From positions 1 through 37,239 of the IMG/VR virus record IMGVR_UViG_3300027770_004229: a DNA stretch of 37,239 nucleotides. One strand, 5' to 3'. Under the pieces are notes generated by a model, which was not told where the DNA came from, ran no database searches, and was given only the letters and a program-made list of their open reading frames with translations. Within the stretch, counting starts at the first letter, position 1; every line of letters starts with the position of its first letter. The position numbers and the translations under genes were made by a program. Source of the DNA: a virus. Shown in pieces: positions 1-37,239 of the stretch.

Positions 1-1
1 T

Positions 2-337
2 TATGCAATCAAAATCAATCAAACTAAAATTAATCTCAACTTAAATCACTCTGACATTCAACCACACAGAAAAGGCAGAGCTTACGAAATAGCAGCATGT
101 GGTGGTTTTATGATTGCAACATACCCAGAAGTATACAGATCCAAAAATGGTGTCCAATTTCGGGATGGTGAAGATTTTATTTCTGTTCGTATCGATAATG
201 TTGTTGAAACAATAAAACGTTATTTAGATCAAGATAATGAAAGGCTGACTATCAGTGAAAATTTAAGAAATAAATACACAACATTATTTACAGCCAAAAA
301 GTGGTGGTCTGATATTTTTATTATGGAGAAAAATTAA
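2..337 (+). CDS. Glycosyltransferase, CgeB-like C-terminal part (5' end outside window)
   Basis: The reading frame is open from base 2, so the gene starts before the window; about 111 residues are visible. The stretch with HRKGRAYEIAACGGF, followed by an acidic segment and alternating helices, resembles the C-terminal nucleotide-sugar-binding half of CgeB/YkvP-like group 1 glycosyltransferases, where an R.FEI.ACGGF pattern is typical. An ATG at 110 exists, but starting there would remove this conserved segment, so I treat it as internal. Its stop overlaps the next start (TAATG at 335-339), which implies one operon with the following glycosyltransferase-like gene. Donor and acceptor sugars cannot be inferred. 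The family call rests on one motif and on context. Confidence 0.6.
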   Translation, partial: YAIKINQTKINLNLNHSDIQPHRKGRAYEIAACGGFMIATYPEVYRSKNGVQFRDGEDFISVRIDNVVETIKRYLDQDNERLTISENLRNKYTTLFTAKKWWSDIFIMEKN

Positions 338-1146
338 TGATTGGTTCTACTAAAAAAAGATTATTTTTATGGGTTAATCAATCCAATGGTGATTCATTAG
401 GTACAATTCCTGTAATTGAAAATTTTATAAAAAAATACCCTAATGTAGAAATTACTTTTGGATGCTGGGAACATCACTCATATTTATTTCAACATTTTCC
501 AATAAAAATCTTAAAGTTTGGTTACGACTATAGGCTTGGAAGATCTTTGAGATTTGACTGGTATACACCTGAAGATCACATACCTATTTATCTTTGGCTT
601 GGAAATTATCCAAATGAACTTGGAAATAATTTTCACTGGAAAAATTGCATAATTAATTTCAATAATCAATGTAGAGATAAAAATCTTGATTTCAAATTGG
701 ATTATGATTGTCCTGGATATATCAATCTTCCAAATGTAGAGGTATCTATTTCTAACAACTCTATACTAGTAGAAAATGGACCTCCAGACACCAATAGCAA
801 CAGATTTCATTTTGACATAATGCAAATAGCTAGTAAATTTCCCGATATTTCATTTTATTGCACAGGAAATACAAATTGTTCTTTGCCTAATGTATTTGAT
901 CTTTCAATGCATAACCTAATAATAGTGCAAAATGTCCTTAAAAAATGCAAAATGTTCATAGGTAGAGGCAGTGGTCCAGCTTTTTTAACTGCTCACGAAG
1001 ATTGTAAAAATCTAGTAAAAGGCATTTTTGGTGACTGTAGTGTTTTTGGAAAACTTTGGGATCCAGATGATGAAAATTGGTATTATAATGAAGGTAGTAC
1101 AGAAGCTATAATTAAGTTTATTGAGGACAAGTTCAATTATGAGTAA
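337..1146 (+). CDS. Putative GT-B fold glycosyltransferase (GT9-like)
   Basis: This 269-residue protein begins with NQSNGDSLGTIPVIENF, which resembles the N-terminal acceptor-side loop of heptosyltransferase-like (GT9) enzymes. Late in the chain is a KKCKMFIGRGSGP segment, similar to the loop contacting the sugar nucleotide in GT-B enzymes. A Shine-Dalgarno GGAGA lies about 10 bases upstream of the ATG, inside the end of the previous gene. It sits in a run of sugar-modifying genes, so transfer of a sugar to a glycan is the likely role. It is short for GT9 (usually about 320-350 residues), and I see no proof of which sugar is used. It could also be a divergent, non-catalytic relative. Confidence 0.5.
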   Translation: MIGSTKKRLFLWVNQSNGDSLGTIPVIENFIKKYPNVEITFGCWEHHSYLFQHFPIKILKFGYDYRLGRSLRFDWYTPEDHIPIYLWLGNYPNELGNNFHWKNCIINFNNQCRDKNLDFKLDYDCPGYINLPNVEVSISNNSILVENGPPDTNSNRFHFDIMQIASKFPDISFYCTGNTNCSLPNVFDLSMHNLIIVQNVLKKCKMFIGRGSGPAFLTAHEDCKNLVKGIFGDCSVFGKLWDPDDENWYYNEGSTEAIIKFIEDKFNYE

Positions 1147-2308
1147 TTATTATTTACCATTGATGAATGATAATATTGACAGAGAAGACATTGACTGTGT
1201 AATTGATTTTTTGTCAAAAGATAAAATTCCGAAATTAACTAACGGACCTAAAGTTATTGAATTTGAGAATGCATGGGGTGAATGGTTAGGATCAAAATAC
1301 AATTTATTTGTAAATTCTGGAGCATCTGCAAACGAACTGACTATGTTGGCTTTAGCTCATATAGTTGGAGAGGGTGAAATTATTATTCCTCCTTTAACTT
1401 GGATTTCAGATATTTCTGCAGTACTTTTTGCTGGACATAAGTTAGTTTTTGTTGATGTAAATTTTACCAATCTTTCTTTTGATATAGAAAAGCTCAAAGC
1501 TGCTATCACTCCTAATACAAAAGCAATCTTTCTAACTCACGTTTTAGGAATTAATGGATTAACAGATGAGTTGCTTAAAATTTGTGAAGATAACAAAATC
1601 TTATTAATTGAAGATGTTTGTGAATCACATGGTACTACTTTTCGAGAACTTAAAGTAGGCAATTTTGGATTTGCTAGCAATTTTAGCTTTTATTTTGCTC
1701 ATCATATGTCTACTATTGAAGGCGGGATGATAAGCACAAATAACTGGGAATTCTACCAAGTTTGTAGAGCCCTTAGATCACACGGTATGACTAGAGAAAT
1801 GACTAGTGATTCTATGAAGCTTTCTATTGCTATGGATAATCCTGATCTTAATCCAGACTTTATTTTTTTAAGACCAGCGCACAATTTTAGAAGTACTGAA
1901 ATTAATGCAGTCATTGGTCTTTCTCAAATTAAAAAACTCGATGCAAAAAATCAAGAAAGAAGAGATAATTTTGATTTATTTATATCAAACTTAAATCCTG
2001 AAAAATACCATATTGCTTTAGATACAGAAGGTAATTGTAATTATGCTTTCATTGTAATTTTAAAAGACGCTGATTTTGACAAAAGAAATGAAGTTGAAAA
2101 ACAACTGAAAGATAATGGTATAGAATTCAGGCGTGGGCTTTCTGGTGGTGGTAATCAAATGAGACAGCCATTCTTTAAGTCTACTTATAGTGATTTTTCT
2201 AATTATCAAAATATTGAACATATTCACAATTTTTCTTGGTACATTGGTAACTATCCAGGATTAGAGCAAGAAAAAATACTGAAACTACTTGAGGTTTTGA
2301 ATGGCTAG
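1139..2308 (+). CDS. DegT/DnrJ-fold sugar 3-dehydratase-like protein (ColD type)
   Basis: This 389-residue protein has the fold-type I PLP architecture of the DegT/DnrJ/EryC1/StrS family: NSGASANE near 59-66 (phosphate loop), LIEDVCESHG near 156-165, and a C-terminal small domain. The position that holds the PLP lysine in aminotransferases reads FAHHMSTIEGG (about 186-196), so histidine replaces lysine. That substitution marks the deoxygenating branch, represented by GDP-4-keto-6-deoxymannose 3-dehydratase (ColD) and by RfbH. No CxC iron-sulfur motif is present, which favours the ColD-like, iron-sulfur-independent type. The ATG at 1139 is chosen over the TTG at 1121; it overlaps the previous gene by eight bases. 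The exact nucleotide-sugar substrate is unknown. Confidence 0.75.
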   Translation: MSNYYLPLMNDNIDREDIDCVIDFLSKDKIPKLTNGPKVIEFENAWGEWLGSKYNLFVNSGASANELTMLALAHIVGEGEIIIPPLTWISDISAVLFAGHKLVFVDVNFTNLSFDIEKLKAAITPNTKAIFLTHVLGINGLTDELLKICEDNKILLIEDVCESHGTTFRELKVGNFGFASNFSFYFAHHMSTIEGGMISTNNWEFYQVCRALRSHGMTREMTSDSMKLSIAMDNPDLNPDFIFLRPAHNFRSTEINAVIGLSQIKKLDAKNQERRDNFDLFISNLNPEKYHIALDTEGNCNYAFIVILKDADFDKRNEVEKQLKDNGIEFRRGLSGGGNQMRQPFFKSTYSDFSNYQNIEHIHNFSWYIGNYPGLEQEKILKLLEVLNG

Positions 2309-2810
2309 AGTAGACGGTCTTTCAGGAGTGATAGTACTCAACAAAGATTCATTTGTTGATAATCGTGGTGAATTATATACAGTTTGGAAAGATACTGATA
2401 CTCCTGAATTAACTTTCAATCACGATAAAATTGCATTATCAAATAATTGTGTTTTGAGAGGATTGCATACTGACAAATCATGGAAACTTATAACTTGTCT
2501 TCATGGAAGTATTCAATTAGTTGTTGTTAATTATGATGAAAAAAGTCCAGAATATTTGTCATGGACTGATTTTGTCATACATGCTAATCAAACCAATAAA
2601 ACATGTGTGCTTGTTCCTCCGGGATACTTGAATGGACATCTTGTTTTGAGTGAACAAGCTGTCTTCTACTACAAATGGAGCTACGAAGGTGAATATCCAG
2701 ACGTAAAAGATCAGAAGTCTGTTTACTGGGAAGATCCAAAAGTAGGTATAAATTGGTTAATAGAAAATCCAATTTTATCTGAAAGAGATAAAAATACTCC
2801 ATTATTATGA
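2301..2810 (+). CDS. RfbC/RmlC-like dTDP-sugar 3,5-epimerase family protein
   Basis: This 169-residue cupin has the landmarks of dTDP-4-dehydrorhamnose 3,5-epimerases: DNRGELYTVW (20-29), VLRGLHTD with the catalytic-position histidine at 56, a lysine at 62, VLVPPGYLNGH (103-113), and the C-terminal DPKVGINW...NPILSERDKNTPLL. The usual GFAHG histidine is replaced by asparagine (residue 111), so activity could be altered, for example a single-site epimerase or 3,4-ketoisomerase-like reaction. It overlaps the preceding gene by eight bases and has GAGGT about five bases before its ATG, so it is translationally coupled. It probably epimerises the keto sugar made by the neighbouring dehydratase-type enzyme (inference). 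Confidence 0.78.
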   Translation: MARVDGLSGVIVLNKDSFVDNRGELYTVWKDTDTPELTFNHDKIALSNNCVLRGLHTDKSWKLITCLHGSIQLVVVNYDEKSPEYLSWTDFVIHANQTNKTCVLVPPGYLNGHLVLSEQAVFYYKWSYEGEYPDVKDQKSVYWEDPKVGINWLIENPILSERDKNTPLL

Positions 2811-3577
2811 AAGAACTTTATAAAAATATCAAAATACTAGTTATTGGAGATTCATGCACAGACGTATTTACTTATGGGCATGTATTCAGATTAGCTCCTG
2901 AAGGTCCAGCTCCAGTCTTTAACCCTATTAGGGGTAAATGTAATGGTGGTATGGCTTCCAATGTTTTAGCTAATATCGAAGCGATTGGATCATTTTGTAA
3001 ATTAATTACTCAAAATGAAAATATCGTAAAGACCAGATTTGTTGATGAACGTACAAATAGTCTTTTATTAAGAATTGACACCAATGACAAAGCTAGTAGA
3101 ATATCAGAAGAATTACTCAAATCAATTAAAGATAACATTTATGAAAACATTTTTTATGATGCAATAGTTATAAGTGATTACTGCAAGGGGTTTTTGACAG
3201 AAAGTGATATTAAAGTCATTTCTAATAATAATAAAAATGTATTCTTGGATACAAAGAAAATTTTAGATGACTGGTGTGTTGGTTGTGATTATATTAAAAT
3301 TAATCATATTGAATTTGAAAAAACCAAACACACTATTGAAAGACTTGATTTGTATAGACAACTTATAATCACTCATTCTGATAAGGGTTGTGAATACCAA
3401 GATAAAATGCACCCTGTCGAAAGAGTTAATTGCAAAGATATGTCAGGAGCCGGAGATACATTTATTTCTGGTTTGGTTACTGAATGGGTTAGAACTAAAG
3501 ATATTCATGAAGCAATTAATTTTGCTCAAGAATGTGCTACAAAAGTAGTTCAAAAGTTAGGAGTATGTACTGTATGA
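2807..3577 (+). CDS. PfkB-family sugar kinase (HldE N-domain-like)
   Basis: This is a 256-residue ribokinase-fold protein. Visible motifs are VIGDSCTDVF near 12-21, RLAPEGPAPV at 28-37 (compare RISPEAPVPV in heptose kinases), GGMASNV near 47-53, and the PfkB signature DMSGAGDTF at 211-219, with the catalytic-base aspartate at 217. The closest familiar relative is the D-glycero-D-manno-heptose 7-phosphate kinase domain of HldE. The C-terminal cytidylyl/adenylyltransferase domain is absent, and the chain is shorter than a typical HldE kinase domain (about 315 residues). The ATG overlaps the previous stop. It likely phosphorylates the sugar that other genes in the cluster activate; substrate identity is inferred only from similarity. 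Confidence 0.78.
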   Translation: MKELYKNIKILVIGDSCTDVFTYGHVFRLAPEGPAPVFNPIRGKCNGGMASNVLANIEAIGSFCKLITQNENIVKTRFVDERTNSLLLRIDTNDKASRISEELLKSIKDNIYENIFYDAIVISDYCKGFLTESDIKVISNNNKNVFLDTKKILDDWCVGCDYIKINHIEFEKTKHTIERLDLYRQLIITHSDKGCEYQDKMHPVERVNCKDMSGAGDTFISGLVTEWVRTKDIHEAINFAQECATKVVQKLGVCTV

Positions 3578-3864
3578 ATATGAAAGAATATTATGAAATG
3601 TATCTTACGTTGCATCAAAATAAAATTTGCAGAAGATTGCATGTTTTAGGCCAATTAATGACCTTGTCATGGGTAGCTGGATGCTTATGGTATGAATATT
3701 TTTGGTTCTTACTATTAACACCATTTATTGTTTATCCATTTGCATGGTCAGGGCATTACTTTTTTGAAAAAAATCAACCAGCAGCATTTAAAGATCCAGT
3801 AAAAGCAAAAATATCTGATTGGATGATGCTCTGGGATATTCTAAGAGGAAAAATAAGCTTGTAA
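3574..3864 (+). CDS. Mpo1-like (DUF962) membrane protein
   Basis: About 96 residues. The motifs match the DUF962/Mpo1 (YGL010w-like) family: YYEMYLTLHQN near the start, RRLHVLGQ, a hydrophobic pair of membrane segments around residues 25-60, then SGHYFFEKNQPAAF and a trailing DPVKAKISDWMML. Characterised yeast Mpo1 is an Fe2+-dependent dioxygenase acting on 2-hydroxy fatty acids, and the retained histidines are in the positions expected for metal binding. The start at 3574 is chosen because it couples with the preceding TGA (ATGA-type overlap); a TAGGAG lies about 11 bases upstream. In a sugar/LPS gene cluster it might modify a lipid or act at the membrane, but that is a guess. Confidence 0.68.
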   Translation: MNMKEYYEMYLTLHQNKICRRLHVLGQLMTLSWVAGCLWYEYFWFLLLTPFIVYPFAWSGHYFFEKNQPAAFKDPVKAKISDWMMLWDILRGKISL

Positions 3865-4527
3865 TGGATAATTTCAAGAGCTACATAACTTTAATTGAAA
3901 ATCAATGGTACTGGAGAATTGACGATCAATATGGTTCAACATATAAAAGCACTTTAAGCGAAACGGAAGTTTACAATGTTTTAGAGCCTTTTTTAGAAAA
4001 CAAAAGAACAATGGTGTAAGCAGGTGGCAATTGCGGAATGCATGTTCATAAATTTGTTGAACATTTTGATACTATTTACACATTTGAACCAGACCCTTTA
4101 AATTTTTTTTTGTTTAGTCAACAACTTGCCATATTCAAATGTTATAAAAATACAAGGCTGTTTAAGTGATGAAAATAAATTAGTAGAAATAGAAAAACCT
4201 TATGGTGATATAGGCTCCATAAGAATTAATAAAAATGTAAAGCAAGGAAAAATACCTTGCTTTACTATTGATGAATTAAAATTAGATTATTGTGATTTGA
4301 TTCAACTTGACATCGAAGGGTATGAAATGTTTGCGCTAAGAGGCGCAAAAGAGACTATCAAAAAATTCCACCCTTTGATATGTATAGAGTTTGTTCACTT
4401 TCAACACTATGGTACTGATAATAAAGAAGTTGATAACTTTTTGTTTTCTAATGGCTATGAGTTAGTTGCAAAATATGTCACAGACAGAATTTATAAATAT
4501 GTACCTTTCAATTTAAGAATCTCTTAA
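3864..4527 (+). pseudogene. FkbM-family methyltransferase broken by an in-frame stop and a +1 frameshift
   Basis: Three pieces add up to one SAM-dependent FkbM methyltransferase. Piece 1 (3864-4016, 51 codons) ends ...NKRTMV and is followed by TAA at 4017-4019. In the same frame, directly after the stop, comes AGGNCGMHVHKF and then TFEPDPLNFF, the FkbM SAM-binding motifs. The frame then shifts at a run of nine T (4103-4111); the next frame continues CLVNNLPYSNVIKIQGCL and then QLDIEGYEMFALRGA, the second FkbM signature, and ends at 4527. Removing one T would restore the frame across the run, and the TAA falls where the family normally has the aspartate of the (V/I)DxGxNxG motif. It may be a genuine pseudogene, homopolymer sequencing error plus a nonsense change, or recoding. 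The 51-residue piece might be translated alone. Confidence 0.75.
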
Positions 4528-5568
4528 ATACATTCTTTTAATTTCATCAGTAAAACCATCTTCTGGCAAAAATTTCAATAGATGCAATTGCCTTTTGGCG
4601 AATTCTCTATTAGATAATCTATTATTTGTTTCAATTGAAAATTCATTTTTAAGTTCAGAAACTCTCGATAACCAAAATTTAGGAATAAAGTCTTTAGAAT
4701 ACCAAAAGTCTGTACCCTCAGTGGAAAAAATCTTTAGATTTTTATTATATGGATTGCAATTAGTGTAGCCTTCTTTATATTGCAATCCTACATTGATCTT
4801 AATATTTTTTTCAAAAAATCCATCAGGTATTTCCAAAACAGGAACTAAATCATTTTGATATTGTCTTGGGCAGTGTTGATAACCATCAAAATGTCTACAC
4901 AATTCTCTTGTTGGTACAAAAGTCAATATTTCATCTTTGAAAGCATCTGAGAAGAAATTATCTGTTCTACCCCATACTTGATCTTTTGGCAATTCTTTAG
5001 AAAACCAATAATATTCATAAAGTTCTTTAGAAATTATTTGTAAAGAATGATGATATACACCTAATACTTGCATAGCAAAAACACTGAATTGTTTTGGTCT
5101 AAAATAAAAATAAGGTTCAAAAATAAATTCAGGCCAGTGACTAAACTGCATGCTAAAAAGACCATCTAAATTTTTAATTGATTCTGTACATTCAAATAAA
5201 TACTGATAATCATTATCAATATAAACATGATCATGATTTCCGCTGTACCAAATAAGCTTGTCATCTAAAATTTCTGATTCTTTTTGCCATTGCTCTTGAG
5301 TTTCATTTCGATAATCTCTAATCAATAAATCATATTTTCCAAACTCTTCTCTTATAAAATTGTTTAGTTCTTCTCTTCTTTCACTGTATTTTTCATCTAA
5401 TTTTGTATTTATAATTACTTTTTTCCAAGGATAAACATTTGCTAAACTTGCTAATGAGTACTTATATACATCTAACTTATCAAAACTTTTTGCCATTTCT
5501 CTGTTTTGATATGCACCTACACCTTTAGCGTGAGTATCAGTTATAAATACATTAAAAAGTAAAATCAT
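4513..5568 (-). CDS. Hypothetical protein in glycan cluster, possible glycosyltransferase
   Basis: This 351-residue protein has no family I can name with confidence. It has no signal peptide or membrane segment. A central SGNHDHVYIDND segment could act as a DxD-like metal/sugar-nucleotide site, and the early KKVIINTKLDEKY stretch reads like a beta-alpha unit of a GT-A fold, so a glycosyltransferase is possible but unproven. A GAGGA lies about nine bases upstream of the ATG, within the end of the HAD gene; the genes overlap by ATGA. Its 3' end overlaps the oppositely oriented FkbM remnant by 15 bases. It is probably co-transcribed with the HAD and aldolase-like genes. Confidence 0.6.
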   Translation of the reverse strand: MILLFNVFITDTHAKGVGAYQNREMAKSFDKLDVYKYSLASLANVYPWKKVIINTKLDEKYSERREELNNFIREEFGKYDLLIRDYRNETQEQWQKESEILDDKLIWYSGNHDHVYIDNDYQYLFECTESIKNLDGLFSMQFSHWPEFIFEPYFYFRPKQFSVFAMQVLGVYHHSLQIISKELYEYYWFSKELPKDQVWGRTDNFFSDAFKDEILTFVPTRELCRHFDGYQHCPRQYQNDLVPVLEIPDGFFEKNIKINVGLQYKEGYTNCNPYNKNLKIFSTEGTDFWYSKDFIPKFWLSRVSELKNEFSIETNNRLSNREFAKRQLHLLKFLPEDGFTDEIKRMYLRDS

Positions 5569-5924
5569 ATTTTTATATCCTCAATACCTTTATTTCTATC
5601 TGGGCTAAAGCAAAAACATGCTATTTCTCCATCAGGTTTTTTATCATTAATTAAGTATCTGGCTCCTCCACCAATATTCATAATTAATTGATCATAAAAA
5701 ATTCCAGCTTCTTGAAGTTGTTGCTCAGTAGCTGCTCTAGTGCATTCTTTTCTTCCTGTAGTTAAAATGATACGATAACCATTCTTTTCCCACTCAGTAA
5801 GCTTCTCTATTGTTCCAGGAAGTAACTCAAGTATATGTGTCTTTTTAGCACTATCTGTCAAAGGTGCATGCTTGACTAATGTGCCATCTATATCGCAAAA
5901 AATAGTTGGTTTAGAGGATATCAT
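5565..5924 (-). CDS. HAD-superfamily phosphatase
   Basis: This small 119-residue HAD protein has motif I FCDIDGTL at 9-16, with the nucleophile and acid/base aspartates at 11 and 13. Motif II is ILTTGRKE at 53-60 and a motif III-like INDKKP lies near residue 92. No cap domain is evident, so the substrate must fit an open active site, as in KdsC/GmhB-sized enzymes or phage polynucleotide-kinase phosphatase domains. Placed between an aldolase-like and a putative glycosyltransferase gene, it most likely dephosphorylates a sugar phosphate in the same pathway (inference). Its start overlaps the upstream gene by 14 bases and its stop overlaps the downstream start (ATGA). Confidence 0.8.
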   Translation of the reverse strand: MISSKPTIFCDIDGTLVKHAPLTDSAKKTHILELLPGTIEKLTEWEKNGYRIILTTGRKECTRAATEQQLQEAGIFYDQLIMNIGGGARYLINDKKPDGEIACFCFSPDRNKGIEDIKI

Positions 5925-6876
5925 TTAGTTCTCCCAATTTTTTATTAATCTTTTCGTTGATATATGGTAAATATTTTTCATCATGAATATTTAGAAGATA
6001 TTCTGGATGAGAATAAACATAATGTCCACTAATTTTAATTAAATCTTGTTTATTTTTTTCAGGTACAAAATCAGAATCTACCCATTTTTGCCATTTACTA
6101 AATTTATAGCAAAGATTATAAAAAAGTTCTTTTTTTTCTTCATCCAAAATTTCTAATATTGCACAAGTTTGAATGTAACCAAATTCGGGTGCGATGTTTA
6201 TACTATCAAGACCTAAATTAAATTTTTCTCTAATTAGGTCTACACTCATATAATCACCATTGTGTTCTTTAGATAACTTGTCAAACTTTTTTACAATCGA
6301 TAATTGGTCAATCAATCTTTCTGAAGAATATTTTCCAATTTGATTGTTTTCTTTTAATTTTGTGCCAGATTGAATTACTATGTGTGTAATTTTATTAAAT
6401 AAACTACCAAGATTATTATAGACTTTATCAATAAAATATTTTAATATATCATTGTCAAAATAAAAAATTGATTCTTCTGTAGCAATTTCAAAAACAATGT
6501 TTTGATTCAAAGAATTGCAAAAACGAATATAATCACAAGTTAGGGTAATGGCTTCGTCTAAATTTTTTGTAAAATTCCACGGATCAATGTGAACCATATC
6601 AAAAAAATTACAATCAGCTGCAAAACTGTCTAATCCATCATCGTGAGAGTTTCCTTGAGAAGCTCCACCATGATCTCTACAAATTACAAAGTTTGAATTT
6701 GCATGCCTGACATATTGAGAAAATGATTCTGAATTCCAATTATTGACATAACCAAAATTGTAATCAATCTGTCTTCTACTTGGTATGAGACCAAATTTCT
6801 GTGGATCTTGATTCAAAACACAATCCACAATTTGATTGCTCATTGGACCGATAAAGAATTTTTGGTTATTGTTCAT
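5911..6876 (-). CDS. TIM-barrel aldolase-like protein (GatZ/KbaZ-related)
   Basis: This 321-residue protein has FIGPMSNQIVD at the N-terminus, IPSRRQIDYN near residue 31, FVICRDHGGASQG near 63-75, DDG near 79-81 and VHIDPW near 95-100. These sit at strand ends of a TIM barrel and resemble the tagatose-bisphosphate aldolase GatZ/KbaZ group and related sugar-phosphate aldolases or epimerases. Histidines and aspartates at strand ends could coordinate a metal. It is the first gene of a leftward three-gene operon. A TATAAT only eight bases before the ATG (6885-6890) suggests a nearly leaderless mRNA. The reaction is not established; a role in making or cleaving a sugar phosphate for the glycan is inferred. 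Confidence 0.55.
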   Translation of the reverse strand: MNNNQKFFIGPMSNQIVDCVLNQDPQKFGLIPSRRQIDYNFGYVNNWNSESFSQYVRHANSNFVICRDHGGASQGNSHDDGLDSFAADCNFFDMVHIDPWNFTKNLDEAITLTCDYIRFCNSLNQNIVFEIATEESIFYFDNDILKYFIDKVYNNLGSLFNKITHIVIQSGTKLKENNQIGKYSSERLIDQLSIVKKFDKLSKEHNGDYMSVDLIREKFNLGLDSINIAPEFGYIQTCAILEILDEEKKELFYNLCYKFSKWQKWVDSDFVPEKNKQDLIKISGHYVYSHPEYLLNIHDEKYLPYINEKINKKLGELNDIL

Positions 6877-6884
6877 TTGAAGCT

Positions 6885-6890
6885 ATTATA
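6885..6890 (-). promoter_or_regulatory. -10 box TATAAT, 8 nt before the aldolase-like ATG
   Basis: Perfect TATAAT on the minus strand, preceded by G, with eight bases to the ATG at 6876. Transcription starting 6-8 bases after the box would begin at or next to the start codon. No Shine-Dalgarno sequence lies between them. No convincing TTGACA is seen 17 bases upstream. Confidence 0.6.
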
Positions 6891-6912
6891 CAAAATTATT
6901 TCCCTATGAATG

Positions 6913-6918
6913 TATAAT
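6913..6918 (+). promoter_or_regulatory. -10 box TATAAT, 6 nt before the cupin ATG
   Basis: Perfect TATAAT preceded by G, six bases before the ATG at 6925, and divergent from the box at 6885-6890. The gap between the two start codons is only 48 bases, so both promoters are packed back-to-back and both mRNAs would be leaderless or nearly so. An alternative in-frame ATG at 6910 would lie upstream of the box. Confidence 0.6.
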
Positions 6919-6924
6919 TACAGT

Positions 6925-7365
6925 ATGAATATCAAAACTGTCAATAAGCCTTGGGGCAATGAATTATGGATTGCAGATGGTGAAAGAACTCCTTACGCCT
7001 TGAAAAGAATTTTGTTCAAAGCTGGAAATAGGACAAGTTTGCAAGTTCATGAATATAAATTTGAAACAAATTATGTTTTATCTGGGTCAGGCAAATTATA
7101 TAAATCAAAAGAAATCTTGGACATAGCTGATTTTTTAGTAAATGGAATGTCAGAACAGGATGTAAAAAACTACGAAAATTTTTTTGATATTATCGATCTT
7201 GAACCAGGAGTAGTTTTTGATGTAGCTCCAGGGTTTGTTCATCGTGTAGTAGCTGTTAGTGATCTGGAATTTATTGAAGCAAGCACTCCTCATCTTGATG
7301 ATGTAATACGTCTTCAAGATGATCAAGGTAGAACACATGGCAAAATTGATAATGAACATGAATAA
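6925..7365 (+). CDS. Cupin protein, sugar-phosphate isomerase-like
   Basis: About 146 residues from the ATG at 6925. The N-terminus VNKPWGNELW matches the KPWG.E..W signature of type II mannose-6-phosphate isomerase/GMP cupins. It continues with LQVHEYKFETNYVLSGSGKL, which supplies the metal-binding histidine/glutamate set of the first cupin motif, and VAPGFVHRV, the second cupin motif. It is a single-domain stand-alone cupin, so phosphomannose isomerase-like or sugar epimerase/isomerase activity is plausible. It leads a rightward operon, and the next gene overlaps its end by about 14 bases. The 6925 start is preferred over 6910 because the -10 box lies between them. Confidence 0.72.
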   Translation: MNIKTVNKPWGNELWIADGERTPYALKRILFKAGNRTSLQVHEYKFETNYVLSGSGKLYKSKEILDIADFLVNGMSEQDVKNYENFFDIIDLEPGVVFDVAPGFVHRVVAVSDLEFIEASTPHLDDVIRLQDDQGRTHGKIDNEHE

Positions 7366-8893
7366 TACAGTAGTTATACCAACCGCAGGATTGGGTAATA
7401 GAATGGGTGCTTTGACAAAAAATTTGAATAAAGCATTACTCCCATATAAAGAAAAGCCTATCATTTCATATATTATTGAAAATTTTCCAACAGACACAAA
7501 ATTTATTATTGCATTAGGATATTTAGCTGATCAAGTAAAAGATTTCTTGAAAATTACATACCCCGAAAGAGATATTACCTTTGTCGAAGTTGATGATTTT
7601 ACAAGTGAGAAAAGCGGCACAGCATATACGCTTAAATGTTGCAAAAAATATATAAACTCTGCATTTTGGTATGTTCCTTGTGATACATTTTTTGATGAAA
7701 ACGTAGTTGATAAAATTGCTAATCATAATATTTATTTTGTAAAAAGTGTTCCTGAAGATATTTCGCATTTATATACTATGCTTGAAATAGACCATGGATC
7801 AATTGTTGATTTGCTTTTTAAACAAAAAGCTAATTATGGCCACAAAGCTTTTACCGGATTAATGTACATACATGACTGGGAAAAATTCTTTATTGATTTG
7901 GGTAACTTAAATAGTAATGAGTTTGTTTACATAATTGAAAAATATGGAAAAACTGAAAAACTCAATTCTTGGATAGATTTTGGTGATCAAAAATCTTATC
8001 AAACAGCATTGAGCAAAAGTCAAAAATTTGATTTTTCAAAAAAAGATGAAATTACCTATATTTGCAATAATAAAACTGTTAAATGGTGGGTAAAAAATAA
8101 TGTCTCAGAACAAAAATTTATTAGATTATCTCAAAATTCCAAAGTATTTCCAGAAAACTGCAATAAAATTGGTAATTATATCGCTTATGATTTCTTTGCA
8201 GGAAAGACGTTATATCAATTCAACAATCCAGTAGCTTTTAATGAACTATTGAACTGGTTAGATGCAAATTTGTGGATTGTCGATAAAAGTAAAAATATCA
8301 ACAACCTTTGCGAAAAATTCTACAAGAATAAATCTTTAGAACGCATCAACATGTTTTTAGAAAAATACCCTAATATTGCAAATGTTGATCAAGTAGACGA
8401 TGTCAAAGTTGAGAATTATCAATATTATTTAGATAATATTGATTGGGAATATTTATCCAAAACTAATCTCCCAGGATTTTTACATGGTGATTTACAGTTT
8501 GACAATATCATAATCAATAATGCTGGAGAGTTTAGACTTATCGATTGGAGACATGAGTTTGCTGGATCAACAGAAATAGGTGATATTTACTATGATTTAG
8601 CTAAAATGGCTGGTGGTTTTATAATTAACTATGCTAACATCAAAAACCATAACTTTGATATTGAATTTGATGAAAATAATGTTATATTAAGTATTCCCAA
8701 TATTGATCATATTTCTATATATCAAGAAAAGTTATTTCATTATATTAATCATAAAAATTTAGATTCCAAAAAAGTATTACAGTTAATACCAATAATATTT
8801 TGGAATATGTCTCCTTTACACACAGCACCTTTTGATCAATTCTTATGGTTCTTAGGATTGAAGTTATTTGCTCAAAATGAAAAAGTTTTATAG
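7352..8893 (+). CDS. Fused sugar nucleotidyltransferase and APH/choline-kinase-like kinase
   Basis: About 513 residues. The N-terminal half is a GT-A-like nucleotidyltransferase: VVIPTAGLGNRMG near residues 7-19, KALLPYKEKP near 28-37 and YVPCDTFF near 109-116 (metal aspartate). The C-terminal half is an aminoglycoside-phosphotransferase/choline-kinase fold: FLHGDLQFDN near 376-385 (catalytic loop), then RLIDWRHEFAG near 394-404 (DFG equivalent) and DIYYDLAKM. The domain order resembles a joined MurU-AmgK or LicC-LicA pair, so one polypeptide could phosphorylate a sugar or alcohol and then activate it as NDP or CDP. Start codons at 7352 and 7358 are both possible; both overlap the cupin gene end. 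The substrate is unknown. Confidence 0.8.
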   Translation: MNMNNTVVIPTAGLGNRMGALTKNLNKALLPYKEKPIISYIIENFPTDTKFIIALGYLADQVKDFLKITYPERDITFVEVDDFTSEKSGTAYTLKCCKKYINSAFWYVPCDTFFDENVVDKIANHNIYFVKSVPEDISHLYTMLEIDHGSIVDLLFKQKANYGHKAFTGLMYIHDWEKFFIDLGNLNSNEFVYIIEKYGKTEKLNSWIDFGDQKSYQTALSKSQKFDFSKKDEITYICNNKTVKWWVKNNVSEQKFIRLSQNSKVFPENCNKIGNYIAYDFFAGKTLYQFNNPVAFNELLNWLDANLWIVDKSKNINNLCEKFYKNKSLERINMFLEKYPNIANVDQVDDVKVENYQYYLDNIDWEYLSKTNLPGFLHGDLQFDNIIINNAGEFRLIDWRHEFAGSTEIGDIYYDLAKMAGGFIINYANIKNHNFDIEFDENNVILSIPNIDHISIYQEKLFHYINHKNLDSKKVLQLIPIIFWNMSPLHTAPFDQFLWFLGLKLFAQNEKVL

Positions 8894-9602
8894 CATAAGT
8901 CAATACCCTGGAAAAACTGGAAAATATTTTTATTCCAGTTTTTTCAATTTCTATCAACTCGATAATATCTACATTCCGTTAGGATCAGAAAATTTAAACG
9001 ATACATTCTCTGAAATTTTAAATGAAGCTTCTGGGATAAGTATTAGTATGCCATTTAAGCAAAAAGTAATCTCTTACCTTAATGAAAAAGATCAAAATGT
9101 ATCAGAATATAATAGTTGTAATACTGTAAAAATTGATGACAAAAAATTGATTGGTTACAACTGCGATTTAGAAGGAGTTGTGAGTTTGAGTAAATATTTA
9201 GAGCCTAATCAATCCATTTCTATTTTAGGTAATGGATGCATGGGAAAAATGTTTGCAAAATATTTAACAGAATATAAACCAAATATTTTTTCAAGAAGTT
9301 TAAATAATTGGAACTTAAGACATGGCAATTTTGATGTAATTATAAATTGCACTTCATTAGGGACTAGTTCAACAGAAAGTCCTCTTGATGAAATTTCTGA
9401 AAAAACTAAAGTAATTTTTGATTTATCATTGAAAGATAATAATCTTAAGAAAATGTGCTTTGAAAAAACGATTCAATACATAGAAGGAATAGAATTTTAC
9501 AAAGCACAATTTTTGAAGCAATTCAGTGTCTATACAAATATAGATCCAGATTCAGAATATTTTGATTTTATTTATCAAAAAATGAATCAACAACTTCCTT
9601 AA
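8877..9602 (+). CDS. Shikimate-dehydrogenase-like oxidoreductase (AroE family)
   Basis: This 241-residue protein follows the AroE plan. The N-terminal substrate domain has ISISMPFKQKV, with the catalytic-position lysine at 61, then NSCNTVK (79-85) and GYNCDLEGV with the catalytic-position aspartate at 97. A Rossmann NAD(P) domain follows with ISILGNGCMGKMF (114-126), then FSR near 138-140 and DVIINCTSLGT near 153-163. The C-terminal FYKAQFLKQFSVYT matches the family's final glutamine-containing helix. It is shorter than E. coli AroE (272 residues), mostly at the N-terminus. The ATG at 8877 overlaps the previous gene by 17 bases. In this context it may reduce a keto sugar or make a shikimate-type building block; its substrate is not known. 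Confidence 0.78.
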   Translation: MKKFYSISQYPGKTGKYFYSSFFNFYQLDNIYIPLGSENLNDTFSEILNEASGISISMPFKQKVISYLNEKDQNVSEYNSCNTVKIDDKKLIGYNCDLEGVVSLSKYLEPNQSISILGNGCMGKMFAKYLTEYKPNIFSRSLNNWNLRHGNFDVIINCTSLGTSSTESPLDEISEKTKVIFDLSLKDNNLKKMCFEKTIQYIEGIEFYKAQFLKQFSVYTNIDPDSEYFDFIYQKMNQQLP

Positions 9603-10878
9603 TATAAGAAATCTGTTCCTCTGTAATAACTGGAGAAGTTCCCAAGAAGAATGTATCAGTTGTAACTTTCTTAGCAATTGGAAAATCATTAAGATCCATG
9701 TCACCAACTAAATGACTATAAGCTGGTTGCATCAATATATTGCCAGCAAAATAAGGTCTTGTTTGAATTTTTCTTGCTTCTAAATACTGACAAAGATCAC
9801 TCCTCTTAAATGGAGCATTGTCTTTAATTGTAAGTGGAAAAGCAAACCAGTTTACATCTGCTAATCTTTGTGCGACTGGAAGAATAAAATACTCTTCATA
9901 ATTTTGGAATATTGCTGAAAGTAACTTATGGTTTCTTTGTCGCAGTCGTTTAATTTCATCAAGCTTGTCAATTTGAGCAAGAAGCATACTAGCTTGAACT
10001 TCAATTGGTTTAAGATTATAACCAATTTCTTCATAAACATATTTATGATCAAAAACTTCACCTGGCATACTTGGTAACCATTCAGAAAATCTTTTATTAC
10101 AAGCACCACACTCGGTAATGTTCTGCTTACCAATACAGAAACAACCGCGTCCCCAATCTCTAAATGAGCGAATAACTTTTTCTAAATCCTCATCATTGCA
10201 GACGACTAATCCTCCTTCTCCACAACTGATATGATGAGCTGGATAAAAAGAACAAGAAGCCATAGTCCCAAAACTACCAAGAGGGTGAGTATCATAAGTG
10301 CTATTAAGTGCATCACAACAATCCTCCAGTAGTATCAATCCATAATGATCAATTATATCCATCAATCTGTGCATATCTGGAGGATTCCCCAAAACATGAG
10401 CAAATGTAATTATTTTAATTTCAGGATCTGCCTGTAATGTTGCTTCTACTTCATCAAGATTGAGATTTAATCCATCAAGAGAAATGTCTACGAAAACTGG
10501 TTTAAATCCACATTGAAAAATTGGATTCATAGTAGTAGGAAAACCAGCAATAGGAGTAAGTACTTTAGTTCCTTCAGGTAGACTTAAATATCTTTTTGAT
10601 TTCAGTGCAGACATCATTAGAAGATTAGAACTACTTCCAGAATTAGTTAATAAAGCATGATTTTTACCAAATAATGATGCTAGTTTCTTTTCAGCTTTAT
10701 ATGCTTCAGATCCAAGAACTAACCAACCATCAAGCAGAGTAGAAACAGATCTAACTATTTCTTTATGATCAAAATAAGGACCAGCATAATGAACATAATC
10801 TTTGCCAGGTCTCCATTTTTTATTTGGTTCATTGATAATAAATTCTTCAACTAATTTAAGTAGTTCTTCTTTGTTCAT
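9568..10878 (-). CDS. rfbH: RfbH-type CDP-4-keto-6-deoxyglucose 3-dehydrase (E1)
   Basis: The 436 residues match the usual length of RfbH/E1 (about 437). The PLP site reads CSFYPAHHISCGEGG (209-223), with histidine in place of the Schiff-base lysine. Cysteines at 188, 246, 248 and 257 reproduce the C-X57-C-X1-C-X7 pattern of the E1 [2Fe-2S] cluster with one extra residue in the last gap; a further cysteine is at 260. Known E1 enzymes use PMP and an iron-sulfur electron path to remove the 3-hydroxyl of a CDP-4-keto-6-deoxy sugar, the entry to 3,6-dideoxyhexoses. They need a partner reductase (E3), which I do not see here. A leaderless-type TATAAT precedes its ATG. Its 3' end overlaps the AroE-like gene tail-to-tail by 35 bases. 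Confidence 0.88.
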   Translation of the reverse strand: MNKEELLKLVEEFIINEPNKKWRPGKDYVHYAGPYFDHKEIVRSVSTLLDGWLVLGSEAYKAEKKLASLFGKNHALLTNSGSSSNLLMMSALKSKRYLSLPEGTKVLTPIAGFPTTMNPIFQCGFKPVFVDISLDGLNLNLDEVEATLQADPEIKIITFAHVLGNPPDMHRLMDIIDHYGLILLEDCCDALNSTYDTHPLGSFGTMASCSFYPAHHISCGEGGLVVCNDEDLEKVIRSFRDWGRGCFCIGKQNITECGACNKRFSEWLPSMPGEVFDHKYVYEEIGYNLKPIEVQASMLLAQIDKLDEIKRLRQRNHKLLSAIFQNYEEYFILPVAQRLADVNWFAFPLTIKDNAPFKRSDLCQYLEARKIQTRPYFAGNILMQPAYSHLVGDMDLNDFPIAKKVTTDTFFLGTSPVITEEQISYIKEVVDSFFDK

Positions 10879-10884
10879 AAAAAG

Positions 10885-10890
10885 ATTATA
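10885..10890 (-). promoter_or_regulatory. -10 box TATAAT, 6 nt before the rfbH ATG
   Basis: Perfect TATAAT preceded by GG, six bases before the ATG at 10878, in the 24-base gap after the upstream methyltransferase gene. The spacer is CTTTTT, with no ribosome-binding site, so a leaderless message is predicted. Confidence 0.6.
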
Positions 10891-10902
10891 CCAGCATTGA
10901 AA

Positions 10903-11595
10903 TTAAATAGATAAATCATCAATTTCAAAAATTAAGCTAAACTTAGGTTCTGTATTACATCCAATTACTTCACCGCTGTCATAAAATTTGTAAGAAAAAT
11001 CAGTATCCCAAATGAAACCAATTTCTGTCATAAATCCAATTTCTTTATTCAACCTATCGTCTCTTAAATGTTCCCAGTAGCTAGCTTTTTCAAAACCAGT
11101 AAATATATCATTTTTTATTGAATAAATCCATTTATGATGAAAAAACCCTCTGTATCCCTGAACTCCATACCAACTTTCAAAACGTAAATATTCTGCATAT
11201 TTTGAAGGTACTGAAATGAATCCTTTATGTGATATTTTTTGCAACATATCACAAACTAATGCTGGATTTGGTATATCTTCCAAAGTGTGTGTGCAAATAG
11301 AAAAGTCAAATTTTCCATTTTTTTCAACATATTCTAAAACTTCATGCCAATTTTCTTTTTGTGTAATATCAAAATTAAATAAATTTCTTTTTGGATGTAA
11401 ATTCTTAAATTCTTCTTTGCTTCCAGGATTTACAAAAATATCAACAACATGAGTAGTATGTTGACACCAAGAGTTTATCCCACCTCCAACATCAATAACT
11501 TTTAAATCATCTTTGTCTTTTTTTAAAGTTTGAATATAAACATCTACAAATGTTTTGGGCTGTCTAAAATCTCTTATTACTTTTCCTATAATCAT
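10903..11595 (-). CDS. Class I SAM-dependent methyltransferase-like protein
   Basis: This 230-residue protein has KVIDVGGGINSW near residues 32-43, the glycine-rich SAM loop of class I methyltransferases. An acidic VVDIFV follows (strand 2 end), then FNFDITQKENW, and FDFSICTHTLEDIPNP near 95-110 gives motifs IV-V as in Methyltransf_11 enzymes. It leads a leftward pair with rfbH and shares a divergent 34-base promoter region with the DUF3431 gene. It could methylate a sugar, but no acceptor-specific motif is seen. The early GGG (rather than GxG) and the following Cys/His (WCQHTTH) are slightly unusual. Confidence 0.68.
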   Translation of the reverse strand: MIIGKVIRDFRQPKTFVDVYIQTLKKDKDDLKVIDVGGGINSWCQHTTHVVDIFVNPGSKEEFKNLHPKRNLFNFDITQKENWHEVLEYVEKNGKFDFSICTHTLEDIPNPALVCDMLQKISHKGFISVPSKYAEYLRFESWYGVQGYRGFFHHKWIYSIKNDIFTGFEKASYWEHLRDDRLNKEIGFMTEIGFIWDTDFSYKFYDSGEVIGCNTEPKFSLIFEIDDLSI

Positions 11596-11601
11596 ATTAT
11601 A

Positions 11602-11607
11602 ATTATA
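11602..11607 (-). promoter_or_regulatory. -10 box TATAAT, 6 nt before the methyltransferase ATG
   Basis: Perfect TATAAT preceded by GG, six bases before the ATG at 11595. It overlaps the left arm of a 13-base palindrome (11606-11618) that separates it from the divergent box at 11617-11622. Confidence 0.6.
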
Positions 11608-11618
11608 CCATTATGGTA
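11606..11618. promoter_or_regulatory. Palindrome TACCATTATGGTA between divergent -10 boxes
   Basis: A perfect 13-base palindrome (six-base arms around one T) sits exactly between the two divergent -10 boxes in a 34-base intergenic gap. The geometry would suit a shared operator or a symmetric polymerase-entry site. It could also be a by-product of two boxes that each prefer GG upstream. Confidence 0.4.
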
Positions 11619-11622
11619 AAAT
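11617..11622 (+). promoter_or_regulatory. -10-like TAAAAT, 7 nt before the DUF3431 ATG
   Basis: TAAAAT preceded by GG, seven bases before the ATG at 11630. It has the same geometry as the other operon-leading genes but one mismatch to TATAAT. Confidence 0.5.
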
Positions 11623-11629
11623 TAGATTT

Positions 11630-12334
11630 ATGGACACTCAAATCGTAATTGCTAGATATAATGAAGATATTAGTTGGCTTGACAATTATGAGAACGTAAT
11701 TATATATAATAAAGGTGAAAAAATTCAAAGTAAACATCAAGTTTATGAATTACCTAATGTTGGAAGAGAAGCGCATACAATTCTGTATCATATATTTTCT
11801 AATTATGACAATTTAGCTGAAAATACTGTTTTTTTACCAGGCAATCCGTTTGATCATTTGCAGCATAGATATCATTTATCTGATCCAATGATGGTTGAAT
11901 ATTTTATAAGAACTCAACTTATGAAAATACCAAAAGACTTCTATATGTCTAACACATATACACCATTTCATCTTGGAGAAGTCTTTGATGGTATGTTGTC
12001 GATTGATAAAGAAACTTTTCCTATCCAATATCCTTTATCTGACACATTATCTGTAAATATGAAAATGATATGGCATGATTGGTGGAAAAAATACATAGAT
12101 CCAAATAATCTAATTGATTACCACAGATGGACAAGAATTTTTTGGCACTCAATATTTTCAATTAAAAAAGAAGCAATATTATCTAATTCAAAAGATTATT
12201 ATCAGTACTTATTGGAAAACTTTGAAGAAGTTTATCCTATTGAAGTTAATTATTTTGAAAGTGCTTGGAGTTATGTTTTTAATGTTATTGATAGCAATGA
12301 AATAGTAGACTTAGGGCACAATGATATTAAATAA
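11630..12334 (+). CDS. DUF3431-family protein
   Basis: This 234-residue protein starts IVIARYNEDISWL and continues VIIYNKGE, ELPNVGREAHTILYHI and TVFLPGNPFDH. These match the DUF3431 pattern: an ARYNEDLxW opening, an NVGREAHTYLxHI block, and a VFLQGxPxxH block. The family often lies among polysaccharide genes and has glycosyltransferase-like features, but no activity is established that I can cite. There is no signal peptide. It is the last rightward gene before the virion module, and a strong bidirectional hairpin follows two bases after its stop. Confidence 0.72.
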   Translation: MDTQIVIARYNEDISWLDNYENVIIYNKGEKIQSKHQVYELPNVGREAHTILYHIFSNYDNLAENTVFLPGNPFDHLQHRYHLSDPMMVEYFIRTQLMKIPKDFYMSNTYTPFHLGEVFDGMLSIDKETFPIQYPLSDTLSVNMKMIWHDWWKKYIDPNNLIDYHRWTRIFWHSIFSIKKEAILSNSKDYYQYLLENFEEVYPIEVNYFESAWSYVFNVIDSNEIVDLGHNDIK

Positions 12335-12335
12335 A

Positions 12336-12363
12336 AAAAGAGGAGTATTTCTACTCCTCTTTT
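12336..12363. terminator. Bidirectional intrinsic terminator between sugar and virion modules
   Basis: A perfect 12-base-pair stem (AAAAGAGGAGTA / TACTCCTCTTTT) with a TTTC loop and T/A-rich flanks on both sides. It can stop transcripts arriving from the DUF3431 gene and from the capsid gene on the opposite strand. Confidence 0.85.
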
Positions 12364-12405
12364 AATGTTTTCTCTGTCAATAGTTCTAATTTAAAAATAA
12401 TAAGA

Positions 12406-12420
12406 GGAGAAAAATTCTCC
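12406..12420 (-). terminator. Terminator after the major capsid gene
   Basis: Read on the minus strand: six-base-pair stem GGAGAA/TTCTCC with a three-base loop, followed by a T-rich tail. It lies about 30 bases past the capsid stop and is the first of two stop signals for the leftward virion transcript. Confidence 0.6.
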
Positions 12421-12448
12421 CCCTATTATAATACACCAGACTATAGTT

Positions 12449-13303
12449 TTAAGAAACGGTTATTCTGCTGACAGCATAATCATTTATTAAGGCGAATCCT
12501 AACTCTTCGTAAACAACCCATCCAAGACGAAGTCTCTTTGGATCATCTGCAGGAAGAACAGTGATGTCTTGTCTTACTGGCATAGCGCCACAGAACTGAG
12601 CTGGTGCAAGAACGTAAACTGCGTTCTTAGGAACCATGGTTGAAACATGGATGTCTGCGGAATAAATATGTCCGTAGAGACCAGTCATAAGGATATCTCT
12701 TTGAGTTGCCTCGTCGAAGAATTCCTTACCCCAGTTTCTGATATCCTTGTAGCGTTGAGGATGAAGAACAACCTTAGCGCCAATCAACTCATGCTCTTCA
12801 ATCAAGGTGAGTGCAAGGTTGATATTCTCTGGTTGGAGAGTACCGGAAACTGTGATTGCTTGGTCAGTTGGAACACCAGCATTGATAACCTTAAAGACTT
12901 CAGTATCTTCTTGTCTTTGAAGGGAATCTTTAGCTCTTACTTGTGCTCTATCGACAATATAAAATCTTCTTTGTCTGATTTCATTAAGTCTGATTTGAGG
13001 ATGTGCAGCTAACTCAACTGTGGGAACGAGAAGCTCTTCAGCTTCAACCTCAGCAGCAGGAACAGCACCACGCTTAGGAATGACGTATGACTTGACAGCA
13101 ACGTCTCTCTCGTATCTTGCGAGAGCACCTTGTGGAAGCTCATCAACCATCAAGAGCTTTCTACCAATTGCTTGGTACATGAGGGAGGTCTTGATTGGCT
13201 CGACCATTGCTTGTGCAAGAGCAGTACGACCCTCTGGGGTCTCGAGAGCCATTGCAATAATGTTCTCTCTTTGCTCATTTGTATTTCTTTTAATCATTGA
13301 CAT
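12449..13303 (-). CDS. Probable major capsid protein (HK97-fold)
   Basis: This 284-residue protein is rich in beta/alpha segments typical of an HK97-like capsid protein: an N-terminal helical arm (ENIIAMALETPEGRTALAQAM), an LPQGALARYERD segment, a long helix DSLQRQEDTEVFKVINAG, a VVLHPQRYKDIRNWG block and a C-terminal WVVYEELGFALINDYAVSRI. The family assignment rests on this pattern, on position after scaffold and decoration genes, and on its more GC-balanced, C-ending codons, which suggest very high expression. The Shine-Dalgarno AAGGAG lies ten bases before the first ATG. It is the last gene of the leftward block before two terminators. The N-terminal arm is short, so no large delta domain is evident. 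Confidence 0.75.
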   Translation of the reverse strand: MSMIKRNTNEQRENIIAMALETPEGRTALAQAMVEPIKTSLMYQAIGRKLLMVDELPQGALARYERDVAVKSYVIPKRGAVPAAEVEAEELLVPTVELAAHPQIRLNEIRQRRFYIVDRAQVRAKDSLQRQEDTEVFKVINAGVPTDQAITVSGTLQPENINLALTLIEEHELIGAKVVLHPQRYKDIRNWGKEFFDEATQRDILMTGLYGHIYSADIHVSTMVPKNAVYVLAPAQFCGAMPVRQDITVLPADDPKRLRLGWVVYEELGFALINDYAVSRITVS

Positions 13304-13328
13304 TTGATTATTTCTCCTTAATTATTCC

Positions 13329-13988
13329 TTACGAAGCGAATCCACCCATTTGGGTAAAATAGAGAAGACCGGAAGCGCTGTCGTAGGAGTCAACCTTGCC
13401 AACGATGATTCCGTCAGTACCGATAGCACCTGGATCTAATAAGACAAGCTTACCAGCGTTTGCAGAAGTTGCAGCAACGGTCAAGAGGTCACCAACTGCA
13501 GGTGCCCATGTGCCACCATCAGTTGTAACAGTAGAAGATGCAATAGCTGCAAATCTGTCTGTAATAAATTGACCACCTGGGGAGTTGAAAACTCCAACAC
13601 CTCTTCTAGGACCTTCATATCCAGAAGAACCTGCAGTTGGGTTAGTAACGCCATTGACGTTTTCTGCAAGGAAGTCACCGATTGCTCTCTTGGAAACAAC
13701 ATAGAAACCATTGTTACCAGTTTGAACAACGTTGCTCGAGTCAACATAGTTAGCACCAACTGGATCAGCAAGGATCATAGTATTGCCAGTTCTTGCTGTA
13801 TCATCAGCTGAAAAACCAACGAATCTACCTGTTTGTTGAGCAAGAGTACTAAAACCGTTACCAGCTCTGTTAGCAACAGCTACAGTTCCATCGGTTTGAA
13901 GGAAAAGAGCATCACCTGCAAGCCATGAACCGGAAGCAGCTGTGTTGTAGTTTGCGACAATTGAACTGTTTAAAGCACGAATAGCCAT
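13329..13988 (-). CDS. Probable capsid decoration/head-fibre protein
   Basis: The 219 residues are dominated by glycine, alanine, serine, threonine and asparagine, with predicted beta structure and no charged helices. A repeated GD/GT turn pattern is visible (LAGDALFLQTDGTVAV near the start, VGDLLTVAATSANAGKLVL near the end). This composition and the position directly upstream of the capsid gene fit a decoration or head-stabilising protein present in many copies. Codon use is more GC-balanced than in neighbouring modules, as for the capsid gene. The Shine-Dalgarno TAGGAG is ten bases from the ATG. No sequence family is recognised, so the call is by position and composition. Confidence 0.55.
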   Translation of the reverse strand: MAIRALNSSIVANYNTAASGSWLAGDALFLQTDGTVAVANRAGNGFSTLAQQTGRFVGFSADDTARTGNTMILADPVGANYVDSSNVVQTGNNGFYVVSKRAIGDFLAENVNGVTNPTAGSSGYEGPRRGVGVFNSPGGQFITDRFAAIASSTVTTDGGTWAPAVGDLLTVAATSANAGKLVLLDPGAIGTDGIIVGKVDSYDSASGLLYFTQMGGFAS

Positions 13989-14022
13989 TTTATTTATTCT
14001 CCTAAAAATTGTTGTGAGGAAA

Positions 14023-15762
14023 CTAATCCTCGATTATTGGCATTGTCCAAGTACCCTTAAGAGCACCTTGGATGTCAAGAGCTGCACTGTTGTTGGTGGT
14101 TTGTCCACCACTAAATGCAGGAGATGTAGAAACACCTAAGTTTGAAGCAGTTCTGACACTACCCATTCTTTCAGCAGCAGCAGCTGCTACTCTCTCAGTT
14201 GCAGTTTGAGCAGACTTGAGCAAAAGCTTTGTTTGTCTGATCATTGAATCTGCCTTGAGATTGTCGTTGAGCATTTGCTCAGCGTACGAATCAACTTCTT
14301 CAGAGTTGATAACACCAGCAAGAGCTAATTTAGAAGCACAACTAAATGCTGTCTTAATTCTAGCTGTATCGATGGATGATACTTGAATATTTTGTTTTGC
14401 TTTTTGAGTAACAGTGTCCAAATCTCTTACTTTATTTGCAACTTCAAAAGCATCACCAGCAGTTTGAGTAGGTGGTGCCATGCTTCCTGGAGCTCCTGAG
14501 ACACCAGCTTCTGCAGTTTCATCATCATCTGTTTCGCCATGTTTATGATCATCATCCATCATAGCTTCATCATCATTGTCCATGTAAGCAACTCTAGTAG
14601 GACACTTTGAGTTTGCACAGACTGTGTTATCATCTTCCATTTCTTCTTCAGTCATTGCCATTCTTGTACCGCAAGAAGTGCATTCAACTGAATGTTTATT
14701 GGAAGTTCTTACTGTTGTTTTGTGTGGCATAGATGGCATTTGTGAAGGATAACTTACAATGTCATCTTGAGCGCCTTCAGATGGGTTCTCGACATGTTTC
14801 CAATCGACAACATACTCAAGAGTACCATCTTCCGAACCTTCAAACTTACTAGGTTTGGTAACATCTGGGAATTGTAAAGAACCTGGGTTTTTTGTTGGAA
14901 CTTTTTGTTCTGCCCAAGTTGGATTATCACCCTTTAAAGAGTTACTTCCACTATTTTCCATTTCAAATTGTGGATAATCAACTTCACCTGGCATATTAGC
15001 CATTTCGTTGTTATACTTAAATCCGGCTGACGCTGCAGGGTACACTTCTTCTTCGGAAGCGATCTTCTTGAGGATCTCTTCTCTTTCAGCTCTTCTGAGA
15101 AGAGCATCTCTCTGTGCCTTGCGCTCAGCTAATGCTTGTTTTGTCATTTTTCTAACCTCATTGCTGTTTTTATGCATATAAGTAACTTCATCATTTGACA
15201 TTTCTTCATCATCCATGTCATCATCGGACATATCATCGTCTGATACATCGTCATCATCCATGTCGTCTTCCATGTCATCTGACATATCTTCTCCGCCTAG
15301 GAGATTATCAAGCGCTTTTTGCACAGCTTGCTGCGCTGCGTCAACCATGTCAGCGGGAACTTCAATTTCAATAGTGGCGACATCATCACTTTCTTCTACT
15401 TCGTCATTGTCATCGGTTTCATCGTCATTGTCATCATTTGAATCATCATCACTCTCAAAGTGGTGAAATTCTAAATCATCTTCATTATCATCAGAACTAT
15501 CATCTGCGAAGTCAACAGTCTCTTTGCCATCTTCAAGATCAAGATTGCTCATATCAAGACCAGCTACTTTAGCAATGTTTGGAAGATATTTTGCTCTAAT
15601 CGCATGCGCTACTACAAATGATTCACTTTCATCTAAAGATGCAGTTCTAGTCATATCAGAAGCACAGTTAACAAGATCTTCTTTATCAGTTGCATTAAGT
15701 TCAGCTAATCTCATTGCAGCTAATCTGCTTTGATTCTTAGCAATGTTCGAATTTTTATTCAT
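14023..15762 (-). CDS. Acidic scaffold/core-like protein with a Cys4 cluster
   Basis: About 579 residues from the ATG at 15762; a TTG at 15804 would add 14. A long Asp/Ser-rich acidic region spans roughly residues 85-200, with repeats of (M)SDDDMDD type. A Lys/Arg-rich coiled-coil segment follows near 215-255. A CTSCG...CANSKCP cluster near 360-385 could bind zinc, and an alanine-rich helical C-terminus ends TWTMPIIED. Extreme acidity, internal coiled coil and position just upstream of decoration and capsid genes fit a scaffold or prohead core protein removed during maturation. (K/R)TAS-type motifs (TRTASLDE, VRTASNLG) are candidate cleavage points. No homologue is recognised. Confidence 0.5.
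   Translation of the reverse strand: MNKNSNIAKNQSRLAAMRLAELNATDKEDLVNCASDMTRTASLDESESFVVAHAIRAKYLPNIAKVAGLDMSNLDLEDGKETVDFADDSSDDNEDDLEFHHFESDDDSNDDNDDETDDNDEVEESDDVATIEIEVPADMVDAAQQAVQKALDNLLGGEDMSDDMEDDMDDDDVSDDDMSDDDMDDEEMSNDEVTYMHKNSNEVRKMTKQALAERKAQRDALLRRAEREEILKKIASEEEVYPAASAGFKYNNEMANMPGEVDYPQFEMENSGSNSLKGDNPTWAEQKVPTKNPGSLQFPDVTKPSKFEGSEDGTLEYVVDWKHVENPSEGAQDDIVSYPSQMPSMPHKTTVRTSNKHSVECTSCGTRMAMTEEEMEDDNTVCANSKCPTRVAYMDNDDEAMMDDDHKHGETDDDETAEAGVSGAPGSMAPPTQTAGDAFEVANKVRDLDTVTQKAKQNIQVSSIDTARIKTAFSCASKLALAGVINSEEVDSYAEQMLNDNLKADSMIRQTKLLLKSAQTATERVAAAAAERMGSVRTASNLGVSTSPAFSGGQTTNNSAALDIQGALKGTWTMPIIED
15190..15480 (-). repeat. Low-complexity Asp/Ser codon repeats in the scaffold gene
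   Basis: Two runs of GAT/GAC-rich codons, seen on the + strand as CATCATC-type repeats at about 15190-15290 and 15365-15480, encode degenerate MSDDDMDD units. Such tracts expand and contract easily. Confidence 0.7.
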
Positions 15763-15821
15763 TTTCTTTGCTGCTTCCCTTAATAAAAATTGTTCTTTTA
15801 TCAAAGTCTAATTTATAAGAT

Positions 15822-15829
15822 TATTTATA
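15822..15829 (-). promoter_or_regulatory. TATAAATA, T4-late-promoter-like box upstream of the scaffold gene
   Basis: The minus strand reads TATAAATA about 60 bases before the scaffold ATG, with a second TATAAAT ten bases downstream, right after the terminator at 15870-15911. It matches the T4 late promoter consensus, but in such AT-rich DNA a chance match is quite possible. Confidence 0.3.
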
Positions 15830-15869
15830 AACGTTTTTTGTATTCTATATATAGAGGTTTTACACCTTT

Positions 15870-15911
15870 TTCAAAACATGAGGGGAACGTAAATTCCCCT
15901 CATGTTTTGAA
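15870..15911 (-). terminator. Strong hairpin after the protease-fusion gene
   Basis: A perfect 18-base-pair inverted repeat (TTCAAAACATGAGGGGAA and its complement) around a six-base loop, starting four bases past the stop codon. It is the longest stem in the window and separates the protease-fusion gene from the scaffold gene, so it may terminate, attenuate or protect the 3' end of the upstream mRNA. Confidence 0.8.
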
Positions 15912-15914
15912 GTA

Positions 15915-18900
15915 TTAATCAATCCAAATAATGCTTACATCAAGCTTGGATGGATTTTTAGAAGATGTTCTGATAGTAGTCTTGCTGTAATTTCCGCAAG
16001 CATGGCAAAATGAGTTATTTCTAACCTTATTTACATTTCTATCACCGCATGAAGGGCAAACCATTCCAATAGGTAACATCTTCTCATTAAGCCTATTAAA
16101 ATCAGGCATTGCTGTTCTAAGATAGATGTCTGCATCAACAGTAGAAGACATCTTAATCATAGTTTTGATATTTGAAGCAGTTGTAGGTGCAGTAGCAGCT
16201 CCTAAACCTTGATCGCCCATTATATCACCAGCAGGAGCACTAATAGCTGGTGTAGCACCAGCGTCTGGTCCGTCAGTACTTTCTTGTCCTGCACCACCTG
16301 TTCCATCAGTGTCTAACTTGAGCATCATCTCAATAGTCCACCCGGAACCACACTCGTTACAGGAACCCTTACTGTCTGCTACATCAACATTATCTGATCC
16401 ACAAACTGGACATACCGAACCCCATGGTTTTTTGTTTTTACTGCCAGTTTCTGAAACACCATCTAAATCTGGGGATGCATTCATTTCATCAGCACCACCC
16501 GTCATAGCAGATAATCCTAAATCACCACCAGCAGCAGGAGCAGCACCCATTGAAGGATCAACCAAACCAGCTGGAGGTCCCTGTGGAGCTGGAGCACCCA
16601 TACCACCACCCATACCAGCACCCATTCCAGCACCCATTCCAGGTCCCATAGCGTATTTCTTGAGGACTTGTTCTCTTCTGATTTTTCTAGCCATTCTTGC
16701 TCCTTCTGTCATAAGAACAGGAGCTTCTTCTAGACTAGGTCCTTCAACAATGTCACCCATCATCTCAGGATTTTCTGTCATCTCTTCATCGACTTTAAAA
16801 GATTTGCTTACAGAAGTTGAAACAGTCGCAGTGATATCTCCATTTTGACTAACATTCAAGTCTGTAAATGAAAAAGTACCAGGGTCAACAGTAAAACCAT
16901 GTTGTTGTAAAACTTCGATAGCTTTTTGTTTGAACGCATCTTCAAAACTATCATCGCTAGGATTTACACCACCAAGATCATCTTTTGTACAAACAAATCT
17001 TAAGCACTCAGTCTTGTTTTGTGTAACAGACATAGCAGCTGTTCTTTCTGCATTTTGCTTTACTGTTATGGCTTTAGAAATAAGTTTTTCTGCTACACTG
17101 TAATCTTCGCATAATCTCTTAGCAGCTAATGCAATTTTCTTTGAACTAATGTCAAAGTTAGTAGAGTAATCAGCAAGCCAACCAATGATATTACCTTCAA
17201 TATTTTTGGTAGATGCAGTTTTGATACCCCAGAACTCTCTTCTGTTTCTTTCTCTCAATCTTGCTTCAGTAGATGTTGGAGTTTTAGCTCTGTCAATAGA
17301 AGCAATTAAGATTTTTCCATCAATGTTTTCTACTGCTGCAACAACTTCTTCAGGAGTAACTTGTTGCTCACTTGCAGACATTGCTAATCCAGAAATTACT
17401 GATCTAAGGTCGCTGCTTGAAATCAAAGTATCACTTGGATCAACAGCAGTCTTGAGTGCAGTTCTTAATTCTTCTGATCTTGAAGGTGATGCAGAAACTA
17501 ACATATCTTCAGCGGAAGCAGTATTAGCTTCTAACATGATAGATGCTAATCTTTCCACACCTTCTCTGGTGATATCACTTTCTTCAATAGCAACAGAAAG
17601 GGCATCAGCTAAATTTGAAGCAGTAATATCGACAGTTACTTCTGAACCAAGTTGTCTCAATACAGCAGCTACAGGATGTTGAGCTGATTTACTGACCTTA
17701 AAAAAGTTTGAATCTTTATTGTAACAAGCTGCAGCTCCAGCACCAATCATCTCAGCTAAATTCTTTTCAGATGATAAAATCTTTGCAAATCTAAGAATTT
17801 GATTTGGGTGTTCTTTAGCAGAAACAACTGCTTTAGCAAGAGCACTGATGGTTGCTGTCATAACTTCATGTGCAGCAGCTTTTCCGTCAACTCTACAAAC
17901 TGCAAGTTGCTTTTCAAGAACTTCAGTAGGACAACCCTTAACAACTTCATTAACTAATTCTGAAAGACCCTTAGTTACATCAGCATCATTATTTTTTCTT
18001 GAATACAAACCAGCTCTTTCAAGGAGAACATCATTTTGTTCTTCTTGTTCGCCAGTTCTCTTAGTTTCTAATTCTTCGTTTCTAGTTTTTGAAGTCTCAC
18101 CTTTGTGATGTGCTCTTAAGCTATCACCCAAAGATTTACTATCATAGCCTTCACCAGATCTAACTTCATCAAGTGATTCTTCTCTTACACCATCTCTGTG
18201 TTTTACATCCAATAAGGCGGTTTTGACAAAAGATGAGTATTCTTTGAGTAACTCTGCAGCCACTCTGGTTCCTTGACCGTTTTCCATCAAGTGAATTTGA
18301 CTTTCGTTAAGAATTGGATCCCAACCAGTTTTTTTGCCATTTGTGTAACCTGTAATAGATCCATCAGTAGAAAGAACAATTCTGTTACCTGCATTATCCT
18401 CGACCTTAAAGTCAATGGTTACTGCAGCAGCAATCTTCTTTCTTTGTTCTGATGCGATCTTTGCAAAATGATCCATTTGATTTCTGCCTCCCGCCCCATT
18501 AGGCGTGTTTGTTTTTGTGTTTTTATTTCTTTCATTAGCAACTCTAATGACTTTATCAATGCTATTTTGAATTTGTTCTGAACCAACTAAAGTATTTTTA
18601 AAGTCTAGTAAATTTTCAGTAAAATTCAAAACATTGCTTTTTCTACTAGTATTTGTACTAGCAAAAACTTCTCTTCTATCATCTTTAGATGCCCATACAA
18701 AATGAACATTTGAAGATGCTAGAGCAACTCCACTTCCAACAGCGTTATTAGGATTAGCTAATTCCATAATTCTTCCAACACTATCTGTTGGAGAATAATT
18801 TGCAAATCCTACATTTTTCATTCCAGCAGCTGGTTGAGTTTGTTGTGCGGGTTGTTGAGATTGTGGGCCAGTTGGTTGATTGATAGGCTGTGGTGATTGT

Positions 18901-20108
18901 CCACTCCCAACATCAATACCTTCGTCAATCATGTCCTGCATAGTTCCTTGCAAGTCAGCCATAGATTTTGTGATTTTTCCTACATGCGAAAGATCAACAT
19001 TATCTTTTCTCGCAAACATGTTCATGACTGCAACTTCAAGGAAATTGAGTGACAAATTAATCATGTCAAGGATATTAAGACCAGCTCTGGCATCAATACC
19101 AAGAGCTTGTAAAACTGCACCAACTGTAGAGTTTTGATTTGCTCCAGGACCTGCTAAAAGTGGACCACCAACTAGCGTTCCTGCTTGTTGAGCTAATCTA
19201 ACTGCTGTGTATGCAGTGGATTGAGCAACTCTTAAACAATTTTCATATTCATTTCTGATATTTGGTTCAGATGGAGCACCTTGGTGAGCTAAAATTATAT
19301 TTGCAGAAATTTCATTTGCTTTCTTCTCAATATTAGAAGCAGCATCTAGCACGTCATCAACGTCATAAATTTCTTGTATTTCACAAGCTTCAAAAGCACC
19401 ATCACCTACACAAGAAAGCTCTATGAACTTAACACCATAGTTTTTCTCATATGCTTTTTTGCCATTGTCAGGAAATGTCTTACCTTTATATTTTTTGAGA
19501 TGTTCGCAATAATCTTTCTCTGTGTAAGCTTTATTATTACAAATTGAACACACACCCCATTCAACACTTGCACCCATTGAAACATCGTGAATAACACCTG
19601 TTCTGATGTTTCTAGCTATATCTGGATATGCTTCCTCATCTACAAAAAAGGTACAATAAACACAGTTTTCTTTTTCGTCCCATTCAGCATAAACAACCAT
19701 ACCTTTAGCTTGTTCGATATCGTCATTCTTGTGGTTGGTGTATATTGGAACGCCTTCAAAAGTCTTGTATGTTGGAATTTTTTGACCTTTGATTTCTTGC
19801 TCTTTCAGCAATTCTTCTTTGGAAAACAAGTCACCATTAGCATTAACTACATCTGCGTCAATAGCTCTAGCTCTTACCCATAAAAGTTTTGCACCTTTAC
19901 GAGCTTGCATCTCTTTCACAATGTCAAAATCTTTGTATTTTTCAAGTACTTCTTTAGGATCTGCATATAGTGATTGCAAGCCAATTTTTGCTGCTTCTTT
20001 CATGTTAACAGAAGCAGTTTTTATAATGTGGTCTCTTGCTATATTTCGGTCATTTTCACTGAGAAAACTATCAAATGTGATAGCTCCTCCTTTTGCAACC
20101 TTGTACAT
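15915..20108 (-). CDS. Giant prohead-protease-like protein with scaffold region and C-terminal zinc ribbons
   Basis: 1397 residues. Residues 70-250 resemble a prohead serine protease: RARAIDADVVNANGD near 79-93, VPIYTNHKND with histidine 126, and VIHDVSMGASVEW with serines 177 and 181, then ISL-like FIELSCVGDGAF near 228-239. A CxxC...CxH cluster (187-203) is inserted after the serine. The middle (about 260-1100) is long, helical and alanine/lysine-rich, plausibly scaffold. Near 1170-1195 is a Gly/Met/Pro low-complexity tract, followed by two zinc ribbons: CPVCGSDN...CNECG (about 1231-1257) and CPSCGDRN...CHACG (about 1348-1371). AAGGAT lies eight bases before the ATG. Typical prohead proteases have 170-250 residues, so this is an exceptional fusion. 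Protease assignment is by motif and position. Confidence 0.6.
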   Translation of the reverse strand: MYKVAKGGAITFDSFLSENDRNIARDHIIKTASVNMKEAAKIGLQSLYADPKEVLEKYKDFDIVKEMQARKGAKLLWVRARAIDADVVNANGDLFSKEELLKEQEIKGQKIPTYKTFEGVPIYTNHKNDDIEQAKGMVVYAEWDEKENCVYCTFFVDEEAYPDIARNIRTGVIHDVSMGASVEWGVCSICNNKAYTEKDYCEHLKKYKGKTFPDNGKKAYEKNYGVKFIELSCVGDGAFEACEIQEIYDVDDVLDAASNIEKKANEISANIILAHQGAPSEPNIRNEYENCLRVAQSTAYTAVRLAQQAGTLVGGPLLAGPGANQNSTVGAVLQALGIDARAGLNILDMINLSLNFLEVAVMNMFARKDNVDLSHVGKITKSMADLQGTMQDMIDEGIDVGSGQSPQPINQPTGPQSQQPAQQTQPAAGMKNVGFANYSPTDSVGRIMELANPNNAVGSGVALASSNVHFVWASKDDRREVFASTNTSRKSNVLNFTENLLDFKNTLVGSEQIQNSIDKVIRVANERNKNTKTNTPNGAGGRNQMDHFAKIASEQRKKIAAAVTIDFKVEDNAGNRIVLSTDGSITGYTNGKKTGWDPILNESQIHLMENGQGTRVAAELLKEYSSFVKTALLDVKHRDGVREESLDEVRSGEGYDSKSLGDSLRAHHKGETSKTRNEELETKRTGEQEEQNDVLLERAGLYSRKNNDADVTKGLSELVNEVVKGCPTEVLEKQLAVCRVDGKAAAHEVMTATISALAKAVVSAKEHPNQILRFAKILSSEKNLAEMIGAGAAACYNKDSNFFKVSKSAQHPVAAVLRQLGSEVTVDITASNLADALSVAIEESDITREGVERLASIMLEANTASAEDMLVSASPSRSEELRTALKTAVDPSDTLISSSDLRSVISGLAMSASEQQVTPEEVVAAVENIDGKILIASIDRAKTPTSTEARLRERNRREFWGIKTASTKNIEGNIIGWLADYSTNFDISSKKIALAAKRLCEDYSVAEKLISKAITVKQNAERTAAMSVTQNKTECLRFVCTKDDLGGVNPSDDSFEDAFKQKAIEVLQQHGFTVDPGTFSFTDLNVSQNGDITATVSTSVSKSFKVDEEMTENPEMMGDIVEGPSLEEAPVLMTEGARMARKIRREQVLKKYAMGPGMGAGMGAGMGGGMGAPAPQGPPAGLVDPSMGAAPAAGGDLGLSAMTGGADEMNASPDLDGVSETGSKNKKPWGSVCPVCGSDNVDVADSKGSCNECGSGWTIEMMLKLDTDGTGGAGQESTDGPDAGATPAISAPAGDIMGDQGLGAATAPTTASNIKTMIKMSSTVDADIYLRTAMPDFNRLNEKMLPIGMVCPSCGDRNVNKVRNNSFCHACGNYSKTTIRTSSKNPSKLDVSIIWID
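16573..16655 (-). repeat. Gly-Met-Gly-Ala coding repeat
   Basis: A run of CCCAT(A/T)CC-type units on the + strand encodes four degenerate GMGAGMGG units in the protease-fusion protein. It marks a flexible linker before the zinc ribbons. Confidence 0.65.
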
Positions 20109-20182
20109 ATATATTATCCTTAGAGTTAAAGTTACTAATTGTTTCTGTTCTATTTAAAAGCTGTATAGTCCTTTAAAATTCT

Positions 20183-20206
20183 AAACCCGTCGATTTCGAC
20201 GGGTTT
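20183..20206 (-). terminator. Intrinsic terminator after the portal gene
   Basis: A perfect ten-base-pair stem (AAACCCGTCG / CGACGGGTTT) with an ATTT loop, in the 125-base gap between the portal stop and the protease-fusion start. On the minus strand the stem ends in TTT followed by AGAATTTT. Confidence 0.75.
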
Positions 20207-20233
20207 ATTGTACATACAATACACCTATTTACA

Positions 20234-22585
20234 TTATAAGTATTCTTCACCTGAATCCGAAACTCCTGATCTTCGCTTAATAGCTTTAACTAAGACACCT
20301 AAGCAATCTTGTGGGTGATCTTGAAGTTCCTTATCTGTAAATCTAATTATAATCCAACCACTTGAAGCCAATTCAGAATCTCTTCTCTTATCCTTGGAAA
20401 TTTTTTCTTGGTTGTTATGCCAAATCTCACCGTCAGCTTCAATACCAATCTTGAGATGAGGTATAGCTGCATCAAGTTGGTAGTCAAAAGTTGGTCCAGC
20501 AGAATATTGTGCATAAAGTGGATATGGCATATTCACAGACATAACTAATGAGTAAAGTTTCTTCTCAAGGTTTGTGAACATTTTTGATTGAGGTCTTTCA
20601 GCTTTTTTAGCAACGACAGTCCTCACATATTCATTTTCACTTGATAAAGCAAGTCTTAATTCTTCTTGTGCTTCAAAATTCATAGGTAATGAATTTTGAC
20701 CACCAAATAATGGTGTTCTCAAGACTCCGTATAAACCATCATATTCTTCTGCAAGAGGTCCTAAAAATGCTCTTCCAGTCACAGGTTGCATTGATTGTAA
20801 GAAACCTTCATGAGCTGCAGACTTAATTCTTTTAGAAGCTATTCTAGTGTTATCTTTAGAAATTTTTTCTTCAATTCTCTCTTTGTATATTTCATTAGAT
20901 ATTGAAGAAGCTAACTTGTACATCTTGTTTCTTTCAGCAGCAGTTGGTGCTGGAGGAGAACCTCCAGGAGGAGCTCCAGCAGGAGAAGCACCCATGTCAG
21001 GTGGCATTGGAGGAGCCATTCCTCCTAAACCAGCGTCACCACCAGTAAATCCTTGACCAGTGACAGGTCCGCTAGAAAAGTTTAGTGAAAAATTTGGATT
21101 TCCAAAATTCTGATCATTGATAAAATTCGCACCCTGTTCAAATCTAAGCCTTTCAATTTCTTGATCAGAATCAAAACCAAAAGCTTCTATAAGTGAAACA
21201 TTTGAAATAACACCATTTTGATTTGCAGTAACGAGCATTTGCAATTTACCAGTGTCATCTCTGAGTTGAAGATCATCGAATTTAATTTTTGGATAAACTA
21301 ATTCGTCTTGTCCTCTTTCTCCCTCAACTACAAAACCATTCCATTCTGCTACTAGTTTGAAAATATTATTTTCTATCCAGTGAGCTATTTCTCTTCTGAA
21401 TGTTTCTAATCTTTGAGCCATAGCAAGAAGACCAACTTGAGCATTACCGTAAGTTGGACCCTCACCATTAAGAAGAGCCTTATTAAGCATAACACCATCT
21501 AAAATTTCTTGTTCAATTAGTTCAAACTCACCAGTAAGAGGATGAATTTTACCTGTTGCTCCATACCATTCCATATCAAAGTTATGGTGAGTAACAAGCG
21601 TTAAGTTTGGATCATTTGCAATAGATGCTAATTCATCTTGAACATTGTCAATATCTTCTTGAGATGCTGGTCTTACATCACTACCGATCTTAACAACTTT
21701 GATTGGAAGTATTAAACGGTCAGCAATCATAAACTGTGCCTGACGAAGTTTATCTTTGTATGTCAAAATTGGGAACAATGGTCTGATCATAGAAACTCCA
21801 TAATCTTCCCATGAGTTCGAACCATATTTAAAATGATAAATTGAAATTGGGCTTAGTTTGATAGGCTCATTCCTCATAATCATTTTTTTAACTTCATTAG
21901 GAATCATATTGTAAATTTCTTTTGGATGTCTTTCATTTACAACACGAACTTCTTCTGCTGACGGTCTATAAGCATAAGTTCCAGGAGTATCAATCATTCC
22001 AGATGATTTTATTACATTATCTGGATTTAAAATAGTAATAGATTTCCATGTAGCTCCATCATGACTACACTCTTCATTCTTCTTTTCATCCCAGTTAGTA
22101 CCATGACAATGTGCACAATCAATAGAAAGAAGAGGAAAACAGTCACCTAATAAGTGATATGTTTTAGAAATTTCAGGAAGCCATTTTTGAAAATTAAGAT
22201 TTTCAACTAATTTTTCAAAATAGTCTTTTACATATGCCGAAGAGCATTCTAATTTCCAACCAGAAAATGGATAGTTGGTGTAAAAATTGATAGCTGCAGC
22301 AACTTTAGGCTCATTGTTTCTCCACCAGTTTGCCCAGAGATATACTTCTCGTCTGGCATTTGGAATTTGAAATGAAGATGGAGTAAGAAAAGGTGAGTAA
22401 AAGTTTGGTGCAGTTGTAATTGTATTTACACCCGCAGTTCTTACAGATGGGCCTAAACCCAATCCTATTCTACTGTTTGCGTAACTTCTTTTTACATCAT
22501 CCCCACTACTTGATTTTGACCCTTCACCTGTTACTTGATGTGCTGAAGTTCTAATAGCGGAGGCAAGAGAAATTTTATTTGCCAT
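20234..22585 (-). CDS. Portal protein with C-terminal Vsr/DUF559-like endonuclease domain
   Basis: 783 residues from the ATG at 22585. Residues about 65-500 look like a phage portal: an N-terminal segment YLWANWWRNNEPKVAAAINF, a clip/stem region with ISIYHFKYG, KLRQAQFMIADRLI, and a long helix LNKALLNGEGPTYGN...AMAQRLETFRREIAHWIE. An inserted CAHCH...CSH cluster (about 157-175) may bind zinc. A Pro/Gly-rich linker follows. The last ~85 residues read TFDYQLDAAIPHLKIGIEADG, EIWHNN, DKRRDSELASSGW and IIRFTDKEL, the pattern of DUF559/Vsr-like PD-(D/E)XK nucleases, with candidate catalytic residues D701, E716 and D718. A TATAAT seven bases upstream and the lack of a Shine-Dalgarno support this start over one 15 codons earlier. 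Confidence 0.82.
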   Translation of the reverse strand: MANKISLASAIRTSAHQVTGEGSKSSSGDDVKRSYANSRIGLGLGPSVRTAGVNTITTAPNFYSPFLTPSSFQIPNARREVYLWANWWRNNEPKVAAAINFYTNYPFSGWKLECSSAYVKDYFEKLVENLNFQKWLPEISKTYHLLGDCFPLLSIDCAHCHGTNWDEKKNEECSHDGATWKSITILNPDNVIKSSGMIDTPGTYAYRPSAEEVRVVNERHPKEIYNMIPNEVKKMIMRNEPIKLSPISIYHFKYGSNSWEDYGVSMIRPLFPILTYKDKLRQAQFMIADRLILPIKVVKIGSDVRPASQEDIDNVQDELASIANDPNLTLVTHHNFDMEWYGATGKIHPLTGEFELIEQEILDGVMLNKALLNGEGPTYGNAQVGLLAMAQRLETFRREIAHWIENNIFKLVAEWNGFVVEGERGQDELVYPKIKFDDLQLRDDTGKLQMLVTANQNGVISNVSLIEAFGFDSDQEIERLRFEQGANFINDQNFGNPNFSLNFSSGPVTGQGFTGGDAGLGGMAPPMPPDMGASPAGAPPGGSPPAPTAAERNKMYKLASSISNEIYKERIEEKISKDNTRIASKRIKSAAHEGFLQSMQPVTGRAFLGPLAEEYDGLYGVLRTPLFGGQNSLPMNFEAQEELRLALSSENEYVRTVVAKKAERPQSKMFTNLEKKLYSLVMSVNMPYPLYAQYSAGPTFDYQLDAAIPHLKIGIEADGEIWHNNQEKISKDKRRDSELASSGWIIIRFTDKELQDHPQDCLGVLVKAIKRRSGVSDSGEEYL

Positions 22586-22592
22586 GTGATAT

Positions 22593-22598
22593 ATTATA
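22593..22598 (-). promoter_or_regulatory. -10 box TATAAT, 7 nt before the portal ATG
   Basis: Perfect TATAAT preceded by GGG, seven bases before the ATG at 22585. It overlaps the stop region of the upstream 117-residue gene, so the portal may have its own leaderless transcript inside the virion operon. Confidence 0.5.
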
Positions 22599-22947
22599 CC
22601 CAGGTTTGATTCGAGGGAACATTTTGCCAAAACATAGGAGCTCCCTTACCTGATTTTGCTCTGGTGTATCCTTCACCATTATAAAAAAATTGGGAGCCAC
22701 TGCCTCTTTCTTTTGTAGACATATTAACATCCACATCGTCTTCATCTCTAATTTGAGCTAATTGACCCTCTAAATTTTCAGATGGCTCAGTAGAATACTC
22801 TTCAATATTGTCCGATGAATTATTTACAATAGAAACTTTTTTAGGGTTCAGTACTTGCAAGGTTTCTGGAGCTAGCACAAAGATTTGATCATCATTTTGC
22901 TGCATAGCTCCTCCTCCAAAACTTGCTTTGACGACTCTATACCACAT
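22594..22947 (-). CDS. Hypothetical small module protein
   Basis: 117 residues, no recognised family. The N-terminus WYRVVKASFGGGAMQQ resembles the Lys/Arg-x-Ala-(S/Q)-aromatic-Gly-rich openings of neighbouring proteins, and the remainder is acidic and probably disordered, ending in QFFYNGEGY and MFWQNVPSNQTWV. It lies directly upstream of the portal gene, so a head-assembly role is plausible. Its C-terminal codons overlap the portal -10 box. It starts one base after the upstream gene ends. Confidence 0.5.
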   Translation of the reverse strand: MWYRVVKASFGGGAMQQNDDQIFVLAPETLQVLNPKKVSIVNNSSDNIEEYSTEPSENLEGQLAQIRDEDDVDVNMSTKERGSGSQFFYNGEGYTRAKSGKGAPMFWQNVPSNQTWV

Positions 22948-22948
22948 A

Positions 22949-24580
22949 TTAATCTTCTCTAAGTTCTTCTAGAGAATAATCAAGCCCTAATTCGTGAGCA
23001 AAATTTTTCAAATCATCATCTGAATATTGATGCCCCCAATCTTCTTTACTGTCTGAAAGGAGTTGTTCTATAGTTTTATCAGTATATTTCTTATTAGTTC
23101 TTTTGGACTCTAACTGTTCATCTCTGAGAATATCAATAACATTTTTCTTTCTATTGTCATCAAGAATCTGCTCTTGATTTTTTTCAACTTTGCTTGCTGC
23201 TTTATTGAGATGTTGAGAGACTGACATATCATCACCATCTCCAGCATTTTTGTTGATTTCTTCAATAATGTGTAAAGGATTAGATTTCTTATTCAAAAGT
23301 TGTTCTGCATAAGATTCTTCCATTTCACCACGATGACCCATCATTCCAGCATCTTCTAAAAGATCTTCCCTTACATGTTCAGTATCAGAAGAATCATTAT
23401 TTAGTTTTCTTAAAAGTTCTTCTAAGTAAGAAGTTCCTTTTTGATCTTTTCTTTCTGGAGCGAGTTGATCATTAATTACTTTAGTATGATCAGACTGTGC
23501 TTGTTTAGGTCTTTTGACTGGTTTATCATCTTGTTGATGACCCCATTTGGTAGCTTTGTTGTCAGATAATTGTGTCTCAATTGAATCTTCATAATTAGAT
23601 TTATTTCTAACTTTGTTTGCACCTTGAGTGCTTTGTTCGAATCTAGCTTCATAACCGATTTCACCTTCGGTTAATTTCTTAGATCTTTCACCTTCTTTTA
23701 ATTCAAGAGCATTAGCTTCGTTATCTGGATGAATATGAACATCAAGTCTTGCCATAACTTCATCGTTAGTTTGGAATGCAACTTTCAACCAATCTTGATA
23801 TCCACAACTAACCACTCCATCTTTGTCTAATCTGCTATCAATGCAGTTATTTACGCACTTTGAAATCTCCATAGGTACAGGAGATTTATAACCTTGGAAT
23901 TTTCCTTTCGGGCAAAGTAGAAAAGGTTCATTAGTTTGAGTAGATAAAGTAGTATAGGCAACTCTTCTATTTTCTTTAGGGGTAATGTAAGAATAGCAAT
24001 CATGAATATATTTTGCTACTTTGTTAATTTTTTGTTCATCACCAGAAAGCACATATTTTCTAGCTGTTTTCAAAGAAGCAATCTTGATATTCTGATCAGC
24101 AAAATTCATTAAATTGTCAATGCTTTTCAATGCTTCAAGTTGCCAATGTCCAGATGATTTATCATGATTCTTATATGCTAATCTTTCAAATTTTGCAGCA
24201 GTATTATTTTTGTCAATAAAATTTTGCAAAGCCATATAAGAATATCTTAGGACATTTCTTTGACTTGCTGTTTTGATAGCAATGAATCTATTTTGAAGAT
24301 TTGCTAATTTAGTAATTCTTTCTTCAGGGGAACACTTAAGAATTTTTCCTAAATTTTCAGGACCACCAGAATTCATAAAATCAATGACAATAGGATGTTT
24401 CATATCAAAATTTGAACGATCCATATCTTCTAATGGATTGGATACAAATGAATGTTTACCTTTTGCATCTTTTAAAAGGTCTGCGATAACGTCAACTATA
24501 CTATCTCCACCTAAAACATTTTTAATATCTTTAGTGTCATGACTAGTATAATTTGTTTCGATTTTGTATCCGTTTTCCAT
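22949..24580 (-). CDS. Hypothetical packaging/virion-module protein with Cys cluster and repeats
   Basis: 543 residues, mostly helical and hydrophilic, no known family. Visible: IKTASQRN near 102-109 and LKTARKY near 173 (the recurrent motif of this module). A cysteine cluster follows in FLLCPKGKF...SKCVNNCIDS...VVSCGYQDW (about 220-270) that could bind metal. The C-terminal half is acidic, with two copies of an IE(T/Q)xLSDxKxxxWGHQ motif, one near 335-355 and one near 500-520. The ATG is just after the preceding TAA. Likely virion or packaging-associated by location only. Confidence 0.5.
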   Translation of the reverse strand: MENGYKIETNYTSHDTKDIKNVLGGDSIVDVIADLLKDAKGKHSFVSNPLEDMDRSNFDMKHPIVIDFMNSGGPENLGKILKCSPEERITKLANLQNRFIAIKTASQRNVLRYSYMALQNFIDKNNTAAKFERLAYKNHDKSSGHWQLEALKSIDNLMNFADQNIKIASLKTARKYVLSGDEQKINKVAKYIHDCYSYITPKENRRVAYTTLSTQTNEPFLLCPKGKFQGYKSPVPMEISKCVNNCIDSRLDKDGVVSCGYQDWLKVAFQTNDEVMARLDVHIHPDNEANALELKEGERSKKLTEGEIGYEARFEQSTQGANKVRNKSNYEDSIETQLSDNKATKWGHQQDDKPVKRPKQAQSDHTKVINDQLAPERKDQKGTSYLEELLRKLNNDSSDTEHVREDLLEDAGMMGHRGEMEESYAEQLLNKKSNPLHIIEEINKNAGDGDDMSVSQHLNKAASKVEKNQEQILDDNRKKNVIDILRDEQLESKRTNKKYTDKTIEQLLSDSKEDWGHQYSDDDLKNFAHELGLDYSLEELRED

Positions 24581-24581
24581 A

Positions 24582-25520
24582 TTAATTGCCTAATCCCAAC
24601 ATTGATAGTTCTTCTTTGTCAAACCCTCTATCTACCAATGCACTTTTGATTTGTTTAAGTTCTTCAGTAACACCCTTTTTGCTTACAGGGTCTTTAAAAT
24701 CACCTTGTTTGGTGTTTTTACTATAATCTTGTAAATCTAAAAGATAACATACTCTAGCTACAAGTTCACCTGTTGATCTTTTCATAAAGTCAGGTTTTCT
24801 GTCATAATCTAGAGCTGCAGTTTTTGTGCTTTTACCTTTAGATGCTAAATCTTTTAATTGTTCTACTGTTTTCTTTACCTGTTCGTTTTTTTCTTGTAAT
24901 TCTTCAAGATCAACACTTTCAGCAGTTTTTTCATTGTCGTCTTTTTTGGTTTTTTGCTTTCTGTTGTAATCTTGAACAATTTCAACTGCTTTTTGAATCA
25001 TTGGTTTTTCCCAATAATTAAGTTTTGCAATAGTTCTTACAATGTCACTTTTTTCAACACCATGATCAAGCAATTTACCAACTTTACCCATCAAAACACG
25101 AAATGGATTGCCTCTAGTTTTCTTTTTCTTCTGTTGTACTTTTTGTGATTGTCTGAAATTGTACACTGCTTTGACCTCTGCTAAAAATTCTCTTTCTATT
25201 TTCTCAGCATATTCAATATGATTTGGATCATACTCTCCGGTTTGTGGATCTTTTGTTTTTTTCTTAGGATCACTTGCCATTTGAGTAGTATCAGATAAAT
25301 GATAAAGTTTTCTTTGCAAATCCTTACTTTGAACACCATCAGCAAGAGTGGTGATTTTGTCAGTCAAATTTTGAGGATTATTGCTTGACTTTACTTCTTC
25401 AAGCAATTTCTTTGCATCCTTTTTGCTAACTCCATCATCTTCATTTCCTGTAAGAGGAATATTACTTGGACCACCTGGGGCTGATGCTGCTGGCATTTCA
25501 AAATTGGAATATTTTTTCAT
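24582..25520 (-). CDS. Hypothetical helical module protein
   Basis: 312 residues, strongly charged and helical, no known family. A basic stretch with QKVQQKKKKTRGNP lies near the middle, followed by a helical FRVLMGKVGKLLDHGVEKSDIV. A coiled-coil-like LEELQEKNEQVKKTVEQL comes later, together with EKTAES and TKTAALD motifs. The start overlaps the upstream stop by one base (TAATG). It could bind nucleic acid through the basic stretch, but nothing proves it. Confidence 0.48.
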   Translation of the reverse strand: MKKYSNFEMPAASAPGGPSNIPLTGNEDDGVSKKDAKKLLEEVKSSNNPQNLTDKITTLADGVQSKDLQRKLYHLSDTTQMASDPKKKTKDPQTGEYDPNHIEYAEKIEREFLAEVKAVYNFRQSQKVQQKKKKTRGNPFRVLMGKVGKLLDHGVEKSDIVRTIAKLNYWEKPMIQKAVEIVQDYNRKQKTKKDDNEKTAESVDLEELQEKNEQVKKTVEQLKDLASKGKSTKTAALDYDRKPDFMKRSTGELVARVCYLLDLQDYSKNTKQGDFKDPVSKKGVTEELKQIKSALVDRGFDKEELSMLGLGN

Positions 25521-26332
25521 TAGTCTATATCAAAATCTAAATCAATATTTTTATAAATATCTGAAACTTTTTGTGCTCTGTTTTGAGATTTTGTCTCAAA
25601 ATCATCTGCAATATTTTTCTTAATTGCTAATCTTGATTCTCTAGATTTGTTTTGCATAGCTACTCTTTGAGCTTCTCTTGCATCTAAAGCTTCTGGATCA
25701 ATCATGCCAAAATGCGATGTATGCTCTAAATCATTAGAAGTTCTGAGAATATTGTGTGCTCTATTGTTTACAACTTGCGATTTTCTCAAGTTGTTCATCT
25801 GCTTTTCTTCCCAGCTTTGATGTCTAGATGCTTGAGCTTCTCTTCTTTTCTGTATTTCAACAACTGATTGCTCACTGTTGGAAGATTGACTATTTAGGAA
25901 TTCTTCAGAAATTGCAATCATATCAGGGCTAAAAATGGTTGCGGAGCCTCTAAGCATACAATCCATATATTCATCAGCTGAATATGCTTTTAAACCACTA
26001 GTAGTAGTTCTTGCATTAGTACCTTCATCGGTTCCATAATCAGCTCTTTTTATAGCACTTAATTCTTGAGAAAGAATTCTGTCTGCAATGCTTTCACCCC
26101 TGTAGTCTTGGTACATTGAAGCTCCAGAAATTTTTTCCCAGGATTTTTCGAAATTAGAAGCTTCTTTCTTTAAACCAATTGTTTCTTTTGAGATTTTAAA
26201 TTGATTGTCTGCAGAGTTTTTTCTTAACTCGGCGTAAGGATCTTCTTCGATATTAACTTGAGATCCAACAAATCTCTTTTCAATGAAACTTGGGATATTT
26301 TCTGTTTCGTTTACTTTCTTAAATCTACTCAT
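25520..26332 (-). CDS. Hypothetical module protein
   Basis: 270 residues, hydrophilic, rich in Glu, Lys, Arg, Gln and Ser, predicted largely helical, no recognised family. The C-terminal half contains arginine/glutamine-rich helices (QKRREAQASRHQSWEEKQ, then DAREAQRVAMQNKSRESRL) that could form a coiled coil. It contains KKEASNFEK, a variant of the module's recurrent motif. CAGGAT precedes the ATG by about six bases. It follows a strong hairpin (26360-26387), so it begins a new transcript segment or is processed. Confidence 0.48.
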   Translation of the reverse strand: MSRFKKVNETENIPSFIEKRFVGSQVNIEEDPYAELRKNSADNQFKISKETIGLKKEASNFEKSWEKISGASMYQDYRGESIADRILSQELSAIKRADYGTDEGTNARTTTSGLKAYSADEYMDCMLRGSATIFSPDMIAISEEFLNSQSSNSEQSVVEIQKRREAQASRHQSWEEKQMNNLRKSQVVNNRAHNILRTSNDLEHTSHFGMIDPEALDAREAQRVAMQNKSRESRLAIKKNIADDFETKSQNRAQKVSDIYKNIDLDFDID

Positions 26333-26359
26333 ATTTTTATCCTGGTATTACTCTAAGAT

Positions 26360-26387
26360 TTGTCCCAGGAGTAAACTCCTGGGACAA
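26360..26387 (-). terminator. Intrinsic terminator after the 368-residue Cys-repeat gene
   Basis: A perfect 12-base-pair stem (TTGTCCCAGGAG / CTCCTGGGACAA) with a TAAA loop, 15 bases downstream of the stop codon at 26402. The T-tract on the minus strand is weak, so it may also act as an mRNA-stabilising hairpin. Confidence 0.7.
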
Positions 26388-26401
26388 TAATTCTTGAGGA
26401 A

Positions 26402-27508
26402 TTATTTATCGTATTTTTTTGTAAAGAGTGCATCGATCCACTCTTGGTCACCGTAACCTAACTCATTCTTCCAGTAATCAACTAATCTGGAATAGTCAGA
26501 ATCAGTAAGGGTTGCAACTTTAATCATTGAAGAAACAGCTGCTTTCTTGACATTCCCATTAAGTTCAGAAGCCATTACATTCTTGATTTCTTTCAAACCA
26601 TTAGATGCAATAGTTTCATTACCTAACATAGCGTCAATGTATTCTTGTGGAAAACCTTCAGCTAATGCTTTTGCTGCAAATGCTTGCTTTGCTGAACTTG
26701 ACAATTGGTTTGCTTTCTTCATTGCGTTGTCAGTTTTTGCATATCCTGCTTCTTTACTAGCAGAACAATTACAACTGTCACCAGCATAATTTTTGCCACA
26801 GCTTTCGCATTTCTTGTTCATTGCTTTTTTGCTAGCAGAACAATCACAGCTGTCACCAGCATATTTTTTGCCACAGCTTTTACATTCCTTATTCATTGCT
26901 TCAGCTTTTTCAGCAATCTTGATAAGTTGTTCTCTGTATGCTTTTCTTTGTGCAAGTTTAACATTTTTTTCATTCTGAGTATTAATTTCAGATTGAATTT
27001 TTCCAGCAAGTCTTACTCTTCTTTCGTGTCTTGCAGCTAAAATGGTATTTGCTAATGCTTTATCACCAGATGCTAAAGCAGCTTCAACAGCTTCAGCACT
27101 CAATTGTGAAGGATGGTTAAAAACGACAGAAGCTTTTCTTGTTTTTGATTTAGGACTTTTTCTGACCATATCTTCATGATCATCATCTTCATCACACTCA
27201 CATTCTGCTTTACCACAATCTGAGCAAACATCTTCTTCTTCATCCATATCATCAGCAGCATCTTGTTTTTTCTCAACATGCTTTCTTAATTGTTTAGGAA
27301 CGTCAGAAAGATTTTTAGTATCTTCTTTTGATGGTTTTTTCTTATCGCCAAGTTCTTGAAGCATCTTTTTGGTTTCATCATCCATTTTTTTAGGTGCTTT
27401 TGCTTTGGCTAATCTTTCATTAAAGTTGTCCCAGTCAATACCTTGAAAAACAAGGTCAGAATCAAGAGCTTCTTCTTGAATTCTGTTTGGGAAAATTCTA
27501 TCTGCCAT
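26402..27508 (-). CDS. Hypothetical module protein with tandem Cys-rich repeats
   Basis: 368 residues, no known family. An acidic region near residues 86-115 contains CSDCGKAECECDEDDD. A pair of near-identical 25-residue repeats follows (about 200-250): AMNKECKSCGKKYAGDSCDC and AMNKKCESCGKNYAGDSCNC, each with a C-x2-C-x8-C-x-C pattern suited to zinc or iron binding. The C-terminus (ATLTDSDYSRLVDYWKNELGYG) looks like a small folded helical domain. (K/R)xA(S/A) motifs occur (RKASVVFNH, KKAAVSSM). GAGGAG precedes the ATG by 11 bases. Role in capsid assembly or packaging inferred from position only. Confidence 0.52.
   Translation of the reverse strand: MADRIFPNRIQEEALDSDLVFQGIDWDNFNERLAKAKAPKKMDDETKKMLQELGDKKKPSKEDTKNLSDVPKQLRKHVEKKQDAADDMDEEEDVCSDCGKAECECDEDDDHEDMVRKSPKSKTRKASVVFNHPSQLSAEAVEAALASGDKALANTILAARHERRVRLAGKIQSEINTQNEKNVKLAQRKAYREQLIKIAEKAEAMNKECKSCGKKYAGDSCDCSASKKAMNKKCESCGKNYAGDSCNCSASKEAGYAKTDNAMKKANQLSSSAKQAFAAKALAEGFPQEYIDAMLGNETIASNGLKEIKNVMASELNGNVKKAAVSSMIKVATLTDSDYSRLVDYWKNELGYGDQEWIDALFTKKYDK
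26761..26910 (-). repeat. 75-bp tandem duplication encoding Cys-rich units
   Basis: Two adjacent 75-base units, in phase (matching CAGAACAAT points at 26761 and 26836), encode the two 25-residue C-x2-C-x8-C-x-C repeats. DNA identity is high, indicating a recent in-frame duplication. Confidence 0.8.
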
Positions 27509-27543
27509 AATTGTTTTTTCTCCTCAAGAAAGAATACATTAGT

Positions 27544-27569
27544 GATTTCTTATTGAAAAACAAGAAATC
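27544..27569 (-). terminator. Weak hairpin after the DUF192 gene
   Basis: An eight-base-pair A/T-rich stem (GATTTCTT / AAGAAATC) with a ten-base loop, between the DUF192 stop and the next start. It is weaker than the other hairpins and may be chance. Confidence 0.4.
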
Positions 27570-27579
27570 CTGTATGTAT

Positions 27580-27963
27580 TTATTTAGTTTCTTTATCTAA
27601 AATAAGCTTTTTTCCCTTTAAAATCAGCTTATCTCCAATTCCAATATTATTATTTTTGAATGTACCTTGATTTGCTTCTACAACAAATTGAACATTATTT
27701 GATTTTGGAACACATGATTTTTCACTATGAGCGTCCATGTCTTTGATATCTAAAATTTCATAATCTTTATCTAAAAAAGCTAAAGATAAACTAAAATCTA
27801 CATTTTTATTCCAAAATGAATAATTGTCGGGATAATCAAAAGTAAAAAATACAACTTCGTCTTCACCTAAAGGTTTTGCAAACATCAAGCCTTTAGATCT
27901 CTTTTTGTCACTGTCTGCTATAAATCTAATGTTGAACTCTGAACTAGGTTCATCAAGATTCAG
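27580..27963 (-). CDS. DUF192-family protein, start uncertain (frame continues from an upstream TGA)
   Basis: DUF192 proteins open with a strand-turn that ends in an RxxGLMF signature. Here the sequence FNIRFIADSDKKRSKGLMF spans the TTG (27888) and ATG (27885) codons, so translation from either would delete about half of the conserved opening. The rest fits the family: FFTFDYPDNYSFWNKN, LSLAFLDKDYEIL and the VVEANQGTF...IGIGDKLIL end. The same frame is open back to a CTG (27963), directly after the TGA stop of the upstream 162-residue gene, with no ATG and no clear Shine-Dalgarno. Translation may start at a non-standard codon, re-initiate, or arise by readthrough of TGA-C. About 127 residues if counted from 27963. 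DUF192 function is not established. Confidence 0.75.
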   Translation of the reverse strand: MNLDEPSSEFNIRFIADSDKKRSKGLMFAKPLGEDEVVFFTFDYPDNYSFWNKNVDFSLSLAFLDKDYEILDIKDMDAHSEKSCVPKSNNVQFVVEANQGTFKNNNIGIGDKLILKGKKLILDKETK

Positions 27964-28452
27964 TCAGCCAGCAACTTTTTTAAATCTCGAAGAACTAGCT
28001 TTTACGCTTCTTGCTTCTTCAAGATCAAATCTATCTTTTGTTCTGCCTTTTCTAAATTCATTTACATTATTTGTACTAAGATAATGATCTCTTAGTGCTA
28101 ATCTAGCTTTTTCAGTTAACTCTACAGATCTTCCATAACCTGTAACTAATCCTGCAGTCTTTAAAGCAAAAAGATCGTTATCTGTAATGTTTGTTGGTAC
28201 TGAACAAAATTTTGAATCTTTATTTAATGCCATTTGACTCGCAGCAGTAACTAACTCATCTGTATTAGCATCAATAGTTCTAAGCATTTCAATATACGAA
28301 GTACTGATTTTTGCTGCTTCTCTATTGATAGTTGGTGTAATACCCATAAGTTGAATTTGAATATCTGATAATCCAAGACCCTCCATAGAAGGACCATCGA
28401 AAAGTTCAGCATGCAAATCTAACGAATGAACTGGTTTAATTGGTATTGGCAT
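27964..28452 (-). CDS. Hypothetical module protein with winged-helix-like segment
   Basis: 162 residues, no confident family. Residues about 88-130 (ITDNDLFALKTAGLVTGYGR, then SVELTEKARLALRDHYL) look like the helix-helix-wing of a winged-helix domain, as in marR-like proteins, so DNA binding is possible. The C-terminus is basic and ends VKASSSRFKKVAG, then TGA. The next gene (DUF192) continues in the same frame immediately after the stop. TAGGAG, overlapping the upstream gene's stop, precedes the ATG by eight bases, so translation is coupled. Confidence 0.52.
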   Translation of the reverse strand: MPIPIKPVHSLDLHAELFDGPSMEGLGLSDIQIQLMGITPTINREAAKISTSYIEMLRTIDANTDELVTAASQMALNKDSKFCSVPTNITDNDLFALKTAGLVTGYGRSVELTEKARLALRDHYLSTNNVNEFRKGRTKDRFDLEEARSVKASSSRFKKVAG

Positions 28453-28461
28453 AATTTTCTC

Positions 28462-28929
28462 CTAAATAATTCTATTACTTGGCAATCTTCTAACTGCCGC
28501 ATCTTCATCATCTCTATTTTCGTATTCAAATCTTTCCAAAAATGTTGGATTATTGATTGCAGAAACGCCTAAAGTGTCTGGAATAATTACTTTAGCTCCA
28601 GAGCCATCAACTTGATCTGGGTGATTTTGTGCTTCTATTGAATTCATTTCATCTGCAGAAACATTTTGTCCATGTCCTTCTGGTTCTAGTTTTCTTGGAT
28701 TAACCCAACCCGAAGAAGTAGGCTCCCCTTGTCTGCCTTTGTCAAGTTCATCTACTTCATCTTCAAATCGCTCATCCCATTCAACTTGATGAGTGAGCAT
28801 ATCTGTAACATTAGCACCACCGCCACCAGCTCCATACTGCGCAATTTTTGAAAATATTTTGTCGGACAATGCATACTTTTTACTAGCATCTAAATAACTG
28901 CAGATGTTTATAATTTTTATAATATTCAT
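28462..28929 (-). CDS. Hypothetical module protein
   Basis: 155 residues, no known family. After a short hydrophobic start (MNIIKIINICSYL) comes IAQYGAGGGGA, which resembles VRTAQFGGVGGGG at the start of the upstream neighbour, suggesting a shared short signal. The rest is acidic and low in hydrophobics, probably disordered, with WVNPRKLEPEGHG and a C-terminal RRLPSNRII. Its ATG overlaps the upstream TGA by one base. Head or neck component by position only. Confidence 0.48.
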   Translation of the reverse strand: MNIIKIINICSYLDASKKYALSDKIFSKIAQYGAGGGGANVTDMLTHQVEWDERFEDEVDELDKGRQGEPTSSGWVNPRKLEPEGHGQNVSADEMNSIEAQNHPDQVDGSGAKVIIPDTLGVSAINNPTFLERFEYENRDDEDAAVRRLPSNRII

Positions 28930-29957
28930 CAGACCGAATGTCCTAAATTTCCAAAGAATGCAGAGCCAGGATAAATACTTTCTGTGGCTGTTTTTTCTCC
29001 ATCAGCATCAATAAAATCACGATAAGTAGTAGGCATTTTATTTTTGTGCATTTTTTGCTCAGTTGTCATATTTGGATCATTAGCGTTTGGATACTGACCC
29101 CCAGGAGCTGGTTTATTTTCTAATTGAGCAGGACTGATATTAGCTTTGCCATCAGGATTAGGGTAGTCTTGTATAGCAGGTTCATTATATTTAGATGATG
29201 TTCCATCTCTATTTGAACTAGCTGAATTGTCTAAATATTTATTTAAGCCTTGAAAACCATCATCTCCATCCAACGTAACATATGACATTTCTGGGATTTG
29301 TTTAAATCTTTGATCGAATTTTCTTTGTTCACCAGGTACAGGATCAGTTACTTCAGATCCAAAAAGGCCTATAGCATAATCTTCTTTATCATTATTGGCA
29401 ACTTGAAAAGCAATACGAATTAGTTGTTCTTCGGTTAAAGCAAAGTGAGATCTTGATGGTTGATCTGGATCTTGATATTCTTCTCTTGGATATTTCGTGT
29501 CTGTGTTATATTTATGCCTTGCTTCTAAACTTTGTTCCATTGTTTGCAAGTGTTTTTTGTCTGTCTTAAGATTTTCTTTGATGTAGCCAGGAGAGTTTTT
29601 TATAAGACTATCAGCTTCTTTTTCTAAATTTAGTTTATAATTGTGCAATATAGATCTGTATTTGGCTTGTAATCTTTCAAGTGGGGTAAGCTCATAGTTT
29701 ATAAAACCCATTTCAACATTTTGCTTGTGAAACATTGTAAGTTTTGTTTCAATGTTGTCATCGTTATATTCGTTGTCTTGATGTGTTCTACTAAGAATTT
29801 TTTCAAAGTTGTCATCTTCATTGATGTACATGTTGACAGCACTATTTTGCCCCTGACTTTTACCAGCACCCATAGGTTTGCTGCCAGGAGTAAACGGTGA
29901 AGGTGTACCTCCGCCTCCAACGCCACCAAATTGAGCTGTTCTTACATTCTTTGACAT
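28929..29957 (-). CDS. Hypothetical module protein downstream of terminase
   Basis: 342 residues, no known family. A glycine-rich N-terminus (VRTAQFGGVGGGG near 5-17) is followed by a long helical region (LERLQAKYRSILHNYKLNLEKEADSL) and then a Pro/Asn/Asp-rich, probably flexible half. The C-terminal part contains EKTATESIYPG. It is 41 bases downstream of the large terminase, with no obvious Shine-Dalgarno before the ATG. A structural or assembly role is inferred from location only. Confidence 0.48.
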   Translation of the reverse strand: MSKNVRTAQFGGVGGGGTPSPFTPGSKPMGAGKSQGQNSAVNMYINEDDNFEKILSRTHQDNEYNDDNIETKLTMFHKQNVEMGFINYELTPLERLQAKYRSILHNYKLNLEKEADSLIKNSPGYIKENLKTDKKHLQTMEQSLEARHKYNTDTKYPREEYQDPDQPSRSHFALTEEQLIRIAFQVANNDKEDYAIGLFGSEVTDPVPGEQRKFDQRFKQIPEMSYVTLDGDDGFQGLNKYLDNSASSNRDGTSSKYNEPAIQDYPNPDGKANISPAQLENKPAPGGQYPNANDPNMTTEQKMHKNKMPTTYRDFIDADGEKTATESIYPGSAFFGNLGHSV

Positions 29958-29997
29958 AATGATTTTTTCTTATTAAAAAACTCAATAACCTTTAAAA

Positions 29998-32109
29998 TTA
30001 TCTTCTGTTTAAATTAACCATTTTGGATCTTGGTAATCTTTTCATAATTTTATTTGTTAAACATTCATAAGCAACAGCAGCTACAGCATCACATATATCA
30101 TCTTTATATCCAGACAATGCTTCTATGTAGTATCTTTTGCCTTTCCATTTCTTTTGTAAAAATAAAAATTGTATTTTTGCTTCTTGAATTTCATTCAAAG
30201 AGACAAGTTTGTTATCATAATCAAAATATGTCCCTCCAGATAAATCATAAATATCAACACGGTCATCTCTAACAAGTTGAGATAATTCTGTGTAAATCCT
30301 TTCTTTGTACTCTTTATTGAATTGTCTTTCTACAATAGGAACACCATGCGACTGCAATTTGATAAGAGATGATTGTGAATTCCATTGGTCGATTGAAACT
30401 TGTTTAAATCTAAATTTTCTGTGTAAATCTATAACATATTCCTCAACATCTTTTTCTTTTACTGGTTGATTTTTTGTCATAGGATTCCAATAATGAATGT
30501 GATCAATAACAACTCTTTTCAGAGGTTTGAAATCAGGACCTACAGTGCCATACATATTTTCGGTATGAGCTACCACAAGTGCATAATAATCTGAGGTTCT
30601 TGCAGGATCTAAATGGCAGAAATAATCAAAAAATCCAGAAGCAAATTCTTTTCTTTTGACCATAGACATACTCTTGAACATTCTGTCAATGTCGTCTTGT
30701 ACAAACATAGGATCTGAGGATGATGCACCAAATTCCGCACCATATTGCATTTGATATTCAACTGGATTTTTTCTTTTTTGATCATCTAACCAGGCTTTAT
30801 CAATATTTGGATTTGTTAGCCAAGTTGGAAGTTTCATCACAAGAGTGTTTTGATCTTCTAATCTATTTTCATGTAAGTCATATAAAAGACCAATAGGTCC
30901 TTTAGGGTTAGAAAGAAGCATCATCTTTCCATCTTTACCAAAAGTTGCAAGAGATGGCTTTAGATCATCATAAAGAGCATAGTCAACACCAGAATCAGGA
31001 TTATCTCCTGCCATAGCTGCAACTTCGTCCATAATGATTGTCCAACAAGTTAGACCAACAAGACCAGATGCATTACTAGAACCACATCTAAGAACTAAAC
31101 TACCTGAAAATTGATTAAGACTTTGCTCAGACCTTCTTTCATTTTCTTTTCTGTCATGTTCAGTGTAAAACCGCATTTCTAATTCTGTATCTTTACCAAT
31201 ATAAGGAGCAAAGAATGGAGAAGCAAGAACTGTTTGTTTAATTTTAGAGAAGATTGCCTTTTTAGCTTGCTCTTCATTTCTAGCAACATTAAGTAAAACT
31301 ATTTCATCAAATTCCATCAATCCGTATCTAGATTGCGGATGTCCCATGGCAATTAATCTATATAGTTCGTAAAGTGCCATTACAGACACTAAAAAGGATT
31401 TTCCAGATCTTCTTCCAAGTACTAAAACAAGTTCTTGAAATTTGTATTTATTTTCACATTTATCTAAAACTTGCATTCTTAATTTTGGATCAAATTCTTC
31501 TGAATTAATTAAATCAAGTTCAGATTGAAAACAATCAATAATTGGTCTCTGTTCTAAAGTAACAACTTGTCTTTCTGAATCAGGGTTAGTAGCTTCATCT
31601 TTTGCAGCTTGATATCTTGATTTCTTTATTTCGTTGTCTTGTCTTTTGCATTGTAAGCAAGGAGAGTTAACAATACTGAATGTTGTTTTAAATTGCTTAC
31701 CTTCTTTATAATTTTTGTGAAAAACTTTTTCATTATCATGAATATATTTCCAAACACATCCATCACAGTCAGTTTCATTTACTGTGTCCTCAATTTTAAG
31801 GTTTGTATTGCCTTCTTGTCCCATATAAAAACACTTAAGAATAAGTTTTTGCCATGGATAAGGTCTTAAATTACAAAAATAAGGATGTTCTATAAATGTA
31901 ACAATATCAACAATTTGATCTGGATTAAATCTTGTTTTTTCTGGAAGTGAAGGAGGAGCGACTTCTGCTCTAGTTGATGGTAGAATTTCATCCAAAAACT
32001 CTGAAGCATATCCTGAATCTTTTAAAAAATCAGTAACAGAATTTGCTTGCTGTAATAATTGGTTTTTTAAATCAAGCTGAGATTGCTTCGCCGTATTTGG
32101 TTTTCTCAT
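29998..32109 (-). CDS. terL: Terminase large subunit
   Basis: 703 residues. The N-terminal ATPase has Walker A GRRSGKS (232-238), Walker B TIIMDEV (357-363, D361-E362) and the coupling motif LLSNPKG (398-404). The C-terminal RNase H-like nuclease has D501 (HLDPARTSDYYAL), D574 (QVSIDQWNSQ) and the D670/D671/D674 cluster (GYKDDICDAV). An insertion with CDGC (115-118) and CLQC (151-154) forms a four-cysteine, zinc-ribbon-like site before the ATPase core, which is unusual. The chain is longer than common terminases (about 420-620 residues). It couples ATP hydrolysis to DNA packaging at the portal and cuts genome ends. Its ATG overlaps the upstream gene stop by one base. Confidence 0.93.
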   Translation of the reverse strand: MRKPNTAKQSQLDLKNQLLQQANSVTDFLKDSGYASEFLDEILPSTRAEVAPPSLPEKTRFNPDQIVDIVTFIEHPYFCNLRPYPWQKLILKCFYMGQEGNTNLKIEDTVNETDCDGCVWKYIHDNEKVFHKNYKEGKQFKTTFSIVNSPCLQCKRQDNEIKKSRYQAAKDEATNPDSERQVVTLEQRPIIDCFQSELDLINSEEFDPKLRMQVLDKCENKYKFQELVLVLGRRSGKSFLVSVMALYELYRLIAMGHPQSRYGLMEFDEIVLLNVARNEEQAKKAIFSKIKQTVLASPFFAPYIGKDTELEMRFYTEHDRKENERRSEQSLNQFSGSLVLRCGSSNASGLVGLTCWTIIMDEVAAMAGDNPDSGVDYALYDDLKPSLATFGKDGKMMLLSNPKGPIGLLYDLHENRLEDQNTLVMKLPTWLTNPNIDKAWLDDQKRKNPVEYQMQYGAEFGASSSDPMFVQDDIDRMFKSMSMVKRKEFASGFFDYFCHLDPARTSDYYALVVAHTENMYGTVGPDFKPLKRVVIDHIHYWNPMTKNQPVKEKDVEEYVIDLHRKFRFKQVSIDQWNSQSSLIKLQSHGVPIVERQFNKEYKERIYTELSQLVRDDRVDIYDLSGGTYFDYDNKLVSLNEIQEAKIQFLFLQKKWKGKRYYIEALSGYKDDICDAVAAVAYECLTNKIMKRLPRSKMVNLNRR

Positions 32110-32789
32110 TAATTATCTTTCTGAATTTTCACTCTTAATATTTGAATTTCTTCTCTGATTCTTCTTTTATCAGTCTCAGTTTCCATTTGTTCATGAAGCT
32201 TAGCTAAAATTTCAAATATATTGATATTGTATATACCTTGATTATCTCTTGCTTCTTTAAGCATCATAATCTTGGTAATGAGCTTTTCAACCATAGCTGC
32301 TCTCTTCAGTTTCATTTCATTATTTCTGGAGCAGTCAATGCCTCTTACGTCATCAAGTTCTACGAGTAATGCGGTAAGTGCTAGTTGGTGTTCTCTAAAT
32401 ATCCAAGGAGCAATAAGTTCTTCTCTTTGCTCATAATTTTTAAGACCAGATATGGAAATTTTCTTGAAATCACAATGCATTTCCATGTGAGTATTAACTT
32501 GCATCCAGTTTAATTTTGCATCGTAATGTTCAGTGAAAAAAGCAATTACTGCTTGATTTTTCTTTCCTGAATCTAAATATACGTGCTCTACTAAATCTCT
32601 AAAAGCAGAAGTACAAATAACGCATCTTGGTTCTATAAATTGGGGATAAGAAATGTCAGTCATATTGTCAGGAGGAAGAGGAGCAATAGGTTGCTCACCC
32701 TCCTTTAAATCTCTAAACATTCTTGATGGTTTTTTAGGTCCATCTGTAGGGACAATTAATGCGTCTACAGTTTCTTTGGTTGGTTCCAT
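32109..32789 (-). CDS. Probable terminase small subunit (by position)
   Basis: 226 residues. No small-terminase family is recognised by sequence; the call comes from its position overlapping the large terminase start by one base. Features: Pro-rich N-terminus; a C/H-rich region (EPRCVICTSAF, EHVYL, THMEMHCDF, about 54-107) that may bind zinc; a helical middle (REHQLALTALLVELDDVR); and a C-terminal coiled-coil segment rich in Glu/Lys/Arg (EQMETETDKRRIREEIQIL). Small terminases often carry an N-terminal DNA-binding region and a C-terminal oligomerising helix, so this fits loosely. A -10 box seven bases before its ATG suggests a leaderless packaging-operon transcript. Confidence 0.5.
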   Translation of the reverse strand: MEPTKETVDALIVPTDGPKKPSRMFRDLKEGEQPIAPLPPDNMTDISYPQFIEPRCVICTSAFRDLVEHVYLDSGKKNQAVIAFFTEHYDAKLNWMQVNTHMEMHCDFKKISISGLKNYEQREELIAPWIFREHQLALTALLVELDDVRGIDCSRNNEMKLKRAAMVEKLITKIMMLKEARDNQGIYNINIFEILAKLHEQMETETDKRRIREEIQILRVKIQKDN

Positions 32790-32796
32790 TTTAAGT

Positions 32797-32802
32797 GTTA
32801 TA
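32797..32802 (-). promoter_or_regulatory. -10 box TATAAC, 7 nt before the probable small terminase ATG
   Basis: TATAAC (one mismatch to TATAAT) preceded by G, seven bases before the ATG at 32789 and immediately downstream of the terminator hairpin at 32808-32842. This would begin the packaging transcript. Confidence 0.5.
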
Positions 32803-32807
32803 CAAAG

Positions 32808-32842
32808 CTAAACAAGCCGCTTAGAAAAAGCGGCTTGTTTAG
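32808..32842 (-). terminator. Strong terminator between the 237-residue gene and the terminase genes
   Basis: A perfect 15-base-pair stem (CTAAACAAGCCGCTT and its complement) with a five-base AGAAA loop. On the minus strand the descending arm ends TTGTTTAG. It separates the 237-residue gene from the terminase genes. Confidence 0.8.
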
Positions 32843-32857
32843 CGAGAAGATATAAAA

Positions 32858-33571
32858 CTAGTCTCTCAATGCTCTTCTTAATCTAGCATAAGGAGAAATT
32901 GTATCAGCAGCTTTGACCATAAATTCATCTGCTAATCCAAAACTTGCATAGTTGCCTTGAGTAAATTTTTCACTATTAGATGTTGCATTGACTAAATCAA
33001 CATCCGCAGTACCTTTTCTCATTGAAACAACATATTTATTTTTAGAAGCAGTCTTTACTTCTGCTTCTTGTGATTGTGCAATCAATACACTATTTAGGAG
33101 GGTTTCTTCTACATATGGTCTCAATGCAGAATGTAAATTGTGCAATCCAGCAGAAGAGCTATGAGCAAGCTCTGCTATTCTTTGCCAGTAGTTCAATCCT
33201 CTATCATCTGTCTTGACAATAGCATAAGGACCAGAACAAAGCCTCTTAGCAAATTCTCTTGCGCTTATTTTTGTCAATGTTCTTTCAATAACAGGAGCGC
33301 AATCTGAATACTTAGTAGGAACAACAGCAACATCTACAGCTGATTTCTTTGCTACTTCATTATTATCGTCAAATAATACTGAAGCAACTCTGTAAGCTAA
33401 ATCTACATCACAATTGTCAGCTGCTAACAACTCTACAATTTGTGACTTATCAAAACCTTGATTTTTTAATTTTTGAGCTTGACTACTTGCTACAACATAT
33501 GCGCCATTTTCATGAGACTTAAGTTCATTGCGCCAGTTGTAAATCATGTCGGTTGGATTATTTTCAGACAC
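32858..33571 (-). CDS. Hypothetical packaging-module protein
   Basis: About 237 residues from a GTG at 33571 preceded by AAGGGGAG; a GTG at 33610 would add 13 residues but lacks such a site. No recognised family. Helical throughout. KTASKNKYVV near residue 192 matches the recurrent motif found only in this module, and KKSAVDVAVVP and VKAADTIS are close variants. The C-terminal FGLADEFMVKAAD and ISPYARLRRALRD are helical. Being the first gene after the replication/sigma block, it could be a virion or assembly factor, but there is no direct evidence. Confidence 0.48.
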   Translation of the reverse strand: MSENNPTDMIYNWRNELKSHENGAYVVASSQAQKLKNQGFDKSQIVELLAADNCDVDLAYRVASVLFDDNNEVAKKSAVDVAVVPTKYSDCAPVIERTLTKISAREFAKRLCSGPYAIVKTDDRGLNYWQRIAELAHSSSAGLHNLHSALRPYVEETLLNSVLIAQSQEAEVKTASKNKYVVSMRKGTADVDLVNATSNSEKFTQGNYASFGLADEFMVKAADTISPYARLRRALRD

Positions 33572-33597
33572 TATATTTTCTCCCCTTAAAAGAAAAT

Positions 33598-33631
33598 AAC
33601 CCCTAGACACAGTTGTATTGTCTTAAGGGTT
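33598..33631 (-). terminator. Imperfect hairpin between sigma gene and the 237-residue gene
   Basis: On the minus strand AACCCTTAAGACA pairs imperfectly with TGTCTAGGGGTT, followed by ATTTTCTTTT. It could end the replication/sigma transcript or attenuate the next gene. One bulge makes it uncertain. Confidence 0.4.
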
Positions 33632-33677
33632 TTTGTGGAACATAATTACATAATACAAAAATTCTTTAATTATATTC

Positions 33678-34247
33678 CTAGTCAAATAAGAAATCTTCTC
33701 CAAGTATGACTTTTAATTGTTCTAATGCTTTTGACAGTCGCTTTGAAAATGCTCCTTGAGTTATTCCCAATTTTGCTGCAGCTTCATTTTGATCCATTTC
33801 TTCAAAAAAATACGCATTTATAACTTCTTTGCTAATTTCTGGAAGCTTATTAACTGCTTCATGCAAAGTGATTACTGTATTTATGTCATTAAAAGGATCT
33901 TCACATTTTTCTTCAAAGATATGTTCTTCAGAAAGTTCTTCTTTGTAAAAATATTTTTCAGTCAGGTATCTAAATAGATTTATGTCTATTCTGGTGGATA
34001 AATAATATGAAAAATAAGATAAATCTGGATCGTAATTGTCTACAAGTTTCTTAAGAACAAAAATAAATTCTTGAGGGAAATCTTCTCTGTGTCTAGATAA
34101 TCTTGTGTCTTTTTGAATACATCTTTTGACAGAAGACAAGAACAAAGGTTTATAGAAGTCTAATATTTGAAACAGCAAGACTTGATTTTTTTTCTCTTGA
34201 TATTCCCTAATTAGTTCATTTATAACTTCATACTTGTCTTCAATCAT
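33678..34247 (-). CDS. Sigma-70-family RNA polymerase sigma factor (phage)
   Basis: About 189 residues from the ATG at 34247. A sigma region 2-like part (about 25-95) includes FQILDFYKPLFLSSVKRC and DFPQEFIFVLKKLVDNYDPDLSYFSYYLSTRIDINLF, where the DxxQE-like core-binding helix and the YDP...FSYYLSTRI -10-recognition helix are clear. Region 4 follows (about 125-185) with a helix-turn-helix NEAAAKLGITQGAFSKRLSKALEQL. The small size without regions 1 or 3 matches ECF-type or phage late sigma factors. It overlaps the delta-like gene end. A GTATAAA six bases upstream resembles the leaderless-type promoter of other lead genes, although it overlaps the upstream stop codon. It probably redirects host polymerase to phage genes. 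Confidence 0.85.
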   Translation of the reverse strand: MIEDKYEVINELIREYQEKKNQVLLFQILDFYKPLFLSSVKRCIQKDTRLSRHREDFPQEFIFVLKKLVDNYDPDLSYFSYYLSTRIDINLFRYLTEKYFYKEELSEEHIFEEKCEDPFNDINTVITLHEAVNKLPEISKEVINAYFFEEMDQNEAAAKLGITQGAFSKRLSKALEQLKVILGEDFLFD

Positions 34248-34253
34248 AAGTAG

Positions 34254-34259
34254 TTTATA
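34254..34259 (-). promoter_or_regulatory. -10-like TATAAA, 6 nt before the sigma-factor ATG
   Basis: TATAAA preceded by G, six bases before the ATG at 34247. Because it overlaps the stop codon of the delta-like gene, the match is partly forced by coding constraints. Confidence 0.35.
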
Positions 34260-35256
34260 CACTTACAAGTTTATGAAATAATATAGGCAGAGCTAAAGTT
34301 TTATTTCCATTTTCTCTCAAATCAATAACAGTCTGTACTACAAGCTCAATCATAGAACAAATGTTTTCAGAAGATTGTTTTCGTTTTTTACTAATTTCTA
34401 TTTTGACACGTATTGGATTTTGAGTTTTTTTAGAAAAAGTAGCTTTTTTATAATCTTCATCTAAATACTTACCTAATATATCTTCCATTTCCAAAATAGA
34501 TATCACACTATCTGGATTATAAATATTCTTCTCTTTGCAATCCAAACAAACTAACAAGAAATGAAGTTGATATAGCAATATGAGCAATAATCCTTGATCT
34601 GTTACTGCTTCAATCATTTCATCAGACTTTTGAAGAACTTTATCAATGTCTTTATCCAGGATAGCTTCAATAAACTCAAATATGTCTGTTTCTGATTTGA
34701 ACAAACAATTTGAAAAATCTTCCTCTGTGATCAAATTTGTGTAACTGCATATTTTGCTAATTTCTTGTGACAATAGATCAATATCATAAACAAGAACTTC
34801 TTTTTTACTATTTGCAGATTTAGATTTAATTCTTAGGATTGGAGGATTATCAACCAACCAACTCATTGCTTCAGGAGACATCTTGGTTTCATTCTTACTT
34901 AATAAATTATTTATATGTCTCTTGTATCCACTTAAATCTCCATACAAAGGATATGAAAGATCAAATATTTGTCCAGATTTCTTTATAGATTGTATTAATG
35001 AATTTCTTCCATCAAAACTATCTTCTTCATAATACAAAAAATGAGTGCCACGTTTTTTTTCAATGTCACTCATTATAATTTTTAAGTTTTCTATGTTTGG
35101 ATTTACATGAAGAAATACTTTTTCAGAATCAAAAAACATTGAAAAGCTAGCACTTGTTTCTGCAGCATTATCAACAAAGATGAGCTTCTTATTTGGAAAC
35201 TCATCTTTGATTTTGCTTTTTGCTAAATTGATTGAACCTGTATATATTCTTGACAT
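34255..35256 (-). CDS. DNA polymerase III delta-like clamp-loader subunit
   Basis: 333 residues, similar in length to E. coli HolA (343). The arrangement fits delta: an N-terminal beta-alpha AAA+-like region that lacks a P-loop, an interdomain segment with LLSQEISKICSYT, then ITEEDFSNCLF, FEFIEAILDKDIDKVLQ and the C-terminal collar helix pattern LLLILLYQLHFLLVCLDCKE. In the cell delta opens the sliding clamp. The gene sits two bases downstream of the clamp gene, which strongly supports the role. No gamma/tau-like ATPase is visible in this window, so it may join the host's clamp-loader complex. The C-terminus overlaps the sigma gene region. Confidence 0.7.
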   Translation of the reverse strand: MSRIYTGSINLAKSKIKDEFPNKKLIFVDNAAETSASFSMFFDSEKVFLHVNPNIENLKIIMSDIEKKRGTHFLYYEEDSFDGRNSLIQSIKKSGQIFDLSYPLYGDLSGYKRHINNLLSKNETKMSPEAMSWLVDNPPILRIKSKSANSKKEVLVYDIDLLSQEISKICSYTNLITEEDFSNCLFKSETDIFEFIEAILDKDIDKVLQKSDEMIEAVTDQGLLLILLYQLHFLLVCLDCKEKNIYNPDSVISILEMEDILGKYLDEDYKKATFSKKTQNPIRVKIEISKKRKQSSENICSMIELVVQTVIDLRENGNKTLALPILFHKLVSV

Positions 35257-35257
35257 A

Positions 35258-36361
35258 TTATTGCATAGGGAAGATTAGATATTTTGTTTGATTTGATTCT
35301 ACAATTAATAAAGAAAAATTATTATAATCTTTAAAATTAAATATAACATTTTTGTCTACATGATCTAAAAGTTTAATTATATGATTTGAAAGATACATAG
35401 ATTCAAATTCTATAACATTTTTGTCTAATGTTATTTTATCAGAAGCTCCACCTTTACCAGATGTGGCAGCTGATAAGTTTAAAGTATTTTCTTTAAATGA
35501 AAAATTAACTGTATGAGAGCTTGAGATCGAAGAAATAAACTTCATTGATTTTTGTAATTCATCTCGTGGAATTGAAATACTAAAAATATCCTGAGCATCA
35601 TTGAAAAAATTAACTAGGTTTTGAAATACAGATTGATAAGTGTTATTTTCACAAGAAGTAAAAAATATACCGTCGTTCCAGCTTATATAAAATTTACTTT
35701 TTGTTATTGTGTATTGAAAAGCATCAGAAAAATAAAGCACACTATTGATCAAATCACTAGAAGTTTTAGAAATCAATATTGATTTCTGATCTTTATATGT
35801 TTCTCCATATATTGCTACCCTATGTTTGTCAGATGAAACACCGTGAAAAAGACTGTTTTCTTCAAATAATAACAAACTAGAATATGGAAACTCATCATAT
35901 TCAGGAGCAGTACAAAATGCAGTGTTATTGATAGCTTCTGAAAGGTTTTTAGCATCTAATGAGTTGTATTCAGAAGCGGTAGTAAAAAAATCAGAATATA
36001 ATTTGTCAACATCATCAATTGTGGAAGTTTCTAATACTACTTTTGTCTTCTTATTGCCCATAATCAATGAGTTTTTATCTGAAATATAAGCAAATTGAAT
36101 TTCATCAACTGGGATATTAGAAATTGAATTGAAAAATGAATTTATGTCTACAGAAAAGCTCTGGTCTTCAGAACAGCTTATATGTAAATCAAAAAAACAA
36201 CCGGATATTCCATTTTCAAGAAAAATATTAAGATTATTATTTCTAGGCAAGAATACCAATGAATTATTTTTATTCTCTTTTTGAGCAAGTCTTGATTTTT
36301 CAATTCTATTCAGGAATCCAATAAACTTCAGGACTTGTGATTTGTCAAAAGTAAATTTCAA
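35258..36361 (-). CDS. dnaN: Bacterial-type beta sliding clamp
   Basis: 367 residues, the same length as E. coli DnaN (366). The C-terminal end YLIFPMQ corresponds to the YVVMPMRL end that lines the protein-binding cleft of DnaN. GVSSDKHRVAIYGE near 175 matches the TDGHRLAM block of domain 2, and the three repeated beta-alpha domains can be followed. The clamp tethers DNA polymerase and other clamp-binding proteins to DNA. The start is TTG (36361) with AAGGA eight bases before it, overlapping the preceding gene's TGA. The delta-like gene follows after two bases. Most phage clamps are of the T4 gp45 type, so a bacterial-type clamp is noteworthy. Confidence 0.78.
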   Translation of the reverse strand: MKFTFDKSQVLKFIGFLNRIEKSRLAQKENKNNSLVFLPRNNNLNIFLENGISGCFFDLHISCSEDQSFSVDINSFFNSISNIPVDEIQFAYISDKNSLIMGNKKTKVVLETSTIDDVDKLYSDFFTTASEYNSLDAKNLSEAINNTAFCTAPEYDEFPYSSLLLFEENSLFHGVSSDKHRVAIYGETYKDQKSILISKTSSDLINSVLYFSDAFQYTITKSKFYISWNDGIFFTSCENNTYQSVFQNLVNFFNDAQDIFSISIPRDELQKSMKFISSISSSHTVNFSFKENTLNLSAATSGKGGASDKITLDKNVIEFESMYLSNHIIKLLDHVDKNVIFNFKDYNNFSLLIVESNQTKYLIFPMQ

Positions 36362-37239
36362 TGTAGTTGTCCTTGGAATTCAATGTCAATGGATGGATCT
36401 AAATACTTTCCAATACGATTCATAAAAGTATTTTCATCTTTACAGCTAACAACCGTTTGATCTTCATATAAATTCCAAGAACTATCAACTTGTCGAAGAA
36501 CATCCATTTTGTTGATATATAGAAAATCAACACCATTCATTTTGCAAGCTATATTTACTTCATCAAGATCTAGCCAATCGATTTGTCTTGGTCGTCCTGT
36601 CGTGGCCCCATACTCTTGACCAACCTCACGCAATTGTTCAAATCGTTCGTCATATTTTTGGTATCCTTTAGCTCCAACATAGGTAGAATAACATTTGATA
36701 ACCCCGATAACATTCCGAATTTGGTTATAATTGAAACCATTATTTAGTAAAGCTCCTACTCCAGTATTAGATGATGTGACATAAGGATAATCGCCAAAGT
36801 CAACATCAAGCCAATAACCTTGAGCTCCTTCAGCTAAAAATTTCTTTGATTGACAATGGATATAAGTATACATATCAATAAGATATGGTTCTAATTCTGG
36901 AACATCTTTGGCACGAAGACCTGTGCGACCAACTTTGTCTTTATAACAAGGGCCATTTCCAGTGCGAGTTGTTCCAATAGTAGTATCTTTGGAATCTTCG
37001 TCAATATGTTCTTGGGTAATTATATGTGCGTTTTCTGCTATTTTAAGGATTGATGTATCGAATCCAAATCCTTTAAGATACTCAAGTTCGTCAAATAATT
37101 TTTGTGTATTGATAACACAACCATTACCAATGATACTAGGAATACCATGCAGAATACCGCAAGGAACAAGATGTGTAACAATTTTCTCTCCATTGAGGTA
37201 AATTGTATGACCAGCATTTCCTCCACCATTGAAGCGAAC
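36358..37239 (-). CDS. Adenylosuccinate synthetase-family enzyme (PurA or phage PurZ/PurZ0-like), 5' end outside window
   Basis: The frame is open to the window edge; 293 C-terminal residues are visible. Counting from the edge: NGGGNAGHT (4-12, with the catalytic histidine of PurA), IGTTRTGNGP (88-97, IMP phosphate loop), EGAQG (137-141), DYPYVTSSN (150-158), GATTGRPR (211-218, aspartate/IMP loop; the middle Arg of GRRR is Pro here) and NKMD (243-246, guanine-recognition motif). With an estimated 35-40 missing residues the protein is about 330 long, far shorter than E. coli PurA (432) and close to archaeal PurA and phage PurZ. NKMD suggests GTP use. The N-terminal residue separating PurA from PurZ is not in the window. 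The TGA overlaps the clamp's TTG start. Confidence 0.85.
   Translation of the reverse strand, partial: VRFNGGGNAGHTIYLNGEKIVTHLVPCGILHGIPSIIGNGCVINTQKLFDELEYLKGFGFDTSILKIAENAHIITQEHIDEDSKDTTIGTTRTGNGPCYKDKVGRTGLRAKDVPELEPYLIDMYTYIHCQSKKFLAEGAQGYWLDVDFGDYPYVTSSNTGVGALLNNGFNYNQIRNVIGVIKCYSTYVGAKGYQKYDERFEQLREVGQEYGATTGRPRQIDWLDLDEVNIACKMNGVDFLYINKMDVLRQVDSSWNLYEDQTVVSCKDENTFMNRIGKYLDPSIDIEFQGQLH

Follow-up and report, generated by a model that had tools for sequence, protein, structure and literature searches.

A DUF559/Vsr-type nuclease domain fused to the portal protein throughout a clade of uncultured jumbo phages

Portals are treated as passive rings or valves, and the cutting of DNA is seen as the task of the terminase and accessory enzymes. 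In this work, we are analysing a gene which raises the question whether the DNA gate can itself be an enzyme and, if so, on which DNA it would act. The window is a 37-kb virus record, that is, the whole stretch of 37,239 nt of IMGVR_UViG_3300027770_004229. A preliminary description of it had read positions 20234-22585 of the minus strand as a portal protein extended by a C-terminal nuclease domain; the open reading frame lies exactly there, and all four motifs quoted for it are present. The features on which the analysis draws are the following.

20234..22585, minus strand: 783-aa portal protein ending in a fused nuclease domain (start codon ATG at 22585, stop at 20234)
21113..22372, minus strand: portal body, residues 72-491, clip/stem/wing and crown (AlphaFold model, Portal_Mu, phrog_16240)
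20591..21112, minus strand: Pro/Gly-rich linker and poorly modelled intermediate region, residues 492-665 (pLDDT, dN/dS)
20267..20584, minus strand: DUF559/Vsr-type PD-(D/E)XK nuclease domain, residues 668-773 (Pfam, fold match)
20342..20566, minus strand: active-site span E674, D705, E716, D718, G719, H723, D732, R735, D736, W744, R748 (residue conservation)
12449..13303, minus strand: major head protein (phrog_2522, 2.6e-68; 48% identical to phage G gp27 by tblastn)
15915..20108, minus strand: head-maturation-protease-like protein, 1397 aa (phrog_18299, 2e-20, residues 82-241)
29998..32109, minus strand: terminase large subunit, TerL (phrog_2, 8e-27; acidic nuclease residues D501, D574, D670 and D674 intact)

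The gene thus sits among those of the terminase, head protease and major head protein, and its product is a portal by several measures. The first two thirds of the protein match portal families in PHROGs, including phrog_16240 (1.5e-35), and the body exceeds the Pfam cut-off of Portal_Mu (30.2 bits against 23.9). In a full-length AlphaFold model built from 30 diverse members (a monomer of moderate confidence, mean pLDDT 65), residues 72-491 matched many solved portals with Z of 15-18 (VIA structural alignment), among them 11bp (Z 17.9) and T4 gp20, 3ja7 (Z 15.0, rmsd 6.0 over 297 residues, model 76-491 aligned to gp20 70-512). The standard portal body that had been claimed is therefore borne out by family and by fold. 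Within the body, portal residues 157-175 (about 22061-22117, minus strand) hold a CxxC...CxH cluster, C157, C160, C173 and H175, which is nearly invariant in 30 diverse members and may be a zinc site. Elsewhere in the window, positions 1121-10878 form a sugar or cell-surface biosynthesis block with two DegT/DnrJ aminotransferases, a dTDP-sugar epimerase, a PfkB kinase, an NTP-transferase and a shikimate-dehydrogenase-like domain.

The isolated last 127 aa scored over the cut-offs of Pfam DUF559 (35.1 bits, cut-off 20.6) and of REase_MTES_1575 (41.1 bits, curated cut-off 38.2). A separate AlphaFold model of the tail, covering residues 545-783 and built from 17 family members (mean pLDDT 66, and about 70-89 in the nuclease), matched the putative endonuclease 3hrl (Z 11.1, rmsd 1.9, 93 residues), the catalytic domain of I-Bth0305I, 3r3p (Z 10.7), and Vsr, 1cw0 (Z 8.8), with FASTKD4 also among the fold matches. 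The predicted fold is hence PD-(D/E)XK of the Vsr kind, in agreement with the proposed domain type and not the unlike fold that would have spoken against it. A sequence profile run against the PDB gave just two matches, I-Bth0305I as the nearest (8.2e-06) and 3hrl, and the matches of the nuclease in PADLOC and PHROGs include homing endonucleases. The cut-off of the Vsr family NCBIfam TIGR00632 was missed (21.8 bits against 97.85), so the portal nuclease has a related fold and is not a Vsr. The T4 gp4 family, phrog_218, was absent from the PHROGs matches of both the portal and its tail.

The layout of the tail required some correction. A C-terminal nuclease behind a Pro/Gly linker is confirmed, though the domain is somewhat longer than the roughly 85 residues first given (about 668-773), and between linker and nuclease roughly 100 further residues (about 561-665) are conserved, which had been overlooked. 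The pLDDT is below 50 over most of residues 486-623, and the gap between body and nuclease ranges from 92 to 194 aa across relatives, with a linker variable in both length and sequence. Altogether, the 783-aa protein is almost certainly a true portal with a PD-(D/E)XK domain of the DUF559/Vsr/I-Bth0305I type, joined to the crown end by a flexible linker. This architecture is new as a combination of two known kinds, a portal and a DUF559 nuclease, and not as a new kind of protein.

The D/E/D core pointed out previously corresponds to D705, E716 and D718, and the other residues of the family accompany it. The residues of the active-site span are invariant in 43 close relatives; among 30 diverse members, E674, D705, E716, D718, G719, H723, D732, R735, D736, G743, W744 and R748 do not vary, and this is the active-site set of the DUF559 family. 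The residue set from D705 to R748 was found in 100% of 59 members, and the active site is intact even where nuclease identity drops to 24%. In the wider set the motif reads E716-x-[D/E]718, with E replacing D718 in two members. In seven close pairs, dN/dS was 0.02-0.05 for the nuclease, 0.02-0.06 for the body and 0.10-0.21 for the linker region. Selection constrains the nuclease domain no less than the body, and there is essentially no variation in the catalytic residues of the domain. A dead domain is ruled out by the invariant active site together with the low dN/dS; strong purifying selection on the active site implies that the portal tail is very probably a catalytically active nuclease, as judged from its conservation.

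Two relatives carry an intein within the nuclease, recognised by Pfam Intein_splicing and LAGLIDADG matches.

4642-9000 of L297: intein-bearing portal
5755-10230 of L315: intein-bearing portal

In both, the intein is placed directly after E716, and the spliced product would read ECDG. Inteins tend toward conserved sites of important proteins, so an intein inside the catalytic motif gives an independent hint that this site matters. More generally, of the 79 distinct complete portal ORFs, 20 are longer than 870 aa; the ones that were read have inteins at sites in the body.

A first scan for relatives, with the whole protein as query, returned 47. Since that query contained the nuclease, three further scans were made with the portal body alone (alignments A4, A5 and A7), in which every complete portal ORF carried the domain, bar one contig met three times (L042, L103, L242). 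Fused nucleases were called at profile E under 1e-3, and a few ORFs without the strict motif were judged by eye. Deduplication left 87 distinct portals, of which 79 are complete at the 3' end, and the same tail is fused in 78 of these, with its acidic residues conserved; all members come from metagenomic, uncultured viral contigs, on records of up to 548 kb. Recurrence of the same single-gene fusion on separate contigs rules out an assembly error or two joined genes. In the exception, IMGVR_UViG_3300012000_000088, a single TGA interrupts the Pro/Gly linker and the nuclease continues in frame downstream; this may be a natural split, read-through or a sequencing error. Recoding of TGA is unsupported, as no other gene at that locus clearly needs read-through.

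Across the set, identity falls to 37% in the body and 24% in the nuclease, and the distances of the two parts are strongly correlated (Mantel r 0.919, a value reached in none of 2000 permutations). Body and nuclease have diverged together, and the fusion has been passed on as part of the portal across a large jumbo-phage clade. DUF559 was searched for in the records of 14 relatives, and in 13 of them it matched nothing but the portal tail. One 476-kb record holds a second DUF559 domain, apart from the portal, in a 303-aa ORF (G011:C1:222737-222967).

Outside the clade the combination was not met. A search of 50,697 deposited phage records gave no match spanning 80% of the 783-aa protein; with the nuclease alone as query, the matches were helicases, homing enzymes and hypothetical proteins, and no annotated portal was among them. 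The nearest portals in deposited phages, those of phage G, LR745208, Tunturi_5 and Rctr197k, are without the domain, and DUF559 was found nowhere in the four records, so such portals do not generally require the domain. A plasmid search gave unrelated DUF559 proteins and remote portals only. In genome contigs, a single-protein query gave no relative, and a profile query then gave one: the same portal-nuclease in a 1.36-Mb contig of an Armatimonadetes MAG (JAFDWS010000002.1; L333, G016:C5). In sampled stretches of this contig GC is 0.53-0.55 up to 465 kb, and from 600 kb it is 0.61 with bacterial genes; the contig is either a half-megabase prophage or a chimera, and it is the sole host hint for the clade. 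The fusion is also undescribed in the literature searched, whose coverage was limited and included few subscription journals. The remark that this is no standard portal architecture is thus upheld for deposited phages and for the literature searched.

Where the nuclease would stand in the virion can be judged from portal homology. In T4, SPP1 and P22 no part of the portal lies further inside than the crown, which in T4 comprises residues 451-524 (PMC4493910). When the full-length model is compared with T4 gp20, the body is complete through the crown before the nuclease begins; attached after the crown, the nuclease would be expected in the head interior and at a distance from the terminase, a location we regard as probable. 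TerL keeps its own acidic nuclease residues, which are conserved in relatives as well, so the portal domain is no substitute for the terminase cut, and its replacing a defective terminase nuclease is ruled out. Both the internal crown and the intact TerL residues leave the suggested trimming of genome ends beside the terminase less supported than before.

To our knowledge, a cutting activity of the portal is not recognised in any studied phage. Our preferred reading, held tentatively and at slightly less than even likelihood, is that of a housekeeping nuclease at the portal vertex, which by analogy with T4 would process phage DNA in packaging or head completion. As portal homology suggests, some twelve copies in each virion would hang from the crown and surround the inner opening of the DNA channel; they would cut irregular phage DNA arriving there in packaging or head completion, such as branches, flaps and unprocessed ends. 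Regular packaged duplex would be spared because the enzyme, like Vsr, would act on structure or sequence and not on any DNA. It is nearly an even matter, again just short of it, whether packaging, head completion or ejection depends on the cutting of phage DNA by the nuclease ring at the inner mouth. Fast turnover between relatives is usual for effector domains, and never-lost inheritance of one nuclease family fits a housekeeping role in the virion better than an effector; we put housekeeping processing rather than an ejected effector at about even. The proposed role would be akin to that of two T4 vertex enzymes, namely gp4, a REase-fold nuclease of head completion needed for packaging (PMC7824862), and endonuclease VII, which binds the portal gp20 (PMC3012670; PMC10893049). 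No match to the gp4 family was found in ten large records of the clade by a search that detected T4 and that distant gp4 relatives would escape. Several points count against a packaging role: TerL has its own nuclease, phage G-type portals manage without the domain, and branches stalled outside at the terminase are not easily within reach of an enzyme tethered to the crown in the head interior.

The portal might instead bring the nuclease into the head as cargo, to be freed by the prohead protease at sites in the linker region and to leave with the DNA, attacking the host chromosome, plasmids, rival phages or nucleic-acid-based defence. This is possible but rather unlikely in our view. Fusions of portal/MuF proteins to 2H, Nudix and ART domains have been read as injected (PMC9503650), and in the window the protease-like gene adjoins the portal gene. 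Three candidate sites, speculative and defined by motif, lie in the linker region.

20813..20917, minus strand: candidate protease sites YKLAS 556-560, RIAS 581-584 and KSAA 588-591

The motif [KR]xA[SAG] occurs 5 times in the portal against 0.5 expected and 6 times against 0.5 in 14023-15804. Its variant [KR][TILVFYS]A[SAG] is several-fold enriched in the structural proteins of 14023-27508 and 32858-33610 (minus strand), and is absent from TerL and the major head protein. All 31 window-like portals have Y[KR]xA[SA] in the linker region; however, it is missing in all 47 distant ones that keep the nuclease, for which reason prohead-protease cleavage was rejected as a general release mechanism. 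That a motif of this type is a prohead-protease site freeing the domain is a guess, as it also occurs inside the folded portal body (NEPKVAA). The prohead protease of SPN3US does cleave the portal, but what is cut off there is a propeptide at the N-terminus, and propeptides are not normally retained in the head (PMC10052503). The retention of one nuclease family throughout the clade is likewise not what the usual turnover of effector domains would give.

The remaining readings appear less plausible. A branch-resolving enzyme tethered to the portal, standing in for the phage Holliday-junction resolvase in packaging, would parallel the portal-bound endonuclease VII of T4. The ten large fusion-bearing records were searched for RuvC, endonuclease VII and RusA: RuvC is absent in all ten, while phage G, without the fusion, has it, and endonuclease VII was found in one. 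RusA-like matches in four of the ten, two of them over the cut-off, weaken the idea of replacement, and the inward-facing crown speaks against it too, so that we regard such a stand-in as clearly unlikely. A module that grips DNA at the inner mouth and holds or pilots its end, with the nuclease activity unused, would agree with a DNA-binding fold predicted at that place, and the Vsr-like fold is used outside DNA cleavage as well, since FASTKD4 is a Vsr-like protein regulating an mRNA (PMC11879112). Pure binding would not need E674, D705, E716, D718 and H723, yet all are kept in the most diverged members, and we judge this reading slightly less credible still. As to the leftover of a homing endonuclease fused by accident, the nearest solved structure by sequence is an intron enzyme, homing endonucleases are among the database matches, and the portals of this clade are also intein targets. 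Nevertheless, no intron or intein boundary was found around the domain, and vertical inheritance with the portal and universal retention are unlike homing elements, which makes such an origin very improbable.

The conserved fusion points to a DNA gate that doubles as an enzyme in a large group of uncultured giant phages. A nuclease fixed to the portal and kept clade-wide would mean either vertex DNA cutting of an undescribed kind or a nuclease delivered with the genome, and it raises the question how about a dozen nucleases can sit beside the packed genome and the genome not be destroyed.

Several known systems share parts of this arrangement. Bacillus phage G, the nearest deposited relative, has a homologous portal body (gp14), as do LR745208, Tunturi_5 and Rctr197k, and its portal also ends in a Pro/Gly-rich C-terminal tail, but DUF559 is lacking in all four. 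Nucleases of the DUF559/Vsr/I-Bth0305I (EDxHD) group have the same fold and conserved residues as the portal tail; the known members are stand-alone enzymes of restriction or repair, homing enzymes or helicase fusions, whereas here the domain belongs to a capsid portal. The portal/MuF fusions, polyvalent proteins, likewise place an enzyme domain on a portal or head protein, although the enzymes are others and are interpreted as injected; in the present clade a single nuclease family is fixed. In T4, gp4 is also a REase-fold head nuclease required in packaging, but it is a separate protein of a TnsA-like branch and not a fused DUF559 domain. Endonuclease VII on gp20 similarly puts a DNA-cutting enzyme at the portal, in that case encoded by its own gene, of unrelated fold, and bound to the portal rather than fused with it.
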